Of a stretch of DNA of 64,000 nt, positions 1 to 64,000 are shown in pieces. Source of the DNA: Leucobacter sp. 7(1) (GTDB lineage: Bacteria > Actinomycetota > Actinomycetes > Actinomycetales > Microbacteriaceae); contig NZ_FUID01000033.1 of the NCBI RefSeq assembly GCF_900163635.1, positions 62,001 to 126,000 of the forward strand, read 5' to 3'. A model generated the notes under the pieces. It was not told where the DNA came from. It searched no databases and saw only the letters and a list, made by a program, of their open reading frames with translations. The position numbers and the translations under genes were made by a program. Numbering within the stretch: position 1 is the first letter of the stretch; each line of letters opens with the position of its first letter.

Positions 1-762
1 GACGGCCACCTCGCCCTCATCGGCAAGGGCATCATGTACGACTCGGGCGGGATCAGCCTGAAGCCGTCGAACGCGATGCACGCGGCGATGAAGTTCGACA
101 TGATGGGCGCCGGATCGGTGTTCGCCTCGATGACCGCGCTGCGGGATTTGGGCGTCACCACGGCGGTGACCGGTTGGCTCATGTGCACCGACAACATGCC
201 CTCGGGCAGCGCGACCAAGCTCGGCGACGTGCTCACCATGCGCGGCGGCAAGACAGTTGAGGTGAAGAACACCGACGCCGAGGGGCGCCTGGTGATGGCA
301 GACGGTCTCGTGCTGGCGACCGAAGACGCGAGCGTGGCGGATCGCCGCCCCGACGCGATCGTCGACATCGCGACGCTCACCGGTGCCGTACAGATGGCGC
401 TCGGCACCCGCACCGCGGGCATGCTCGCCAACAACGACGAGATCGCGGCGCAGCTGCAGGCCGCAGCGGACACGACGGACGAGAATATCTGGCGCTTCCC
501 GCTGGATCGTCGCTATCGCGACCAGCTGAAGTCGAACGTGGCGGATCTGTCGAACATCGGCGGCCAGTACGGCGGCGTGATCCTCGCAGCACTGTTCCTC
601 GACGAGTTCGTCGACGGTACCCCGTGGGGCCACCTCGACATCGCAGGAACGATGCAGGCGGAGAGCGATGATCTGTGGCGCTCGGTCGGTTCGACGGGCT
701 TCGGCGCTCGTCTGCTGGCTCAGTTCGCTGACGACTTCGTCGCGCCCACCGCAGGGGAGTAA
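1..762 (+). CDS. pepA: Leucyl aminopeptidase (M17), 3' part, start outside window
   Basis: This is the C-terminal catalytic part of an M17 cytosolic aminopeptidase, which removes N-terminal residues from peptides using two metal ions. The frame is open from base 1, so the N-terminal domain lies before the window. The block GKGIMYDSGGISLKP at the left edge carries metal-binding and catalytic residues. The family signature NTDAEGRL, with metal-binding Asp and Glu, is encoded from about base 268. The C-terminal part, with GGQYGGVILAALFL and WGHLDIAG, is normal for the family. The gene ends TAA two bases before an M18 aminopeptidase on the same strand, so the two are probably co-transcribed for peptide turnover. 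Confidence 0.95.
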   Translation, partial: DGHLALIGKGIMYDSGGISLKPSNAMHAAMKFDMMGAGSVFASMTALRDLGVTTAVTGWLMCTDNMPSGSATKLGDVLTMRGGKTVEVKNTDAEGRLVMADGLVLATEDASVADRRPDAIVDIATLTGAVQMALGTRTAGMLANNDEIAAQLQAAADTTDENIWRFPLDRRYRDQLKSNVADLSNIGGQYGGVILAALFLDEFVDGTPWGHLDIAGTMQAESDDLWRSVGSTGFGARLLAQFADDFVAPTAGE

Positions 763-764
763 TC

Positions 765-2075
765 GTGGCCGGTCTGCTGCGCGATCTCGACGCGTACATT
801 CGGGAGTTCGCGGACTTCGTGTCCGCGTCCCCAACTTCGTTCCACGCCGCTCGTGAAGTTGCCGCCCGGCTTGCCGCGGCGGGCTTCACGGATCACGCGG
901 AGGACGCGGCTTGGCCCTCGGACGCCGCGCACGGCAGCGGCTTTGTGGTGCGGGATGGTGCCGTGATCGCGTGGCGGGCCGGAACCGGTGTGAGTGCGAC
1001 GAGCCCCGTGCGGGTGCTCGGCGTGCACACTGATTCGCCGGGCTTCGTGCTCAAGCCGCAGGCTGATTTCCGTGCCGACGGCTGGGCTCAGGCCGGCGTC
1101 GAGGTGTACGGCGGCCCGCTGCTGAATTCCTGGCTAGACCGGGATCTCGGGATCGCCGGCCGCGTGGTGACGCGCGACGGGGTCGAGTGCCTGGTGCAGA
1201 CGGGTGCAGTGGCGCGGATCCCGCAGCTCGCGATCCACCTGGACCGCGAGGCGAACACCGGCCTGGCGCTCAACAAGCAGCGGCACACGCAGCCTGTGCT
1301 CGCGGTGGGTGCGGGGGCCGAGGGCGTCACCGTTGCCGGGCTGCTCAGCGAGGCCGCACGTGCTGCAGGGGACGCAGGCTTCGCGCCCGAGGACATTGCG
1401 GGTGCCGATGTGCGGCTCTTTGACACGCAACAACCCCAGCGGATCGGCGCGGTTGCGGAGTTCTTCGCGTCACCGCGCCTCGATAACCTGAGCTCCACCT
1501 TCGCGGGGCTTGTTGCACTGCTCGAGTCGGAGCCCGCAGAGGGGACAACCTCGGTGCTCGCCGCGTTCGATCACGAGGAGCTCGGTTCGGAGACGCGATC
1601 CGGCGCGGCCGGTCCATTCCTCGCCGACGTGCTGGAGCGGTTGCGTGCCGGTCTGGGCGCGAGCCGGGACGAGGCCGCGCAGGCGATGGCGGGCTCGTGG
1701 TGCATCTCCGCGGACGCTGGGCACTCCGTGCACCCGAATTACCCGGAAAAGCACGACCCGAACGTACGCCCCCTCGCCGGGCGGGGGCCGATGCTGAAGG
1801 TCAACGCGAACCAGCGCTACGCAAGCGATGCTCACGGGGCGGCCTTGTGGGCGCGGGCGTGCGCGGCAGCCGAGGTGCCGACCCAGGAGTTCGTGTCGAA
1901 TAACACGGTGCCCTGCGGATCTACGATCGGTCCGATCACCGCCACACGGCTTGGGATTCGCACGGTGGACGTGGGGGTGCCGCTCCTGTCGATGCACTCG
2001 GCGCGCGAGCTCGCGCACGTCGCCGATCTGCACGGTCTGGCACGCGCTACGGGAGCGTTCTTCGCTGGGGCATAG
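765..2075 (+). CDS. M18 family aminopeptidase
   Basis: A 436-residue zinc aminopeptidase of family M18 (aspartyl aminopeptidase/ApeB type). The metal-ligand motifs can be read in order: HTDSPG (first His and Asp region), FDHEELGSETRSGA (Glu pair) and SADAGHSVHPNYPEKHDP, followed by a C-terminal MHSARE block with the last His. The length is normal. The start is GTG at 765, preceded by AGGGGAG inside the end of the M17 gene, and only two bases separate the genes, so translation is probably coupled. The specific substrate preference (acidic or broad) cannot be told from the sequence. Confidence 0.92.
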   Translation: MAGLLRDLDAYIREFADFVSASPTSFHAAREVAARLAAAGFTDHAEDAAWPSDAAHGSGFVVRDGAVIAWRAGTGVSATSPVRVLGVHTDSPGFVLKPQADFRADGWAQAGVEVYGGPLLNSWLDRDLGIAGRVVTRDGVECLVQTGAVARIPQLAIHLDREANTGLALNKQRHTQPVLAVGAGAEGVTVAGLLSEAARAAGDAGFAPEDIAGADVRLFDTQQPQRIGAVAEFFASPRLDNLSSTFAGLVALLESEPAEGTTSVLAAFDHEELGSETRSGAAGPFLADVLERLRAGLGASRDEAAQAMAGSWCISADAGHSVHPNYPEKHDPNVRPLAGRGPMLKVNANQRYASDAHGAALWARACAAAEVPTQEFVSNNTVPCGSTIGPITATRLGIRTVDVGVPLLSMHSARELAHVADLHGLARATGAFFAGA

Positions 2076-2282
2076 CTCCAAGCGCTGAGGGGTGCGGGGC
2101 GCGGGGTGTGACACTGTCACACTTCGCGCCCTCTGCGTTCGTGGGAAATCCCCACACGGGCCTCACCGAGCTGCGCGCGAAGCTGCCGCGCACCCTGAAG
2201 AACGAGACAGGAATGTGGGGAGAGGCACACACCACAGCCGAATCTCTGCACGGTTTTCGGATTCGTTCGGTAGGATCGGGGC

Positions 2283-2567
2283 ATGAGCGAGATGCAGCAT
2301 GCGGGAACCGGCGGTGTCGCCCTCTCCAAGGACGTGCTCGCACCCAGTGTGCAGCGCATTGGACGCCGCGATATCGAGATCACTTTCCTCGGAACCAACT
2401 CGGCAGGGCAGCCGACATGGATCATGTGGAACGCAGAAGAACCGTACCTGATCGGCATGCTCTCGCAGGGCAAGATGGGCTACCGCTTCGAGCAGCGCAC
2501 CAGCTCCGGAGCGATGGTCCACGAAAACATTTCGTTGAGTCGCGTGCAACGCGCGCTCGGCGGCTAA
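2283..2567 (+). CDS. Small hypothetical protein, 94 residues
   Basis: I do not recognise this protein. It has no signal peptide or membrane helix and looks like a small mixed alpha/beta cytosolic protein. The segment DIEITFLGTNSAGQPTWIMW is followed by a Gly/Met/Tyr-rich stretch. The start ATG lies six bases after TAGGAT (2271-2276), so the message may be leaderless; no good Shine-Dalgarno is present. A clear stem-loop terminator follows 25 bases downstream, so it is probably monocistronic. Confidence 0.6.
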   Translation: MSEMQHAGTGGVALSKDVLAPSVQRIGRRDIEITFLGTNSAGQPTWIMWNAEEPYLIGMLSQGKMGYRFEQRTSSGAMVHENISLSRVQRALGG

Positions 2568-2591
2568 CGCTTCCGCTCCCGGCATGCCATT

Positions 2592-2626
2592 GCGCGCCGC
2601 GACCCTTCCGGTCGTGGCGCGCTTTT
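2592..2626 (+). terminator. Rho-independent terminator after the 94-residue gene
   Basis: A 13-bp GC-rich stem (GCGCGCCGCGACC against GGTCGTGGCGCGC, one mismatch) with a short CTTCC loop is followed by TTTT. It sits just after the small hypothetical gene. Confidence 0.75.
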
Positions 2627-2802
2627 GCATGCTCAAATCTGCGTATTTTTCCCGGATGTGCCCGGGCCCGCATCGCCATACCGTGAGCCACATCACGCGG
2701 TCTCGGGGGTAGGGACGCAGTCTCGCCCGTTCGCGGCCTCTGATCGAGGGTGGGACAACGGTGTGCCGCCCCCGGATAGGTCCGGAAGAAAGCGGCAGAG
2801 CA

Positions 2803-5800
2803 ATGAAGCGCATACGTGGTCCCGAGCACCCCCAATACCCACGGTTTATTGGCCGATGGCGGATCAGGCCGGAACGCCCCGGACGGTTTCGGGAACCACA
2901 CGCCGGGAGCGTGCGCGGGGCGAGCGTGCGTGGGGGCGCGATTCTTGCGGTCGCCGCAGCGCTCGTGTTTCAGCCGCTGACGGCACCGGCCTTTGCACTC
3001 GACGCCCCGGTTGACGCTGTCCCGGTGGCCGCGGCAGACGCTCCGGTGGCTCCAGGTCCGGAACCCGTTGTTGCTCCTGTTGCGGAGCCAGCGCCGGATC
3101 CCGCGCCTGTTCTGGAACCAGTTCCGGTCCCGGTTCCGGAGCCTGCCCCTGTGGTAGAACCCGAGCCTGCTCCGGTCCCCGAGCCAGTTCCGGTCCCCGA
3201 GCCGGCACCCGTGCCTGAGCCAGTGCCTGTCGAACAGACGCCCGCTGCTCCGGAGGCGACCGAGCCCCCGGCGCCTGATCCTGCGGTGGTCGCACCACCC
3301 GCGGAGCCCGCCCCCGCAGTAGAGGCGGCGGACCCGGCAGCGGATCCCACGGCTGATGCCGCGGCGGAAGCCGCGCGTCTGGCAGCCGAAGAGCTTTCTC
3401 GTGGTGGCGGCAAGAAGGAGAAAGTGACACTCTGTCATGCCACGTCCTCGGTGAAGAATCCCTGGGTCCAGGTGACCGTGGCCGCCGATGGGGCGGCGAG
3501 CGGGCACGCGGGAGCGCATCATCAGGACGGACGCGACATCATCCCGCCGTTCAGCTACACCGAGAACCGACAGGTCAAGCAGTTCCCGGGCCAGAATTGG
3601 GACGCGACCGGACAGGCAATCTTTGAACGAGGCTGCGCGAACCCGCCGGAGCCGCCGAAGGATCCGGCACCGACGGTCAGCCTAAGTGTGGGGGAGTGCG
3701 TCGAGGGCGATGCCATGCCGACAGTGACCGCGGTCTTCGGGAACCTTGTCGTGGGACAGCCGTACACCTATGAGGGCAACGGTCAGGCACCCGTGAGCTT
3801 CGTGGCCGCCGCGAGCAGTGAGACGCGGAGCCTCGGAACAGCCCAGAGTGCGTCCGTGACCGTCGATATTCGAGGCACCGGGCCACGAGCCGCGCAGGGC
3901 ACAGTGACGCGCTCCGTGGAGGCAGAAAAGTGCGCTGAGCCGCCCGAGGAGGATGTGACGTTGTGTCACGCGACCTCGTCCGATTCGAATCCGTGGGTGG
4001 AGCTGTCGCTCCCGCCCGCTGGCGTGCTGAATGGGCACGTGGGTGCAAGTCATCAGGATGGTCGCGACATCATCCCGCCGTTCGAGTATGGAGACGGGGA
4101 GAGTTTCCCTGGCCAGAACTGGGACGAGGACGGTCAGGCGATCTTCGAGAACGGGTGTGAAGAACCGGAGGTGCCGGTTGATCCAGATCCGACGGTCTCG
4201 ATCTCGGCCGGTGATTGTCCGGTGATGGGCGGGTTTGCTCCGCTAACGGTCACGCTGAGCGATCTGGTGGTTGGTGAGCCGTACACGGTGGAGTTTGACG
4301 GAGTTGCGACGGATGCGACCTCGCCGATGTCCTTCACCGCGGACGCTGCGACTCGGGTGATCGAGGTGCTGCCCTCTGAGGAGGGTGCGCTGCATGTGAC
4401 GGTGACGGGAACTGGCGAGCACGCCGGTGAGTCGGCTGATGCGATGGTGCAGGTCACCGAATGCCCCGAACCGGAGCTTCCCGAGGTCACCCTCAGCGTG
4501 GACCAGTGCCTCGCATACGGGCAACCGCTTCCTGACGCGGTGACCGCTGAGCTCAGCGGACTCGTCGACGGGGTTACCTACTCAGTCACCATCGGGACTG
4601 CTGGCGGGGGAACCCCCTACGTCACCCGCTCCGTGGACGGCAGCGACGGGGCAACCGCGAGCCTGCAGCTCGATCTCGCGGGAACTGGCAGCTACGTCGT
4701 CACCGTCAGCGTGGGCGACGAAGAACTCACCCGAACCATTGAGGTGACACCCTGCCCGCCCGGATCCTACGATCTGTCGCTTGTGAAGACCGCGAGCGCC
4801 GGAGAAGAAGGAGTAGCCGAGGTCGGTGACACGATCCAGTACTCGATCACGGTGAGCAATGCCGGCCCGGACGCTGCACTCGATCCAGTAGTGACGGACA
4901 CGCTCCCGGCTGGGCTGAGCGCCGTGGCAGGTACGGGATCCGGCCCCGCTGGGTGGACCGTGGCGGCCGAGGGCGCTAGCGTCACGGCGAGCTACGGTGG
5001 TGCATTTACTGGCGAAGCCACGATCACCTTCGACGCGGTCGTCATCGCCGCACCGCCGAGCGGCGAAATCACCAACCAGGCGTGCGTTGCCGCCTCGGGT
5101 GTGGCCGAGCCTGAGCCGCAACCTGAAAGGGCCGCACAGAGCCCCCTGGGGCTTTCTGGGCTGGTGCTGCTGGACTCTGAAGGTGAAGGAGAGGGTAGTA
5201 GTGACAGCAACCCCGGCAACGACTGCGGCTCGGTAACCACTGAGGTCCGCGGAGTGGCGATCGCAGGCAGCGCGGTGTGTGTCAACGACACACCCTGGTT
5301 CACCTACAGCGTCACCCCGAGCGGCACAGCCGACCCGAGTGAGCTGCCGATCGTCATGATCTGGTGGACCGCTGACGCCTACGCGGCACGCGACGCTTCG
5401 ATCCCCGCCGGTGACACGGCGGCGATTCTGGCAGACGGTGCCTCCCAGGTTGACCCGATCGCCTACCCAGATGGATGGGTGAGTGGTCAGACACTGACCG
5501 GCCAGATGCTGTGGCCGGGGGCATCGGTTGACGCGGACGGAAACCCGACCGGCTGGCCCGGGTGGACCCTGCAGAGTGACGGCACCTGGGTGCTCGATCC
5601 CGCAGCTCCGCACTACAACCTGAGGGCGCAGGCGGTTGTGGAAATTCGGATCAACCCCACCGCATCCGAGACGACGGTGTACCCGCCGGCCACCCCGAAC
5701 TGCGCGGCCCAGCCGCCGCAGCCGCCGGTGACCCCGCCAGTCACCCCGCCCGTGACTCCACCGGTGACCCCGCCGCCGGCCGCGGTCACCCCGCCCGCTC

Positions 5801-5988
5801 CCGCGGTGAACGTGCCCGGCACGCTCCCTCGGAACGCGGTCGCGATGCCGGCCCGCCTTGCGAACACGGGTGCCCTTGATGGGGCTACCGAGCAGCGCGG
5901 CGCGATCGGCGGCCTCGGAATCGCCGCGACACTCGCGGGCCTCGCGCTCTGGAGTATCGCGCGGAGGCGGCGGCATGAGGATGCCTAA
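2803..5988 (+). CDS. LAXTG-anchored surface protein with CHATSS and DUF11-like domains
   Basis: About 1061 residues, secreted and probably linked to the cell wall. After a basic n-region, a hydrophobic signal core (residues 45-58) ends at a likely AFA cleavage site near residue 65. Next come a Pro/Glu/Val-rich PEPV-type spacer (about 70-160) and a module VTLCHATSSVKNPWV...DIIPPF (about 207-280). That module is repeated near 384-452. Beta-sandwich segments, a DUF11-like domain (starting YDLSLVKTASAGE), a PPVTPP linker, LANTG, a hydrophobic helix and an RRRR tail complete it. LAXTG is the motif used by class E sortases of high-GC actinobacteria. The ATG at 2803 is chosen over GTG 2761; in-frame GTG codons nearer the signal core (for example 2926) are alternatives. 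Confidence 0.85.
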   Translation: MKRIRGPEHPQYPRFIGRWRIRPERPGRFREPHAGSVRGASVRGGAILAVAAALVFQPLTAPAFALDAPVDAVPVAAADAPVAPGPEPVVAPVAEPAPDPAPVLEPVPVPVPEPAPVVEPEPAPVPEPVPVPEPAPVPEPVPVEQTPAAPEATEPPAPDPAVVAPPAEPAPAVEAADPAADPTADAAAEAARLAAEELSRGGGKKEKVTLCHATSSVKNPWVQVTVAADGAASGHAGAHHQDGRDIIPPFSYTENRQVKQFPGQNWDATGQAIFERGCANPPEPPKDPAPTVSLSVGECVEGDAMPTVTAVFGNLVVGQPYTYEGNGQAPVSFVAAASSETRSLGTAQSASVTVDIRGTGPRAAQGTVTRSVEAEKCAEPPEEDVTLCHATSSDSNPWVELSLPPAGVLNGHVGASHQDGRDIIPPFEYGDGESFPGQNWDEDGQAIFENGCEEPEVPVDPDPTVSISAGDCPVMGGFAPLTVTLSDLVVGEPYTVEFDGVATDATSPMSFTADAATRVIEVLPSEEGALHVTVTGTGEHAGESADAMVQVTECPEPELPEVTLSVDQCLAYGQPLPDAVTAELSGLVDGVTYSVTIGTAGGGTPYVTRSVDGSDGATASLQLDLAGTGSYVVTVSVGDEELTRTIEVTPCPPGSYDLSLVKTASAGEEGVAEVGDTIQYSITVSNAGPDAALDPVVTDTLPAGLSAVAGTGSGPAGWTVAAEGASVTASYGGAFTGEATITFDAVVIAAPPSGEITNQACVAASGVAEPEPQPERAAQSPLGLSGLVLLDSEGEGEGSSDSNPGNDCGSVTTEVRGVAIAGSAVCVNDTPWFTYSVTPSGTADPSELPIVMIWWTADAYAARDASIPAGDTAAILADGASQVDPIAYPDGWVSGQTLTGQMLWPGASVDADGNPTGWPGWTLQSDGTWVLDPAAPHYNLRAQAVVEIRINPTASETTVYPPATPNCAAQPPQPPVTPPVTPPVTPPVTPPPAAVTPPAPAVNVPGTLPRNAVAMPARLANTGALDGATEQRGAIGGLGIAATLAGLALWSIARRRRHEDA

Positions 5989-6132
5989 GCCAGGCGCGAA
6001 AACTTCGCGCTGAGCTCGGAATCGCTGGATTTACGCGGGTCCCGCCCTGTTCCCACCACCCCGGTTTGGGGGACGTGGGGATGGGGCGCGGCTCTGCGAC
6101 ACGCCAGGGATACCGGGATTCGGGGCTCTGAT

Positions 6133-6162
6133 TTGCCAGGCAGCCGCGATCCAGCATAGTAT
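6133..6162 (+). promoter_or_regulatory. Putative promoter of the tRNA cluster
   Basis: TTGCCA (6133-6138) and TAGTAT (6157-6162) are separated by 18 bases, and the tRNA-Glu gene begins 31 bases downstream. A perfect TATAAT at 6278-6283, 13 bases before the first tRNA-Asp, may be a second start site. This is pattern-based only. Confidence 0.5.
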
Positions 6163-6193
6163 TTCATCTCGGTAGCAAGCATGAAAGTGCTTC

Positions 6194-6266
6194 GGCCCCA
6201 TCGTTTAGCGGCCTAGGACACCGCCCTTTCACGGCGGCAGCACGGGTTCGAATCCCGTTGGGGTCA
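6194..6266 (+). tRNA. tRNA-Glu (TTC)
   Basis: A complete cloverleaf of 73 bases. The acceptor stem GGCCCCA pairs with TGGGGTC. The anticodon stem CCGCC/GGCGG encloses loop CTTTCAC with anticodon TTC, and the T arm is CGGGTTCGAATCCCG. CCA is not encoded. Confidence 0.96.
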
Positions 6267-6296
6267 CTGGTACCAAATATAATTGAATACAACTAT

Positions 6297-6370
6297 GGCC
6301 CTGTAGCGCAGTTGGTTAGCGCGCCGCCCTGTCACGGCGGAGGTCGCGGGTTCAAGTCCCGTCAGGGTCG
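6297..6370 (+). tRNA. tRNA-Asp (GTC), copy 1
   Basis: A 74-base cloverleaf. The acceptor GGCCCTG pairs with CAGGGTC. The anticodon stem CCGCC/GGCGG has loop CTGTCAC, anticodon GTC. The T arm is GCGGGTTCAAGTCCCGT and the discriminator is G. It is identical to the second copy at 6607. Confidence 0.96.
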
Positions 6371-6380
6371 CTAGGTGAAG

Positions 6381-6404
6381 AGCCCTTCCTCGGAAGGGTT
6401 TCTT
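6381..6404 (+). terminator. Terminator after tRNA-Asp copy 1
   Basis: CCCTTCC and GGAAGGG form a stem with a two-base loop followed by a T-rich run (TTTCTT). Confidence 0.7.
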
Positions 6405-6436
6405 CGTCTCTGGTGATCGCCACATGGTGAAAACCT

Positions 6437-6509
6437 GGCTCTGTAGCTCAGTTGGTAGAGCGTTCGACTGAAAATCGAAAGGTCACCGGATCGATGCCGG
6501 TCGGAGCCA
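6437..6509 (+). tRNA. tRNA-Phe (GAA)
   Basis: A 73-base cloverleaf. The acceptor GGCTCTG pairs with CGGAGCC (one G-T pair). The anticodon stem TTCGA/TCGAA has loop CTGAAAA with anticodon GAA. The T arm is CCGGATCGATGCCGG, with an unusual GATCGAT T-loop in place of the usual GTTCGAN. Confidence 0.94.
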
Positions 6510-6511
6510 CT

Positions 6512-6550
6512 GAACCCCCGTGTAGCTTCTACATCACGGGGGTTCTTTTT
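6512..6550 (+). terminator. Terminator after tRNA-Phe
   Basis: An 11-bp perfect stem (GAACCCCCGTG against CACGGGGGTTC) is followed by TTTTT, a classical intrinsic terminator. Confidence 0.85.
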
Positions 6551-6606
6551 CATCATCCACCCGGTGCGACGCATCGTGTGGGTGGGAACACAGTAATTTC
6601 ATATCT

Positions 6607-6680
6607 GGCCCTGTAGCGCAGTTGGTTAGCGCGCCGCCCTGTCACGGCGGAGGTCGCGGGTTCAAGTCCCGTCAGGGTCG
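6607..6680 (+). tRNA. tRNA-Asp (GTC), copy 2
   Basis: Base-for-base the same 74-base gene as copy 1, with anticodon GTC. It is followed by its own terminator of related design, which suggests duplication of a tRNA-terminator unit. Confidence 0.96.
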
Positions 6681-6687
6681 CCATGTG

Positions 6688-6715
6688 AAAAGCCCCTCCT
6701 CGGAGGGGCTTTTTG
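6688..6715 (+). terminator. Terminator after tRNA-Asp copy 2
   Basis: AGCCCCTCC and GGAGGGGCT form a 9-bp stem with a two-base loop, flanked by AAAA and TTTTT. It is intrinsic and would work in both orientations. Confidence 0.85.
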
Positions 6716-6818
6716 TGTTTCGGATGTGCGTTCAGAGGTCCTTGTTCCGTGGCCTGGGGCACGGAGCCTCGACGGCGCGGTCCCGTGGTCTCAGACCGCT
6801 GGCTCAGCTGACCCAGCA

Positions 6819-7166
6819 CTACGAACACGACACGCACCGTTCTCGGAACGGCCGCACTTCCAGCTGTCCGCTGGGGATGGGTCCGTGGCAGGTCAAGCAG
6901 GTGCCGTAACTTCCGTCCTCGAAGCGTTGCATCGCTGCCTCGGCCTGCAGCACGTCGGCGCGCGCGGATTCGAGCAAGCCTGTCCGCAGCGACCATTGCG
7001 CGGAGAAGGGCTCACCTTCGGGATCATGCTCGTCGTCGTCCGGTGCGCCGCTGCGCGCACGCACGAGGGCGGCGAGTTCCGCGTCGAGTCGCTCAGCCCG
7101 TGCACGCAGCCGCTCCAGTTCGGCGCTCAGCTGCGCTCGGCTCGGAGGCCCTGAGTTCATCGCCAT
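6819..7166 (-). CDS. DksA/TraR-type C4 zinc-finger protein
   Basis: 115 residues. The N-terminal two thirds are a predicted coiled coil rich in Arg, Glu and Leu. The C-terminal part has a four-cysteine zinc finger, CLTCHG...RCVSC, typical of the DksA/TraR family. DksA-like proteins bind in the RNA polymerase secondary channel; whether this actinobacterial version does is inference. The ATG at 7166 has a strong GGGAGG eight bases upstream. It lies alone, convergent with the tRNA cluster and upstream of a DUF1643 gene in the same direction. Confidence 0.82.
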   Translation of the reverse strand: MAMNSGPPSRAQLSAELERLRARAERLDAELAALVRARSGAPDDDEHDPEGEPFSAQWSLRTGLLESARADVLQAEAAMQRFEDGSYGTCLTCHGPIPSGQLEVRPFRERCVSCS

Positions 7167-7292
7167 GCGGTACCTCCCGAGGAGTGCGAAGTGTAGCCAC
7201 CGACCGCAGGGGCGGCCGAACTGCTCCCGAGCCTAACCCGGGGCAACCGATTCAGCCCTGTTTTTTCGCCCAGCCCCAACACGCGCGGCAGG

Positions 7293-7823
7293 CTACTGCT
7301 CCCCGTACCTCACAACATCGAACGGCTCGAAGGGCGTCGTCCCCTTCACATAGAGCGGATGCCGCGGGTGTCCGGCCTTCGTCGGTGTTCCGAGCTGCAC
7401 CCAGGTGCAGGCCTGAAGCTCCGGCAGCGCGGCGATGTCGCGCGCAAGGTTCCGCAGGTACGGGCGCGAATCGATCAGTGTTCCCCACGCGGCAAGAATC
7501 GTGAGAGGCCGACCGTTGACGTGGCCTGCGATCCGGCGCTCATTCTCCGCCGTGAGCGCTGGATCGGCATTCCGGTGGATTCCAGCCGGATCCGTCGATA
7601 TTTGTGGGTACACGTTGAGCATGCTCCAGCTGTCGTACCCGCTGCGCTCAGCGAAGGATCGTACGCGCGTCACAGTGGGATCTAGCGTGCCCGGCACGGC
7701 CGTGCTCGGGTTGATCCCGAAGCAGACCAGCGGTGCCTTGCCCACGGTGCCGAGGACAAATCGAGATCCATCGTCAGCCGACTTTTCCCACAACCACTGT
7801 GCCCTGAGTGCCGCCTCGTTCAT
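7293..7823 (-). CDS. DUF1643 domain protein
   Basis: 176 residues that match my memory of family DUF1643: an N-terminal LVCFGINPSTA block, then DPTVTRV and MLNVYPQ motifs with conserved Asn and polar residues, and a C-terminal GTPTKAGHPRHPLYV segment. No signal peptide or helix is seen, so it is probably cytosolic. The molecular function of the family is not established. It ends about 125 bases before the DksA-like gene. Confidence 0.75.
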   Translation of the reverse strand: MNEAALRAQWLWEKSADDGSRFVLGTVGKAPLVCFGINPSTAVPGTLDPTVTRVRSFAERSGYDSWSMLNVYPQISTDPAGIHRNADPALTAENERRIAGHVNGRPLTILAAWGTLIDSRPYLRNLARDIAALPELQACTWVQLGTPTKAGHPRHPLYVKGTTPFEPFDVVRYGEQ

Positions 7824-7959
7824 GCCAGCACTCTATCTCTCGGGTGTCGACACAGTCGCGTATGTTCGCACCTAGGATAAAGCTGAACCGTCCGATCGCC
7901 TGCACCCCTCCGGCCACCCGCAGCGGGACCGCCACCGCCATTTCGAGAAAGCGACAGCC

Positions 7960-9369
7960 ATGCCCGGTATCGACTACCTCGTCCTCGATGACGCCCTCCG
8001 AGACTCGGACGCTCGTGCGCTCTTCGACCGCGCGGTCCAGGAGATCCGGGACGGCGTCGCGGTGACGCAGAAGCTCAGCAGGGGGAGCGGCTTTGCGGTG
8101 GAGGGCCAGGGCATCCTCGGGACGGCGGTGCTTGAGTATGGGATCGGGCTGATTCCAGCAGACGAGTTCACGTGTGACTCGGCCCAAGATCTGACCGAGC
8201 GGACGCGGGTATTACTCGGGTGGCATACGATTTCGTCCACCCTGCGCGAGTGGGTGGATCAGCGGCTGTGCGCCCCCTACTTCACGAATCAGGGCAGTGA
8301 GTGGGAACCTGACTGGCAGTTGCACGCTGGTGCAGAGACAGGCCATGTGCCCGAGAGCTTCCTCCGGTTCGCCTGCTACGTGGCGATCGGCGAACTGAAA
8401 TTTGGGCCGAGCTATGCCTCAGTGAGCGCGCACCGGATCTTTGATTGGGTGACGAAGCTCGGGAGTGCGCTGCCGGCGCAGTTGCAGAAACACGGCACCG
8501 GCGAGCTTCCCACGGAACTTGCGGCCTATCGCGGAACCGGCGATGCAACGGGGGTCACCGCGAAAGCAAACGATGCCCTGGCGACAGTTCGAATCGCCAT
8601 CAAGAATGAGACCGAGCAGAGCTACGCTGCCGTGCTTGAGTATCTTGTCAGGCTGCTCGACACCACTGACTTTCCGCGATCCTACGCTCTCGAGTTTCGG
8701 GGCCCCACCAAGCAGTATCTCCCCATCCCAGGGCTGCCCAAGAAGGGTGTGCACCAGCTGTTCGCCTGCGCGGCAAGCTACCCCGCGCTGTGGCCACAGA
8801 TTGCCCGATACGCCAGCGCGGCAATGGGTGAGTACGACTGGTACACGAATCTCGATGGCGAGCACTGCGCGATGCCCGGTACGTTCGCGGTATTCGCACT
8901 CGGGATCACCGCGGAGGCCGCGGCGCATCCGGAGGTTGTGCGGTTGGTGCAGTCGTATCTGGACGAGGTTGACGGTGAGCACCAGTCCGTGCAGGGCCGC
9001 TTCGTTGAGGCCTATATCGACACCCACGGCTTCGATGCAACCAGCCTGGGCTACCTGCTGAGCTGCGCGGGAAACATCCAGCAGCTCCGGCACCGGAAGG
9101 GGTATGCGGCGCAGATCGCCAACGCGGAGAGCCTCGGTGCGCTCATGTCATTGCGGGAATCAGCTGGAAATCGTGAAGCGTCAGGGGTCGCGGCGCTCAG
9201 CGCAAACCTGCAGGGTGAATCAGTCAGCGACTACGCCTGGCGTCACGCCCTGTATGCGATCTGGGGCGAAGCCGCCGAGCAACGGGACACGGATGGTCAG
9301 CTCGGCAGCACGATCATTGCGCGTGCTCCTGAAGAGCTTCGGCCACTACTGGCCGCCGTGTTCGCGTAA
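7960..9369 (+). CDS. Conserved hypothetical protein, 469 residues
   Basis: A soluble, all-helical-looking protein with no signal peptide or membrane segment. I think it resembles the uncharacterised family DUF6138, but this is from memory and unverified. A block near residues 250-265 (IPGLPKKGVHQLFACAA) and the repeated Ala/Leu helices suggest an alpha-solenoid. No catalytic motif is obvious. The ATG at 7960 has only a weak GAGAAAG upstream. It is convergent with the membrane-protein gene that begins 14 bases after it. Confidence 0.65.
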   Translation: MPGIDYLVLDDALRDSDARALFDRAVQEIRDGVAVTQKLSRGSGFAVEGQGILGTAVLEYGIGLIPADEFTCDSAQDLTERTRVLLGWHTISSTLREWVDQRLCAPYFTNQGSEWEPDWQLHAGAETGHVPESFLRFACYVAIGELKFGPSYASVSAHRIFDWVTKLGSALPAQLQKHGTGELPTELAAYRGTGDATGVTAKANDALATVRIAIKNETEQSYAAVLEYLVRLLDTTDFPRSYALEFRGPTKQYLPIPGLPKKGVHQLFACAASYPALWPQIARYASAAMGEYDWYTNLDGEHCAMPGTFAVFALGITAEAAAHPEVVRLVQSYLDEVDGEHQSVQGRFVEAYIDTHGFDATSLGYLLSCAGNIQQLRHRKGYAAQIANAESLGALMSLRESAGNREASGVAALSANLQGESVSDYAWRHALYAIWGEAAEQRDTDGQLGSTIIARAPEELRPLLAAVFA

Positions 9370-9383
9370 TTCCGGTCGGCCTG

Positions 9384-9770
9384 TCAAGGCCGAGCCCGCA
9401 GCGCACCCAGTGCGACTGCCTGGCTGGCGGCAAAGAGCGCAATATCGATGGCAATTGCGATGATGGCGAGCACCACAAGGAACGTCGCTGCCGTGACCGA
9501 AATGGCCGCAACGACAGCTGCGGCGGCGATGTTTGCGACCATCACGAACCGGAGGGCTCGGCGCAGTGGCACACGCTGCGCCATCCAGAGCACGGCCCCC
9601 GCCCATACGGCCACCGCGATACCCACTCCGGCAATGACGAGTTCGGGGAGCCGCACACCCTCCGCGATGGGCCCTGCCCAGAGGGCCACGGCGATGCCCA
9701 GTACCGCACAGTAGGCCGCGTCAAGGCGTAGGCTCCAGCGGCCGATCGTCGTTCCGTTCACGCGCGTCAT
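9384..9770 (-). CDS. Small membrane protein, four predicted helices
   Basis: 128 residues with about four hydrophobic segments (approximately 16-34, 42-62, 75-96 and 98-120), rich in Ala, Val and Ile. There is no recognisable domain. The layout resembles small actinobacterial integral membrane proteins of unknown role. Its start is divergent from the sigma factor gene at 9950, with a 179-base gap between them. Confidence 0.62.
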   Translation of the reverse strand: MTRVNGTTIGRWSLRLDAAYCAVLGIAVALWAGPIAEGVRLPELVIAGVGIAVAVWAGAVLWMAQRVPLRRALRFVMVANIAAAAVVAAISVTAATFLVVLAIIAIAIDIALFAASQAVALGALRARP

Positions 9771-9949
9771 GTCGTCTCCCGTCGTTCCCTACGTAACGGT
9801 ACTTGCGGGTCCGTTGCACCCGCAAGACTGCTCGAATCCACAGCGCGCAAATCCCGTTGTCAGGCTCTCTTGGGGGAGACGTGCAAGGATTTCACTCCAG
9901 CATGGGATCGAGACGATAATGACGCTGAGTCCATTCGGACTGGGGGCGC

Positions 9950-11230
9950 ATGGGTAATCGCAAGGAATGGCAGGATTTGAGGTCTACTGAATCACGGTTG
10001 CACAGTTCTGCTGACGATTCGCTCCCGGATACGTTGGCCGCGGAACTCGCGGGTGTTGGCGACGTGGCGCTGTGCGCTGTAGTGCGATCCGACGCCGATT
10101 CGGTGCGGGGCCGCGCGGCCTTCGCCGAGCTCTACGGGCGTCACCGCGAGGCCGTCACCGCGCAGGCGTACACGATGACCCGCGACTGGGGGCGCGCAGA
10201 AGACCTGACCGCGGAGACCTTTGCGCGTGTGCTCCGCGCACTTGCGGGAGGAAACGGGCCGCAGGAATCGGTGCTCGGCTACATCCTGGTGGCACTGCGC
10301 GGAGAGGCGAGCCGTGCTGCCGAACTCGCGGCGGAGTCCGTGCCAGTCGCTCCGGAGACAATCGCGGATTTCCTGGACGTTGCCCCTGACTTCGTGGCGG
10401 AGCTCTCTGAACGAGACCAGATCGTGCGGGCGTTTGTGGCCCTCCCCGCTGAGACCCGCCAGATTTTGTGGGCGGTGGATGTCGAGGGCCTCACCTCATC
10501 AGACGCGGCCGAACACTTGGGGACAACAACCGGTGCCCTTCGGGTCTCCGTGCACCGTGCCCGAAAACGGCTCGCGACGTCCTATCTCCAGCAGTACGTG
10601 GAAGTCAGCGACCCGACGTGTCTCCCATTTGCGCGGCGGCTTGCGAGTCTCGCCCGGCACAGTCTTGGGACGCGCGAGTCCACCGAAGTCTCGGCGCATC
10701 TCGCGGGCTGCGCAGCCTGCACCGCGCAACTTGCACGATTGCGTTCCCTCGCCCAGCAGCTGCGTGTCTGGGTGGGACCGTTGCTCATCGGCGGATCTAT
10801 CGGCGGGATCGCGACTGCTGCAGGATCGGGGAGCGCCCCCGCCGCGACGGCCGCCAGCGGCGAGGCAGTGCGGCACCCCGCTCCCGCAGCGGGCGGGGAC
10901 CCTGCCTCAGCTGCACCGGCCCAGACCGCACAGCGGTTTGTGGTGTGGGCGAGCCTCGCGGCCGGAGTGGGCCTGGTCATCTGGGGGATGTTCCTCATGA
11001 TCCCGCAGGCGCCCGAAGCCTTCCCTGAGGACCCTGGGGTCCAAGAACCGGCCGCACATGAGCCGGCCGCACGAGAGCGGCCTAGCGCGCCGGCACCGTC
11101 AGCTGCGCCGGACGGGGATGGTGCTGGCACCACCGATCGGACAGACCCGGCGCCGACGGGATCGCCGCGGACCGGGGGCGCGGTGGTCGAAGGCGACGAC
11201 GATACTCCGAACTGGTTCTTGCAGGAGTAG
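9950..11230 (+). CDS. ECF sigma factor fused to zinc anti-sigma domain and membrane helix
   Basis: 426 residues. Sigma region 2 (about 50-125, FAELYGRHREAVTAQAYTMT, then RAEDLTAETFARVL) and region 4 (about 160-215, with the helix-turn-helix EGLTSSDAAEHLGTTTGALR) are followed by a zinc anti-sigma motif HLAGCAAC (His-x3-Cys-x2-Cys) near residue 250. A hydrophobic segment (about 270-285), a clear transmembrane helix (about 329-351) and a long Pro/Ala/Asp-rich tail follow. This is a one-piece, probably membrane-tethered sigma/anti-sigma protein like those described for some actinobacterial ECF groups. It sits directly before a surface adhesin gene in the same direction, a plausible target. Confidence 0.85.
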   Translation: MGNRKEWQDLRSTESRLHSSADDSLPDTLAAELAGVGDVALCAVVRSDADSVRGRAAFAELYGRHREAVTAQAYTMTRDWGRAEDLTAETFARVLRALAGGNGPQESVLGYILVALRGEASRAAELAAESVPVAPETIADFLDVAPDFVAELSERDQIVRAFVALPAETRQILWAVDVEGLTSSDAAEHLGTTTGALRVSVHRARKRLATSYLQQYVEVSDPTCLPFARRLASLARHSLGTRESTEVSAHLAGCAACTAQLARLRSLAQQLRVWVGPLLIGGSIGGIATAAGSGSAPAATAASGEAVRHPAPAAGGDPASAAPAQTAQRFVVWASLAAGVGLVIWGMFLMIPQAPEAFPEDPGVQEPAAHEPAARERPSAPAPSAAPDGDGAGTTDRTDPAPTGSPRTGGAVVEGDDDTPNWFLQE

Positions 11231-11452
11231 CGCCTCACCACCAAGGATTGCCGGCTTCACGACGAGCTCGACGGGGTGCGGCGACAAGGGATCCGACGAG
11301 AATTCTGATCCGGTGTAACGATCTGCCCGACTGGCGGTCTTTATTTGTCATGCGAGTCCGGTGGCGTGAGACCTCCGGGATCGGTCTCGCACGAGCCGCG
11401 GATACGCGTGCGGCTGCCACAGTCTGACCAAGGGGAAGTGCACAGAGCAATC

Positions 11453-14275
11453 ATGGGTACACAACGAACACGGAGCTCGAGGGCTTGGCGCGGGATCGCT
11501 GCTGCGCTCGTCGGTCTCCTCACACTGGGGAGCGCTACCGCAGCCGTGGCGGCCCCGCCGTACGAGACCGAAGCGACCCTCACGGCGGTCGAGTTCACGA
11601 ATGAAACCGTCACGAGCGGGTGGGATGCGGAGTTGACGGGAAGCTGGTCGCTTCCGGACAACCCCACTTCCCCGGCCGGGTTTGTCGTTGACCTTCCGGC
11701 CGATCTGCGGGGCCTGAGCGACGCGTTCCCCCTGCTGGATCCGAGCGGGGTTGCGATGGGACAGTGTGAGGTGACGGCGACCCAGATCGTGTGTGACTTC
11801 GATGCGGCGTACCTCGAAGCGCACCCCTATAACCTGTCGGGCGACTTCAACTTCTGGGCCCAGGTGCGGACCACGGTGACGGAGGGGACCGAGACTACCT
11901 ACGTCATTGACGGCAAGGAAGTCACGGTGATCGTGACACCTCCCCCCGGGCCGTGCACGGAGAATTGCACCTTCGAGGGACGCGAGAGTAGCAAGTGGGG
12001 CAACTACGACCGTGCGACCGACACAATCATGTGGACCGTCTCGATCGGCAGCGGCGTGAACGGTGCTGCGGGCGGTGAATCGATGCGGGTCGTCGACACC
12101 CCAGGCCCGAACCAGGAGATGCTCACCGAGTTCCAGGGGAACACCTACCCCGTGCTGCAACACACCAACGAGCTCATCGTCTCGGGATCCGGCGTCCAAC
12201 AGCCGGGCAACTGGCAGTCAGTCCCGCTGGATGAATACACCGTGGACGGGACCACTGTTGAGTGGACCGCGGAAGCCGGGTACTACTACAGCATTCGCTA
12301 CGTGGCACAGGTCACTGACGGAGGCGCGACCGGGACGTACACAAACTCGGCAACGGTCACCATCGGTGGAGAGGACCGTGTCGTCGGCAGCGAGGTCGTG
12401 CGTCAGGGCGGCGGCGGAACCGGCACCGGAGATCAGAAGGGCCGATTCTCCATCACCAAGGCCGTGAACTGGGAAGGCCCGGCGATTGATGGCATTGATT
12501 TTGGTGGCACCTTTACGGTAACTACGCCCGCCGGGACGGAGAACACCGGAGAGTTCACCGTCGCCGAAGGGAACACCTGGACGAGTCCGTCGTACCCGAC
12601 AGGCTCAACCGTGCACATTGACGAGATTCTGCCCGCTGATCCGGCGAATCTCGATTGGGCCACTCCCGTCCTCTCGCAGAACGACTTTGTTGTTGCCGGT
12701 GCGGCAACGACCGAGGTGACGCTGACGAACACGGCGACGGTGGCGCAGGGGATGTTCTCCGCCTCGAAGATCGTTGATGGAGACGGGGCCACGGCTGTTG
12801 ACCCCGACGCCGCATTCATGCTTGATTACGAGTACCCGGCCGGTCCCGGCTTCGACGCCGGTTCGGGCACGCTCAGCCTCCCCGCTTCGGGCACGGTGGT
12901 ACAGTCCCCGAAACTCCCCGTGGGGGCGGTGCTGACGCTGAGCGAGCGCACCCCGGATCCCGTAAACGGTGCGACTTGGACCGGTGCGACGCTCTCCACC
13001 GACACCGTGACAATCGGGAGAGATGACGTCGTGAACGTCACGGTCACCAATACACTCAGCACAGTCTCGGGTGGGTTGATCATCAACAAGCAGCTCAGCG
13101 GTGCTGGCGCCGGTCAATTTGCTGCCGAGGACAAACTGACATTCGCGGTGGTGTGCACCGTGGATCGGGAGACTGTCTTCGAGCGGGACGTGACGCTGCA
13201 GGTGAACGGCCAGTCCGCGGTTACCTCCGAGGTCCTCACGCCGATCCCGGCTGGTGCCGAGTGCACGGTCACCGAGACTTCCGCTGGGAACTCGGATGCG
13301 GATCAGCGGCCGGCACCCGTGACCGTGACGATCCCGTGGGATCCGACGACTCAGCTCAGCGGAACCGTCACGGCTTCGCTGACGAACTTCTATAGCGCGG
13401 GATCGGTCGAGGTTACGAAGACGCTCGGCGGTGACGAGATCGCGGTCCAGGCCGCGCAAAACCGCGTCTTCGAGATCCTCGTCACCTGTCAGATCGAGGA
13501 GCGCGATAGCGCCGGATCGCCGGTGCGCGCGGATGTGTACTCCGGTACGGTGCGCATCAAGGGCGGCCAGACGAAGTTCCTGGGCGACGACGGGGAGCCG
13601 CGGCTTCTGCCGCTCGGCACCAAGTGCTTCGCGGAGGAGACGGAGACCGGGGGTGCCGCGAAGGTGACGATCGACCATGACTCCTTCGAAAACGGGGCCG
13701 AGGTTGTGCAGGGAACACCGACTGACCTGCAGCGCCTGAGCATCAGCGCGGTGAATACGTTCGAGAACGCAGCGCTCACGGTGTCCAAGAAGGTCGTGGG
13801 TACGGGCACCGGCCAGCCGTACAGCTTCGCGCTCAGCTGCACGATCCCCGACGCGGGCAGCGACGGCGTGCTGGCTGACGCGGCCTACGCGCTCCCCGCG
13901 GGCGACGCGAAGTTCACTCTCACGGATGGTGAGGCGCGCACGATCACCGTTCCGGCCGGCGTCACGTGTCAGGTCACCGAGACTGACGTACCGCGGGGCG
14001 CGACGGTTTCGATGGTGGACAGCGATGCGTCGGCAGATGGTGGATCCCAGGACGGGCTCGTATCCGCGATGACGGGCCTGGACAACACGGTCCAGGTGGT
14101 GAACACCTTCACAGATACACCGACCGGACCGAAACCCCCGCTGGCGACCACCGGTGGGCAGGGAATTGCGGGGTTCGGCGCGCTGGGCGCGGGCCTCTTG
14201 CTGATCGGTGGTGCGCTCGTGCTGCTGCGGAAGCGGAACGCCGCAGCGCGCGGTGCGATCGCGGCCAGCGAGTAA
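11453..14275 (+). CDS. LAXTG-anchored adhesin with DUF5979-like repeats
   Basis: 940 residues. A signal peptide (about 1-35, with a GIAAALVGLLTLGSATAAVA core) is followed by two Ig-like adhesion domains (about 36-310) reminiscent of MSCRAMM N2/N3 regions. Repeated beta-sandwich modules of about 100-130 residues follow; they begin with phrases such as FSITKAVNWEG, FSASKIVDGDG, LIINKQLSGAG and LTVSKKVVGTG and end with VTNTxS, which resemble DUF5979. The C-terminus is LATTG, a hydrophobic helix and an RKR tail. ATG 11453 is chosen because it directly precedes the basic n-region; AGGGGAAG lies 14 bases upstream. The upstream fused sigma factor may control it. Confidence 0.85.
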   Translation: MGTQRTRSSRAWRGIAAALVGLLTLGSATAAVAAPPYETEATLTAVEFTNETVTSGWDAELTGSWSLPDNPTSPAGFVVDLPADLRGLSDAFPLLDPSGVAMGQCEVTATQIVCDFDAAYLEAHPYNLSGDFNFWAQVRTTVTEGTETTYVIDGKEVTVIVTPPPGPCTENCTFEGRESSKWGNYDRATDTIMWTVSIGSGVNGAAGGESMRVVDTPGPNQEMLTEFQGNTYPVLQHTNELIVSGSGVQQPGNWQSVPLDEYTVDGTTVEWTAEAGYYYSIRYVAQVTDGGATGTYTNSATVTIGGEDRVVGSEVVRQGGGGTGTGDQKGRFSITKAVNWEGPAIDGIDFGGTFTVTTPAGTENTGEFTVAEGNTWTSPSYPTGSTVHIDEILPADPANLDWATPVLSQNDFVVAGAATTEVTLTNTATVAQGMFSASKIVDGDGATAVDPDAAFMLDYEYPAGPGFDAGSGTLSLPASGTVVQSPKLPVGAVLTLSERTPDPVNGATWTGATLSTDTVTIGRDDVVNVTVTNTLSTVSGGLIINKQLSGAGAGQFAAEDKLTFAVVCTVDRETVFERDVTLQVNGQSAVTSEVLTPIPAGAECTVTETSAGNSDADQRPAPVTVTIPWDPTTQLSGTVTASLTNFYSAGSVEVTKTLGGDEIAVQAAQNRVFEILVTCQIEERDSAGSPVRADVYSGTVRIKGGQTKFLGDDGEPRLLPLGTKCFAEETETGGAAKVTIDHDSFENGAEVVQGTPTDLQRLSISAVNTFENAALTVSKKVVGTGTGQPYSFALSCTIPDAGSDGVLADAAYALPAGDAKFTLTDGEARTITVPAGVTCQVTETDVPRGATVSMVDSDASADGGSQDGLVSAMTGLDNTVQVVNTFTDTPTGPKPPLATTGGQGIAGFGALGAGLLLIGGALVLLRKRNAAARGAIAASE

Positions 14276-14290
14276 TCGCGAGCTGATTCG

Positions 14291-14344
14291 GCGGCCCCCG
14301 GGCAGTTGTCGTCTCTTGTGAGACGGTGATTGCCTGGGGGCCGC
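14291..14344 (+). terminator. Hairpin terminator after adhesin gene
   Basis: GCGGCCCCCGGGCA (14291-14304) pairs with TGCCTGGGGGCCGC (14331-14344) with one mismatch. An inner GTCTC/GAGAC stem lies in the loop. No T run follows, so its action as a terminator is likely but not certain. Confidence 0.65.
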
Positions 14345-14392
14345 TGTGCCCTGGGCCGGGTGTCGCACCCGCGACCTGACCCCTTCCCAACA

Positions 14393-14438
14393 AAACGACC
14401 CCGAAAATGCGTTCGATCGTGCATTTTCGGGGTCGTTT
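14393..14438. repeat. 18-bp perfect inverted repeat (REP-like hairpin)
   Basis: AAACGACCCCGAAAATGC (14393-14410) is exactly complementary to GCATTTTCGGGGTCGTTT (14421-14438) around a 10-base loop. Part of the right arm, GGGGTCGTTTCG, recurs at 14448-14459. It may be a bidirectional terminator or a dispersed REP-type element. Confidence 0.7.
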
Positions 14439-14513
14439 CGAGATCTTGGGGTCGTTTCGTGAGCGTTGAGCTCGGGCGGTCCCGATCCAGCCACGCTTGC
14501 TACACTCGTGCCC

Positions 14514-14582
14514 GTGAGTTACCGAGAGCTGTACTCCCAGCGTCAGGAGGTTGTTGGCGACGCACTCGCCGACGACGACTAG
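14514..14582 (+). other. Possible 22-residue leaderless ORF
   Basis: A GTG codon lies seven bases after TACACT with an upstream TG (extended -10), so the GTG would be at or next to the transcription start. The frame encodes a hydrophilic peptide (VSYRELYSQRQE...) and stops at TAG. It may be a real leader peptide, a gene remnant, or chance. Confidence 0.3.
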
Positions 14583-14705
14583 CTGGACGCCACTGCCGTG
14601 CCCGCGCCCTCTGCGCCCCGCACGGCGGTGTCACCGTACCCTCACTCACCTCTGCGGGAGCGCGCGCTGCGATCAGCGGTGCGCGGGCTCCCAGAAAGCG
14701 CGCTC

Positions 14706-15209
14706 ATGCTTCCCTTGACCGATACCTTCGTCCGCTCCTCGTTTATCAATGCCTCCCGTCGGGAGGTGAAAGAAATGACGGTGCCGGATCAACTTGGCGA
14801 GTTTGGACTCGACGACTGGGACCGGCTCGACTATTTCGGCTGGCGGGATCCGAAATTTGCGCGACGCGGCTACGTGCTGCTGCCGCGGCTCGACGGCGAG
14901 CCCGTTGGGGTGCTGCTCACCCAGGCTGAAGCGACACCGCGTGCCCGGGCACTGTGCAACTGGTGCCGCGACGTGCGGCTGCCGAACGACGTGGTGTTCT
15001 GGAGTGCGAAGCGCGTGGGCGATGCCGGGCGGCGTGGCAACACCGTGGGAACCCTCGTCTGCCGCGCGTTCGAGTGCTCCCACAACGTGCGCAACGATCC
15101 GCCACCCGCGTACACCGGTTTCGACGTGGTGGCGGCGCGCGAACGCAGAATCGACGAGCTGCGGCTCAAGACGGCGGGATTCGCCGACATGCTGATTACC
15201 GGGCGCTAG
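14706..15209 (+). CDS. FBP-domain (FusB-like treble-clef zinc finger) protein
   Basis: About 167 residues. The C-terminal half has a four-cysteine zinc finger, LCNWCRD...LVCRAFECSHNVR, matching the treble-clef domain of FusB/FBP proteins, which bind elongation factor G. The N-terminal half starts MLPLTDTFVRSSFINASRRE, as in actinobacterial FBP-domain proteins. It probably acts on the ribosome or EF-G; fusidic acid resistance is not implied. The frame is open upstream to 14598, but ATG 14706 fits the family start. It is followed by hairpin 15215-15248. Confidence 0.75.
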   Translation: MLPLTDTFVRSSFINASRREVKEMTVPDQLGEFGLDDWDRLDYFGWRDPKFARRGYVLLPRLDGEPVGVLLTQAEATPRARALCNWCRDVRLPNDVVFWSAKRVGDAGRRGNTVGTLVCRAFECSHNVRNDPPPAYTGFDVVAARERRIDELRLKTAGFADMLITGR

Positions 15210-15214
15210 CCGGA

Positions 15215-15248
15215 CGGGTCCGGGGTGCAGAACACCGCCTCGGACCCG
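15215..15248 (+). terminator. Hairpin after FBP-domain gene
   Basis: CGGGTCCG (15215-15222) and CGGACCCG (15241-15248) form an 8-bp stem with an 18-base loop a few bases after the stop codon. No T run is present. Confidence 0.45.
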
Positions 15249-15382
15249 CCACTCAATACAATGAGTGGAGTGGCACACGGAGTTCGTGTCCGGCCGTCGA
15301 TGCATGGTGACCCTTGTGGGGAGCGTGCGCTGCGCGAAAGCGTTCGAACCGGATGCCACCTGCACAAGGGGGATGTTCAGGC

Positions 15383-18300
15383 GTGCGTGGCGCAAAGCAG
15401 TGGGGGAGTCCGGTCCGGGCGCATTCGGGTCGGGTCAGCAGGGGGCACGTGCGACGCTGGATCGCCGCGGCCGCGGCAGTAGTGCCGCTCGCTGCGTCGC
15501 TCCTGGTCGCCTCCCCGACGCCCTCTCTCGCTACAGCGGAATCGACACAGCCGCCGGTGGTGGAGAGCTCCGCTGGTCTCCCCAAAGCAGAGGACGTCTC
15601 GGGGCCGGAGCAGCCCGATCGGGCGCTGCCCGATCGGGCGCTGCCCGATCGGGCGCTGCCCGATCCGGCACTGCCCGATCCGGCACTGCTCGATCTGGCA
15701 CTGCCCGATCCGGCGGAAGAGGTGCCTACCCAGGTCGCGACGACTGATCCCGTGCCGGATGTCGGTGCGGCACCGGCCGCCGAGGGGCCAACGACATCAG
15801 CGGGAGCACCCGATTCCGCATCTGCCGGCACCGCGGCTTCCGGTGGCATTTCGCTCCGCACGGAATCCGCATCACGACCGGCGGACGCAGCCGCGCTGCT
15901 CCGCGCCCCCGCCGGAGAAGCACCGAGACCGAACGGGGCCGAGCCCTATGGGCTGAACCTGTACACCGCCGCAGGGCTCGATGAGCCTGTGAAGACTGTC
16001 ACGGCTGAGGACCCGGAAACAGGCATTCGGGTGGTGCGGCAATGGAACAAGGTCAGCGGGCCCGCGACCGGGCCGATCCGTGCGGGTGAGGTGTTGCAGT
16101 TCCACACGGCCATCACGAACACGGGAACGAACACCTGGACGGCGGCGAATCCCCTCCGCTATGAGTCCAGCCTGGACGAGCTCACCACGGGGGCGGTCTA
16201 CTCGGGCTCACGCACCGGCACCCACCCGAGCTACTGTGCGCCGATGGAATGGTCGGCGAACTGCGGTTCGGGCATCGCCCAATCCGGATCGTCGCTGTCA
16301 CACAGCTTTGCCCTCGCGCCGGGGGCGACGCGCTATATCAGTGTGCGGCTGCAGGTGCGCAACAGTTTCGCCGATTCGCTCCTCCTTACGGATACGGCGC
16401 GCGTGTCCGGGGTGCTGGCTACGGAGCTGCCACAATTCGCGGTCGATGCGCGTTTGGCCGCCCCGGTCACCGCGCAACTCCCGGACCTCACTTTTGTGAC
16501 CGAGCGGTGGACGAAGATAGCCGGGGCCGCGCAGGGGCCGATTCGTGCCGGTGATGTGCTGCAGTACCACGTTGCGGTCAGAAACTCCGGGACCGGTGAC
16601 TGGACGGCAAAGTCGGCCTGGGCCGAGGACCGACTCGCCACGATCGCCACCGATATTTCAGGGCTGCGCGACGATGCGATCATCCTGGGTACTCGCGCGG
16701 GGGCACACGCGAGTTACTGCGCTCCAACGGAGTGGAGTCCCTACTGCGGCAGTGCACCCGCTGTGCAACCCGACGGAGTGATCTCGCAGAGCTTTGCCCT
16801 GAACGCGGGGGCCACCTACTACGTCAATGTGCGGATCCAGATTACGAACGACTTCCTCGCGGGAGACCAACGTCTGGCACACACGTTTGTTGCTTCGGGG
16901 GACCCGGGCACGGGGGTGCCAAGCGTTGAACGGACTGCTGAGTTCGACGACCGAGTGAGCGTGCAACACCCGGATCTTGCGTTCTCAGATGCACGTTGGA
17001 CCAAGGTCGCGGGTAAGGCGGGCGGTCCGATTCGGGCCGGTGACGTGCTCCAGTACCACGTTGCGGTCCAGAACACGGGACCGGGGGACTGGACCGCGAA
17101 GTCCGCGTGGGCCGCCGAGCGCCTTGCCACAATCACCGCGGACGTGTCCCGGTTGCGCGACGATGCAGTGATCCTCGGATCGCGCGTGGGATCGAGCGCG
17201 TATTACTGTGGTCCCACCGAATGGTCCCCGTACTGTGGCACCGCACCCCCTGTTGCCGCTGACGGCATCATTACGGAGCGGTTCGCTCTTGCCGCCGGCG
17301 CCAAGCAATTCTTCAACGTGCGGATCCAGATCACGAACGATTTCCTCGCGGGGGATCAACGACTCGACGCCGTATTCGCGGCGTCCGGTGCCCCGGGGAA
17401 CGGGCAGCCGGACATTACCCGGACGCACGAGTTCAGTGAGCACGTCACCGTGCAACACCCCAACCTTGAGTTTGCGAATGCGCGGTGGACGAAAGTCGCG
17501 GGCAAGGCCGCCGGCCCGATCCGCGCCGGCGACGTGCTGCAGTACCACGTGGCCGTGCAGAACACGGGCGCGGGGGACTGGACAGCGAAGTCTGCCTGGG
17601 CTGCAGAGCGGCTCGCGACGATCACCGCGGACGTGTCCGGGCTCCGTGATGACGCGGTGTTCTTGGGCTCAAGAGTGGGGGCGAGCGCCTACTACTGCGG
17701 GCCCACCGAGTGGTCTCCCTACTGCGGCACAGCGCCAGCCGTAACGGCCGACGGCACCGTCACGGAGACGTTTGCACTCGCCGCCGGTGCCACACAGTAC
17801 TTCAACTTGCGGATCCAAATCACCAGCGACTTCCTTGCGGGAGACCAACGTTTGGAGAGTGTGTTCACCACAACCGGGGACCCGGGAAACGGTGAACCGC
17901 GGATCATGCACACGCACGAGTTCAGTGACAGTGTCGAGACGGAACACCCGGATCTGAAAATCTCGGATGCGCGGTGGACCAAGGTCGCGGGGAAGGCTGG
18001 CGGTCCGATCCGGGCCGGGGATGTGTTGCAGTATCACGTGGCCGTGCAGAACACGGGCGCGGGGGATTGGACGGCGAAGTCTGCCTGGGCTGCGGAGCGG
18101 CTCGCGACGATCACCGCGGACGTGTCGGGCCTCCGCGACGATGCGGTGATTCTGGGATCGCGCGTGGGTCCAAGCGCCTACTACTGCGGCCCCACCGAAT
18201 GGTCGCCATACTGTGGCACTGCGCCCACGGTCGCCGGGGACGGCACCATCACGGAACGTTTCGCGCTCGCCGCCGGTGCCACACAGTACTTCAACGTGCG

Positions 18301-21300
18301 GATTCAGATCACGAACGACTTCCTTGCGGGAGATCAGCGCCTCAATGCCGTGGTTACCACGACGGGGGATCCCGGCAACGAGCAGCCGCTGATTACCCGC
18401 ACGCACGAGTTCAGCGACCCCGTAGAAGTTCAACACCCGGATCTCGCATTCTCGGATGCGCGGTGGACCAAAGTCGCCGGCAAGGCAGACGGGCCGATCC
18501 GCGCCGGGGACGTGTTGCAGTATCACGTCGCCGTGCAGAACACGGGCGCGGGGGATTGGACGGCGAAGACCGCGTGGGCGGCTGATCGACTCGCGCAGAT
18601 CAGCGCCGACGTGTCAGGTCTGCAAGATGACGCGGTGATCATCGGAGCCCGCGTCGGAGCGAGTGCGAGCTACTGCGCAGCCACCGAGTGGTCCCCCTAC
18701 TGCGGCACCTCGCCGGCGGTCACGGCGGACGGGAAAATCTCTGAGTCCTTCCCGCTCGCCGCCGGTGCGAAGGTCTACTTCAACGTGCGCATCCAGATCA
18801 CGAACGATTTCCTTGCCGGAGATCAGCGCCTCGACACCGTATTCACCACGAGCGGGGAACCGGGGAATGATCGGCCACGGATCGTAGACTCCCACGCGTT
18901 CAGCGAGCGCGTCACCGTGCAGCACCCTGATCTCAAGATCCAGCGCCAGCTCTGGACCAAGGTCGCGGGAGACCCGAAGGGGCCGGTGCGCGCCGGAGAC
19001 GTGTTGCAGTACCACGTTGCCGTGAAGAACACAGGCGACGGCGACTGGGTGGGGAAGTCGAGCTGGGCGAAAGAGACACTGGCGCGGTTCTCAAGCGACC
19101 TGACCGGCGTGCTTGATGATGCCGTGTTCCTGGAATCTCGGACCGGCACCCACGCCAGCTATTGCGGGCCGACCGAGATGACCGTATCGTGCGGCAGCGC
19201 GCTGCCCTCGCCCGTCGACGGGAAGATCGTCTCGGACCTTACGCTCCCATCCGGGGCTGTGCAATACATGAACTATCGGGTGCGCGTCTCCGATGCCTAC
19301 ACGGGTGACCACCGACTTGTGAACCCCGTGTGCGCCACAGGTGACCCCGGAAACGGCGAAGCAGCGGTGTCAGACTGCGGAGAGACCCTTGCTGAGCTGG
19401 AACTGCAGTATCCGGACGTGGAGGTGACAGTCTCCGCAGAGAAGCGGCCCAACCCCACGTCAGCGCTCCGCGCCGGAGACACTGTCAGCTACACAGTGAG
19501 CCTCGAAAACACGGGTGACGGTGACTGGAACCAGCCATCGAATTGGGCAACGGGCAATCCACTGGCGCTGTCAATGGATCTCTCCGACGTACTCGACGAC
19601 GCCGCGGTCACGCGCTCTCCCACGGGCGGTGCCGCGATTGCTCAGGCGGAGCTTCGCTGGTCTGGGGGGCTTGCCGCAGGACACACTCACCGCATCGAGT
19701 TCGACGTGCGGGTGGCGAACCAGAGCGCCGGATCGGGGAGCAACCTGATGCTCCGGGCAGAGGCCGTGGCGACGGGAGACACCCGAAACCCGGCCGCCCA
19801 GCCCTCGGTCCTGACCCGATCGGCCGAGACTGAGCTGGGGGTCGGCGAACGGTGGTCGCTCAGTAAGCGGGCGTACCGGGCGAACGGCGATGAGCTGCCT
19901 GCGCATGCGACTGTGCGGCCGGGTGACGCGATCACGTATCGCATCGAGGCGACCGCGGTGGGTGGCTGGCCCGTCCCCCGGGTCACGCTCAGCGATGACC
20001 TCAGCGATGTGCTCGACAACGCCGAGCTGGAGGGTGATGTCGAACTGCGCATCGGAGATGCTCCGGGACGCGTGCTGCCGGTGCAGGACGGCTCGGTCGA
20101 CACGGGCGAATTTGTGCTGCCGGGTACCGGGAAGGCGGCGATCGTGTACACGGTCCGGGTGCCCGAGGACATGCGTGCGGGAACCCTCCGGAACTCGGCT
20201 TCGGGGGAGGCATTCGGTGCTGCCGGGAGCGCGATCGCACCCCAGGAATGCGGCACCGTTCAGAAGCCGTGTACAACCGAGCACCGGATCACGGCACCCG
20301 AACCGCTGATTGACAAGCAGATGTCACCAGACAGTGGCATCGCCCGTGGCGACACCGTGAGCTACACCGTGCGTGTCACGAACCCAGGCCCCGGGGCCTG
20401 GACAGAGGGCACCCCGCTCTCCGTGATTGACGAGCTCGAGCGAGTGCTCGATGACGCACAGCTGCTGGGAGAGGCCGGCGCCGAGGTGACGGTACTCACG
20501 AGCGACCAGTCCGCAGCGGGAAGCCTCGCCGTGCGCGACCACCGCATCGAGTGGTCAGGCTCACTCGCGGCAGGTGCCTGGATCGAGTTCCAGTATCAGG
20601 TGCGTATCGGGTCCGAACCCGGCACCGGCGACCGAGTGCTTGTCAACGAGGCGTGCACGGGTGCTCCCGGGAAGGAACGGGTGTGCGATGAAGTGCGCGC
20701 CACAATCCCCATGTCACCCACCGACGTTGACCGTCCGCAGTGGGGCGGTGGGGACGCGGACGGCTGTGCCACCCCACCCTGGATTCAGCTCCCGGTGGCA
20801 CCCGGGGTGGTCTACACGATGGCGGGAACCGTTGAACCCGGAGGATCGGTGACGGTGACAGCCACGCCGCGTCCGGGCTACACGCTTGTTGTGCCGGACG
20901 GATGGATACTCGACGCGGACGGAAACACGGCGAGCTTCACGGTCGAGTTCCCCACGTGTGAAGGGAAGAACTACGTCTTCCCCGAGGCGGACATCGTCAT
21001 GGGCGGATGCGCTGAAGACGGAACGATCACCCCGCCCGCAGTGAGCCTGCCCGAGACCGAGGGGATCGAGTATCGCATCGACGGTGAGGTTGTCGCTGGC
21101 GGCACTGTCGTGATCACAGCGACCGCGCAGCCCGGATTCACACTTCGGCTGCTCCCTCACTCTGCGGGGTGGAACCTCGCCGCGGACGGGCAGACCGCCA
21201 CCCGCACGATCACCTTCCCCGTACCTGAGTGCGCCGGGCCGGGCGAGGGCGGATCAGCGTTGGTTCCGGACGTTCCAACCTGGACTGGCCCCAGCTGCGA

Positions 21301-22378
21301 GGTGCCGGATCGCGTCCCAATGCTCACACTGCCGGAAACGGTGGGGTTGGAATACTCCGTCGAGGGTGAGGTAGCGCTCGGCTCGACCGTCACGGTGACC
21401 GTGCACGCCCTGGACGGTTCTGCGCTCGGCTACCGGGAGGGCTGGACATACAGCGCGGACCGACGCAGCGCGAGTTGGCGAATCACATTCTCGCCGCCAA
21501 GCGGGTGCGACAGCGGAGGGAATACCGACGGCGGCACGACTGATCCTGGTGGAGAAGGTGGCACTGACGGCGAAACCGACGGCGGTACGGAAGGTGGTGA
21601 AGACGGCGGAACCGACGGCGGGACCGACCCGACTGAACCCGGCACTGATCCCTCGGGGGACACCGTGGTGCCGCCCATCCCAGGTCTCCCCGAGCCGGTG
21701 TGTGTCGCTGGGAAGGTAGTCATGCCGACCCTCGAAGTGATCCTGGTCCCAGGCGTCTGGTACGAGGTCGAGGGGGAGATGGCACCCGGCAACACCGTGG
21801 TGCTGACCGCACGCACGCTGCCGGGGTTCATCCTGCAGAACACCGCGGACTGGATGACCGGTCGGTGGGATGTCGCGCCGGATCGGCGCAGTGCCACACA
21901 GACGGTCCGCTTCCCCACCGTCGAGGAGCTCTGCGGCGGCGGAATTGGCCCGACTGATCCGACTGATCCTACGGATCCCACTGATCCGACTGATCCCACT
22001 GATCCGACTGATCCTACGGATCCGACTGATCCGACTGATCCGACTGATCCGACTGATCCTACGGATCCGACTGATCCGACTGATCCTACGGATCCTACGG
22101 ATCCGACTGATCCGACTGATCCTACGGATCCGACGGACCCGACTGGCCCGGGTGAGCCGACCAAGCCGGCCGACCCCAGCGATCCCGGGTCGCCGACGCT
22201 TCCGGGCAGCCCCGACGACCTGGCGGGCCCCAGCGTCGCACTATCGGCAGCCGAGCACTCGCTTGCGGTGACCGGGAATGCCCGCACCTTCGGCACCATC
22301 CTTGGAGCCGCTGCGTGCCTCCTCGCCGGTGCGGCCCTGCTTGCCCGACGGCGCCGCAGCGCGGGGCGAATCGGCTAG
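15383..22378 (+). CDS. Giant LAXTG-anchored surface protein with 163-residue tandem repeats
   Basis: About 2331 residues. A signal peptide (hydrophobic core around residues 27-44) is followed by a short degenerate repeat (PDRALPD) and a Pro/Ala-rich linker. Seven repeats begin at residues 221-1191, each opening with WTKVAG and GPIRAGDVLQYHV and containing YYCGPTEWSPYCGT. Diverged copies continue to about 1790. Small modules with GYTLVVPDGW-like motifs follow, then Gly/Asp-rich linkers, a 21-unit TDP array, LAVTG, a hydrophobic helix and an RRRR tail. GTG 15383 is chosen because AAGGGGG ends ten bases upstream; TTG 15314 and ATG 15353 are alternatives. The paired Cys in each repeat may form disulfides. 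It is probably an adhesin or stalk. Confidence 0.82.
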   Translation: MRGAKQWGSPVRAHSGRVSRGHVRRWIAAAAAVVPLAASLLVASPTPSLATAESTQPPVVESSAGLPKAEDVSGPEQPDRALPDRALPDRALPDPALPDPALLDLALPDPAEEVPTQVATTDPVPDVGAAPAAEGPTTSAGAPDSASAGTAASGGISLRTESASRPADAAALLRAPAGEAPRPNGAEPYGLNLYTAAGLDEPVKTVTAEDPETGIRVVRQWNKVSGPATGPIRAGEVLQFHTAITNTGTNTWTAANPLRYESSLDELTTGAVYSGSRTGTHPSYCAPMEWSANCGSGIAQSGSSLSHSFALAPGATRYISVRLQVRNSFADSLLLTDTARVSGVLATELPQFAVDARLAAPVTAQLPDLTFVTERWTKIAGAAQGPIRAGDVLQYHVAVRNSGTGDWTAKSAWAEDRLATIATDISGLRDDAIILGTRAGAHASYCAPTEWSPYCGSAPAVQPDGVISQSFALNAGATYYVNVRIQITNDFLAGDQRLAHTFVASGDPGTGVPSVERTAEFDDRVSVQHPDLAFSDARWTKVAGKAGGPIRAGDVLQYHVAVQNTGPGDWTAKSAWAAERLATITADVSRLRDDAVILGSRVGSSAYYCGPTEWSPYCGTAPPVAADGIITERFALAAGAKQFFNVRIQITNDFLAGDQRLDAVFAASGAPGNGQPDITRTHEFSEHVTVQHPNLEFANARWTKVAGKAAGPIRAGDVLQYHVAVQNTGAGDWTAKSAWAAERLATITADVSGLRDDAVFLGSRVGASAYYCGPTEWSPYCGTAPAVTADGTVTETFALAAGATQYFNLRIQITSDFLAGDQRLESVFTTTGDPGNGEPRIMHTHEFSDSVETEHPDLKISDARWTKVAGKAGGPIRAGDVLQYHVAVQNTGAGDWTAKSAWAAERLATITADVSGLRDDAVILGSRVGPSAYYCGPTEWSPYCGTAPTVAGDGTITERFALAAGATQYFNVRIQITNDFLAGDQRLNAVVTTTGDPGNEQPLITRTHEFSDPVEVQHPDLAFSDARWTKVAGKADGPIRAGDVLQYHVAVQNTGAGDWTAKTAWAADRLAQISADVSGLQDDAVIIGARVGASASYCAATEWSPYCGTSPAVTADGKISESFPLAAGAKVYFNVRIQITNDFLAGDQRLDTVFTTSGEPGNDRPRIVDSHAFSERVTVQHPDLKIQRQLWTKVAGDPKGPVRAGDVLQYHVAVKNTGDGDWVGKSSWAKETLARFSSDLTGVLDDAVFLESRTGTHASYCGPTEMTVSCGSALPSPVDGKIVSDLTLPSGAVQYMNYRVRVSDAYTGDHRLVNPVCATGDPGNGEAAVSDCGETLAELELQYPDVEVTVSAEKRPNPTSALRAGDTVSYTVSLENTGDGDWNQPSNWATGNPLALSMDLSDVLDDAAVTRSPTGGAAIAQAELRWSGGLAAGHTHRIEFDVRVANQSAGSGSNLMLRAEAVATGDTRNPAAQPSVLTRSAETELGVGERWSLSKRAYRANGDELPAHATVRPGDAITYRIEATAVGGWPVPRVTLSDDLSDVLDNAELEGDVELRIGDAPGRVLPVQDGSVDTGEFVLPGTGKAAIVYTVRVPEDMRAGTLRNSASGEAFGAAGSAIAPQECGTVQKPCTTEHRITAPEPLIDKQMSPDSGIARGDTVSYTVRVTNPGPGAWTEGTPLSVIDELERVLDDAQLLGEAGAEVTVLTSDQSAAGSLAVRDHRIEWSGSLAAGAWIEFQYQVRIGSEPGTGDRVLVNEACTGAPGKERVCDEVRATIPMSPTDVDRPQWGGGDADGCATPPWIQLPVAPGVVYTMAGTVEPGGSVTVTATPRPGYTLVVPDGWILDADGNTASFTVEFPTCEGKNYVFPEADIVMGGCAEDGTITPPAVSLPETEGIEYRIDGEVVAGGTVVITATAQPGFTLRLLPHSAGWNLAADGQTATRTITFPVPECAGPGEGGSALVPDVPTWTGPSCEVPDRVPMLTLPETVGLEYSVEGEVALGSTVTVTVHALDGSALGYREGWTYSADRRSASWRITFSPPSGCDSGGNTDGGTTDPGGEGGTDGETDGGTEGGEDGGTDGGTDPTEPGTDPSGDTVVPPIPGLPEPVCVAGKVVMPTLEVILVPGVWYEVEGEMAPGNTVVLTARTLPGFILQNTADWMTGRWDVAPDRRSATQTVRFPTVEELCGGGIGPTDPTDPTDPTDPTDPTDPTDPTDPTDPTDPTDPTDPTDPTDPTDPTDPTDPTDPTDPTDPTDPTGPGEPTKPADPSDPGSPTLPGSPDDLAGPSVALSAAEHSLAVTGNARTFGTILGAAACLLAGAALLARRRRSAGRIG
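16043..19432 (+). repeat. 489-bp tandem repeats inside the giant surface protein gene
   Basis: Copies begin at the WTK/WNK codon at 16043, 16508, 16997, 17486, 17975, 18464 and 18953. The five intervals from 16508 onward are each exactly 489 bp (163 codons); the first is 465. Copies three to six share long near-identical DNA stretches, a sign of recent expansion or gene conversion. Confidence 0.9.
21952..22140 (+). repeat. 21 x 9-bp minisatellite encoding Thr-Asp-Pro
   Basis: The repeat is built from GACTGATCC, TACGGATCC and CACTGATCC nonamers with a last GACGGACCC. All units keep the frame and encode the stalk next to the sortase signal. Unit number is expected to vary between strains. Confidence 0.92.
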
Positions 22379-23946
22379 CGCGCGCGTCGGCGAAGGAGGA
22401 GCATCGCTCCCGTGAGGAGACTGACGGCCGCGAGCGTAATGAAGGGCGCGGGGCCGGAGCTTCCCGTTCGTGCGAGCTTCGTACCGGCCCAGTCGGCACC
22501 TCCGTTCGTCGGAGGAGTCGTGGGGGTCACCGGTCCCGTGGGTTCGCTCGGGCCACCGGGCTCGGTGGGCACCGTCGGATCCGTGGGGTCGCCCGGGTCG
22601 GTTGGCTCACCCGGGTCGGTTGGCTCGCCGGGGTCGGTCGGATCAATTGGGTCGGTCGGGTCCGTGGGATCGGTAGGATCCACCTTGGAACGCGTGAACG
22701 TCCAGGGGCCGACGAACTCGAGGTCCGCCCCATCGACCACCTGCACGGATGGTTCCCAACCCGCAAACTGCCAGAACCCGTCTGGCACCGTGACCGTGCG
22801 GGCCTCAATCGGTTCGGGCGTCACTTCACTCCCCTGCACCGCACTGCCCGGCTCGGGGAGCAACGCCGTCACCGCCGCGGGGAGTGTGCCCCCCGCCGTG
22901 TCTTGGAAGGAATAGTTCACCGCGAACTCGGCGTCGGGGTCCACCGTGTACGCCCATTCACCCTGGAAGCGGAGGTTGGCGGCCTCGACGACCGCCTGTT
23001 CGGGCACCCACCCGGTAAACGACCAGCTGCCCTGTCCTTCGCGCACCGTGGTGACCGCTGGTGCGGGTGGGGTCACCACGCTGCCATCGACCTGCATCGT
23101 GGCTCGTGGGGGAAGCAGTTCGAGCACAGACTCAGGGAGCGCGCGGCCGGCGGTGCTGCTCACGAACTCGAATTCTGCATCGTACGTCTGGACCATCGTG
23201 AGATCTACCGCGTTTCCGGTGGCATCGAAGGTGAGTGGCATCATCGCGTGGAAGAACGCGTCCATCCGCATCTCGCCGCTCACCGTCGGATCGGTCATCG
23301 TGAACGTTTTTCCCGCGACGAATGCCGACTGCGGCACATAGAACGCGCGCGCCGGGGTCGTCAGGCTCAGAGACTGCGGCTGATTCGCATCGAGCTGGGC
23401 CCCGGTGACCTTGCTCCCGTCTTCGTTGACCAGCACGAACTCGGCGGCATAGCGTCCGGTCCCGGCATCGTAGGACACTGAGGTGCACCGGATGAACGAG
23501 CTGAGCTCCGTGTCGGGGTTCTGAGCTTCCACCTCGGACTGGAGCGCATCGCACTCGACGAACGCGGGATCACTCAATACGACATCACTGTCGACGGTGA
23601 AGGAGATATCCCAGTTCCCGCTGAAGGTCTTCTCTGCCCATCGGGCTGGAGTGTTCCCGGAGCCGAACCCCCAGACGGTCTTGAAGAGTCGGTAGGAACG
23701 CCACAGGCTCGTCATGTCCAGGTTGCCGCGGTAGGCAATCTGGTAGGCCGTGTCCGGAGAATTACCCTTCGCGGAGTCATACAGGAACTCGCTGTTGCTC
23801 GTGATCTGCCCGCTGTTGTCGATCGCGTAGGCATCTGCCGACACCGCGATCGTGACCGGTGTGGCTGCGTGTGCGGGCGTGGCGAGTCCGAGCAGTGCGA
23901 CGCAGGCGGCAAGCGCCATGGCAGCGAGCGTGGTGGTGCGTTTCAT
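22375..23946 (-). CDS. LAXTG-anchored protein with two SHIRT-like domains
   Basis: 523 residues. The signal peptide is MKRTTTLAAMALAACVALLG with a cleavable AHA. An unrecognised N-terminal head (about 30-270) contains two conserved Cys (in FVECDAL and IRCTSV). Two repeats of about 80 residues follow; they begin FEFVSS or VNYSFQDTAGG, have LPxxVxxLLP, and end GxWxFxGW...FxGxW, as in SHIRT domains of streptococcal 'periscope' proteins. A TDP/GEP stalk, LARTG, a helix and RRRAR complete it. ATG 23946 has GGGGGGAAA eight bases upstream. Its stop codon overlaps the stop of the convergent giant gene (bases 22375-22378, CTAG). Confidence 0.82.
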   Translation of the reverse strand: MKRTTTLAAMALAACVALLGLATPAHAATPVTIAVSADAYAIDNSGQITSNSEFLYDSAKGNSPDTAYQIAYRGNLDMTSLWRSYRLFKTVWGFGSGNTPARWAEKTFSGNWDISFTVDSDVVLSDPAFVECDALQSEVEAQNPDTELSSFIRCTSVSYDAGTGRYAAEFVLVNEDGSKVTGAQLDANQPQSLSLTTPARAFYVPQSAFVAGKTFTMTDPTVSGEMRMDAFFHAMMPLTFDATGNAVDLTMVQTYDAEFEFVSSTAGRALPESVLELLPPRATMQVDGSVVTPPAPAVTTVREGQGSWSFTGWVPEQAVVEAANLRFQGEWAYTVDPDAEFAVNYSFQDTAGGTLPAAVTALLPEPGSAVQGSEVTPEPIEARTVTVPDGFWQFAGWEPSVQVVDGADLEFVGPWTFTRSKVDPTDPTDPTDPIDPTDPGEPTDPGEPTDPGDPTDPTVPTEPGGPSEPTGPVTPTTPPTNGGADWAGTKLARTGSSGPAPFITLAAVSLLTGAMLLLRRRAR

Positions 23947-24057
23947 CTGGTTTCCCCCCAGTCGGCAGACGTGCCCACACCATAACCCGGGGCATAGAAA
24001 AAAGATAGCATTCGGCAAATAGGGGGTACGGCAAGTAAGGCGAGTAGGCTCCCAAGA

Positions 24058-24534
24058 GTGACCCGCATCCTCCTCTTTGAACCTCGCATCGCCGGCAATA
24101 CCGGCAATGTGATCCGTATGGCAGCCGGATCTGGGGCTGAACTCCACCTGGTGAATCCGCTCTTCGACTTCGAGGACGCGAAGCTGCGGCGCGCTGGTCT
24201 CGACTATCACGACCTCGCGATCGTGCAGCAGCATGATTCGTTCGATGCAGCGATGCACGTACTCCAGCCGGCCCGCGTCTTCGCGTTCACCGCCCGCACG
24301 GAGCGCTCCTACACCGACGTCTCCTATGAGCCGAACGACGTCCTGCTGTTCGGTCCGGAACCGACGGGGCTGAGCGAGGAGATCCTGATGCATGAGGCCG
24401 TCACAGACCGGCTGCGCGTCCCGATGCTGCCGGGACGTCGATCCATGAACCTCGCAAACTGCGTCGCTGTGGCCACCTACGAGGCCTGGCGGCAGCAAGG
24501 CTTCCCCGGAGCAGGAACGGAGACACACACATGA
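24058..24534 (+). CDS. trmL: tRNA (cytidine(34)-2'-O)-methyltransferase
   Basis: 158 residues of the SpoU/TrmH SPOUT superfamily, the length of the minimal TrmL form that methylates the wobble ribose of certain Leu tRNAs. The N-terminal block LFEPRIAGNTGNVIRMAAG, the middle LLFGPEPTGLSEE and the C-terminal RSMNLANCVAVATYEAWRQ (the knot that binds AdoMet) are all present. It starts with GTG at 24058 and is divergent from the SHIRT-domain gene. The stop overlaps the next gene by ATGA (24531-24534). Confidence 0.9.
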   Translation: MTRILLFEPRIAGNTGNVIRMAAGSGAELHLVNPLFDFEDAKLRRAGLDYHDLAIVQQHDSFDAAMHVLQPARVFAFTARTERSYTDVSYEPNDVLLFGPEPTGLSEEILMHEAVTDRLRVPMLPGRRSMNLANCVAVATYEAWRQQGFPGAGTETHT

Positions 24535-25283
24535 GGCTCGCGACGTTGACACTCACGCCTTGGTACCGACGGCCCCAACTCCACCGCGGCGGCGGGGCGG
24601 AGCAACCCGGATCGGTGCGGGCTACGGCGATCCTCGATCATGCGTCGCCGGGGATCAGCGCGCTCGTCGCGCAGGCTCGGGAGCGCGCCGCAAGCGAACT
24701 CGGAACCGGTCACGCCCCCTCACCGCTCGCCACGGTGCGCGCCGCGCACGGGCTGATTCGTGATGCGGTGCGACCCGTCTACGCGATGGAGGAGGCGACG
24801 CCCGCATCCCGCGTCCTGGCTCGCGGCACGGGATCATGTAGCCAGCGCCTTGCAGTACTGGAGAGCGCTGCCCGCGCAATTGGAGTGGAGACTCGAGTGA
24901 GGGCACTCTCCATTGACGGCGCGTTTTGGGAGCCTCGTTTCCCGCGCCTCACCTTTGCGCTACCGGATCGGGTCCTCCTTGCCTGGCCAGAGTTCAGGCT
25001 CGACGGCTGGCGGCCTGCCTCGGAGCTGTTCGGCCCGCTTGGCTGCCGAGCGGGCGGTGCCTTCACAAACTCTGGTTCCGAAACGCTGTTCGAAGCCGTG
25101 GGACGTTGCGCCGTCGACTGGGATGGTGAAACGAGCGGCGATCCCGCGGACCTCTCCGCGCACCTGCGTGCAGACCTCGGATACTTTACGGATCGAGACG
25201 AGCTGTTTGCGCGGCTCGGACAAACGCTGTGCACTCCCTCGCGTGCGATTGCTGACCCGGTGATGCGCCGGATCGCGGCGTGA
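24531..25283 (+). CDS. Transglutaminase-like protein, possibly inactive
   Basis: 250 residues. The core GTGSCSQRLAVLESAARAIGVETRVRALS matches the helix with the nucleophile Cys of transglutaminase-like cysteine peptidases. The later block LLAWPEFRLDGWRPAS aligns with the usual HAW-E...W-P-D segment, but Leu replaces the catalytic His and Ser the Asp. The protein may therefore be a non-catalytic relative, or I may have misplaced the His. No signal peptide is seen. It overlaps trmL by four bases and is probably translated with it. Confidence 0.6.
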   Translation: MRLATLTLTPWYRRPQLHRGGGAEQPGSVRATAILDHASPGISALVAQARERAASELGTGHAPSPLATVRAAHGLIRDAVRPVYAMEEATPASRVLARGTGSCSQRLAVLESAARAIGVETRVRALSIDGAFWEPRFPRLTFALPDRVLLAWPEFRLDGWRPASELFGPLGCRAGGAFTNSGSETLFEAVGRCAVDWDGETSGDPADLSAHLRADLGYFTDRDELFARLGQTLCTPSRAIADPVMRRIAA

Positions 25284-25296
25284 GGGGCCGATAGGG

Positions 25297-26919
25297 CTAC
25301 TTGAGTTCGACCTCATTGAAGTAGCCGGAATGGCTGGTTACTGGAACCGAGCAATCGACGTTCTCGAGCTTTGCCGGAACCGGGGTGAACCCTTTGAGCC
25401 CTGCAGCAGCCTGGCTGCCTTGCGCCAGGGGATACACGTTTTTGAGGATCGGGTCGTTCGATGAATGATAGTTGTACACGGCCTCGGTCACAGGCGTTGC
25501 TAGCGTCTCCCAATTGCCCTCAGCCTTGATGGCAGCACCAAGTAAGTGCACCGCCTCCACTTGGGGGCCGTCCTTCTTCGTTCCCAGTGTCTGGGCGGCA
25601 ACCACCATAGCGCGAGCCCCCAGACTGTGACCCACGAGTACGTATGCGTCCGCCGTGGTTCTCCCGAGGAGGTCCGCGATAATGACCCCGGTTTTTTCTG
25701 CACGATTCTTTGCGACGTGCCATGGATTCTTCGCCAGATCCGCGGCGATGAGCGCGGGCCCAAACGGGGCGAGCTTTTGCGGCCCGACGCGCATGGCGCT
25801 GCTGGCAAGCTGGGCGAACACTCCCGCCCCTGCTCCTTTCGCGGTCATGCCACCAATGAGGAGGCCAAGTTTGCGGAGCTCCTTGGAGCCCCAGTGCACT
25901 CGGTACACGGGCGAATCTGGGTATCGGCCCGTCACCATGTCCTTCCACCCGCCCCATCCTCTGTCCTGCTCGGTGAGAAACCCATTGCAGACAACTACAG
26001 GGACGCCCGAACCGCCGCGGAGCATCTCGATGTGGAAGGATTTGTCTTCACCCAAGTACGCGTTGGTGATGGAAGCGCCGAGTGTGCCTCCGACCGCGGC
26101 ACCGACGGTGGTCACCACGAGCGTCCCGCCCGCCATTCCTAGTCCACCTGCTGCAACAGAGCCGCCGCCCAGCAGCGCGAGGCCGTAGCTGGTTGCTACT
26201 GCGCCGCTGTACCCGCCGATCAGTGAACCGATGGCGCCGCCGATTGCTGGAGCAGCTGCAAGAGCGGCGGGGGTGGCGAGTGCCACGCCCGCGAGGGAGA
26301 GCCCGGCGATCTTGGTGACTCGGCTGAGATGAGGCTTGTCGTACTCCAAAAAGTTGCGATAGTCGCTGAGGTCCTCCATCCGCGCTTCCGCCTTCGCGAA
26401 CCCGGGAATGTCGTGGCGATGCTCCGCGCAGTACCGGGGCGTGCTAGCGGCGCTGGGTCCACGAACTGCCATGTGCGTGCAGCTCGGTGCGGCGCAGGGA
26501 ATCGTCGGTGAACCGCAGGCATCGCAGAGCCAGGCAGGAATTTGCGCCTTGGGCTGCTGCACCTTCATATGTTCGGTGCGTGCAAAGCACGCGGAGCACC
26601 ACGCGTCACGGGTTGATTCCGTTCCCCGATCGACGAGCGAGGCAAGGCGAGAAGCAAGCTTCCGGTGTGCTTCGGCACGTTTCTCCGCAGCCTTCTGCTC
26701 GTCGACCGTCGAGAGAGTGAGCCGCTGGTGCGAGAGTGTCGCGTAGGCCCATGCGTTGCTGACGAGTGCCGGGTTCTTGCGCAGGGTCTCCTCCCAGTCT
26801 GCCTGAGGGTGTGCTCCGGTCGGATCGCCGGAAAGTGTCACAGTCTTCCCTGATGGGAAAGTGATCGTGCAGTGTAGTTCCTGCTCGATTACGCGAGCAA
26901 AGATCTGAGGGTTCGGCAT
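25297..26919 (-). CDS. DUF726-type alpha/beta hydrolase with N-terminal zinc-finger region
   Basis: 540 residues. The N-terminal third carries Cys pairs (CSACF, CDACG) and Cys/His residues that look like a zinc ribbon. A glycine/alanine-rich hydrophobic stretch (about 205-285) contains probable membrane helices. The C-terminal part has VVVCNGFLTE, a Trp-rich WGGWKDMV segment and the nucleophile elbow GHSLGA, as in DUF726/TMCO4-like hydrolases. The substrate is unknown. Its 3' end is convergent with the transglutaminase-like gene. The start ATG 26919 lacks a strong Shine-Dalgarno. Confidence 0.7.
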   Translation of the reverse strand: MPNPQIFARVIEQELHCTITFPSGKTVTLSGDPTGAHPQADWEETLRKNPALVSNAWAYATLSHQRLTLSTVDEQKAAEKRAEAHRKLASRLASLVDRGTESTRDAWCSACFARTEHMKVQQPKAQIPAWLCDACGSPTIPCAAPSCTHMAVRGPSAASTPRYCAEHRHDIPGFAKAEARMEDLSDYRNFLEYDKPHLSRVTKIAGLSLAGVALATPAALAAAPAIGGAIGSLIGGYSGAVATSYGLALLGGGSVAAGGLGMAGGTLVVTTVGAAVGGTLGASITNAYLGEDKSFHIEMLRGGSGVPVVVCNGFLTEQDRGWGGWKDMVTGRYPDSPVYRVHWGSKELRKLGLLIGGMTAKGAGAGVFAQLASSAMRVGPQKLAPFGPALIAADLAKNPWHVAKNRAEKTGVIIADLLGRTTADAYVLVGHSLGARAMVVAAQTLGTKKDGPQVEAVHLLGAAIKAEGNWETLATPVTEAVYNYHSSNDPILKNVYPLAQGSQAAAGLKGFTPVPAKLENVDCSVPVTSHSGYFNEVELK

Positions 26920-26982
26920 ATGTAGAATCTTGCCAGCAAACAGGCCTAGGACACTAAATGAATGGCGGATTCATTTGTGCTC

Positions 26983-27141
26983 CACATCCTTGCCGAAGCG
27001 CGACTGCGCGTCCACTACTGCGACGAGCCGAGCGACGTAGTCGCGAAGATATTCCACCGTCGACTCTCGCACGATGGTGTCCTCGCCGGCGAAGAGCTCG
27101 GGTGAAGTCGCGAGAGGAACACCTCGGGTTGCCCCACTCCC
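26983..27141 (-). pseudogene. Decayed second copy of the FMN reductase 3' end
   Basis: About 155 bases align with the 3' end of the FMN reductase at 29115-29262, for example the shared SPELFAGxxTIVRESTVEY coding segment. Relative to the intact gene there are scattered substitutions and two extra bases near 27111 that break the frame before GQPEVFLS. The alignment ends abruptly at about 27140. It is a remnant, not a working gene. Confidence 0.8.
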
Positions 27142-27548
27142 AGAGCGTCGTGCAAGCAATTGTGCGCCATCCGGCGATGACCCCGGAAATGCTCACGGCG
27201 CTTGGGGAAGCTGAATCGGACGAGGAACCCCTCACCACGGTACTTGCGTACCCACGGTGCCCGGAGAAGATGCTGCGATCGTGTGCGCAGGGCGCGCAGC
27301 CGATGCCAGTGAGTGCGGCTGCGCGCGTTGGAACGGTGTGGGTGGTTGCGCCGATCGTAGAGCACCCGCACGCGCCAAGTGATGTGTTGGAACAGCTTGC
27401 GTCCAAGGCTGACTCCGGGCTTTGCCGGCTGCTACTTTGCAACAGGAGCCTTCCTGAGACGGCATTTCTGGAGCTGATGAGCCGTACATCAGCCACCCGG
27501 GCCCGGTCGGAGAAGTTGCCTGATCGCGGGGCTGGCAGCGATCAATAG
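27141..27548 (+). pseudogene. 5'-truncated repeat protein (leucine-rich-variant-like)
   Basis: From the junction at about 27141 a frame encodes four related helical repeats with phrases VVQAIVRHPAMTPEMLTALG, LAYPRCPEKML, IVEHPHAPSDVLEQLA and CNRSLPETAFLELM. They resemble variant leucine-rich repeats (NP/HP-x-TP-x-x-xL). The frame stays open upstream to an ATG at 26958, but that part reads antisense through the FMN reductase remnant. I therefore think the natural N-terminus was lost at the rearrangement. Confidence 0.55.
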
Positions 27549-27561
27549 CGCCACCGTGGTG

Positions 27562-28463
27562 TTACTCGGTGAGCGCTGTGATCTGTTCGGTGAGCCAGTC
27601 GCGCGCATCGTTGACGTGCGGGAGTACCCTGGTACGCCCATCGACTTCGGTTTCCTCACGCGCATCCGCGTAGGCCAGAGCCCACCCATCTACGGAGCGG
27701 AGCGGAATCGGCGGCCAAGATTGTTGATTTCGCCAAGCAAATGTTCTCACGCAGAGCTCGCGGAGCCTACTCAGGTCCGGACCAATTGACCACAACAATT
27801 GCAGATCGACGAGGTCATGCGCTCGCACGTAGCCGGGATCGGTGACCGCATGTATCTTCTGAGCGATCTGATACTCGAGACCGACGAGTGTGACGAGCTG
27901 AACGTCACCGAATCCAAAGGAGGCCCCAAACTCGATGAGTTCCTGATCGAGTGGACGCTGGCCGGGGGAGTCGGTTTCGAGCTCTGGATCATATACCTCA
28001 ACATCTAGTGCTCCCCAAGCTGTACCCAGAAAGGAGATTGACACTCGGTACGGGTGCATCACATACTCAGGGCGTGTCAGGCCAGGGTCATGGGTTTCCC
28101 CGGTGCGTATGGTGGCGGTGAAGGCGACCCGATGGGGTGCATTTGGGTCCCGCTTGAGCGCGCCCGGTGAAGGTGGAACCGTTCCCCACCCGGCCGCGAG
28201 CCGATCGGCAAACTCATGCTGGAAGGCTTTTCCCCTGGCATAGGTAGAGACATCAAGGTCGGAGGTTGCGCGCGTGCCGCGTTCCCCAAGCGTAGCTTCA
28301 CCCCCATGCCTCCTTTGATCGCCACGGTGTCAGGGAGCATCTGGGAAACTATGAGAGTGCACAACATGAGACGAGCACGGGCGACTGGAACCCCGAGTCG
28401 CAACGCCACGTGAGTCAATCGCTCGTTCAACTGCGCGACGTTGCGCGGCACCGGGACGGTCAT
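27562..28463 (-). pseudogene. AbiEii-type nucleotidyltransferase toxin, frameshifted
   Basis: The two halves read in different frames. From ATG 28463 the first (MTVPVPRNVAQLNERLT...AIKGGMGVKLRLG) ends at a run of four C on the plus strand (28284-28287). Restoring one base gives RATSDLDVSTYARGKAFQ, the Asp-x-Asp catalytic motif of the AbiEii family, which continues to the stop at 27562. The total of 902 bases is one short of 301 codons. The start overlaps the antitoxin stop by ATGA. As sequenced the toxin lacks its catalytic core, unless slippage or a sequencing error applies. Confidence 0.78.
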
Positions 28464-28993
28464 GCAGATTCCTTCACGCTCTCCATGTCGTCCGATGCAG
28501 CCAGTAGACCATTCCGACGTGCCTGCTCGACAACCCTCGACCAACGATCAGGTGGCATCCTGTGTTTCATGTCGAGAAGTGCGCGCCTGACGGTAGTGGC
28601 AGAGATGCCATCAATCGTGGTGAGGTCGTCGTCAACAGTCCCCGGTCGATACTGAAGATCCATCCACGCTGGGAGCGTTCGCCGAACCCGGCGTCGCGTG
28701 CCCACCCGAATCTTTCTCGGATTGAACTGCCCGAGATCAAGCAGGTGGAGTACTGATTCGCGCTCAAGAAACGCACCCTCACCGGCCAGCGCGACGGCAA
28801 CGGCGGGCTGGGTGGATGCCTCGACGGGTACATCTCGGTGCGTGTAGACGCCATTGCCGTACGAACGCAGTGCGCCCCGCGAGGCAAGTTTCCTCAGTTC
28901 AACGGCCGGTACTCCTGCGTCCTCGGCAGAGGCCAGGGTCACCACACCGTGGTGTTGTGAGGCAACCTCCCACAGATCTCGTCGGTATCCCAT
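28460..28993 (-). CDS. AbiEi-type antitoxin (type IV toxin-antitoxin)
   Basis: 177 residues. The N-terminal winged-helix region (MGYRRDLWEVASQHHGVV, then LASAEDAGVPAVELRKLASRG) matches the AbiEi antitoxin N-terminal domain, which binds DNA and represses its own operon. The C-terminal half is the predicted antitoxin domain. ATG 28993 is chosen because AAGGAGG lies eight bases upstream; an upstream in-frame ATG at 29044 lies before the operator. An inverted repeat at 29017-29034 is a likely autoregulatory site. Its stop overlaps the toxin start by four bases. Confidence 0.82.
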   Translation of the reverse strand: MGYRRDLWEVASQHHGVVTLASAEDAGVPAVELRKLASRGALRSYGNGVYTHRDVPVEASTQPAVAVALAGEGAFLERESVLHLLDLGQFNPRKIRVGTRRRVRRTLPAWMDLQYRPGTVDDDLTTIDGISATTVRRALLDMKHRMPPDRWSRVVEQARRNGLLAASDDMESVKESA

Positions 28994-29016
28994 CGGGTAC
29001 ACCTCCTTGCCAAGAT

Positions 29017-29034
29017 CGTACCAATATCGGTACG
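29017..29034. promoter_or_regulatory. Inverted repeat, probable AbiEi operator
   Basis: CGTACC AATATC GGTACG, 6-bp arms with a six-base spacer, lies 24 bases upstream of the antitoxin start. AbiEi proteins are known to bind inverted repeats in their own promoters. Confidence 0.6.
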
Positions 29035-29107
29035 TTTCTGACAATGCGCCGCACGCGGTGACTGCCGGATCCGATGCGGCACCGGATCCGGCAGCCAGGC
29101 CGGCAGC

Positions 29108-29680
29108 TCAGTCCCGGGACTGCGCGTCCATCACGGCGACGAGCCGGGTGACGTAGTCGCGGAGGTACTCCACCGTTGACTCTCGCACGATGGTCTCCCC
29201 GCCGGCGAAGAGCTCGGGGGAGGTCGAGAGGAACACTTCGGGTTGCCCCACTGTCGGCATGTCGAAGTAGGACAGTGCGAGGCGAAGGTTCTTCTGGGAA
29301 GAGTAGCCGCCCATGCGGCCCACCGAGTGGCTGATGATCCCGACAGGGAGGCCTGTCCACGACACGTCGCTATTCGGTTTTGACCCGATATCAACGGCGT
29401 TCTTCACGCATGCCGGAATCGTGCGGTTATTCTCGGGCGTCACGAAGAGCACCCCGTCGGAGGCCTTGATGGTGTCGCGGAACGCGGTGTAGCTCGCGGG
29501 GGTTGCGACCTCGGGCACGGCCGGATCGTCGTAGTCGAAGTTGTAGAGCGGGAGGTCCCGGATCTCGACGATTCGCGCCTCCACTCCGTCGGGGAACAGG
29601 GGAATGATGTTGTTCGCGATCTTGCGGGCAAAGGAGCCGCCGCGGAGGCTGCCCACAATTACGCTGACGTGCTGCGTCAT
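29108..29680 (-). CDS. NADPH-dependent FMN reductase family protein
   Basis: 190 residues with a flavodoxin-like fold: N-terminal IVGSLRGGSFARKIANNI (phosphate-binding loop), the middle GVLFVTPENNRTIPACVKNAVD (FMN-contact segment) and ISHSVGRMGGYSSQKNLRL. It reduces FMN or quinones with NAD(P)H. It lies 28 bases downstream of nrdF on the same strand, so it may be part of the nrd operon and could reduce the flavodoxin NrdI; that role is inference. A decayed copy of its 3' end occurs at 26983-27141. Confidence 0.86.
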   Translation of the reverse strand: MTQHVSVIVGSLRGGSFARKIANNIIPLFPDGVEARIVEIRDLPLYNFDYDDPAVPEVATPASYTAFRDTIKASDGVLFVTPENNRTIPACVKNAVDIGSKPNSDVSWTGLPVGIISHSVGRMGGYSSQKNLRLALSYFDMPTVGQPEVFLSTSPELFAGGETIVRESTVEYLRDYVTRLVAVMDAQSRD

Positions 29681-29708
29681 GGTTGCTGCTTTCTGTCGTG
29701 GTGTCCGG

Positions 29709-32960
<3,252 letters not shown>

Positions 32961-32964
<4 letters not shown>

Positions 32965-33488
32965 GCGGAGGTCCTTTCGGGGTGGGTGGCAGGAGGAACG
33001 GGGTCGGTGGTGAGCTGGCGCTCCCAAAACTCTCCGAGCCCCTCACGGACGCGTGCGATGTCGCGTTCTGTGCCGAGGAGTTCGAAGCGATAGAGCTCGG
33101 GGACCTGGCACTTCGCGGAGATGACGGGTCCGGCGAGGCAGTAGTGTTCGCCGAAGTTGGTGTTGCCCGCTGTAATGACGCCGCGGAGCAGCCTCCGATT
33201 GGCGGGGTCGTTGAGAAACGTGATGACCTGTTTAGGAACGGCACCGGCGCGCTCGCCGCCGCCGTACGTGGGCAGCACCAGCACAAACGGCTGGGCGACA
33301 CGGAGCTGGCCTTCAACCCGGGGTCGGAGCGGGATCCGGGCAGCAGGGCGTCCAACGCGCTCGACAAATCGGCGGGTGTTCTCTGAAACGCTTGAGAAGT
33401 AGACGAGATTGGGCGATTCCGTCTCGAAGAGAATCCGCACTGCGGGGGGACTTTCCCCTGTTCGGGCGGCGAGAGTGGGGCGTGACAC
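32961..33488 (-). CDS. nrdI: Ribonucleotide reductase flavodoxin NrdI
   Basis: 175 residues. [19 protein letters not shown] (FMN phosphate loop), LPTYGGG and [14 protein letters not shown] are NrdI signatures. NrdI supplies oxidant for Mn(III)2-Tyr assembly in NrdF. The protein has an N-terminal extension of about 25 residues beyond the core and a Pro/Thr-rich tail. Its GTG start at 33488 has AAAGGA seven bases upstream. It is the first gene of the operon here; no nrdH (glutaredoxin-like) gene precedes it, unlike the usual nrdHIEF order. Confidence 0.92.
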
Positions 33489-33520
33489 GGCTCATTCCTT
33501 TCTGCCAGGCGGCGACCCTG

Positions 33521-33567
33521 GCACTATATGTTGTGCCAGAATCCTAATTTCCATCTATATCTAGTGT
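33521..33567 (-). promoter_or_regulatory. Two NrdR-like boxes upstream of nrdI
   Basis: Read on the minus strand, GCACAACATATAGTGC (33521-33536) and ACACTAGATATAGATG (33552-33567) match the NrdR consensus ACACWATATATWGTGT at about 13 and 12 of 16 positions. Their starts are 31 bp apart, the three-helical-turn spacing known for NrdR pairs. They lie 33 bases before the nrdI start and would repress the operon at high (d)ATP. Confidence 0.8.
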
Positions 33568-33729
33568 TAGCACGAGAGTGGTCAAGATTTCTACGACACG
33601 CCTAAGTTTGAAAGTTCGTGTATTCGAACATTAGGGTGATGGGTGTCATTCACGTGTGAGTGTGGGCAGGATGTTCACACGATGATCGGGCCGGATGATC
33701 CGGACGACCACAGATGAGAGGTGCTGCCC

Positions 33730-35562
33730 ATGACCGATCCGAGTCAGCTCACGATCCCCGCCGAGATTCGCAATGCATACGTCCGAGACTTCGTTTCCGA
33801 ATGGGCCGCGATCACGCAGCCCGAGCGCATCGAGCTCGTCGACGCCGCGGACGACGACCGCCTGCTCGCAGAGGCGCTCGCGGCAGGGGAGCTTTTGCCC
33901 GCGGGCGTTGGTCGCTACTACTCCCGCTCCCACACCAAGGACACTGCCCGCTCCGAGGAGCGCACAGTTGTCGCCACCGCGGATCCCGCAGACCGGGGTG
34001 TGTACAACAACTGGCAGCCCTCTCGTGAGGTGAAATCAGCTCAGGTGAAACGCATGCGCGGTGCCTCCCGGGGCAAAACGATGTACGTGATTCCCTACCT
34101 CATGGCACCGGTCGGGACACCACTCGCGGCATACGCAGTCGGGGTTGAACTCACCGACGACCGCAACGTCGTGCTCCAAATGATTCGCATGGCACGAGTG
34201 GGGCAGCACCACCTCGATACCCTCGCCGATCCGGCGTTCTTTGTGCGCGGCGTCCATGTCACCGGTGACCTGATGGCCCTCGGCCAGGGCACCGACGCCG
34301 ACAAGCGACTCTTCGCGACAATCGCCGACGAGCGCACGATCCTCCACTATGGATCCGCCTACGGCGGGAACGCGCTGCTCGGCAAGATCGCCCACGCACT
34401 CCGCCTCGCCTCGTATGACGGTCGCGTCTCGGGACAGTTCCTCGCCGAGCAGTTCTTGCTTCTGGGGATCGTGGACCTCGACACTGGCGTGCGGCGGCAC
34501 GTGTGCGGCGGCTTCCCCAGTGCGTCCGGGAAAACGAACCTCGCGATGACACTCCCACCGGACGCGCTCCAGGGCCGGTACCGGGTCGAACTCTACGGCG
34601 ATGACATCGCGTGGATGTGGGTCGACGAAGACGGGAAGCTGCGTGCGATCAACCCAGAGAACGGGATATTCGGGGTCGCGAAAGATACGAACGAGGACAC
34701 CAACCCGACGGCGATGGCGGCGATCGCCCCGGGGTCCGGCACCATCTTCACGAACGTCGCCTACAACGCGCGTACCCAGGACGTGTGGTGGGAGGGTCTC
34801 ACTCCGGAACCGCCCGCCGAGCTCGATGGCTGGTTGGACTGGACCGGGCAGCCTGTAGCGGATCGCGCCCCGGGCGAGCGTGACGCTCCGTGGGCCCACC
34901 CCAACAGTCGCTTCACGGTCGCGCTCGACCGGATCCCAAACATCGCGCCCGACGTCAACGACCCGGACGGCGTGGTGATCGACGCGGTGATCTTCGGCGG
35001 TCGCACCCGGGACCGCGAACCGCTGATCCGCGCGATCGACAACCTCGCCGAGGGGGTGTATGACGGGCTGACGCTCGGTGCCGAAGCCACGTTCGCCGCG
35101 GAAGGGGTCGACGGGCAGCTGCGCTACGACCCTATGTCGATGCGGCCCTTCCTGTCCTACGGGGAGGGCGACTATGCCCAGCACTGGCTCGATGTTCTGA
35201 GCCGGGTGACCGAGCAGCCCGCCTTCGCGCACGTCAACTGGTTCCAGCGCGATCCGGAGGACGGCAGCTACCTGTGGCCCGGGTACCGGGAAAACCTGCG
35301 CGCACTGCTGTGGCTGCTGCGGCACCGGCGCGGGGAAGTCGTAGGCAATGCCACCGCCGTCGGTACGATCCCGCAGGCCTCGGAGCTTGAGCTGGAGGAT
35401 CTCGACCTGGCACCGAGTGTGCTGGACCGCATCCTCACGATCAACCGCGCGCGGTGGCAGCAGGAAATGACGTTCCGAGAGGAGCACCTGCGACAGTTCG
35501 AGCGGCTCCCCGAGGAGATTTGGGACGCGCACCGCCGAGTCGTGGCGGCCCTCGACGAGTAA
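33730..35562 (+). CDS. pckG: Phosphoenolpyruvate carboxykinase (GTP)
   Basis: 610 residues, normal length for the GTP-dependent enzyme that makes PEP from oxaloacetate in gluconeogenesis. Visible motifs are the GTP-binding P-loop FPSASGKTNLAM (about residue 261), the metal-binding region GDDIAWMW, and the segments AYGGNALLGKIA, NPENGIFGVA and the WFQRDPEDGSYLWPG lid side. ATG 33730 has GAGAGG eight bases upstream; GTG 33721 is possible but lies in the Shine-Dalgarno region. It is divergent from the nrd operon. The 177 bases after it hold no gene I can support, only a 26-codon ATG frame at 35565-35645. Confidence 0.96.
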   Translation: MTDPSQLTIPAEIRNAYVRDFVSEWAAITQPERIELVDAADDDRLLAEALAAGELLPAGVGRYYSRSHTKDTARSEERTVVATADPADRGVYNNWQPSREVKSAQVKRMRGASRGKTMYVIPYLMAPVGTPLAAYAVGVELTDDRNVVLQMIRMARVGQHHLDTLADPAFFVRGVHVTGDLMALGQGTDADKRLFATIADERTILHYGSAYGGNALLGKIAHALRLASYDGRVSGQFLAEQFLLLGIVDLDTGVRRHVCGGFPSASGKTNLAMTLPPDALQGRYRVELYGDDIAWMWVDEDGKLRAINPENGIFGVAKDTNEDTNPTAMAAIAPGSGTIFTNVAYNARTQDVWWEGLTPEPPAELDGWLDWTGQPVADRAPGERDAPWAHPNSRFTVALDRIPNIAPDVNDPDGVVIDAVIFGGRTRDREPLIRAIDNLAEGVYDGLTLGAEATFAAEGVDGQLRYDPMSMRPFLSYGEGDYAQHWLDVLSRVTEQPAFAHVNWFQRDPEDGSYLWPGYRENLRALLWLLRHRRGEVVGNATAVGTIPQASELELEDLDLAPSVLDRILTINRARWQQEMTFREEHLRQFERLPEEIWDAHRRVVAALDE

Positions 35563-35739
35563 CAATGGAAGTTCCCTCACCGAGGAACAGCCCGACGCCA
35601 GTGACGAGCGAGCTGGGCGTGAAGGCACGTCCCGTGCGGAAGTAAGGCGCGAAGCGCGTCGTGATTCCATCGCGAGACTGTCATAAGTTCTCCAGGGAAT
35701 CTCCTCGTCAAGAGGCGTCCGAGCTGGGAGACTTGACGC

Positions 35740-36045
35740 ATGGAACCCGCCGTACCTTTCGACATGGACGCGATTCGACGTGCCTGTGCACGGTATGGCG
35801 TCGAACGGTTGCGAGTATTCGGGTCGGTGCTCACGGACCGTTTTGACCAGCAGCTCAGCGACGTCGACTTCCTGGTCACCTTTCAACCTGGCCGCGCGAA
35901 CCGATTTCACGACTACTTCGATTTCAAGTTTGAGCTTGAGCGGATCCTTGAGCGAGAAGTTGATCTCGTTGTGGAGAGCGCGATGAAAAATCCCTACTTC
36001 AAGGCTTCGGTCCTCGACACGGCGCAGGATCTCTATGCGGCCTGA
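35740..36045 (+). CDS. MntA-type minimal nucleotidyltransferase antitoxin
   Basis: About 101 residues with the Pol-beta nucleotidyltransferase motif: RLRVFGS followed by SDVDFLV. In known MntA proteins AMP is transferred to the HEPN toxin to silence it. The spacing between GS and DVD is 11 residues rather than the common 10. The C-terminal part has the expected third acidic residue region (EREVDLVV). A second start, ATG 35764, is possible. It overlaps the following HEPN gene by 11 bases. Confidence 0.85.
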   Translation: MEPAVPFDMDAIRRACARYGVERLRVFGSVLTDRFDQQLSDVDFLVTFQPGRANRFHDYFDFKFELERILEREVDLVVESAMKNPYFKASVLDTAQDLYAA

Positions 36046-36376
36046 AGCGCGTACCTATCTCTGGGAGGCCGCCGAGGCGGCGAAGCTCGCCTACGCCTTC
36101 GCCCGCGAACGGAGCTTAACGGAGTTTAGCTCCGATATTCTGGTCCGTTCGGCCGTCGAGCGGCAGCTCGGGATCCTGGGCGAGGCGTTGAATCGCCTCC
36201 GAAGAATTGATCCGGGTGTGGCCGACCGGGTTCCGAACCTGGCTCGGATCGTGGGGATGCGGAATCTCCTCGCCCATGAATACGGGGACATCGACACTGA
36301 GATTGTGTGGCGTGCTGCCACGACCGACATGACCGCACTCATCTCGGTACTCGGTGCGATGTTGGGCGAACCTTGA
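36035..36376 (+). CDS. HepT-type HEPN ribonuclease toxin (DUF86)
   Basis: 113 residues, all-helical. The HEPN nuclease motif R-x4-H appears as RNLLAHEYG, with the typical upstream ERQLGILGEALNRL helix. In the type VII MntA/HepT system it is an RNase neutralised by AMPylation. It lies directly after and overlaps the nucleotidyltransferase gene, the canonical order for a HEPN/MNT pair in many genomes. Confidence 0.87.
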   Translation: MRPEARTYLWEAAEAAKLAYAFARERSLTEFSSDILVRSAVERQLGILGEALNRLRRIDPGVADRVPNLARIVGMRNLLAHEYGDIDTEIVWRAATTDMTALISVLGAMLGEP

Positions 36377-36407
36377 GGCATCCCCGTACTGAGAAAGCAG
36401 TGCGCAG

Positions 36408-36701
36408 TTAGCGCAGCTGAGCGGCGAGGCCCGCGGCGTCCTGCTGGATCCACTACTCCGCGATCAGGCCGTCCAGGACGCGATTCACGGCGCTGCCGAC
36501 AGTCTCGATGGGTCGGCCCGTCGAAGCGTGCCCGTCGATCTCGCCCACGTAGTGCCCGCGCTGCGTCCAGCGGGCATACACCTTGTCGCCGTCGACGAGC
36601 AGCTCGTCCACGGTGAACTCGAAATTGCCGAACATCTCGCCAATCTTTTCGATGTGTTCCGTGTGGTTCGCGTGGCTCCGCTCTAGGGTCGGTGGTTGCA
36701 T
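36408..36701 (-). pseudogene. Truncated ester-cyclase (SnoaL-like) remnant
   Basis: The frame from 36701 encodes GEMFGNFEFTVDELLVDGDK, VYARWTQRGHYVGE and TGRPIETVG, which resemble the SnoaL-like polyketide cyclase fold. The N-terminal third is missing. TAG at 36453-36455 interrupts the conserved end; the frame continues after it as WIQQDAAGLAAQLR to TAA at 36408. Missing N-terminus plus an internal stop suggest a decayed gene. Confidence 0.6.
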
Positions 36702-36703
36702 TG

Positions 36704-37954
36704 CTAGAAGATGTCAGGTGGGCGGTTTGTGCCTGCCGGGGATCCAAACCGGGGCCGTTCAAGCCAGCGAAGAAATTTCAGCCCGGAATGCAGTTCGAGT
36801 CTGACGAGCGGGTGGAGCGGGTCAGCACCGATGATGTCTTCAATTCGCTGGAGATGGTTGTACACGCTGGAACGGTGCATGTGGAGTTCGTCCGCGACGC
36901 GTTGCACAGGGCCAGGGGAGCTATAGACCTGTTCGAGGATTCGCATCCGCTCGGTGCCTCCGGGTGCGCGGCTCAAATTGAGAAGTCTCTGCGACGGATG
37001 CGTTGAAGCTGTGTGAGCAAAGAGTTGGTAGATTCCGATTTCCTCAAACAGTGCGCTGCCAATGTCCGGATCGACGGCTCTCGCCTGAAGCGCGGTTACA
37101 GCTTGCCGATACGCGGTGCGACAGCCGCGAGGCTCGTGCACAACGGCGCTCACTCCGTAGGGTACGACGGCCGCGCGCATATCGGCCGTGCGCAAGCGCA
37201 GCGCATGTGAGAGCTTTGCGATGAAGTCGTCGATTGAGACGTGCGAGCGGATCAGGAAGACCCCGTGCTGATCATCGGTGAACGACACGATCTGCGGGGC
37301 GTCTGGACCAAAGTCACCGGTGGGGAACAGTGCGCGCGAAGCGTCGTGGAGTGCCTGTCGGTATGCCAGTGAGGGAAGGGTCTGCTCCGAGCGGGAGGTA
37401 GCGCCGCCGGAGAATACGACCAAGCGGACATCGCTCGCCGCCTCAAATCGGGCGGCGAATTCGTCAGAAGCGCTTTCGCTCCGGCCGCTGACAAGATCTT
37501 GCAGATCGTTGTTGCAGACCGTGCCCTGTTCGACGTTCGCGCCCAACGCTACGAGAACTCGGCCAGCGAGGTGTTCGATCCCGCTCTGCCAGCTTTGCAA
37601 GTCCTCAAGCGTGCTGCGGAGATCATCGTCGGCGCAATTCGCCTGCACCCAGATGTATCCGACCCGCACCCCGCGCACGAGCAGCGGAATGCAAATTCTG
37701 GGCAAGAGTCCAATCTGCGGGTCACCCGGGACCGAAAAGACCCGGGTGCGTGAGTTCACTCCGTGCTGAGCTTCCCAACTGCGTGTACCGGAAGGGACCT
37801 CTTTCGCGAGTACCGCGTCGATGCGCACGCGATCGGCCGTTGGAGTGATCGTGCTGTACGCGAGTACCCGGCCTGTCACATCGTCAAGGGAAACATTTCG
37901 AATGGTGCGCGCGGACACGAGAGAGACGACCTCGTCCAACTCATGTTGATTCAT
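36704..37954 (-). CDS. PucR-family transcriptional regulator
   Basis: 416 residues. The C-terminal helix-turn-helix (about 355-385, VQRVADELHMHRSSVYNHLQRIEDIIG) is the PucR C-terminal domain. The middle holds a GGDEF-like/CdaR domain and the N-terminus may sense a ligand. Regulators of this type control uptake and breakdown of purines, amino acids or sugar acids. It is divergent from a dehydrogenase-transporter operon, with an 18-bp palindrome between them, so it probably controls both directions. Its C-terminal tail extends past the usual end by about 20 residues. Confidence 0.88.
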   Translation of the reverse strand: MNQHELDEVVSLVSARTIRNVSLDDVTGRVLAYSTITPTADRVRIDAVLAKEVPSGTRSWEAQHGVNSRTRVFSVPGDPQIGLLPRICIPLLVRGVRVGYIWVQANCADDDLRSTLEDLQSWQSGIEHLAGRVLVALGANVEQGTVCNNDLQDLVSGRSESASDEFAARFEAASDVRLVVFSGGATSRSEQTLPSLAYRQALHDASRALFPTGDFGPDAPQIVSFTDDQHGVFLIRSHVSIDDFIAKLSHALRLRTADMRAAVVPYGVSAVVHEPRGCRTAYRQAVTALQARAVDPDIGSALFEEIGIYQLFAHTASTHPSQRLLNLSRAPGGTERMRILEQVYSSPGPVQRVADELHMHRSSVYNHLQRIEDIIGADPLHPLVRLELHSGLKFLRWLERPRFGSPAGTNRPPDIF

Positions 37955-38027
37955 CGTGGCCTTTCTCTGTCACCGTTTGCCGCGAGTCATTGGAACCTCC
38001 GGGCAGCGGGCGACGCGAAATGGAGTG

Positions 38028-38045
38028 GTTCGACAATTGTCGAAC
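38028..38045. promoter_or_regulatory. 18-bp perfect palindrome, probable PucR-family operator
   Basis: GTTCGACAATTGTCGAAC is fully self-complementary. It lies 73 bases from the regulator start and 122 bases from the dehydrogenase start, in the only divergent promoter region of this cluster. Confidence 0.7.
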
Positions 38046-38167
38046 TTTGGGCCGGGGAACGTCAACACTTCTCTCGTGTTTCGGGTGAGGAGCTTCCGTA
38101 ACCTCGGTGTGAACGGGCCGCGCATGCGACTCCATTTACGCCATTCAACGACGAAAGAGAGCAGATC

Positions 38168-39070
38168 TTGGTAGCACACGTGGGCTTTGTTGGCCTCGGG
38201 AACATCGGGAGCCGAGTGGCTCCCCACCTGCTCAACGCCGGCCATCGCCTTGCGGTGTCAGATCTGAACACGGCCGCGGTCGAGGCCCTTGTCGCGCAGG
38301 GAGCACGAGCCGCAGAATCCGCGGCAGACACAGCCCGTGACGCAGACATTGTGATCTTGAGTTTGCCTTCTCCCGCCATTGTTCGGACTGTTGTTGCGGG
38401 CAACGACGGCGTGCTCGCAGGGGCAAAGCCCGGCACGATCATTGTGGACCACAGCACCATTGATCCCGAAACTGCGCGTGAAGTTGCGGGACTCGCCGCG
38501 GCAGTTGGCGTGACCTACCTTGATGCGCCGGTGAGTGGAGGAGTCCAGGGAGCTGAGGCCGGGACACTTTCGATCATGGCCGGGGGTGATGCGGGCGCGT
38601 TTGAACGGGTTCGCCCAGTCCTGGAATCGTACTCGGGGAACGTGTTCCTCGTGGGCGAAACGGGAAGTGGTCAGGCAATCAAGCTGGCCAATAACATCAT
38701 CACGGCAATCAACATCGCGGCGCTCGGTGAAGGCCTGAGCGCAGCGGTGGGCGCAGGGGTCGATCTTGACACCGCCGCGAAGGTGCTCTCCACGAGTTCC
38801 GCGAACAGCCATGTGCTATCGAGCTACTTCCCGCGCACACTTTTCACGGAGGACCGGCCCACGGGCTTTGCCCTCGACTTCATGCTCAAAGACATCAAGC
38901 TCTTCTTGAACTCCACCGCCCAGACGGCGCTCCCGACCCCGGTGTCCAACGTGGTGGGTGACCTATTCCGTATTGGCAACCGCGACGGCCGTGGTGCGAA
39001 GGACTTCACGAGCGTCGTCGAGTTCTACGAAGACTTCACCGGCACTCGGCTTCAGACGAAGGGAAACTGA
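38168..39070 (+). CDS. 3-hydroxyisobutyrate-dehydrogenase-family oxidoreductase
   Basis: 300 residues. The NAD(P)-binding start VGFVGLGNIGSRVAPHLLNA, the substrate signature DAPVSGGVQGAEAGTLSIMA and the catalytic Lys in GSGQAIKLANNI are typical of beta-hydroxyacid dehydrogenases. The acidic residue after the second strand (SDLN) suggests NAD. The exact substrate (hydroxyisobutyrate, serine, threonate or similar) cannot be read. It starts with TTG at 38168, preceded by GAAAGAGAG, and is the first gene of a run of five. Confidence 0.88.
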   Translation: MVAHVGFVGLGNIGSRVAPHLLNAGHRLAVSDLNTAAVEALVAQGARAAESAADTARDADIVILSLPSPAIVRTVVAGNDGVLAGAKPGTIIVDHSTIDPETAREVAGLAAAVGVTYLDAPVSGGVQGAEAGTLSIMAGGDAGAFERVRPVLESYSGNVFLVGETGSGQAIKLANNIITAINIAALGEGLSAAVGAGVDLDTAAKVLSTSSANSHVLSSYFPRTLFTEDRPTGFALDFMLKDIKLFLNSTAQTALPTPVSNVVGDLFRIGNRDGRGAKDFTSVVEFYEDFTGTRLQTKGN

Positions 39071-39075
39071 ACGCC

Positions 39076-40551
39076 ATGATCGTCCAGACAACTCTGAGTT
39101 CGGGTGTCGCAGATGCGCCACAGGTGCCCCAGCTGATTGGGGGCAAGTGGGGTGCCTCGATGGGAGGCGAATGGACTGCGGTAGAGAACCCCGGCCGCAA
39201 GCAAACGCTCGCCTTTGTTCCCGCATCTGACGAGCGTGACGTTGACGCCGCGGTCACTGCGGCAGCGGCAGCATTCCGCACCTGGGGAAGGCTGCCCGCT
39301 CGCGATCGTGGTCGCATGTTGCTCGCGATCGGCGACAAGATCGGGGATCACCAAGAGGAGCTCGCCCTGTTGATCGCCTCTGAAACCGGAAATGCCCTCC
39401 GGACTCAAGCTCGCGGTGAGGCCGCGTCGGGTGCCGATATCTTCCGGTTCTACGGAGAGGTCGCCTCACAGCAGAAAGGCGAGACGCTGCCGTTCGGCGA
39501 CGGACTCCTCTCCTACACAGTCCGAGAGCCCATCGGCGTTGTTGGCGGAATCGTTCCTTGGAATGCTCCAGTGACGCTGTCATCGTTGAAGATCGCGATG
39601 GCGCTGATGACGGGGAACACGCTCGTATTGAAGGCGGCGGACCTGGCACCACTTGCAGTGCTGAAACTTGCCGAGTGGGCCAGTGAGATCCTGCCCCCTG
39701 GCGTTCTCAACGTGCTCACCGGATCTGGATCGCGAGCGGGTGCGGCGCTTGCTCGACACCCTCGAGTTTCGAAGCTTACCTTCACCGGTTCGACGGGAGT
39801 GGGGAAGGGCATCATCGCCGCTGCAGCGGATCGTATCGCGCCGGTCACGCTTGAACTGGGCGGCAAATCACCCGTGATCGTGTTCCCGGACTCGAACGAC
39901 GCTGAGACCGTCCAACATGTCATCAACGCGATGCGATTTACCCGCCAAGGACAGTCGTGCACGGCCGGATCCCGGCTGTATCTCCACGAGAGCATCTTTG
40001 ATGACTTCGTGGCGAAACTGGCGAATCAGCTCCAGCAGCTGCACGTGGGCGATCCGCTTGACGAGGCGTCTGACATCGGCGCAATCGTCAACGAGCATCA
40101 GCATGCGTCCGTGCTGTCGTACATCGCGGGCGCAATCGATGCAGGGGGTGAGCTTGTCGCCGGTGGGGTATCGAATCCGACTGACCGGGACGGGTACTAC
40201 ATTGCTCCGACTATCATCAAGGGAGCGCGAGCTGACTGGGCCGTCACCCGTGAGGAAGTGTTTGGGCCGGTTCTTGTTGTTATTCCCTGGAGTGACGAGG
40301 ATGAAGTACTCACGTGGGCAAACGATAGCGACTACGGGCTCGCAGGCTATGTCTTCACGAAAGATATCTCGACCGCGCTTCGCATGGTCAACGGCTTGGA
40401 AGCGGGCTGGCTGCAGGTGAACCGCGGCGGCGGACAGCTCCCCGGGATGTCGTACGGCGGGAACAAGCAGAGCGGACTGGGTCGGGAATACTCACTCGAC
40501 GGTGCGCTCGAGAGCTTCACAAATGTAAAGAACGTCACCATCGCGATTTAG
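39076..40551 (+). CDS. NAD(P)-dependent aldehyde dehydrogenase
   Basis: 491 residues. All core motifs are present: GGIVPWNAPV, FTGSTGVGKGI (cofactor loop), LELGGKSPVIVF (catalytic Glu), RQGQSCTAGSRLY (catalytic Cys), EEVFGPVLVV and NRGGGQLPGMSYGG. It turns an aldehyde into a carboxylate. It starts five bases after the dehydrogenase, with GAAGGGAAA in the end of that gene, so the two are tightly coupled. A CoA-dependent methylmalonate-semialdehyde role is not supported by any specific feature I can see. Confidence 0.92.
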   Translation: MIVQTTLSSGVADAPQVPQLIGGKWGASMGGEWTAVENPGRKQTLAFVPASDERDVDAAVTAAAAAFRTWGRLPARDRGRMLLAIGDKIGDHQEELALLIASETGNALRTQARGEAASGADIFRFYGEVASQQKGETLPFGDGLLSYTVREPIGVVGGIVPWNAPVTLSSLKIAMALMTGNTLVLKAADLAPLAVLKLAEWASEILPPGVLNVLTGSGSRAGAALARHPRVSKLTFTGSTGVGKGIIAAAADRIAPVTLELGGKSPVIVFPDSNDAETVQHVINAMRFTRQGQSCTAGSRLYLHESIFDDFVAKLANQLQQLHVGDPLDEASDIGAIVNEHQHASVLSYIAGAIDAGGELVAGGVSNPTDRDGYYIAPTIIKGARADWAVTREEVFGPVLVVIPWSDEDEVLTWANDSDYGLAGYVFTKDISTALRMVNGLEAGWLQVNRGGGQLPGMSYGGNKQSGLGREYSLDGALESFTNVKNVTIAI

Positions 40552-40560
40552 CAGGGGATT

Positions 40561-40619
40561 GGGTGCCGTGTGATGTGCACGCGGCACCCCAGGGTCCGGG
40601 GGAGGACAGCCCGGGCCCT
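40561..40619 (+). promoter_or_regulatory. Two hairpins between aldehyde dehydrogenase and symporter genes
   Basis: GGGTGCCG/CGGCACCC (40561-40568 and 40582-40589) is followed by AGGGTCCGGG/CCCGGGCCCT (40591-40600 and 40610-40619, one mismatch). Neither has a T run. They may stabilise the 3' end of the upstream message or attenuate read-through into the symporter gene. Confidence 0.45.
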
Positions 40620-40715
40620 GCCGAGTCGAGCGTTCGCTCACACACTGAAGACGTTACAAGGAGGAAACGTGTTCGTTCAGGTTCGGATTGAGTCTTCACA
40701 GAGGAAGGTTGAATC

Positions 40716-42206
40716 ATGGAAATAATCGACTGGGTGATTGTCGCCTTCTACCTGGTGATCATCATCGTTATCGGCATGGCCGGGCTGAAAAAGGTGAAGA
40801 CAGGCCGTGACTTCGCGGTAGCTGGATCGTCGTTGCCGGTAGGCATCGTGACGGCAACGCTCGCTGCAAGCTACATCGGTGGCTCGTTTGCCATTGGCGC
40901 GGCAGGGGCGACATTCCGAGAGGGATACACATACTTTTTCGCGTTGCTCGGCTTCCCTCTTGCCACGATCGCTGTCGGGATCTGGGTCGCACCCCGGCTG
41001 CGTCGCTATGCCGCTGAAACCGTCGGTGACGTCATGGAGCATCACTATGGGGTGGTCGCACGTGTCTTCACCGGTCTGATTTCTATGGTTGTCTGCGCAG
41101 CGATCTTGGGTGCGCAGATCCGCGCACTGGGGACGATTCTCGAAGTCTTCACCGGGGTCGACTTCACCATCGGGGCAATCGTGCTGACGGCTATCGTGAT
41201 CGTCTACTCAACGGCGGGTGGTCTCTGGTCTGACGTGAGAGCGGACGTGATCCACTTCGCGGTGCTCGCAATCGCCATTCCTGTCGCGATTCTGGTGGCG
41301 ATCCGAAGCGTCGGAAGTCCGGCCGATATCGCGGCCTCTCTCCCGCCAGAGTTCTTCACAATCACCGGAGATAAGTCGCTCGGCTTCTTCATTAGCCTCT
41401 TCATCGGCTTTGTCTTTGGCGAAACCCTGATTCAGCCCTACTCTCAGCGGGCCTTTGCCGGGGCAAACACGAAAACAGTGCGGAAGGCGTTCATCTACGC
41501 CGGGATCTTTGGCATCGTGTTCCTCTTCACTACATCGTCGGGCGGGCTTCTGGCCCGGGCGCTTGATCCGTCCATCCCCTCCGATGCAGCAATGCCGGAG
41601 CTGATCAATCGGGTCATTCCGGCGGGCTTCACAGGGCTGCTCGTTGCAGGCTTTATCGCGATCATCATGTCGAGTGCGTCATCGTTCCTGAACTCCACGA
41701 CCGTGGTGGTGGTTCGCGACCTCTGGACGCTGGGCGGCCGCCGGAAGATTGAGGACCACACGAGGCTGCGATTCCAACGCGTGATGAATCTCGTGATTGG
41801 CGTGGTGGCACTCGCTGTGGGGCTCTCATTCCCCAACATCATCGACATATTGATGGTGTACTTCTCCACCTGGGCACCCACCGTGATCGTCCCGCTGCTT
41901 TTGGGTGTGCTCTTCGACTTCCGCCATAAGCTTGCGGGTCCAATCGCGATGGTCGCTGGCCTGCTTGCAACCTTTATTTGGAACGGGCCGTTGGGCGAGC
42001 CCTTTGGGATTCTGGGCCTCGCGGTTGGGCTTGTCACCAACCTCATCGTGTTCTTTGTTGTGGTTGCGTTGACCCCCAAGACAGGGATGGCACCGGAAGG
42101 CTTTGACATTGTCGCGCCAACAACTGCAGCTGTTGAGGCCGTCTGGGATGAGACCAGCGGAACGAGCGGCGACACCGTCGTGACGACACCGAGTGAAAGG
42201 TCATAG
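40716..42206 (+). CDS. Sodium:solute symporter (SSS family)
   Basis: 496 residues with about 13 hydrophobic helices. The N-terminal helix WVIVAFYLVIIIVIGMAG is followed by TGRDFAVAGSSLP, the helix-1/2 motif of SSS carriers, and TATLAASYIGGSF. It imports an organic solute with sodium. AGAGGAAGG lies seven bases before ATG 40716. Its place between catabolic enzyme genes suggests it takes up their substrate. It is followed two bases later by a tiny membrane-protein gene. Confidence 0.9.
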   Translation: MEIIDWVIVAFYLVIIIVIGMAGLKKVKTGRDFAVAGSSLPVGIVTATLAASYIGGSFAIGAAGATFREGYTYFFALLGFPLATIAVGIWVAPRLRRYAAETVGDVMEHHYGVVARVFTGLISMVVCAAILGAQIRALGTILEVFTGVDFTIGAIVLTAIVIVYSTAGGLWSDVRADVIHFAVLAIAIPVAILVAIRSVGSPADIAASLPPEFFTITGDKSLGFFISLFIGFVFGETLIQPYSQRAFAGANTKTVRKAFIYAGIFGIVFLFTTSSGGLLARALDPSIPSDAAMPELINRVIPAGFTGLLVAGFIAIIMSSASSFLNSTTVVVVRDLWTLGGRRKIEDHTRLRFQRVMNLVIGVVALAVGLSFPNIIDILMVYFSTWAPTVIVPLLLGVLFDFRHKLAGPIAMVAGLLATFIWNGPLGEPFGILGLAVGLVTNLIVFFVVVALTPKTGMAPEGFDIVAPTTAAVEAVWDETSGTSGDTVVTTPSERS

Positions 42207-42208
42207 CA

Positions 42209-42334
42209 ATGTATGGAGTCATTCTGTACGGAGGAGTATTCCTCGCGATCCTGACGGGACTCGCGGTCACGGCGATGGGCCTCCCGCCCACGTTGCGTGA
42301 CCTCCGGGACGCATTTCGGGGCGACCCGGAGTGA
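42209..42334 (+). CDS. 41-residue symporter-associated membrane peptide
   Basis: A small ORF. ATG 42209 is two bases after the symporter stop, with AAAGG nine bases upstream, and the stop is TGA at 42332-42334. The peptide has one hydrophobic helix (about 5-25, ILYGGVFLAILTGLAVTA) and a charged tail with LRDLRDAFRGD. Small single-helix partners encoded directly after SSS and NSS transporters are known (for example MetS beside MetP). I infer that this is such an accessory subunit. Confidence 0.72.
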   Translation: MYGVILYGGVFLAILTGLAVTAMGLPPTLRDLRDAFRGDPE

Positions 42335-42344
42335 AAAAACTTGC

Positions 42345-42388
42345 ACCGGCGGGGCGCGCGCCTAGGCCCGGGCGTGCACCCCGCCGGT
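42345..42388 (+). terminator. Hairpin between small peptide and SHMT-like gene
   Basis: ACCGGCGGGG (42345-42354) pairs with CCCCGCCGGT (42379-42388), with extra pairing in the loop. No T run is present. It may reduce expression of the last gene. Confidence 0.45.
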
Positions 42389-42446
42389 TGCGAGACTCGA
42401 TCTTGAGTCGCCTGAGCCCCTTCGCTAACACAGACGAGAGACCGGA

Positions 42447-43808
42447 ATGAACCCCCACGTGTTGTCCCAACCCCTTGCCCCCTGGGCAACATCGGAGGCG
42501 AAACAACGGCTTGCGGAGCTGACGGATACGCATCGGGAACTCAGTGCCGACCGGGTTGCGAGCGCGGTTGCCACTGCGACCGCCAGTCAAATGCATCGCT
42601 TCGGTGCTGACGGTCTCAGTTTGTACGCCGGCAGCAATGTTCTCTCGCCCAAGGTCATCGCCGCGCACGAAACTCGACTCGCCACACGTCCAGCCTTGGG
42701 ATGGCCAGGTGAGAAGATCCAGCCCGGGCTTGAGGGTATTGAAGCGCTTGAAGTTATTGCAGCGCAGCAGTTGCGCCGCGCTTTTGGCGCAGCGTTTGCA
42801 GAGCCACGGTTTGTCACCGCAACGCTCGCAAATCTCGCAGCGTACACGGCGCTGGCGGAGCCTGGCGATACGCTCGCGGTCCTCTCGCCTGCGGCAGGGA
42901 GTCACGCGAGCCACCACAGCAGTGGCACGGCGGGGGTACGGGGCTTGCGAACCGTCCCACTGCCGTACGACGCTGTTGCTGGTGACGTCGATGTGTCTCA
43001 GCTGGATGACTTTATGGCGGCCGTGCGGCCGCGTGTGATCCTCGTGGGTGGCAGTGTGATCCAATTTCCGACGAACATTGCCCCGCTTCGCGAGGCCGCC
43101 GATCGCTGGGACGCCAAGCTTGTCTTTGACGCGTCGCACGTCGCGGGTCTGATCGCGGCCGGAGTGTTCCCCAACCCGCTCGCGGAGGGGGTCGATCTCA
43201 TGACCTTTTCGACCTATAAGACACTCGCTGGCCCGGCCGGCGGAGGGGCAGTCTCAAACCACGCCGAGATCGCCGAGCGAGTCACGGATGCGCTCTACCC
43301 AGTCCTGTCCTCGAACTATGATCCGGCGCGGCTGGGCCCGCTCGCGGTCGCGACGGCAGAAGCTGTTGAGCAACAACCCGCCTGGGCACAACGTACGGTT
43401 GAGCTCGCTGTGGCCATTGCGGAACGATTCGCCGCACGCGGTCTCCGGGTACAGGGTGCCGACCGCGGGTACACAATGTCACATCAGGTTGTGGTCGACG
43501 TTTCGGAGTTTGGTGGCGGTGTGAGCGCAATGCGAGCGCTCGAAGCTGCAGGGGTATTTGTGGGGGCCTGCCGTCTGGCTGCGGATGATTCTGCAGCTCC
43601 GCCCGCAGGAATGCGTCTCGGGACCCAGGAGATCGTGCGGTTGGGGGCGAGCTACGAGCACGCCGAACCAATTGTTGAACTGATCTGTCGAATACTTCGT
43701 GGTGGCGCGGCGGCGCTCACCTCAAGTGAGGTCGAGAACTCGCACGAACGGACAGCTGAGATTCGTCGTTCCTTCGGCAGTGACCTCTGGGGGAGGCCTC
43801 CCGAATAG
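42447..43808 (+). CDS. SHMT-like PLP enzyme (probable beta-hydroxyamino acid aldolase or transferase)
   Basis: 453 residues, fold type I PLP family. The pyridoxal Lys segment reads FSTYKTLAGPAGGGAV, where true SHMT has THKTLRGPRGG. DASHVAGLIAAGVF carries the PLP-contact Asp and His. YAGSNVLSP and SHASHHSSG correspond to the substrate and PLP-phosphate regions. The changed residues near the Lys and the catabolic setting suggest cleavage of a hydroxyamino acid to glycine or alanine plus an aldehyde, instead of housekeeping folate chemistry. The cluster is followed by a strong hairpin (43823-43859). Confidence 0.8.
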   Translation: MNPHVLSQPLAPWATSEAKQRLAELTDTHRELSADRVASAVATATASQMHRFGADGLSLYAGSNVLSPKVIAAHETRLATRPALGWPGEKIQPGLEGIEALEVIAAQQLRRAFGAAFAEPRFVTATLANLAAYTALAEPGDTLAVLSPAAGSHASHHSSGTAGVRGLRTVPLPYDAVAGDVDVSQLDDFMAAVRPRVILVGGSVIQFPTNIAPLREAADRWDAKLVFDASHVAGLIAAGVFPNPLAEGVDLMTFSTYKTLAGPAGGGAVSNHAEIAERVTDALYPVLSSNYDPARLGPLAVATAEAVEQQPAWAQRTVELAVAIAERFAARGLRVQGADRGYTMSHQVVVDVSEFGGGVSAMRALEAAGVFVGACRLAADDSAAPPAGMRLGTQEIVRLGASYEHAEPIVELICRILRGGAAALTSSEVENSHERTAEIRRSFGSDLWGRPPE

Positions 43809-43822
43809 CGCAGAAGAACCGC

Positions 43823-43859
43823 TCAGCGAGCCAGAATCAAGAGGGTCCTGGCTCGCTGA
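43823..43859. terminator. Strong hairpin between convergent genes
   Basis: TCAGCGAGCCAG (43823-43834) is perfectly complementary to CTGGCTCGCTGA (43848-43859). It lies between the SHMT-like gene and the convergent NmrA-like gene. Confidence 0.65.
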
Positions 43860-43898
43860 AGGGTGTGTCCAGGAGGCGTTGCAGAACGCCCTGCCCTC

Positions 43899-44759
43899 CT
43901 ACTGGGCCACGTCGGCAGCCCACTCGCTCACGGGGCGCGGCTGCAGCCCGAACAGCTGCTGTGCGCTTCTCGCCGCCGACACGACGAACCGATCCTGCGT
44001 ATTGAGCGCGCGGTAGAGGCCAACGACGGGGCCCGCCCCGGGACCAAAGAGCGGGGTGATGAGTTCACCGAACTGGTCGGGTGTGATGCCCTCGAAGCGC
44101 ACGTCTTGGCCCCACGCACTGCCCAGTTCGGTGGCGAGGTCGGCGCCGGTGAGGCCGGGCAAGTGCCCGACGGACACGGTCCCCGTGACTGTGGTGTCGG
44201 TGAGGAGATGTGCGGCCACCGCCGCCACGTCGGTGTGGGAACTCCAGGACACCGGGTAGTCGGCGGGAAGTGGGTAGCGCAGTACGCCCTCGCTGCGTGC
44301 CGGTCCCTGGATTACGGGGAGCAGGAGGTTTTCGAGGTACAGTCGCGGCTCGACAACGGCGGTGGAAACGCCAGAGTCGGTGACCTTGCGGATGAGTGTG
44401 GCGAGCGGGCTATCGGCGGGGGCCTGCATCGGCGAATCAGGTTCGCTCACCACTGTGCCGCTCGTGGAGATCACCACGCGCGCCGGGCGTGCGGCTGAAA
44501 TTGCGGCCGCGATTGCCACAGCCTGGAGCTGTGCCTGCGCCGGATCGGTGAGGGGGAGGTGCACAAACACGCCGGCGGCACCGGTGTACAGCGTGGTGAG
44601 CGCGGCAGCGTCGGTGAGGTCAACCGAGGCACCCGTGACATCGTCGGGGAGTGCGGTGATATTACGGACGGCTGCGGTCACGTCGTGGCCCGCAGCGCGG
44701 AGGGCGGAAAGGACTGGGGAACCTTGAGCGCCGGTGGCGCCGTGAATGATGAACGTCAT
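43899..44759 (-). CDS. NmrA-like NAD(P)-binding protein
   Basis: 286 residues, atypical short-chain dehydrogenase fold. The nucleotide loop IIHGATGAQGSPVLSALRAAG is N-terminal. RVVISTSGT and the VVEPRLYLENLLLP region follow, as in NmrA/QOR2-type quinone reductases or redox sensors. The usual Tyr-x3-Lys is absent. It is divergent from an HxlR regulator with 45 bases between starts, the common arrangement for HxlR-controlled oxidoreductases. Confidence 0.82.
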   Translation of the reverse strand: MTFIIHGATGAQGSPVLSALRAAGHDVTAAVRNITALPDDVTGASVDLTDAAALTTLYTGAAGVFVHLPLTDPAQAQLQAVAIAAAISAARPARVVISTSGTVVSEPDSPMQAPADSPLATLIRKVTDSGVSTAVVEPRLYLENLLLPVIQGPARSEGVLRYPLPADYPVSWSSHTDVAAVAAHLLTDTTVTGTVSVGHLPGLTGADLATELGSAWGQDVRFEGITPDQFGELITPLFGPGAGPVVGLYRALNTQDRFVVSAARSAQQLFGLQPRPVSEWAADVAQ

Positions 44760-44804
44760 GCCTCTATTAGTGCATATCCTGCATCAGTTACGTCAAGTGA
44801 ACTA

Positions 44805-45170
44805 ATGGCGCGTATGATCGCTCTCATGAGTTCCACAGATCTGCCCGAGTGCGGGGTCGCGCGATTCCTCATGCTGTGCAACGGGCCCTGGGCCACACTG
44901 ATCGTGCGCGAATTGCTGCACGGACCCCAGCGGTTCGGGGAGCTACGCGAGGCGCTTCCTGGGATCAGCGCGCACACGCTGACAAGCCGCCTGCGCAGCT
45001 TTGAGGAGCGCGGGATCCTCACGCGTACGGCCTACGCAGAGATACCGCCCCGTGTTGTGTACGAGCTCACGGACTTGGGGCGTGAACTTCGCCCGGTGCT
45101 TGACGCGATGAACGCATGGGGGAGCACCGCGCCAGCGTCTGCATTTACCGCCGTGTCAGTCGACGCGTAA
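44805..45170 (+). CDS. HxlR-family transcriptional regulator
   Basis: About 114-121 residues. CGVARFLMLCNGPWATLIV, LLHGPQRFGELREALPGIS (HTH) and PRVVYELTDLG are diagnostic for HxlR winged helices. ATG codons at 44805, 44814 and 44826 are in frame; no clear Shine-Dalgarno separates them. The short intergenic region holds ATTAGT/ACTAAT half-sites that may be the operator. It probably controls the divergent NmrA-like gene in response to aldehydes, quinones or redox stress. Confidence 0.86.
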   Translation: MARMIALMSSTDLPECGVARFLMLCNGPWATLIVRELLHGPQRFGELREALPGISAHTLTSRLRSFEERGILTRTAYAEIPPRVVYELTDLGRELRPVLDAMNAWGSTAPASAFTAVSVDA

Positions 45171-45239
45171 GCGAACCCGCTCGCGGCGGGGCCGCCCGGC
45201 CGCCCCGCAGACCGCCCTGGCCGGGGCGGGAACCGGGGC

Positions 45240-45875
45240 TCAACGCTCCGCGATCACTGCGACGATCTGTTCAGCCACGAGGAGAAGCCCGAGTGCGATC
45301 ATCGTCACTCCAGCGACCTTCGTGATGATCATCCCGGCTCGGGGGCGCGTGCCGAGCAGGCGGCGAGAGCCGTGCGCTACGGCGAAATAGATCACGATGC
45401 AGTTGGCGACATGCAGCAGCCCGAGCACAAACATCTGCGCCTCCGGACGCCAGGCAGCACCCGCGGAGGTGAACTGCGGCAGAAGGGCGAGGAGCAGCAG
45501 GAGTCCCTTGGGATTAAATCCGCTCACCCCGGCACCGCGAAGGAACTGGGTGACGAATCCGCCACTTGGTGCGGCGGTGGTGTCGGTGAAGGAATGCACA
45601 GGGCCGCGCAGTGTGGTGACTCCGAGATACGCGAGGTACGCCGCACCGAGCACGGTGAGTGCGGTGAGGAGCGGCGGGAACGTGGTGACGAGCGTTCCGG
45701 CACCGAGCGCCAGCACGCCAACCATGACCACGTAGCCGAAGGCCATCCCGAGCACTGAGGGGATGACCGATCCGGGACGCAGCCCTGTCGCGATCGCGAA
45801 TGCCCAATCGGGCCCTGGAGTCAGCGCAAGCAGAATCGCGATGGCCCAGAACTGCAGCATGAGGGTGCCGTCCAC
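45240..45875 (-). CDS. LysE/RhtB-family amino acid exporter
   Basis: 211 residues with about six helices. The family start FWAIAILLALTPGPDWAFAI (with the conserved TPGP motif) is followed by GLRPGSVIPSVLGMAFGY and GVSGFNPKGLLLLLALLPQF. It exports an amino acid or related metabolite. The GTG start at 45875 has AAGGAG five bases upstream. It is divergent from an Lrp-type regulator, the usual layout for regulated amino-acid exporters. Confidence 0.9.
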   Translation of the reverse strand: MDGTLMLQFWAIAILLALTPGPDWAFAIATGLRPGSVIPSVLGMAFGYVVMVGVLALGAGTLVTTFPPLLTALTVLGAAYLAYLGVTTLRGPVHSFTDTTAAPSGGFVTQFLRGAGVSGFNPKGLLLLLALLPQFTSAGAAWRPEAQMFVLGLLHVANCIVIYFAVAHGSRRLLGTRPRAGMIITKVAGVTMIALGLLLVAEQIVAVIAER

Positions 45876-45953
45876 CGGGTCTCCTTCTCGCCGCCCGGCG
45901 AGGATGCCGGGTTGATCAAGACAGTACGCAGGATCAGGCGAAATGTGCTTCGC

Positions 45954-45965
45954 TTCTCGCGAGAA
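45954..45965. promoter_or_regulatory. 12-bp palindrome in lysE/lrp intergenic region
   Basis: TTCTCGCGAGAA is self-complementary. It lies between the exporter start and the regulator start, 30 bases before the latter. TTGATCAA at 45912-45919 is a second small palindrome. Either may be bound by the Lrp-type regulator. Confidence 0.4.
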
Positions 45966-45995
45966 AACGCCGGAAGGCGTGCAATAATTTCGACT

Positions 45996-46451
45996 ATGGA
46001 CGCAATTGACCGGGAGATTCTTTCGATTGTGCAGAGCGATGGTCGAATGACAACGACGGATCTCGCCGAGCGCGTGGGCCTGAGCCTGTCAGCGTGCCAC
46101 CGGCGGCTCAAAGAATTGGAGCGATCGGGGGCCATCCAGCGGTATCGTGCGGTTGTCGCCCCGGCGGCGGTGGGGCTGACGTTCGAGGCGATTGTCTTCG
46201 TGACGATGCAGCACACCGCACTCGAGGTAATCTCCGCGTTTGAGTCCGCGGTTGCGGAGATGCCGAGCGTCGTCGAGGCGCAGCGGCTCTTTGGGCAGCC
46301 GGACTACATGCTGCGAGTGCTGGCCCGTGATCTTCCCGACTATCAGGCATTCTTCGATTCCACCCTGACCGGATTGCCGGGCGTGCAGCGGCTAACTTCG
46401 ACCATGGTGATGAAGCAGATCGGTCCCGACTGGACCGTCCCGATTCCGTAG
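45996..46451 (+). CDS. Lrp/AsnC-family regulator
   Basis: 151 residues. The N-terminal HTH (DAIDREILSIVQSDGRMTTT, then LSACHRRLKELERSG) and the C-terminal RAM ligand domain (RLFGQPDYMLRVLARDL) are complete. AATAAT with an upstream TG lies seven bases before ATG 45996, and no Shine-Dalgarno is seen, so the message may be leaderless. It probably senses an amino acid and controls the divergent exporter. Confidence 0.9.
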   Translation: MDAIDREILSIVQSDGRMTTTDLAERVGLSLSACHRRLKELERSGAIQRYRAVVAPAAVGLTFEAIVFVTMQHTALEVISAFESAVAEMPSVVEAQRLFGQPDYMLRVLARDLPDYQAFFDSTLTGLPGVQRLTSTMVMKQIGPDWTVPIP

Positions 46452-46479
46452 CTTCGTCGCCACCCGTTTGGTGCGACGA

Positions 46480-46512
46480 ATGAGGGGTCGCACGCCTCGC
46501 GCGACCCCTCAT
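46480..46512. terminator. Hairpin between lrp and DUF2871 genes
   Basis: ATGAGGGGTCGC (46480-46491) and GCGACCCCTCAT (46501-46512) form a perfect 12-bp stem with a nine-base loop between convergent genes. Confidence 0.65.
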
Positions 46513-46531
46513 GAAACCGCGGACCGCGGCG

Positions 46532-46978
46532 CTATCGCATCGCCGGCTCGACAGCTGCATCCGCCTGCGCCGCAACGACTGCGCGGCGGAGCGCCACGAA
46601 GAACACGATCATGCCGGCGGTGATGAGCATGTGTCCGAGCCCCGCGATGCCGGAGATCATCTTGTTCGAATCGAGCCCGAGCACGGTCAGGCTGCCGTGC
46701 CAGATCAGCATCCCTGAGGTGAGGATCACGCCGGCGTTGTAGAGCCAGAAGAACCAGGTGAAGAGCTTCCTGCTCCGTGAGATTGCGAAGACTTTCTCAA
46801 GGGCGAGCACGATCAGCAGCACGATGAAGCCGAGCGTGAGCAAATGGGTGTGCGCGAGGCCGAGCTGGGAGAACTGCCCCTCCGGGAAGTTGTTGAGCTT
46901 GGTGAACTCGCGATAGAACAGGCCGGAGGAGACGCCGACAAGCAGGTAGAGGAACGCGGCGTTGAGGAGCTGTTTCAT
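46532..46978 (-). CDS. DUF2871 integral membrane protein
   Basis: 148 residues with four predicted helices. The start MKQLLNAAFLYLLVGVSSGL, then FYREFTKLNNF and LGLAHTHLLTLGF with conserved His, match DUF2871 as I remember it. The His residues in or near the helices hint at haem or metal contacts, but the function is unknown. AAGGA lies upstream of ATG 46978. It is preceded by about 100 bases without a gene. Confidence 0.75.
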   Translation of the reverse strand: MKQLLNAAFLYLLVGVSSGLFYREFTKLNNFPEGQFSQLGLAHTHLLTLGFIVLLIVLALEKVFAISRSRKLFTWFFWLYNAGVILTSGMLIWHGSLTVLGLDSNKMISGIAGLGHMLITAGMIVFFVALRRAVVAAQADAAVEPAMR

Positions 46979-47084
46979 GGGGTCCTTCTTCGATTTCAGG
47001 GTGAACGTGGTGCTGTGAATTGGGTGCAGCGAACCGCGCCGGGTGGCATGAGGCCACCGGCGGAGCAGTGAGGAGGCGCCGGAG

Positions 47085-47705
47085 CTAGATCAAGCCGGTC
47101 TCCTGGGCGACGTGGACGGCGCGGGATCGGCTATCGACGTCGAGCTTGGTGAAGATGTGGGCGAGGTGCGTTTTCACCGTTGCCTCGCTAACGAATAGGG
47201 TGCGTGCGATCTCCCGGTTCGTGTCACCAGTGGCGAGGAGCCGCAGCACCTCGACCTCGCGCTCGGTGAGCTTCGGGAGTCGTTGCCGCATGCCCTTGAG
47301 CACGCGGGTGGCGAGATCCGGCGCGAGAATGACGTCGCCAGATGCGGCCCGCTGGATGCCCTCGACAATGGTGTCGGGCGCAACGTCTTTCAGAAGATAT
47401 CCCGCGGCTCCGGCTTCGATCGCCCCGAGGATCTCGGCATCCCGATCGAATGTGGTGAGAATGAGGACGGCGGGTGCGGGGCTGAGGGCGCGCAGCGCCG
47501 CCGTGGTCTGGATCCCGTCGATACCATCACCGAGTCGCAGGTCGCACAGGACGACATCCGGGTGCAGGGCATCTGCGAGTCGGATCGCTTCTTCCCCGGT
47601 TGCTGCCTCTCCCACCACGCACACAGTGCCACCGATATCGAGCACAGCGCGGAGCCCGCTGCGCACCACTGGGTGGTCGTCGACGAGGAGCACGGTGGTG
47701 GTCAT
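47085..47705 (-). CDS. NarL/FixJ-type response regulator
   Basis: 206 residues. The receiver domain has the phosphoacceptor Asp in [15 protein letters not shown] and the Lys in LLKDV. The C-terminal LuxR-type HTH reads [20 protein letters not shown] and [12 protein letters not shown]. It is the partner of the kinase gene directly upstream: ATG 47705 overlaps the kinase stop by four bases. Likely targets include the adjacent MMPL gene or its own operon. Confidence 0.93.
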
Positions 47706-49021
47706 GATGGGTCCTTCGGGTCGGTGCTGGAGGCCGGGCCGACTGGCGGCGCGGCGGGGAACTGGGAACGGTGCAGCGGCAGGTGCACAGAGAGCGCGGT
47801 GCCCTCCCCAGGCGCACTCTCCACGTCGATGCCGCCGCCGAGTTCGCGCATCCGGGCCCGCATGAAGCGGAGGCCGTAGCTCGATGAGTCCCGGTCTGCG
47901 TGCGCTTCCCAGGCGGCGACGTCGAATCCCACCCCGTCATCGATGAGGTCGAGCCTGACGGTGTCATCGGCGTCGATCAGGCTGACCACGACCCGCGTGG
48001 CGGTGGCGTGGAGTCTGACGTTCGCGAGTGCCGATTGCGCGGTGCGGAGCAACGCCACCTCGACATCTGTGGGGAGCGCGGGCAGCGTGGCGTCGACGTG
48101 CAACTCGCTGGCGATACCGGTCTGCTCGCCGAGTTCGTCGAGCATCCGCCGCAGGGCCTCCGCGAGTGCTCCGTCCTCGAGCTCGGCGGGGGCGAGCGCC
48201 GCGACGATCCGGCGCACGTCAGCGAGGCTCGCGCCCGCGAGGGTTTCGAGCTGCGCGAGAGCGCGCGCGGCCTCGGCGTCCCCGGTGCGGTTGGCCCCAG
48301 CGTGGGCGAGGAGCCGGATCGAAGAGAGGGCTTGGGCCACGGTGTCGTGGATGTCGCGGGAGATCCGGGTACGTTCCGCAATGGCACCGGAGTGGCGCTG
48401 CGCGAGTGCGAGCTCGTCCTGCAGCTCAGCCATCTCCTGCTGTGCGTCCCGGAGTGAGCGCACGAGTCGCTCCCGCTCTTCCGCGTCCCGCAGCAGTTGC
48501 AGATAGCCGCGGGAGATCCCAAAGGCAAACACCCCACCGATGAGCGGGCCGAACACGTTGGCGTAGCTTGTGGTGCCGTGGTGCAGGATCGGCGCAACGG
48601 TGGTCACCGCGAGCACCACCGCCGAGAACAGGAGCCCCCAGCGGAGGGGGAGCAGGTGTCCGGCGAGGAGCCAAAGGAGGAAGGCAAGCCACACAAATTC
48701 CGCCGACACTGCGACGGCACCGACCCAGATCACTGCGAAGCCGAGCAGCCACCACACCACCGCGCCCCGGGTCCGGGGGGCCGGAAGCAACGCCCCCACG
48801 CCGTGCCAGGCGAGGATCGTGCAGCCCGCCACGATCGCGGCGGCGGCCGGTGTCCCGTCTCCGACGGCGCGAATCACGCCGATGGCGGTGAGGAGTAGGG
48901 CGATGAGGTACTGCCCGATCTCCATCGCGCGGACCGTTGCCCCCGTGGGCGCGGTGACCGCGGCGCGGCCCGTTGGCGTGGCCGGGCCCGGCGAGGTGAG
49001 GGGCGCGTTGAGCAGGCTCAT
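47702..49021 (-). CDS. Sensor histidine kinase (HisKA_3/NarX type)
   Basis: 439 residues. The N-terminal half has about six hydrophobic helices (about 35-170), then a short coiled coil, then the dimerisation/phosphoacceptor box [20 protein letters not shown] with His and the ATPase region ([38 protein letters not shown]). ATG 49021 overlaps the stop of the MMPL gene by ATGA. It phosphorylates the downstream response regulator. A membrane-embedded sensor with no extracellular domain suggests detection of membrane stress or drugs. Confidence 0.92.
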
Positions 49022-51078
49022 GAGTTCATTCTCGCGGTTTGTGACGAGATCCGCGTCGGCCACCAGATCCGATCGTCGAGCAAGCTGAACAGCGCGGGCA
49101 CGATCATGCTGCGAACGAGCAGCGTATCGACGAGCACACCGAGCCCCACGATGAGGCCGAGCTGGCCGAGCGTCACCAGCGGCAGGACGCCGAGCGCCGC
49201 GAAGACGGCGGCGAGCACGATCCCGGCACTGGTGATGACGCTGCCTGTGTGCGTGATCGCCTCGACCATTCCGTCCCTGGTGCCGTGTGTTAGTGCCTCG
49301 CTCTTTGCGCGGTGCACCAAGAAGATCGTGTAGTCGATGCCGAGGGCGACGAGGAACAGGAATGCGAGGAGTGGCACCTGCGGGTCGAGCGCCTGCTGGT
49401 CCCACAGGACGCGGCTCAGCCAGGCCCCCGCGCCGATCGCCGCCACCGCGCTCGCGAGGTTCACGGCCAGTAGCAGGGCGGGGGCGATGAGCGAGCGCAG
49501 CAGGAACACGAGCACGAAGAAGCCGACGGCGAGCAGAAGCGGGGCGATCACGCGGAGGTCCTGCGCGTTTCCGGCGCGTGCGTCGAGCTCCGTGGCGGCG
49601 GCCCCGCCAACAAGTGCGTCGGCGCCGGGCACGGCGTGCACGGCCTCCCGCAGCTCGCTCACCTGTGCGAGGTTTGCGTCGCTGCTCGGAGCGTATTCGC
49701 TTGTCACCATGAGCTTGGTGAGGCCGGCATTGCTCGGCTCGCCGGCTGGGTGCGCGCGCACCACGCCGTCGACGTCCTGGATCGCGGACAGCACCTGGGG
49801 GACCGCATCATTCGCGGTGAGTACAAAGATCGGCTGTGCCTCCCCGGCTGGGAAGTGGGCGGAGAAGCTCTCGAGGCCCGCCGCCGATTCGGATTGCACG
49901 CGGAACTTTTCGGCCTGATCGAGCCCGACGGTGGTGCCGAACAGCCCGGTCGCCATGATCGCCAGCACCGCGAGACCCGCGAGCAGGCTCGCCACGGGGC
50001 GGCGCACCACGCGGCTCGCGAAGGCACGCCAGCCGCGGCCGGGGCGCTGCGTGGAACCCGGGCGGGGCACAAACGGCCAGAACACGCCGCGGCCGCACAC
50101 GGCGAGGAATGGGGGCAGGATGAACAGCACCGCGGCGAGGGCGATGAGGAGCCCGAGCGCCGCCGGGATCCCGATGCCGCGCGTGCCGGGAATCACCGCG
50201 AGCAGCAGCGTGAGGAGGGCGAGTACCACAGTGAGGTTCGAGGCCACGATCGCGGGCAGGCTCTTGCGCCACGCGGTGCTCAATGCGGCACGGTGGTCGT
50301 CGGTGGTGAGGAGCTCTTCGCGGTAGCGGGAGATGAGGAGGAGCGCGTAGTTGGTGCCCGCGCCGAACACGAGCACGCTGATGATGCCCGCATCGAACTG
50401 CAGGTCCCACGCGGCCCCGGCCGCCGCGGTGACCCGGCCCGCGAGGCCGTCCGCGAGGGCGACAACGGTGAGCGGGATCAGCCACAGGACCGGGGAGCGG
50501 TAGGTGGCGAGCAGCAGAATCGCGACAATCAAGATCGTGACAAACAGGAGCGTGAAGTCGGCACCCTTGAAGGCACCGGCGATGTCGGCTCCGAATGCCG
50601 GGCCGCCGGTGACCTGGAGGGTGAGGCCGTCTGGAGTGTGCTGGGCCACCTCAGTGCGCAGCTCGCCGATGATCTCGGCAGTTTCAGTGTTGTCCGCCCC
50701 CACAGTCACCGGCGTGATGATCACAGCGGCCTCGCCGTCCTCGCTCACTGTGGGCTCGGCCGCGCGTTCGGGCGAGATCTCGGTGCCGAGGTCGCTCAGC
50801 GTGCTCAGATCCTCCGCGCTGAGCGCGCCGCCCCCGTCACGGGTTGCGACGATCAGCACGGACTGCTCATCGGCGTTCGGGAACTGGGCGAGCAGTTCGT
50901 TGACGCGCGTCGATTCCGCGTCCGCGGGAGCCTGCATGTTCCGGCTGGGGGCCTCCGCCCCGCCAAACAGGCCGAAGAGCCCGATGAGGATTGCGAGGGC
51001 CACGCCGAGCGCAACCCAGGCCCCGCCGCGCGAGGTGAGCCAATCGGAAAAGCGGGTGGATCCGCGGGTGTCTGCCAT
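49018..51078 (-). CDS. MMPL/RND-type membrane transporter
   Basis: 686 residues with two MMPL halves. Each half has a large extracytoplasmic loop and a bundle of helices, about 12 helices in total. Typical segments are VLVFGAGTNYALLLISRYRE and FLVALGIDYTIFLVHRAKSE, the helix-4 motifs with acidic and Tyr residues for proton coupling. It probably exports lipids or a drug. GTGGAGGT precedes ATG 51078. As first gene of a three-gene operon with kinase and regulator it may be both target and trigger of the signalling. Confidence 0.9.
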   Translation of the reverse strand: MADTRGSTRFSDWLTSRGGAWVALGVALAILIGLFGLFGGAEAPSRNMQAPADAESTRVNELLAQFPNADEQSVLIVATRDGGGALSAEDLSTLSDLGTEISPERAAEPTVSEDGEAAVIITPVTVGADNTETAEIIGELRTEVAQHTPDGLTLQVTGGPAFGADIAGAFKGADFTLLFVTILIVAILLLATYRSPVLWLIPLTVVALADGLAGRVTAAAGAAWDLQFDAGIISVLVFGAGTNYALLLISRYREELLTTDDHRAALSTAWRKSLPAIVASNLTVVLALLTLLLAVIPGTRGIGIPAALGLLIALAAVLFILPPFLAVCGRGVFWPFVPRPGSTQRPGRGWRAFASRVVRRPVASLLAGLAVLAIMATGLFGTTVGLDQAEKFRVQSESAAGLESFSAHFPAGEAQPIFVLTANDAVPQVLSAIQDVDGVVRAHPAGEPSNAGLTKLMVTSEYAPSSDANLAQVSELREAVHAVPGADALVGGAAATELDARAGNAQDLRVIAPLLLAVGFFVLVFLLRSLIAPALLLAVNLASAVAAIGAGAWLSRVLWDQQALDPQVPLLAFLFLVALGIDYTIFLVHRAKSEALTHGTRDGMVEAITHTGSVITSAGIVLAAVFAALGVLPLVTLGQLGLIVGLGVLVDTLLVRSMIVPALFSLLDDRIWWPTRISSQTARMNS

Positions 51079-51166
51079 ACCTCCACTTCACCAGCCGCGC
51101 GGATTCGGAGCATCGCGCGAGTGGGTGAATCCCGGATCATCCAAATGGGTGATGCGGGCGCGGGAT

Positions 51167-51706
51167 TTACTGTGCCGGTGTGGGAGCGGCTGGCTTCATC
51201 CGGAACATGCGCACAAGACTCACGACGATCATGACGAAAAGCCCGGCGGTGCTTGCGAACGTGAGTGCAAGGACCGAAACCGGAAAGATGATTTCGCAGA
51301 TGATCCCCGTGAACATCAGCGCGCAGCAGGCGGTCACCCAGACGATCATCTGTTCACCGAGCCGGTACATCGTCTGGGCGGAGTCGTCGGTAATTTCCAC
51401 CGGGAAGTTGAAGTACCGCGGGTGGAACGAGAGCCATGTCATGCCGCCCACGAGCGCCGCCAGAATGGCAAGCAGCAGAAACATGGAGCTGGGCGGCCCC
51501 CACGCATCGGGCTCCCCGGTGATCCCAAAGTGCGTCGGCACGGAGTCGGGGAGCGCGGGGTAACGGATCAGGGCGACGGCGATCACGATCGCGGTGAAGC
51601 CCACAGTCGCGATCCGGATCCACCGCGTCACCGCGCCCGTGCGATACGTGCGCGGCGGGCGCTGTGCGTGGCCGGAGGCGGCGGTGGATCGGGCGGGCTC
51701 CATCAT
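51167..51706 (-). CDS. DUF1648 membrane protein
   Basis: 179 residues. After a basic/Pro N-terminus come a helix (IRIATVGFTAIVIAVALI) and the DUF1648 signature ALPDSVPTHFGITGEPDAWG, then three further helices. The family is common in Gram-positive bacteria and has no proven activity. ATG 51706 or 51703 are both possible. It is transcribed toward the MMPL gene with 88 bases between. Confidence 0.78.
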   Translation of the reverse strand: MMEPARSTAASGHAQRPPRTYRTGAVTRWIRIATVGFTAIVIAVALIRYPALPDSVPTHFGITGEPDAWGPPSSMFLLLAILAALVGGMTWLSFHPRYFNFPVEITDDSAQTMYRLGEQMIVWVTACCALMFTGIICEIIFPVSVLALTFASTAGLFVMIVVSLVRMFRMKPAAPTPAQ

Positions 51707-51961
51707 TCCAGGATAGCGGGGTGGCACCGATCCGGAGCGGGATGAGTGCTCCTGTTCCGAACGTGAGTGGTGCCAGTCGCCGCGTCGCGGGCGTACAGGA
51801 GATGTATCGGCAGAGTGCCCAAAAGCTCCAAAATATCCTGCATGCTCAAGAATCTCCTGCGCGGTCGAGAGTCTTGAGGGTGCCGGATCGCTCGTGCCCT
51901 GCTGCCGCGGAGCAACAACACCGGTGGAAGTGTGCGGCCCCGCGCCCACTACGCTTGCGGT

Positions 51962-52243
51962 ATGCACGACGATGCTCGCCCGGCCCGCCGGCTGCGCGCC
52001 GCCCTACTCGGGGGCAGCATCGCGCTGGGGTCGCTTGTCCTCAGCGGAGTGTTCGTGCGACTTGTGCTCGACTGGTCCGACTCGCGGCCCTACGAGGGGG
52101 AGATCACGGAGACTCGGTACATCGTATTTGCGGTGATCGCGGTGTGCATCGTCTTTGCTGGGATCGTCACGGCGATCTGGAGTACGCGACGGATGCTGCG
52201 AGGGCCTACGTCACGGAGCGGACATCGTCACACGAAATCGTGA
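51962..52243 (+). CDS. Small two-helix membrane protein
   Basis: 93 residues, unrecognised. Two hydrophobic segments (about 14-35 and 50-72) flank a polar loop (DWSDSRPYEGEITETRY). The C-terminus is basic. ATG 51962 follows a short GC-rich region divergent from the DUF1648 gene. A strong hairpin follows it. Confidence 0.6.
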   Translation: MHDDARPARRLRAALLGGSIALGSLVLSGVFVRLVLDWSDSRPYEGEITETRYIVFAVIAVCIVFAGIVTAIWSTRRMLRGPTSRSGHRHTKS

Positions 52244-52264
52244 CCGTCTCGCGGGCACACGAAA

Positions 52265-52292
52265 ACGCACCCGGGCATCCGCCCGGGTGCGT
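52265..52292. terminator. Bidirectional terminator
   Basis: ACGCACCCGGGC and GCCCGGGTGCGT form a perfect 12-bp stem with a four-base loop. Preceding AAAA gives a T run for the minus-strand gene, so it ends the unknown 74-residue gene and probably the small membrane-protein gene. Confidence 0.8.
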
Positions 52293-52308
52293 GAGTGGTG
52301 GAGCGTCG

Positions 52309-52533
52309 CTACTTCTTGGGGACCACGGGCGAGTCCTCGCCCGTGAGACGCGACCGCAGAGCGGAAGCACGGAGGATGTCACCCTCGAGGAAGCCAATTT
52401 CTTCGACGGACAGCGAGGAATTCGCCTTCGCCTTACCAATGGCCTCGAAGGCGGTCTGGATCTCATTTTCGAGACCCAACGTAACGATCTCTTGGACCTC
52501 CTGGGGGAGGCGCTGGAAGCTTTCAAACGGCAT
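52309..52533 (-). CDS. Small acidic helical protein, unknown
   Basis: 74 residues starting MPFESFQRLPQEVQEIVTLG. It is helical and soluble, with no recognised domain; the frame is open upstream to 52632. It ends at a strong terminator, which supports a real transcription unit. The function cannot be inferred. Confidence 0.6.
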   Translation of the reverse strand: MPFESFQRLPQEVQEIVTLGLENEIQTAFEAIGKAKANSSLSVEEIGFLEGDILRASALRSRLTGEDSPVVPKK

Positions 52534-52691
52534 GGAACACAGTTTACCGAGATCAGGGCGATAACGGCGAACTTGATTTTGTGGGAAGGGCGCCTGAATA
52601 GCGCCGCGCCGGATCCACGAGGGTAGCGTCACAGTCCCTATTCATCCGCCCCCTGCTAGCGTGAAACCACAATCGAGAAGGCGAGGGGTCC

Positions 52692-53138
52692 ATGCGAACG
52701 CATCGCACGCAGCCCGCTGTGCGGCCGGTACACGGCCTGCTCGCGTTTCTCGCGGTCGCGCTCTTCGTGCTGCTCGGGTTGCTCGGCATGCACCTGCATG
52801 ACACGGCCCCGGCAGCCCCGCTCCGAGCCGAAGTGCCGAGCGTTTCCAGCATCGAACACCAGGACGCCAGCCCGGGGGCGGAGGGAAGCGTTCTCCTCGG
52901 CGGCGTGTCTGAGACCGGTGCTGGGGGATTCGCGGGTGGCCTCGGCCATCTCGAAGTTGTTACGGCCTGCATGCTTGCGCTGCTCATCACGATGGTCCTT
53001 GGTGCACCGCGCATGTGGCGGGTGGTGGCCCGGCGTGTGAGTTCTCGCACTCCGGGCAACTCGGCGTTCCCGCGCGCAGCGACCGCCGCGGCACCCGTGG
53101 CGTCGCTGCGTGTACTCCTCTCGGTGAGCCGGACCTGA
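52692..53138 (+). CDS. DUF6153-like membrane protein
   Basis: 148 residues with an N-terminal helix (GLLAFLAVALFVLLGLLGMH) followed by HLHD, and a second helix near residues 95-113 (ACMLALLITMVLGAPRM). The pattern resembles DUF6153 proteins (from memory), often found beside copper genes. It is followed by a cytochrome oxidase assembly gene, which supports a link with copper or the respiratory chain. No Cys-rich metal site is visible. Confidence 0.55.
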   Translation: MRTHRTQPAVRPVHGLLAFLAVALFVLLGLLGMHLHDTAPAAPLRAEVPSVSSIEHQDASPGAEGSVLLGGVSETGAGGFAGGLGHLEVVTACMLALLITMVLGAPRMWRVVARRVSSRTPGNSAFPRAATAAAPVASLRVLLSVSRT

Positions 53139-53241
53139 GTCGCATCGCGCCTCTCGCGTGCCGCGATTTTTCGGAATCTGAATCCGGAGGATATCCGGCG
53201 CGCGGATCCCGATCCGACCCCCAGAGAAAGACCGATGTGTT

Positions 53242-54201
53242 GTGTATGCCGCGAACCTCACCGCGACTGACAATTATGACCTGAATACCCTCTTTGCGTT
53301 CGAGCTGCAGAGCGCCTCGCCCCTGTCATGGGTAGCGCTCGGATGCGCGCTGCTCTACCTTGCGGGAGCGGTGTCGCTCTGGCGTGCCCGCACAGCGTGG
53401 AGCGTGATGTCCACGCTGTCCTTCGTGCTGGGCTGCCTGGTGTGGTGGGCGGCCACGGGGCTGCGGGGCAACGCCTTTGCGGAGGATCTCGTCTCCGTGC
53501 TGCTGTTTCAGCAAATCACGCTCCTCGTCGCGGTGCCTCCGCTGCTCCTCATGGGCGCACCGGGCCGCCTAATTCTGCGGGCGGCGCCCCGCACGGGATG
53601 GGGTCGGCCGGTTCGGCGGCTCGCTCTCGGGGGCTACCGCTCGCGCACCGCGCACGCGCTGCTGCATCCCGGCGTCGCGATTCTCGTGGCCGGGATCGCC
53701 TTCCCCGGACTGTATTTCACTGACGCGGTGAGCTGGGTGCTCGCGCTGCCGGAGGGGCACCTGCTGCTCCTCACCCTGTTCCTCGTGTTCGGGATCATCG
53801 CGGCGGCACCGCTTTGGTCACTCGACCCACTGCCGCGCCGACCGTCGTTTGTGGTGCGCCTGATCGACGTGTTGATCGAGATCCAGATCCACGCGCTGTT
53901 TGGGCTGATTTTGCTCCGTAGTGGCGGCGCGATGTTCCAGTGGTACGCAGCAGATCCGGAGGGGTGGGGGATCAGCCGCGCCCTTGACCAGGCGATCGGC
54001 GGTGGGCTGGTGTGGTCCTACGGCGAGCTCCCGCTCCTGTTGGTCCTGATCGTGACGCTTTCGAAGTGGCGCAAGAGTGACATCCGCCGCGCCAAACAGC
54101 GGCAGCCCCAAGAGGATGCCGACCTTGACGAATACAACGCTTTTTTGGCGCAGGTCGCCCAGCGAGACCCGCGCCCCAAATCCCAGGAGAATCTCCGATG
54201 A
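53242..54201 (+). CDS. CtaG/caa3-type cytochrome c oxidase assembly protein
   Basis: 319 residues with about seven helices. LLFQQITLLVAVPPLLLMGAP and the His-containing segments (HALLHPGVAIL, EIQIHALFGLILL) match the CtaG_caa3 family, thought to help copper insertion into subunit I or II of cytochrome oxidase. GTG 53242 is the start. The stop overlaps the thioredoxin-like gene start by four bases (54198-54201). Confidence 0.85.
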   Translation: MYAANLTATDNYDLNTLFAFELQSASPLSWVALGCALLYLAGAVSLWRARTAWSVMSTLSFVLGCLVWWAATGLRGNAFAEDLVSVLLFQQITLLVAVPPLLLMGAPGRLILRAAPRTGWGRPVRRLALGGYRSRTAHALLHPGVAILVAGIAFPGLYFTDAVSWVLALPEGHLLLLTLFLVFGIIAAAPLWSLDPLPRRPSFVVRLIDVLIEIQIHALFGLILLRSGGAMFQWYAADPEGWGISRALDQAIGGGLVWSYGELPLLLVLIVTLSKWRKSDIRRAKQRQPQEDADLDEYNAFLAQVAQRDPRPKSQENLR

Positions 54202-54920
54202 CACAGTCAGAAATCCCGAACCAGACCCCGCAGGCCCCGCGGAAACCGCTGAGTCGCTCAGCAAAGGCGGCCCTGATTACTATCCCCGCGGTGTTCCTCG
54301 TGTTCTTGGTGTTCATCGTGATCGCGCTGCTCGCCCGATCCGGCGCACAGTCAGAGGCGAGTGAGGCAGTGGCGCAGAACCGGGTGCCGCTTGTCCAAGA
54401 AAACTCGCGTGTGCTCGATGATGTGGGGCCCGAGGCACCGACGCTCGTTGAGTTCCTCGATTTCGAGTGCGAGGCGTGTAATGCCCTCCACCCGGTGATT
54501 GAAGACATTCGAGAGCAGTACGACGGGAAGATCAACGTTGTGGTGCGGTACTTCCCGATCCCGGGTCACCTGAACTCAATGACGTCGGCCGTTGCGGTCG
54601 AGGCGGCTGCGCAGCAGGGGGAGTTCGAAGCGATGTACCGCAAGATGTTTGCCACGCAGCTCGAATGGGGCGAAAAGCAGGAGTCTGAGGCTCCCCGGTT
54701 CCGCGGCTTTGCCGAGGAGCTTGGCCTCGATATGGCCGCATACGACGCGGCGGTGGCGGATCCGGCAACCGAGGCCCGGGTGGCCGAGGACTTTACCGCC
54801 GGGCAGGCGCTGGGGGTGCAGGGCACCCCGACATTCTTCATCGATGGGGAGCTTGTCACCCCGACACAGGTCTCCGACCTCACCGATGCGCTGGACGGTG
54901 CGCTCGCGGCCCGCGAATAA
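54198..54920 (+). CDS. DsbA-like membrane-anchored thioredoxin protein
   Basis: 240 residues. One N-terminal helix (about 28-50, AVFLVFLVFIVIALL) anchors an extracytoplasmic thioredoxin domain of the DsbA/NhaA class. The active site is CEAC in FLDFECEACNALHP, and the cis-Pro loop is GVQGTPTFFIDG. It forms or reduces disulfides of exported proteins. Overlap with the CtaG-like gene suggests a role in reducing the copper-site cysteines of oxidase subunit II. Confidence 0.88.
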   Translation: MTQSEIPNQTPQAPRKPLSRSAKAALITIPAVFLVFLVFIVIALLARSGAQSEASEAVAQNRVPLVQENSRVLDDVGPEAPTLVEFLDFECEACNALHPVIEDIREQYDGKINVVVRYFPIPGHLNSMTSAVAVEAAAQQGEFEAMYRKMFATQLEWGEKQESEAPRFRGFAEELGLDMAAYDAAVADPATEARVAEDFTAGQALGVQGTPTFFIDGELVTPTQVSDLTDALDGALAARE

Positions 54921-54931
54921 CGCCGTCGGCG

Positions 54932-55642
54932 TCAGAACCGCTCGTCGAGGATCGCAGGCATCAGAAGCTCGCGCACATACGAGGCCCCGGAGAGGCCCAG
55001 CAGCGTTGCCACGACGTCGACAACGTCGTGCACCGGGATGAGCGTACCGTCGCCGCGGGCCGCCGCCGCGGCACGCGGCACGGAGAGCGCATCCTCGGTG
55101 TTGAGGTACCCCAGCTGCAGGGTGGTCACGGCGAGCCTGTTGCGGTGATACTGGGCGCGGAGCGCATCGGCAATCCCGTTGAGCGCGGCCTTCGAGGCCC
55201 CGAAGGCGACCTCGGGGCGGCCGCTGCGCGGGAGACCTGAGGTGGAACCGGTGAGGATCACCCGCGGCTGCGTCGTGGCAAGGAGCTGGGGGAGCAGCCG
55301 CTGAAGCAGCAGGATCGGCCCGGTGACGTTGCTCGCAAGCAGCCCCAGCGTGACGGCGTCGTCCTGTGCGGTGAAGTCGTAGTCTTCGGTAAACGCGCTA
55401 GGTTCCCAGACACCGAGGTTGTAGATGACCCCGTCGAGGGGTGCTGACTCGGTGGAGATCGCCCGGAGGATCACGTCGGCGGCGTCGGCGGGATTGCGAA
55501 AGTCGGCCGCGATCCAACGCGCAGGATCGACGCCACCTGGAACGCTCCGGGATACACCGATGGTCTCGTAACCCGCGGTGGACAGGCCGTCGAAGAGTGC
55601 GCGGCCCAGTCCGGTGCTCGCGCCAACAATGAGCAATCGCAT
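54932..55642 (-). CDS. Short-chain dehydrogenase/reductase
   Basis: 236 residues. The N-terminal cofactor loop LLIVGASTGLGRALFDGL is classical (TGxxxGxG-like). VILTGSTSG carries the catalytic Ser, but the usual Tyr-x3-Lys position reads FGASKAALNG, with Phe where Tyr is expected, so activity is uncertain. It is convergent with the DsbA-like gene and divergent from the photolyase. Confidence 0.82.
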   Translation of the reverse strand: MRLLIVGASTGLGRALFDGLSTAGYETIGVSRSVPGGVDPARWIAADFRNPADAADVILRAISTESAPLDGVIYNLGVWEPSAFTEDYDFTAQDDAVTLGLLASNVTGPILLLQRLLPQLLATTQPRVILTGSTSGLPRSGRPEVAFGASKAALNGIADALRAQYHRNRLAVTTLQLGYLNTEDALSVPRAAAAARGDGTLIPVHDVVDVVATLLGLSGASYVRELLMPAILDERF

Positions 55643-55732
55643 GCTTCGAAGTATGTCAGGCGAGCGTGTTCCGGGACTGTCAGATTGCCCCGGATCACCC
55701 GGCGTGCAATGTCCCCGCAATAGGCTGAACAG

Positions 55733-57085
55733 ATGACATCTCTCGTGTGGTTTCGTGACGACCTCCGGATCGACGACAACCCCGCGCTCGCCGCGGCGGC
55801 GGATGACCCGGACGGGCTGATTGCCCTCTTTGTGCTCGATGAGGTGTCGGAGGGCGTGCGCCCCCTGGGAGGTGCCGCGCGTTGGTGGCTGCACGGTTCA
55901 CTGGAGCGGCTGCGTGAAGCTCTCGCGGAGCGGGAGATCCCTCTCGTGCTGCGACGCGGTGCGGTTGCGGAGGTGGTTCCCGAGGTCGTCGCCCAGGCCG
56001 GAGTCACCCGGGTGCTCTGGAATCGTCGCTACGGAGGTGAGCGTCACCACGACGCCGCGCTGAAAGAACATCTCCGAGCCGGCGGTGTTGCCGCACACTC
56101 GTTTCCGGGCAACGTGCTATTTGAGCCCGGAACGGTTCTCAACGGTCAGGGGCTGCCGTACCGGGTGTACTCCGCGTTCTGGCGGGCGTGCCTCTCCCGC
56201 CCCGCGCCGGTCGAGCCGACGACGGTGCCGGATCGCGTGCACGCGGCGACGCCACAGCCCCTCGGCGAGCCGCTCGACGGGTGGCGGTTGCGACCCACGG
56301 CACCGGATTGGGCGGCGGGAATTGCTGCGCGATGGACCCCAGGCGAAGCTGCCGCCCGCGAGCGGCTCGACGAGTTTCTTGACGCTGGTGCAGCGGGCTA
56401 CGCGGAGGGTCGCGACTTTCCTGCACGGGCGACGGGATCCGAGCTCTCACCGCATCTGCGCTGGGGTGAAATCAGCCCGCGTACGGTGTGGCACCGAGCT
56501 CTCGACGCGGGTGCCGACGTCGGGGTGTTCCTGTCTGAGATTGGGTGGCGCGAGTTCGCATGGCACACCCTGTTCGCCTCCCCGGACCTGCACCTGCGCG
56601 GACTCAACGCGCAATTCGATGCGTTCCCGTGGCGCACGGACCCCGGCGCTGAACTCGAGGCTTGGCAGCGTGGGGAGACGGGCTTCCCGCTCGTCGATGC
56701 GGGTATGCGCGAGCTGTGGCAGTCGGGGTTTATGCACAATCGGGTGCGGATGGTGACGGCATCGTTTCTCACGAAAAACCTCCTCATCGACTGGCGGGTG
56801 GGCGAGGCGTGGTTTTGGGACACGCTTGTCGACGCCGACGCCGCGAGCAATCCGTTCAATTGGCAGTGGGTTGCGGGCTGCGGAGCCGACGCCGCACCGT
56901 ACTTCCGGATTTTTAACCCGGTGACGCAGCAACAGAAGTTCGATCGGGATGGAACGTACGTCGAACAGTGGGCCCCTCACGCGCTGCTGACTCCGGAGAT
57001 CGTTGACCTGCGAACGAGCCGCGTGCGGGCGCTTGCAGCCTATGACCAGGCCCGCGGAGCTTCCTCGGAGCCCGCCGTCAGCTGA
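55733..57085 (+). CDS. phrB: Deoxyribodipyrimidine photolyase
   Basis: 450 residues. The N-terminal antenna domain starts VWFRDDLRIDDNPALAAA. The C-terminal FAD domain shows LSPHLRWGEISPRTVWH, WREFAWHTLF, FPLVDAGMRELWQSGFMHNR and DADAASNPFNWQWVAGCG, the CPD photolyase class I pattern. It repairs UV dimers with blue light. The gene is single and ends with an 8-base overlap with the convergent HEAT protein gene. Confidence 0.94.
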   Translation: MTSLVWFRDDLRIDDNPALAAAADDPDGLIALFVLDEVSEGVRPLGGAARWWLHGSLERLREALAEREIPLVLRRGAVAEVVPEVVAQAGVTRVLWNRRYGGERHHDAALKEHLRAGGVAAHSFPGNVLFEPGTVLNGQGLPYRVYSAFWRACLSRPAPVEPTTVPDRVHAATPQPLGEPLDGWRLRPTAPDWAAGIAARWTPGEAAARERLDEFLDAGAAGYAEGRDFPARATGSELSPHLRWGEISPRTVWHRALDAGADVGVFLSEIGWREFAWHTLFASPDLHLRGLNAQFDAFPWRTDPGAELEAWQRGETGFPLVDAGMRELWQSGFMHNRVRMVTASFLTKNLLIDWRVGEAWFWDTLVDADAASNPFNWQWVAGCGADAAPYFRIFNPVTQQQKFDRDGTYVEQWAPHALLTPEIVDLRTSRVRALAAYDQARGASSEPAVS

Positions 57086-57860
57086 TTGAGCGCAGCCCGC
57101 GGGCCACGATGCGCTCGGTCGCGGCTTCCGGGCTCTGTGCGAGCCAGCGGGCCGCGAGATCCCGCGCCCACTCGGGCCGGGTCTTTGCAGCGTCATTGAT
57201 CCAGTTCGCCACGGAGTCTTGCACACTGCGATCCGGGTCGGACCGCAGCGGCTCAAGAAGTGGATTCCCGAGCTCGGGCGCGGCCTTGAGTGCCGGGATG
57301 TGCGCAGCCCAGACTCCGCGCGGCCGCAACGCCTCGCTTGCGAATCGGCGCACTCGGGGTGAGGGTTCACTCGTCCAGCTTGACAGCGCCGTGATCGCCT
57401 CCGGGAGCCGGGCGACAAGGGGGTTCCGGATCGCCATCCACGCCCACTCGCGCACGGTGAAGTGCGGGTCATCTGCGAAGGGGCGAATCTGTGTGAGGAG
57501 CTCCGCGACGGCCGCGGCGGAAGAGAGATGACGCAGCGACTGAGCGCCGACTGCGAAGCACGCCCATCCACGCACGGTGTCTGACGAGTGCGTCGCGAGT
57601 CGTGCACGCTGAGCGGCATCGAGATGTGTGTGAACCGCACCCCCGATGGCGGTCATCCGCTTCAGAATTCCGAGACGCTGCGCCTCGTCGATCGCGGCCG
57701 TGAGCGCAGGGCCAGCGTCGGGCAGCGCGGCGCGCAGGAGCGTGGGGTGATCGATCGCGAGGGCCTCGGTGAGCGTACGTGCCTGCGCGGTTCCGGCGTT
57801 CAAGTTCGCGAGGTGTTCCGGGGCAATGTCGCGAATCCTGCTCGCACCCGACTCAGCCAC
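57078..57860 (-). CDS. AlkD-like HEAT-repeat protein
   Basis: 260 residues, all-helical HEAT-like repeats (for example VRGWACFAVGAQS, FTVREWAWMAIRNPL, PRVRRFASEALRPRGVW). The repeats and the Trp/Arg residues match DNA alkylation repair enzymes of the AlkD group, which remove bulky or charged alkyl bases. It follows a MarR regulator gene with an 8-base overlap and is convergent with the photolyase, forming a small DNA-repair neighbourhood. Confidence 0.75.
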   Translation of the reverse strand: MAESGASRIRDIAPEHLANLNAGTAQARTLTEALAIDHPTLLRAALPDAGPALTAAIDEAQRLGILKRMTAIGGAVHTHLDAAQRARLATHSSDTVRGWACFAVGAQSLRHLSSAAAVAELLTQIRPFADDPHFTVREWAWMAIRNPLVARLPEAITALSSWTSEPSPRVRRFASEALRPRGVWAAHIPALKAAPELGNPLLEPLRSDPDRSVQDSVANWINDAAKTRPEWARDLAARWLAQSPEAATERIVARGLRSIS

Positions 57861-58344
57861 GAGAGTCCTGGGCGGCGAGTCGGCGCTGGATCTCCCCGAG
57901 CGCCGCGGTGGCGCGGGCGATGTCGCTCGCGCCGAGACCGGCGGTAAGGTCGCTCAACCAGTCCCCGTAGCGTGGCCCGAGCGCTGCAAGTGTGGCCTGA
58001 CCCGCGAGCGTGACTGTCACCGTGAGCGATCGACGGTCTCGCGGATCTTCGCTGCGCGTGACGAGGCCCTGGCGCACGAGACCGTCGATGAGCCCGGTGA
58101 CCGCTGCACGAGTGACATCGAGTTGCGCCGCGATACTCGCCGGGGTAGCTGCGGGGTCGTTGGCGGCCGCAAGGAGCACACCGAACCGCGCCTCTGTGAG
58201 CTCAAACGGGGCAAGCTGCGTCGCGCATGCGCGGTCAATGAGCTGCGCAGTGCGGAGCAGTGTCATCAGGAGCTGTGCACCTTCGGTCTGCTGTTGTGTG
58301 TGTTCGAGGAGCAACGTGTGCTTCGGAACGAGCGGAACATCCAT
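57853..58344 (-). CDS. MarR-family transcriptional regulator
   Basis: 163 residues. The winged-helix core reads FELTEARFGVLLAAAND, TPASIAAQLDVTRAAVTGLI and DPRDRRSLTVTVTLAG, typical of MarR. The start ATG at 58344 touches one arm of a perfect 7-bp inverted repeat, and a -10-like GATAAT lies eight bases before the start, so leaderless and self-repressed expression is plausible. It overlaps the downstream AlkD-like gene and is 35 bases after the carotenoid operon. Confidence 0.9.
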   Translation of the reverse strand: MDVPLVPKHTLLLEHTQQQTEGAQLLMTLLRTAQLIDRACATQLAPFELTEARFGVLLAAANDPAATPASIAAQLDVTRAAVTGLIDGLVRQGLVTRSEDPRDRRSLTVTVTLAGQATLAALGPRYGDWLSDLTAGLGASDIARATAALGEIQRRLAAQDSRG

Positions 58345-58366
58345 AGGGGTATATTATCAACCCCTA
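58344..58366. promoter_or_regulatory. Inverted repeat at the MarR start, probable operator
   Basis: TAGGGGT (58344-58350) and ACCCCTA (58360-58366) flank a nine-base AT-rich spacer that contains the presumed -10 element of the MarR gene. Binding here would block transcription directly. Confidence 0.6.
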
Positions 58367-58379
58367 AACTATATTGTGT

Positions 58380-59276
58380 CTACCCGAGTGCGGCGTCGAG
58401 CGCCTCCGCTGCGCTCCGGTGGCGAAACGCGAAGCCAGATTGGGTCAATGCTTCTGGGACAACCGTGGCATCAGCGAGGAGAAGCGAGTCAGCGGCGTCG
58501 CGCCCGAGACCGAGCCGCAGCGCCCACGCTGGGGCAGGAAGCACATAGGGCCGCCGGAGCCGCCGCGCAAGTTCGCTCCCAATCGTGCGGGCGCTTGCAG
58601 GGGTGGGGCCCGCGAGGTTGATGGGGCCACTCAGCCCGTGGTCAATGACGTGCCGGATCGCTCCTACCTCGTCGTCGAGCGAGATCCAGGGCCACACCTG
58701 GTCGCCGCGCCCGAGCGGTCCGCTGAGCCCGAGCTTCGTGAGCGGCAGGAGCGGCTTCAGGACGCCCCGGGGGTGCAGGATCGAGGCCGTGCGAATGAGC
58801 GCAACCCTGGCGCGGGGTCCGGCCTCGAGCGCTGCCGCTTCCCACTCGGCGCTGAGCTGCGCGAGGAATGTGGAGCCAGGAAGATCCTGCTCCGTCAGTC
58901 GCGCTCCAGGGCGGTCGCCGTAGATTCCGACAGCCGAGGCCGACAGAAATGCGGGAGCTTCCTCTCCCAGGGGCCGGAGCGCGGCCGCGAGCGCGCGCGT
59001 GGGCGCGAGCCTGGAGTCGCGCAGGACCGATCGGTACCGCGCGGTCCACGGGAGCTTGCCGATGCTAGCCCCGTTGAGGTTCACTACTGCCCGAGCTCCG
59101 GCGAGAACCTCCGAATGAAGCGGGCGTGCGGGATCCCACGCGATCTCGTCAGGCCGCGTTGCGGCCCGACGCACGAGCCGTGTGACCGGAATACCGTCGG
59201 CGCGCAGGCTGGACACGAGCGCGCTCCCGATCAGACCGGACGATCCGGAAACAATGATGCGTGCTGCGTGTGTCAT
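58380..59276 (-). CDS. TIGR01777-type NAD-dependent epimerase
   Basis: 298 residues. The start RIIVSGSSGLIGSALVSSLR is the nucleotide loop; SASAVGIYGD and GRGDQVWPWISLDDEVGAIR are signatures of the YfcH/TIGR01777 group of atypical SDRs. The substrate is unknown. ATG 59276 overlaps the stop of the crtYf/crtEb fusion by four bases, so it is the last gene of the carotenoid operon and may act on the pigment or on an unrelated sugar. Confidence 0.85.
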   Translation of the reverse strand: MTHAARIIVSGSSGLIGSALVSSLRADGIPVTRLVRRAATRPDEIAWDPARPLHSEVLAGARAVVNLNGASIGKLPWTARYRSVLRDSRLAPTRALAAALRPLGEEAPAFLSASAVGIYGDRPGARLTEQDLPGSTFLAQLSAEWEAAALEAGPRARVALIRTASILHPRGVLKPLLPLTKLGLSGPLGRGDQVWPWISLDDEVGAIRHVIDHGLSGPINLAGPTPASARTIGSELARRLRRPYVLPAPAWALRLGLGRDAADSLLLADATVVPEALTQSGFAFRHRSAAEALDAALG

Positions 59277-60451
59277 GTGCCCACCTGCCAGAAGAGTATG
59301 AGTATGAGCGTAACCGCGAAGCCCGCTCCGTAGTTGATCCAGATGAACCTGCGCCAGGCGCGATTTGTCTCGGTGGCGGTGTCGTCGGTGACGTTGATCC
59401 ACGGCAGGCAATTCACGAGGTAGGGAAGGGCGAGGATCGCGGCGAGTGGGCCCGGCCACGGGGTGGCGAGCATGAGGAGTCCAGCCAGCAGCCACAGCGC
59501 GAGCGCGAGTCGGACCGTTCGGCGGGCACCGCAGGCCGTTGCGATCGAGCCGATCCCCGCGTCCCGATCCGGTCGGATATCTTGCACCGCGCCAAAGGCA
59601 TGAGCCGCCATGCCCCACAGGAAGAACGCGAGGAGCGTCAGGAACAGGCCGGAATCTATAGTCGCACCGCCGAGCGCGAGGCCCACCACTGCCGGACTCA
59701 CAAAGTGGAGGCTTGAGGTGACCGAATCCCAGCCAGGGCGCTCCTTCAGCCGCAGCGGTGGCGCGGAATACGCAAGCAGCGCGAAGGTGCTCACTGCCAG
59801 CGAAACCCAGGCCATCGGGCCACCAGCGGCAAGCAGAACGAGCACGAATGGCACGTTGGTGGCCAAGACCAGCCAGAGGAGCGGTCGGTGGAATTGAGGT
59901 GCCAGCAGCGCACCCTCGATGCCCCCCTTGCGGGGGTTCCTGAGATCTGATTCATAGTCGAAGACATCGTTCACCCCGTACATCGCGATGTTGTAGGGCA
60001 CGAGGTAGTAGAGCGTGCCGATCACCCAGACCCAGCTGATCTCCCGGGTGGTGAGGAGCAATGCCGCGGCGAAAGGAAATGCGGTGTTGATCCAGCTCAC
60101 GGGCCGGGAAGCCAGCCAGGCCTGGTGCACGAGCTTCGTGAGCGGCACGATACCGGGCTTCGTCAGCACGGCCCACAGCACGGGGAGCGCGATGACGATC
60201 GCGAGGGGGTAGGCGAAGTCTTCGATGGGCGCGAGGCCGATGCGGAACCCGATCAGGTGCTCGGGAGCGTAAGAGAACAGCCCCAGTCGGATCATCAGGG
60301 TGTCGAACACCGCGGTGAGGAGCAGCAACGCGATTCCTGCGAGCGCGACAGCCACCCAGGTGACGCCCCGCCGTCCGGCGCGGCGGGCGAGCAGCCACGC
60401 GCAAGCGACCGCAGCGGTCACGAATATGGAGGCAAGCGTGAGATAGTTCAC
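59273..60451 (-). CDS. Fused lycopene cyclase subunit and C50 lycopene elongase (CrtYf-CrtEb)
   Basis: 392 residues. The first about 105 residues form a small three-helix lycopene cyclase subunit (LLTAVFDTLMIRLGLFSYAP, then GLAPIEDFAYPLAI). The rest is a UbiA-type prenyltransferase with YGVNDVFDYESDLRNPRKGG (first Asp-rich motif) and FGAVQDIRPDRDAGIGS (second), like the lycopene elongase CrtEb. The enzyme adds C5 units and cyclises the ends of C50 carotenoids. Separate genes exist in Corynebacterium; a fused form is known in Dietzia (lbtBC). Whether rings are beta or epsilon cannot be told. Confidence 0.88.
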   Translation of the reverse strand: MNYLTLASIFVTAAVACAWLLARRAGRRGVTWVAVALAGIALLLLTAVFDTLMIRLGLFSYAPEHLIGFRIGLAPIEDFAYPLAIVIALPVLWAVLTKPGIVPLTKLVHQAWLASRPVSWINTAFPFAAALLLTTREISWVWVIGTLYYLVPYNIAMYGVNDVFDYESDLRNPRKGGIEGALLAPQFHRPLLWLVLATNVPFVLVLLAAGGPMAWVSLAVSTFALLAYSAPPLRLKERPGWDSVTSSLHFVSPAVVGLALGGATIDSGLFLTLLAFFLWGMAAHAFGAVQDIRPDRDAGIGSIATACGARRTVRLALALWLLAGLLMLATPWPGPLAAILALPYLVNCLPWINVTDDTATETNRAWRRFIWINYGAGFAVTLILILFWQVGT

Positions 60452-60822
60452 GCGTCAGTTCCTGTCTGCGTCGATTGCGTGTGTGCTGCGCGCCGATGCC
60501 GGATCCGCAATACGCGCTCGATGCCGGTGTACAACACCATTGTGCAGAGCACGAGGAAGACCAAAAATACGGGTTCCTCGAGCGGGAGCTCCGGCGCGAG
60601 CACGATGCCAGAGACGTGCGCCGGATCGCCACGAAGAAAGATCCCAGATGCGATCCCCGCGGCGTCCCACAGCAGCAGGAAGGCTGTGCCGGCGAGGGTG
60701 ACCAGACTCGCGGCGACGGGCGCACGCCAGAAGAACAATCGAAAGCGTCGGTCGATGAGCAGCATGCAAGCGATGCCCGCGCAGAGCACGGCGAGGTAAC
60801 TGAGACCACTGATGCCGTTCAT
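60448..60822 (-). CDS. crtYe: C50 carotenoid lycopene cyclase subunit (CrtYe type)
   Basis: 124 residues with three helices. LFFWRAPVAASLVTLAGTAF, DAAGIASGIFLRG and LAPELPLEEPVFLVFLVL are typical of heterodimeric actinobacterial lycopene cyclase subunits. It works with the second subunit, which is fused to the elongase gene downstream. ATG 60822 overlaps the crtI stop and its own stop overlaps the next start, both by ATGA. Confidence 0.88.
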   Translation of the reverse strand: MNGISGLSYLAVLCAGIACMLLIDRRFRLFFWRAPVAASLVTLAGTAFLLLWDAAGIASGIFLRGDPAHVSGIVLAPELPLEEPVFLVFLVLCTMVLYTGIERVLRIRHRRAAHTQSTQTGTDA

Positions 60823-62429
60823 GAGCGAGCCTCGGTCGGTGCGGGGTGCCGGGGGCGCACGGGGCCCGGCGAGTGATCGCCACGGATACGTTTGAGGACA
60901 AGCTCCGCACTGATCAGGCACATGGGGACACCGACCCCGGGTGCCGTGGTCGCGCCAGCGTAGTATAGCCCGGTGACGCGGCGAGACTGATTCTGGGCCC
61001 GGAACATCGCGCTCTGGCTGAGGATATGTGACGGACCGAGCATGCCGCCGCTCCATGAGTGATAGGACGCCACAAACTCTTCGGGCCCGATTGTCTCCCG
61101 AAGCACGATACGCTCAGCGAGATCCGGGATCCCTGCCCAGCTACTGATTTGTGCCACGGCGGCATCCACCGCGTTTTCGATGGCGGTGTCGCCGGAGCGA
61201 TCAGCCCCGCCGCCGCCGAGGCCCGGGTCGGCTGGGACGGGAATGAGGACAAACAGGTTCTCATGCCCGGCTGGTGCAACATCCGGGTCAGTGGCGCTGG
61301 GCCTGCAGACGTAGATCGAGGCCGGGTCGGGGATCGTGCGGTCCCGCCCGAAAATTGCAGAGAAATTGGCGTCCCAGTCGCGGGTGAAAAAGAGTGAATG
61401 GTGCTCGAGCTCCGGGAGCGAACCTCGGACTCCCAGCAGGGCGATGACGGCGCCAGGCCCACTCTGCCGGCGCTGCCACCAGGACTCGGGAAACGTCCGT
61501 GCTTCGGGTGCGAGGAGCTGGGTTTCGGTGTGGTGCAGGTCGGCCGCAGAGACAACTGTGTGGGCGTGCTCAACGTGTGATCTGCCCGCGGTATCGCGCC
61601 AGCGGACGCCGTTCGCGACCGAGGTACCGTGTTCACGGCGAGTCAAGATCTCGGTCACTTCTGCACCGGTCACGATTTCAACTCCCGCGTCGAGAGCGAG
61701 GGTCCCCAGCCGATTGATCAACTCGCCGAAGCCCCCCATCGGGTATCGGACGCCTTCGCTGAGATCAAGGGCGCTCATCAGGTGATACATCGCGGGAGCG
61801 CGGCTGGGATCAGTACCGAGGAACACGGCCGGATAGCCGAGCACCTGACGGAGCAGCGGATCCCGAAACCGGCGGGCTACGAAGCGTTCGAGTGTGCCCG
61901 CGAGCAAGGGGACGAGGCGGGGAAGCTCGCGGAGGACTGGCATCGTTGCGAGCGTACGCAGCCGGGTGAATGGGTTGTAGAGAAAATATTGCTCGGCAAG
62001 CTCGGTTGCGCGCTCCGCGGACGCGACGTAGCGCTGCACGGTGCGCGCGCTGCCGGGTTCTCGCTTGTCAAATGCCGCAGCGACGCGATCTGCCCCGAAG
62101 GGTACGGCGAACGACAGCCCGGGGCCAGCTTTCTCACGAGTGGTCGCCGCGGGCTCTGAGAAGACGCGGTACCCCGGGTCGAGGAGTTGCAGATCCAGTT
62201 GCTCAGCCGTGGTGGTACCGAGGAGTTCGAAGAAATGATCGAACACGCGTGGCATCAAATACCACGATGGGCCAGTATCGAATCGAAAGCCGTCGCGTTC
62301 GAGTGTTCCTGCCCGGCCACCCCACCGCTCATTTCGTTCCAGGAGGCGGACTTTGTGGCCCTCTTTCGCGAGGAGTGCGGCCGTCGCCAACCCCGCGACA
62401 CCTCCTCCAATGACGATTGTGCGGGTCAT
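60819..62429 (-). CDS. crtI: Phytoene desaturase
   Basis: 536 residues. The FAD-binding start TIVIGGGVAGLATAALLAKE, then RWGGRAGTLERDGFRFDTGP, and the C-terminal GLYYAGATTAPGVGVPMCLI are hallmarks of CrtI. It converts phytoene to lycopene in four steps. ATG 62429 overlaps the crtB stop. A short Arg/Pro-rich tail follows the family end. Confidence 0.95.
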   Translation of the reverse strand: MTRTIVIGGGVAGLATAALLAKEGHKVRLLERNERWGGRAGTLERDGFRFDTGPSWYLMPRVFDHFFELLGTTTAEQLDLQLLDPGYRVFSEPAATTREKAGPGLSFAVPFGADRVAAAFDKREPGSARTVQRYVASAERATELAEQYFLYNPFTRLRTLATMPVLRELPRLVPLLAGTLERFVARRFRDPLLRQVLGYPAVFLGTDPSRAPAMYHLMSALDLSEGVRYPMGGFGELINRLGTLALDAGVEIVTGAEVTEILTRREHGTSVANGVRWRDTAGRSHVEHAHTVVSAADLHHTETQLLAPEARTFPESWWQRRQSGPGAVIALLGVRGSLPELEHHSLFFTRDWDANFSAIFGRDRTIPDPASIYVCRPSATDPDVAPAGHENLFVLIPVPADPGLGGGGADRSGDTAIENAVDAAVAQISSWAGIPDLAERIVLRETIGPEEFVASYHSWSGGMLGPSHILSQSAMFRAQNQSRRVTGLYYAGATTAPGVGVPMCLISAELVLKRIRGDHSPGPVRPRHPAPTEARS

Positions 62430-63361
62430 GCCAGCGTACTCCTTCGGGTATCCACGGCGGCACGTGCCACGAGCCAGGCTTTCGTGAGCCCGGGCACACG
62501 CGCGCGTCGGCGCGTGAGATGTTCGGTGGGAGTGCGTGCCAGTCGTTCATTGAGGCTACGGAATAGTCGCAGGGCGCTCGTCACGGCGAGACGTGCATCA
62601 CCCGGCAGCAGTGGCAGGGTCTCCTCGGCTTCCGTGAGCTGTGCGCGGATCGTCTCCACCCAGCGCTTGTGTTGTGCCGGGGTGAGGTCGACCGTTGTGC
62701 TCAGGTAATGGCGGCCAAGTCGGTCGGTGTCGTCTGCAAGATCGCGGAGGAAATTGACGTTTTGAAATGCCGCGCCCAGACGGCATGCGCCCCGTTCCAG
62801 AGTTGCGCGGCGCTCCTCGCTGAGGATGTCGTCTCGGAGAAACACGCGCAGGCACATGAGCCCGACAACCTCGGCGGAACCGTACACGTACGATGCGTGG
62901 GCCGCCTGGTTGAATTCGGATGCGAGGTGTCGGGGCCCGTCCTCGGTCGGGCCGTGCTCCGACTGCGGAGCGGGGAGATCGCTGCGCATAGACGTGAAAA
63001 AGGGAGCGACAAGAGCGGCGTCGATCCCTGCTGCGCGCGCCGTGTGAGCGAAGGCATGCACGACGGGGTTGCTGCTGTAGCCGCGAGAGATTGCGGTGAG
63101 GGTATCGGCCTCAAGCCGATCCAGCTCCTGGTGCTGAGCGTCGGGTGCGTATCCGGCTTCGACGGTCACCCCGTCAACAAGTTCGTCTGCGATGCGGACG
63201 AGCCCGTAGATGTTGCGGACGTGGGCGCGGTGGCGTGTGCCGAGGAGTCGCGTCGCCGTTCCGAAAGACGTGGAATAGGTGTCGATGACGCGGGCAGCGG
63301 AACGTTCGCAGGCGAGCGTGTACCTGGTGAGCGGCGAAGCGAGATCCGATGCGCGTGTCAT
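62426..63361 (-). CDS. crtB: Phytoene synthase
   Basis: 311 residues, squalene/phytoene synthase family. Asp-rich motifs are visible in VRIADELVDG and FLRDLADDTDRLGRHYL, with YVYGSAEVVGLMCLRVF between. It joins two geranylgeranyl diphosphates. ATG 63361 overlaps the crtE stop by four bases. Confidence 0.94.
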   Translation of the reverse strand: MTRASDLASPLTRYTLACERSAARVIDTYSTSFGTATRLLGTRHRAHVRNIYGLVRIADELVDGVTVEAGYAPDAQHQELDRLEADTLTAISRGYSSNPVVHAFAHTARAAGIDAALVAPFFTSMRSDLPAPQSEHGPTEDGPRHLASEFNQAAHASYVYGSAEVVGLMCLRVFLRDDILSEERRATLERGACRLGAAFQNVNFLRDLADDTDRLGRHYLSTTVDLTPAQHKRWVETIRAQLTEAEETLPLLPGDARLAVTSALRLFRSLNERLARTPTEHLTRRRARVPGLTKAWLVARAAVDTRRSTLA

Positions 63362-64000
63362 GTGCGTCTCCCGTCGAGCTCTGTCACGAGTTCGGAAATG
63401 AACTGCGTGAGGGCTGGTGGCAGAACGGCCGCCTCAGCCGCACAGATTTCCTCACACTCGGCGACCTGCTCGGTAATCAGGGTGGCCACGGCGCGCTCAG
63501 CTCCGCACGCGCGCAACCGATCTCGGAGATCACGACACTCCTCAACGTGGAGCTCTTGCCGGCCAAGGCGTGATGCGATGTGGGGCCACTCTGCCGTGCC
63601 GCGGGCATGCGCGATGAGCGCGGTTTCCTTGCCCTCGCGGAGATCGGAGAAGGCGTCTTTCCCGTGCTCGTCCGGCTGCCCGAACGTGGACAAGAGATCA
63701 TCCTGAAGCTGAAATGCGAGCCCCAGGGCTCGCCCGATCTTGCCCAGGATGTGATCAACTCGGGGCGGAGCGGAGGCGAGAATTGCGGCTGTTCGGAGGG
63801 GGAACTCGAACGTGTAGGTTGCCGTTTTGAGCTGGCTCATTCTCAGCACAGCTCCGGGACTCGCTGACACGGCACCGGTACTCAGACCGACGTCGAGGTG
63901 CTCTCCGGCGATAGATTCGACAATCGTGTGGTCCAGTAGGTCGAGCATGCGGAGCCGCGCATCAGCGGGAAGCGCTTCGCGGGCGACAATTTGATGGGCG
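63358..64000 (-). CDS. crtE: Geranylgeranyl diphosphate synthase, 3' part
   Basis: Only the C-terminal 213 residues are in the window; the frame is open to base 64000 and the start lies beyond it. The second Asp-rich motif GLAFQLQDDLLSTFG and the preceding LKTATYTFEFPL block identify a trans-isoprenyl diphosphate synthase. Its position before crtB makes it CrtE, the precursor supplier of the pigment pathway. Confidence 0.92.
   Translation of the reverse strand, partial: AHQIVAREALPADARLRMLDLLDHTIVESIAGEHLDVGLSTGAVSASPGAVLRMSQLKTATYTFEFPLRTAAILASAPPRVDHILGKIGRALGLAFQLQDDLLSTFGQPDEHGKDAFSDLREGKETALIAHARGTAEWPHIASRLGRQELHVEECRDLRDRLRACGAERAVATLITEQVAECEEICAAEAAVLPPALTQFISELVTELDGRRT

What the first reader, a model, noticed from the sequence alone, without database searches (positions are those of the whole stretch)
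36704..43808. Candidate new catabolic system: PucR regulator, hydroxyacid dehydrogenase, aldehyde dehydrogenase, symporter, micro-peptide, SHMT-like enzyme
Five same-strand genes divergent from a PucR-family regulator would form a complete uptake and breakdown route. The symporter imports a solute, the PLP enzyme could split a beta-hydroxy-alpha-amino acid into an amino acid and an aldehyde, and the two dehydrogenases could oxidise the alcohol and aldehyde groups. I do not know a characterised pathway with this exact gene set.
Basis: partly seen in the sequence, partly recalled or inferred. Interest (0 to 1): 0.72.

Follow-up and report, generated by a model that had tools for sequence, protein, structure and literature searches.

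The report
Mobile six-gene amino-acid breakdown cassette
Six neighbouring genes in a Leucobacter bacterium form a compact, transferable unit that probably imports and breaks down a hydroxylated amino acid, using an enzyme that descends from a common vitamin-dependent enzyme but has lost the parts needed for the ordinary reaction.

Summary
It is a real unit: the SHMT-like gene occurs in 3 of 54 Leucobacter genomes, each time with all six genes in the same order, at two unrelated sites. At both sites a relative without the unit shows an empty site, and the extra DNA is the six genes. A perfect palindrome before the operon occurs once per genome, only in those three. The PLP enzyme is not folate SHMT: 12 of 12 aligned members of its clade keep the PLP residues but lack Glu53, Tyr51, Tyr61 and His225. 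The HIBADH-ALDH pair recurs in Pseudomonadota with other PLP enzymes. The small peptide recurs behind the closer symporter relatives. The chemistry is inferred. Preferred: oxidation of a serine-type CH2OH to an aminomalonate, then PLP decarboxylation; folate-free aldol cleavage is nearly as likely. Verdict: a new variant of a known kind (TRIS-degradation clusters are the closest analogue), substrate open.

The parts
36704..37954 (-). PucR-family regulator, 416 aa, divergent from the operon
   Evidence: Pfam HTH_30 42.6 bits; 57% identical orthologue at the same place in L003 and L004
38028..38045 (.). Perfect 18-bp palindrome GTTCGACAATTGTCGAAC, core TTCGACAATTGTCGAA at 38029-38044: candidate operator of the PucR regulator
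   Evidence: the core occurs once per genome and only in the 3 of 54 Leucobacter genomes that carry the cassette
38168..39070 (+). 3-hydroxyisobutyrate-dehydrogenase-like beta-hydroxyacid dehydrogenase, 300 aa; substrate motif DAPVSGGVQGAEAG and catalytic Lys/Asn motif GETGSGQAIKLANN present
   Evidence: nearest solved chain 2-hydroxymethylglutarate dehydrogenase 3cky
39076..40551 (+). Aldehyde dehydrogenase, 491 aa; Cys and Glu motifs GQSCTA and LELGGK present (their catalytic role recalled)
40716..42206 (+). Sodium:solute symporter (SSS) family uptake protein, 496 aa
   Evidence: nearest solved chains are choline transporters
42209..42334 (+). 41-aa peptide with one hydrophobic helix, 2 bp after the symporter gene: candidate symporter small subunit
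   Evidence: comparable peptides follow related symporters in Oceanisphaera and two Cytobacillus plasmids
42447..43808 (+). SHMT-like PLP enzyme, 453 aa, clade without Glu53/Tyr51/Tyr61/His225
43823..43859 (+). Strong hairpin just after the last gene, possible transcription terminator (no U tract)
   Evidence: z -4.3, 0 of 200 shuffles as good; not found by the terminator scan
36690..43889 (.). Inserted segment: the DNA missing at the empty site of the relative G323 (ends approximate)

Best explanation
This is a horizontally moved, substrate-induced uptake-and-breakdown cassette for a serine-type amino acid that carries a CH2OH group next to its carboxylate (for example alpha-methylserine or 2-hydroxymethylserine). 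SHOWN by sequence: the six genes move as one unit; there is a candidate operator; the PLP enzyme keeps PLP binding residues and lacks residues of the folate/retro-aldol reaction. INFERRED: the symporter with its small subunit imports the amino acid; the PucR protein senses it at the palindrome; the HIBADH-like enzyme oxidises CH2OH to the semialdehyde; the ALDH oxidises that to a 2-aminomalonate; the SHMT-like enzyme, folate-free, breaks the C-C bond (preferred reaction: decarboxylation) to give an ordinary amino acid such as alanine, serine or glycine.
For: Unit: same order in three genomes and two empty sites whose extra DNA is the six genes; lower GC than the flanks in all three copies (0.612 vs 0.653/0.664; 0.648 vs 0.715/0.685; 0.684 vs 0.746/0.717). 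Control: palindrome once per genome, only in 3 of 54. PLP enzyme: 12 of 12 clade members keep His122, Asp197, His200, Lys226, His312 and Arg358 (T. thermophilus numbering) but have Glu53 to L/I/M, Tyr51 to P/A, Tyr61 to Q/P/E, His225 to Y; the clade is one side of a 100/98 branch. [quoted passage not shown] 13 by title: 2-amino-2-methylmalonic acid). HIBADH: substrate and catalytic motifs present; PMC3642240 (passages) reports a HIBADH that also oxidises L-serine and alpha-methyl-DL-serine, with low efficiency. HIBADH lies directly upstream of ALDH in 7 of 10 plasmid contexts examined; in one of the other three (Alisedimentitalea) a class III aminotransferase takes its place, so the ALDH probably consumes the aldehyde made next door. 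The three closest plasmid relatives of the symporter sit beside FAD amine/amino-acid oxidase-type genes or an octopine-type dehydrogenase; 3 of 6 symporter records have a PucR-type or diacid-recognition regulator next to or near them.
Against: No substrate or activity is shown. SHMT-like relatives elsewhere lack HIBADH/ALDH of this kind beside them: Pantoea has a GntR regulator and amino-acid ABC transporter genes; Paraburkholderia has what look like serine-deaminase and formaldehyde-oxidation genes, read by eye from an unannotated record. Both fit a direct aldolase better. Oxidation products of this type can lose CO2 directly (PMC2963168 reports 2-aminoacetophenone and CO2 from phenylserine oxidation), which would leave the PLP enzyme without that role. 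One control SHMT (L087) also lacks Tyr51, Tyr61 and His225, so of these only Glu53 marks the clade. Decarboxylation as the main reaction of an SHMT relative is unprecedented to my knowledge.
Confidence: 0.35

Rival explanations
1. Aldol-first: the SHMT-like enzyme cleaves the imported beta-hydroxy or alpha-substituted amino acid into an amino acid and an aldehyde, like alpha-methylserine aldolase. ALDH oxidises the aldehyde and the HIBADH-like enzyme then acts on the hydroxy acid.
For: Relatives of the enzyme sit next to amino-acid transporter genes without other enzymes (Pantoea), next to amino-acid transporter and DHA-kinase genes (Mesorhizobium), and next to probable serine deaminase and formaldehyde-oxidation genes (Paraburkholderia, read by eye). 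A THF-independent alpha-methylserine aldolase exists (PMC7918591, passages).
Against: Absence of Glu53 and Tyr61 in 12 of 12 members. If the product is just alanine plus formaldehyde, HIBADH and ALDH have no obvious task. The arrangement elsewhere suggests HIBADH before ALDH. Membership in the alpha-methylserine aldolase family could not be tested (no sequence at hand).
Confidence: 0.3
2. TRIS-like route: the imported solute is an amino alcohol (TRIS, 2-amino-2-methyl-1,3-propanediol, serinol). The two dehydrogenases turn one CH2OH into COOH and the SHMT-like enzyme then removes formaldehyde.
For: Same gene logic as the TRIS clusters (PMC10848231). The symporter's nearest solved relatives are choline transporters and the ALDH is near betaine/amino-aldehyde dehydrogenases among others.
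Against: In that paper TaoA is a GMC oxidoreductase and the uptake gene encodes an amino acid/polyamine transporter, not HIBADH or SSS. The HIBADH-like protein keeps the motif residues that bind the substrate carboxylate in relatives, so a substrate without a carboxylate is unlikely.
Confidence: 0.1
3. Two neighbouring functions: HIBADH-ALDH breaks down a plain 3-hydroxy acid and the symporter/SHMT-like pair handles an unrelated amino acid.
For: A HIBADH-ALDH pair occurs with CoA transferase and enoyl-CoA hydratase genes in Rhodococcus. The Azospirillum cluster holds HIBADH, ALDH and enoyl-CoA hydratase, but HIBADH and ALDH are not adjacent there. SHMT-like occurs without them elsewhere.
Against: The six genes sit together at two unrelated sites with nothing else on board.
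Confidence: 0.17
4. Ordinary folate SHMT with unrelated neighbours.
For: Best general family name is SHMT.
Against: Below the SHMT model's cut-off (257.8 vs 335 bits); absence of catalytic residues in 12 of 12; a second SHMT-type gene of the genome, G000:C83, keeps them; conserved cassette.
Confidence: 0.03

Closest known systems
TRIS degradation clusters tupA-taoA-taoB plus mSHMT and D-serine dehydratase (Holert et al. 2024, PMC10848231)
   Same: Uptake protein, alcohol DH and aldehyde DH acting in series, SHMT-type PLP enzyme, regulator; recent horizontal movement; compact clusters
   Different: TaoA is GMC-type, the uptake protein is an amino acid/polyamine transporter, the mSHMT is proposed to be THF-dependent with folate-recycling genes, D-serine dehydratase present, insertion elements at the flanks. 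Here: HIBADH-type, SSS plus micropeptide, PucR, folate residues lacking, no dehydratase, folate gene or insertion element in the inserted segment
Serine hydroxymethyltransferase (GlyA; M. jannaschii-type chains 4bhd/4uqv are the nearest solved; species recalled)
   Same: Same family, PLP lysine, Asp197, His200, Arg358 kept
   Different: Glu53, Tyr51, Tyr61, His225, Ser31 replaced; separate clade
Alpha-methylserine aldolase (THF-independent; seen only as passages in the review PMC7918591)
   Same: Folate-free PLP C-C lyase; possible substrate type
   Different: No sequence available here, so relatedness is untested
3-hydroxyisobutyrate dehydrogenase / L-serine dehydrogenase PA0743 / 2-hydroxymethylglutarate dehydrogenase
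   Same: Family motifs 2 and 3 complete; motif 1 with two substitutions (I for M, H for N); of motif 4 only KD; same chemistry expected on CH2OH beside COO-
   Different: Below the curated cut-offs of all 13 NCBIfam models matched
HIBADH-ALDH-GLUCM-like-SelA-like-GLUCM-like clusters of Bradyrhizobium, Sinorhizobium, Paraburkholderia, Caballeronia plasmids
   Same: HIBADH (45-48%) directly upstream of ALDH (53-58%); amino-acid uptake genes and a PLP enzyme nearby
   Different: Different PLP enzyme (TIGR03576-like, below its cut-off), GLUCM-like proteins, ABC transporter, LysR

Membership tests
Serine hydroxymethyltransferase | NCBIfam SHMT subfamily cut-off (PRK00011, 335 bits) | tested here: not met
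   257.8 bits
Serine hydroxymethyltransferase | PLP lysine, Asp197, His200, Arg358 | tested here: met
   all present, 12 of 12 members
Serine hydroxymethyltransferase | General base Glu53, Tyr61 and phosphate-binding Tyr51 | tested here: not met
   Leu84, Gln92, Pro82 in the window protein; absent in 12 of 12. Among the 9 other rows aligned: Glu53 kept in 8, Tyr51 in 6, Tyr61 in 6, His225 in 7; the row without Glu53 (L090) aligns poorly in this loop
Serine hydroxymethyltransferase | Folate-dependent serine/glycine interconversion | not testable with these tools
   needs an assay
Alpha-methylserine aldolase / hydroxymethyltransferase | Sequence kinship to the characterised enzymes | not tested
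   sequences not located; one Aminobacter hit fetched proved to be a glyA gene of a sarcosine oxidase operon
Fluorothreonine transaldolase (TIGR04506) | Equivalog cut-off 650 bits over a 609-position profile | tested here: not met
   145.7 bits, profile positions 66-382 only
3-hydroxyisobutyrate dehydrogenase family (broad) | Motifs 2 and 3 (DAPVSGGxxxAxxG, GxxGxGxxxKxxxN/Q) | tested here: met
   motifs as given in PMC3642240
3-hydroxyisobutyrate dehydrogenase family (broad) | Motif 1 GXXGXGXMGXXXAXNXXXXG and motif 4 KDLGXAXD, letter for letter | tested here: not met
   motif 1 reads GFVGLGNIGSRVAPHLLNAG (two substitutions), motif 4 reads KDIKLFLN; my motif 1 pattern was set one position off and found nothing
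3-hydroxyisobutyrate dehydrogenase sensu stricto (TIGR01692) | Equivalog cut-off 291.6 bits | tested here: not met
   251.6 bits
TRIS degradation cluster | GMC-type TaoA, amino acid/polyamine transporter, mSHMT with folate genes, D-serine dehydratase | tested here: not met
   none of these among the six genes; the inserted segment holds nothing else
PucR regulators | C-terminal HTH_30 above cut-off | tested here: met
   42.6 vs 27 bits
Sodium:solute symporters (SSS) | PF00474 above cut-off | tested here: met
   121 vs 22.8 bits; none of the 10 NCBIfam models matched reached its cut-off

The most novel reading that the evidence does not exclude
A folate-free, oxidation-first route for alpha-substituted serines: CH2OH to CHO to COOH by a HIBADH-ALDH module, then decarboxylation of the resulting 2-aminomalonate by an SHMT-derived PLP enzyme. 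The known side reaction of SHMT would here have become the main reaction of a separate enzyme clade, carried on a six-gene cassette together with a symporter that has a one-helix micro-subunit.
Probability: 0.28. Interest if true: 0.75.

Novelty: new variant of a known kind. Interest (0 to 1): 0.5.

Why it matters
It gives a minimal, testable catabolic unit: two natural empty sites define its ends, a single-copy palindrome gives a ready reporter, and five short genes can be expressed together. If the chemistry holds, it shows how an essential one-carbon enzyme was rebuilt into a folate-free lyase, how quaternary (alpha-substituted) amino acids can be used, and that a symporter subfamily carries an overlooked one-helix partner. 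It would also correct the label 'serine hydroxymethyltransferase' on a whole clade.

Tried and rejected
Rejected: ordinary SHMT; membership in the TRIS pathway; a wide spread in Microbacteriaceae; a transposon with terminal repeats (no shared words of 8-11 bases between two end stretches of 70 and 100 bases). My own early mapping, still in notebook entry 1, placed the lost glutamate at the wrong position (in the IASEN motif); it was corrected with the numbering of PMC10397204 and the aligned chains. The two Glu-keeping proteins L024 and L005 found with the same query are outside the clade and were used as controls. The alignment of row L090 is unreliable in the Glu53 loop and carries no weight.

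Rows dropped: a Sinorhizobium fredii match (H32, L029; query residues 113-371 only, and only a 66-aa open frame from the first base) was left out of the residue table and the tree; duplicate loci of the same genes were also left out.

Led nowhere: AlphaFold model of the SHMT-like protein from four rows, mean pLDDT 56.5, too poor to use, so no fold search was made. Paper searches with all terms required gave 0 papers for methylserine + hydroxymethyltransferase + aldehyde dehydrogenase + symporter, D-glutamate cyclase + aldehyde dehydrogenase + 3-hydroxyisobutyrate dehydrogenase, and Leucobacter + serine + catabol + symporter. Listings for aminomalonate catabolism, symporter small subunits and MetPS showed nothing on the point in titles and abstract starts.

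Limits: 10 ALDH contexts were examined of 41 records matched; two of the ten (L039, L040) were picked through their HIBADH match, so the 7 of 10 is not an unbiased rate, and several records are near copies. Symporter contexts: 6 of 6 records; the three more distant ones (L051-L053) have other neighbours (3-keto-5-aminohexanoate cleavage protein, agmatinase, aminotransferase). Micropeptide scan: the symporter loci were first scanned with a wider start range (-40 to +130) than the background (-25 to +40). On recount both hits of the 2-of-135 background were the Leucobacter symporters themselves, so the background is 0 of 133 in the narrow range and 1 of 133 in the wide range; the symporter loci give 5 of 9 and 6 of 9. 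Three of those nine are one Leucobacter lineage. Gene calls in L003-L005, L008 and L018-L024 are from a simple script of mine; the names given to unannotated neighbours there (CoA transferase, carboxyltransferase, formaldehyde-oxidation genes, serine deaminase) were read by eye from short translations and not tested.

Full report
What is there. The window lies in a Leucobacter genome held as G000, contig C56; the genus follows because the same-genus genomes G305 and G324 give the match at the same contig coordinates as the named Leucobacter records L003 and L004.

It is a unit. A scan for close relatives of the SHMT-like protein in one genome for each of 84,980 species gave three loci (the window's own genome may be left out there). 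Two of them, L. chromiireducens (L003) and Leucobacter sp. PH1c (L004), carry all six genes in the same order; the third (L005) is an archaeal SHMT-type gene that keeps Glu53, Tyr51, Tyr61 and His225. In the genus, 3 of 54 genomes have the gene at E <= 1e-60, the own one included. In 299 sampled genomes of the family one further match appeared (34%, G065), which keeps Glu53 and lies outside the clade. In 396 sampled genomes of the phylum, 7 matched at E <= 1e-50: the own one and six others that are clade members. The symporter at E <= 1e-100 was found in 1 of 299 family genomes, and at E <= 1e-70 in 1 of 396 phylum genomes, the window's own in both. The ALDH at E <= 1e-140 was found in 1 of 198 phylum genomes, again the own one.

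It moves as a unit. Similarity of window DNA to L003 and L004 is confined to the cassette (matches between 36729 and 43674). In the relative G323 (L068), window stretches 36410-36689 and 43890-45151 match at 87% and 85% but lie only 168 bases apart, against 7,200 in the window. There an open 148-aa SnoaL-like gene fills the place; in the window only part of it remains beside the cassette. Most simply, the cassette came in here rather than having been lost from G323. In G305 the stretches matching window PEPCK and NmrA, 8.3 kb apart in the window, are 151 bases apart. For the other site, G306 (L082) matches L003 4-4319 and 11336-13924 with 32 bases between, against 7,016 in L003. So at two unrelated sites the extra DNA is the six genes and nothing else. 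GC is lower than in the flanks in all three copies. I saw no terminal repeats and no transposase.

Control site. The divergent intergenic region holds a perfect palindrome whose 16-base core is identical in the three copies although the window's regulator is only 57% identical to the other two. The core occurs once per genome in exactly the three genomes with the cassette and in none of the other 51. A strong hairpin follows the last gene.

The PLP enzyme. They have G/A for Ser31, P/A for Tyr51, L/I/M for Glu53, Q/P/E for Tyr61 and Y for His225. One further partial match (L029) was left out. Not every control is clean: L087 has T for Tyr51, H for Tyr61 and Y for His225 but keeps Glu53, and L024 keeps only Glu53 of the changed set. 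Glu53 is the best single marker. The clade is one side of a branch with support 100/98 in a 19-row tree; the Pantoea row is a long branch. In the paper Glu53 is the preferred general base for cleavage with and without THF, and SHMT is said to decarboxylate aminomalonates. From memory, not read here: an E53Q mutant of a Bacillus SHMT loses the THF-dependent reaction but still cleaves allo-threonine; if so, lack of Glu53 excludes SHMT function more firmly than aldol cleavage.

The dehydrogenases. The HIBADH-like protein has motifs 2 and 3 of the family complete, motif 1 with two substitutions and of motif 4 only KD. It reaches no NCBIfam cut-off; its nearest solved chain is 2-hydroxymethylglutarate dehydrogenase. 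A related HIBADH also oxidises L-serine and alpha-methyl-DL-serine, with low efficiency (PMC3642240, passages). Among plasmid records, 10 ALDH contexts of 41 matched records were examined, two of them picked through HIBADH: HIBADH lies directly upstream of ALDH in 7 (L039-L044, L048). In the 5 of these with HIBADH at 45-48% identity, matches to GLUCM-like, SelA-like PLP enzyme and GLUCM-like proteins follow in that order; in L043 one transporter gene lies between ALDH and the first of them, and in L040 a gap of similar size. In L045 a class III aminotransferase stands in place of HIBADH; in L046 no HIBADH was found; in L047 it lies downstream and apart. So HIBADH-ALDH is a module that gets combined with different PLP enzymes, and the ALDH probably takes the aldehyde made by its neighbour.

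The transporter and its peptide. The nearest plasmid relatives (42%, 35%, 31%) lie next to FAD oxidase-type genes or an octopine-type dehydrogenase. In those three and the three Leucobacter copies a one-helix peptide of 33-41 aa starts from 20 bases before to 47 bases after the symporter's stop; in three more distant symporters (27-28%) none was found. Background, recounted without the symporters themselves: 0 of 133 genes in the narrow range, 1 of 133 in the wide range.

How it works. Preferred: import of a serine-type amino acid, oxidation of CH2OH to CHO and to COOH, then PLP decarboxylation. The first and last steps have a precedent in their families, and all three enzymes then act on one molecule in series. 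Nearly as likely: folate-free aldol cleavage first. The Pantoea, Mesorhizobium and Paraburkholderia neighbourhoods of the clade speak for that. Sequence alone does not settle it.

Compared with what is known. The closest system in logic is TRIS degradation (PMC10848231: abstract, passages, section 12 and part 1 of 2 of section 15 read), with different enzyme families. I found no paper that describes this gene set, in the searches only. Other papers: PMC7918591 passages, PMC2963168 part 1 of 4 and passages.

Noticed in passing
window 35740-36376: A nucleotidyltransferase / HepT-like ribonuclease gene pair (MNT-HEPN toxin-antitoxin type, recalled from the family names) lies left of the cassette, next to the SnoaL-like remnant.
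   Followed up: no
window 33721-35562 and G000:C89:10998-12821: GTP-type PEP carboxykinase occurs twice in this genome (75% identical); 5 of 54 Leucobacter genomes, the own one included, have a match at E <= 1e-150.
   Followed up: partly
window 36410-36689: Truncated remnant of a SnoaL-like gene that is open in the relative G323 (L068 9200-9646, minus strand), probably cut by the arrival of the cassette.
   Followed up: yes
L039, L040, L041, L043, L048: A conserved cluster HIBADH - ALDH - GLUCM-like - SelA-like PLP enzyme - GLUCM-like on rhizobial and burkholderial plasmids, with amino-acid ABC genes annotated nearby in four of the five (L040 has no annotation); function unknown to me.
   Followed up: partly
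L026 9431-9532, L027 9421-9540, L050 5485-5607: Unannotated 33-40 aa single-helix peptides behind SSS symporter genes in Oceanisphaera and Cytobacillus; possible small-subunit family missed by annotation (no NCBIfam family reached its cut-off).
   Followed up: partly
L007 6820-13975: Mesorhizobium plasmid gene row: amino-acid ABC transporter, SHMT-like clade member, DhaK, DhaL, FAD oxidoreductase; may hint at a triose-type product.
   Followed up: no
window about 15890-19220 and 22050-22680: BLAST against L068 gives many shifted overlapping matches, so these stretches probably hold long internal repeats.
   Followed up: no
L003 1584-4309 and L004 1542-4297: In the other two Leucobacter copies the cassette sits beside genes that look like a CoA transferase and a carboxyltransferase (read by eye), convergent with the PucR gene.
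   Followed up: no
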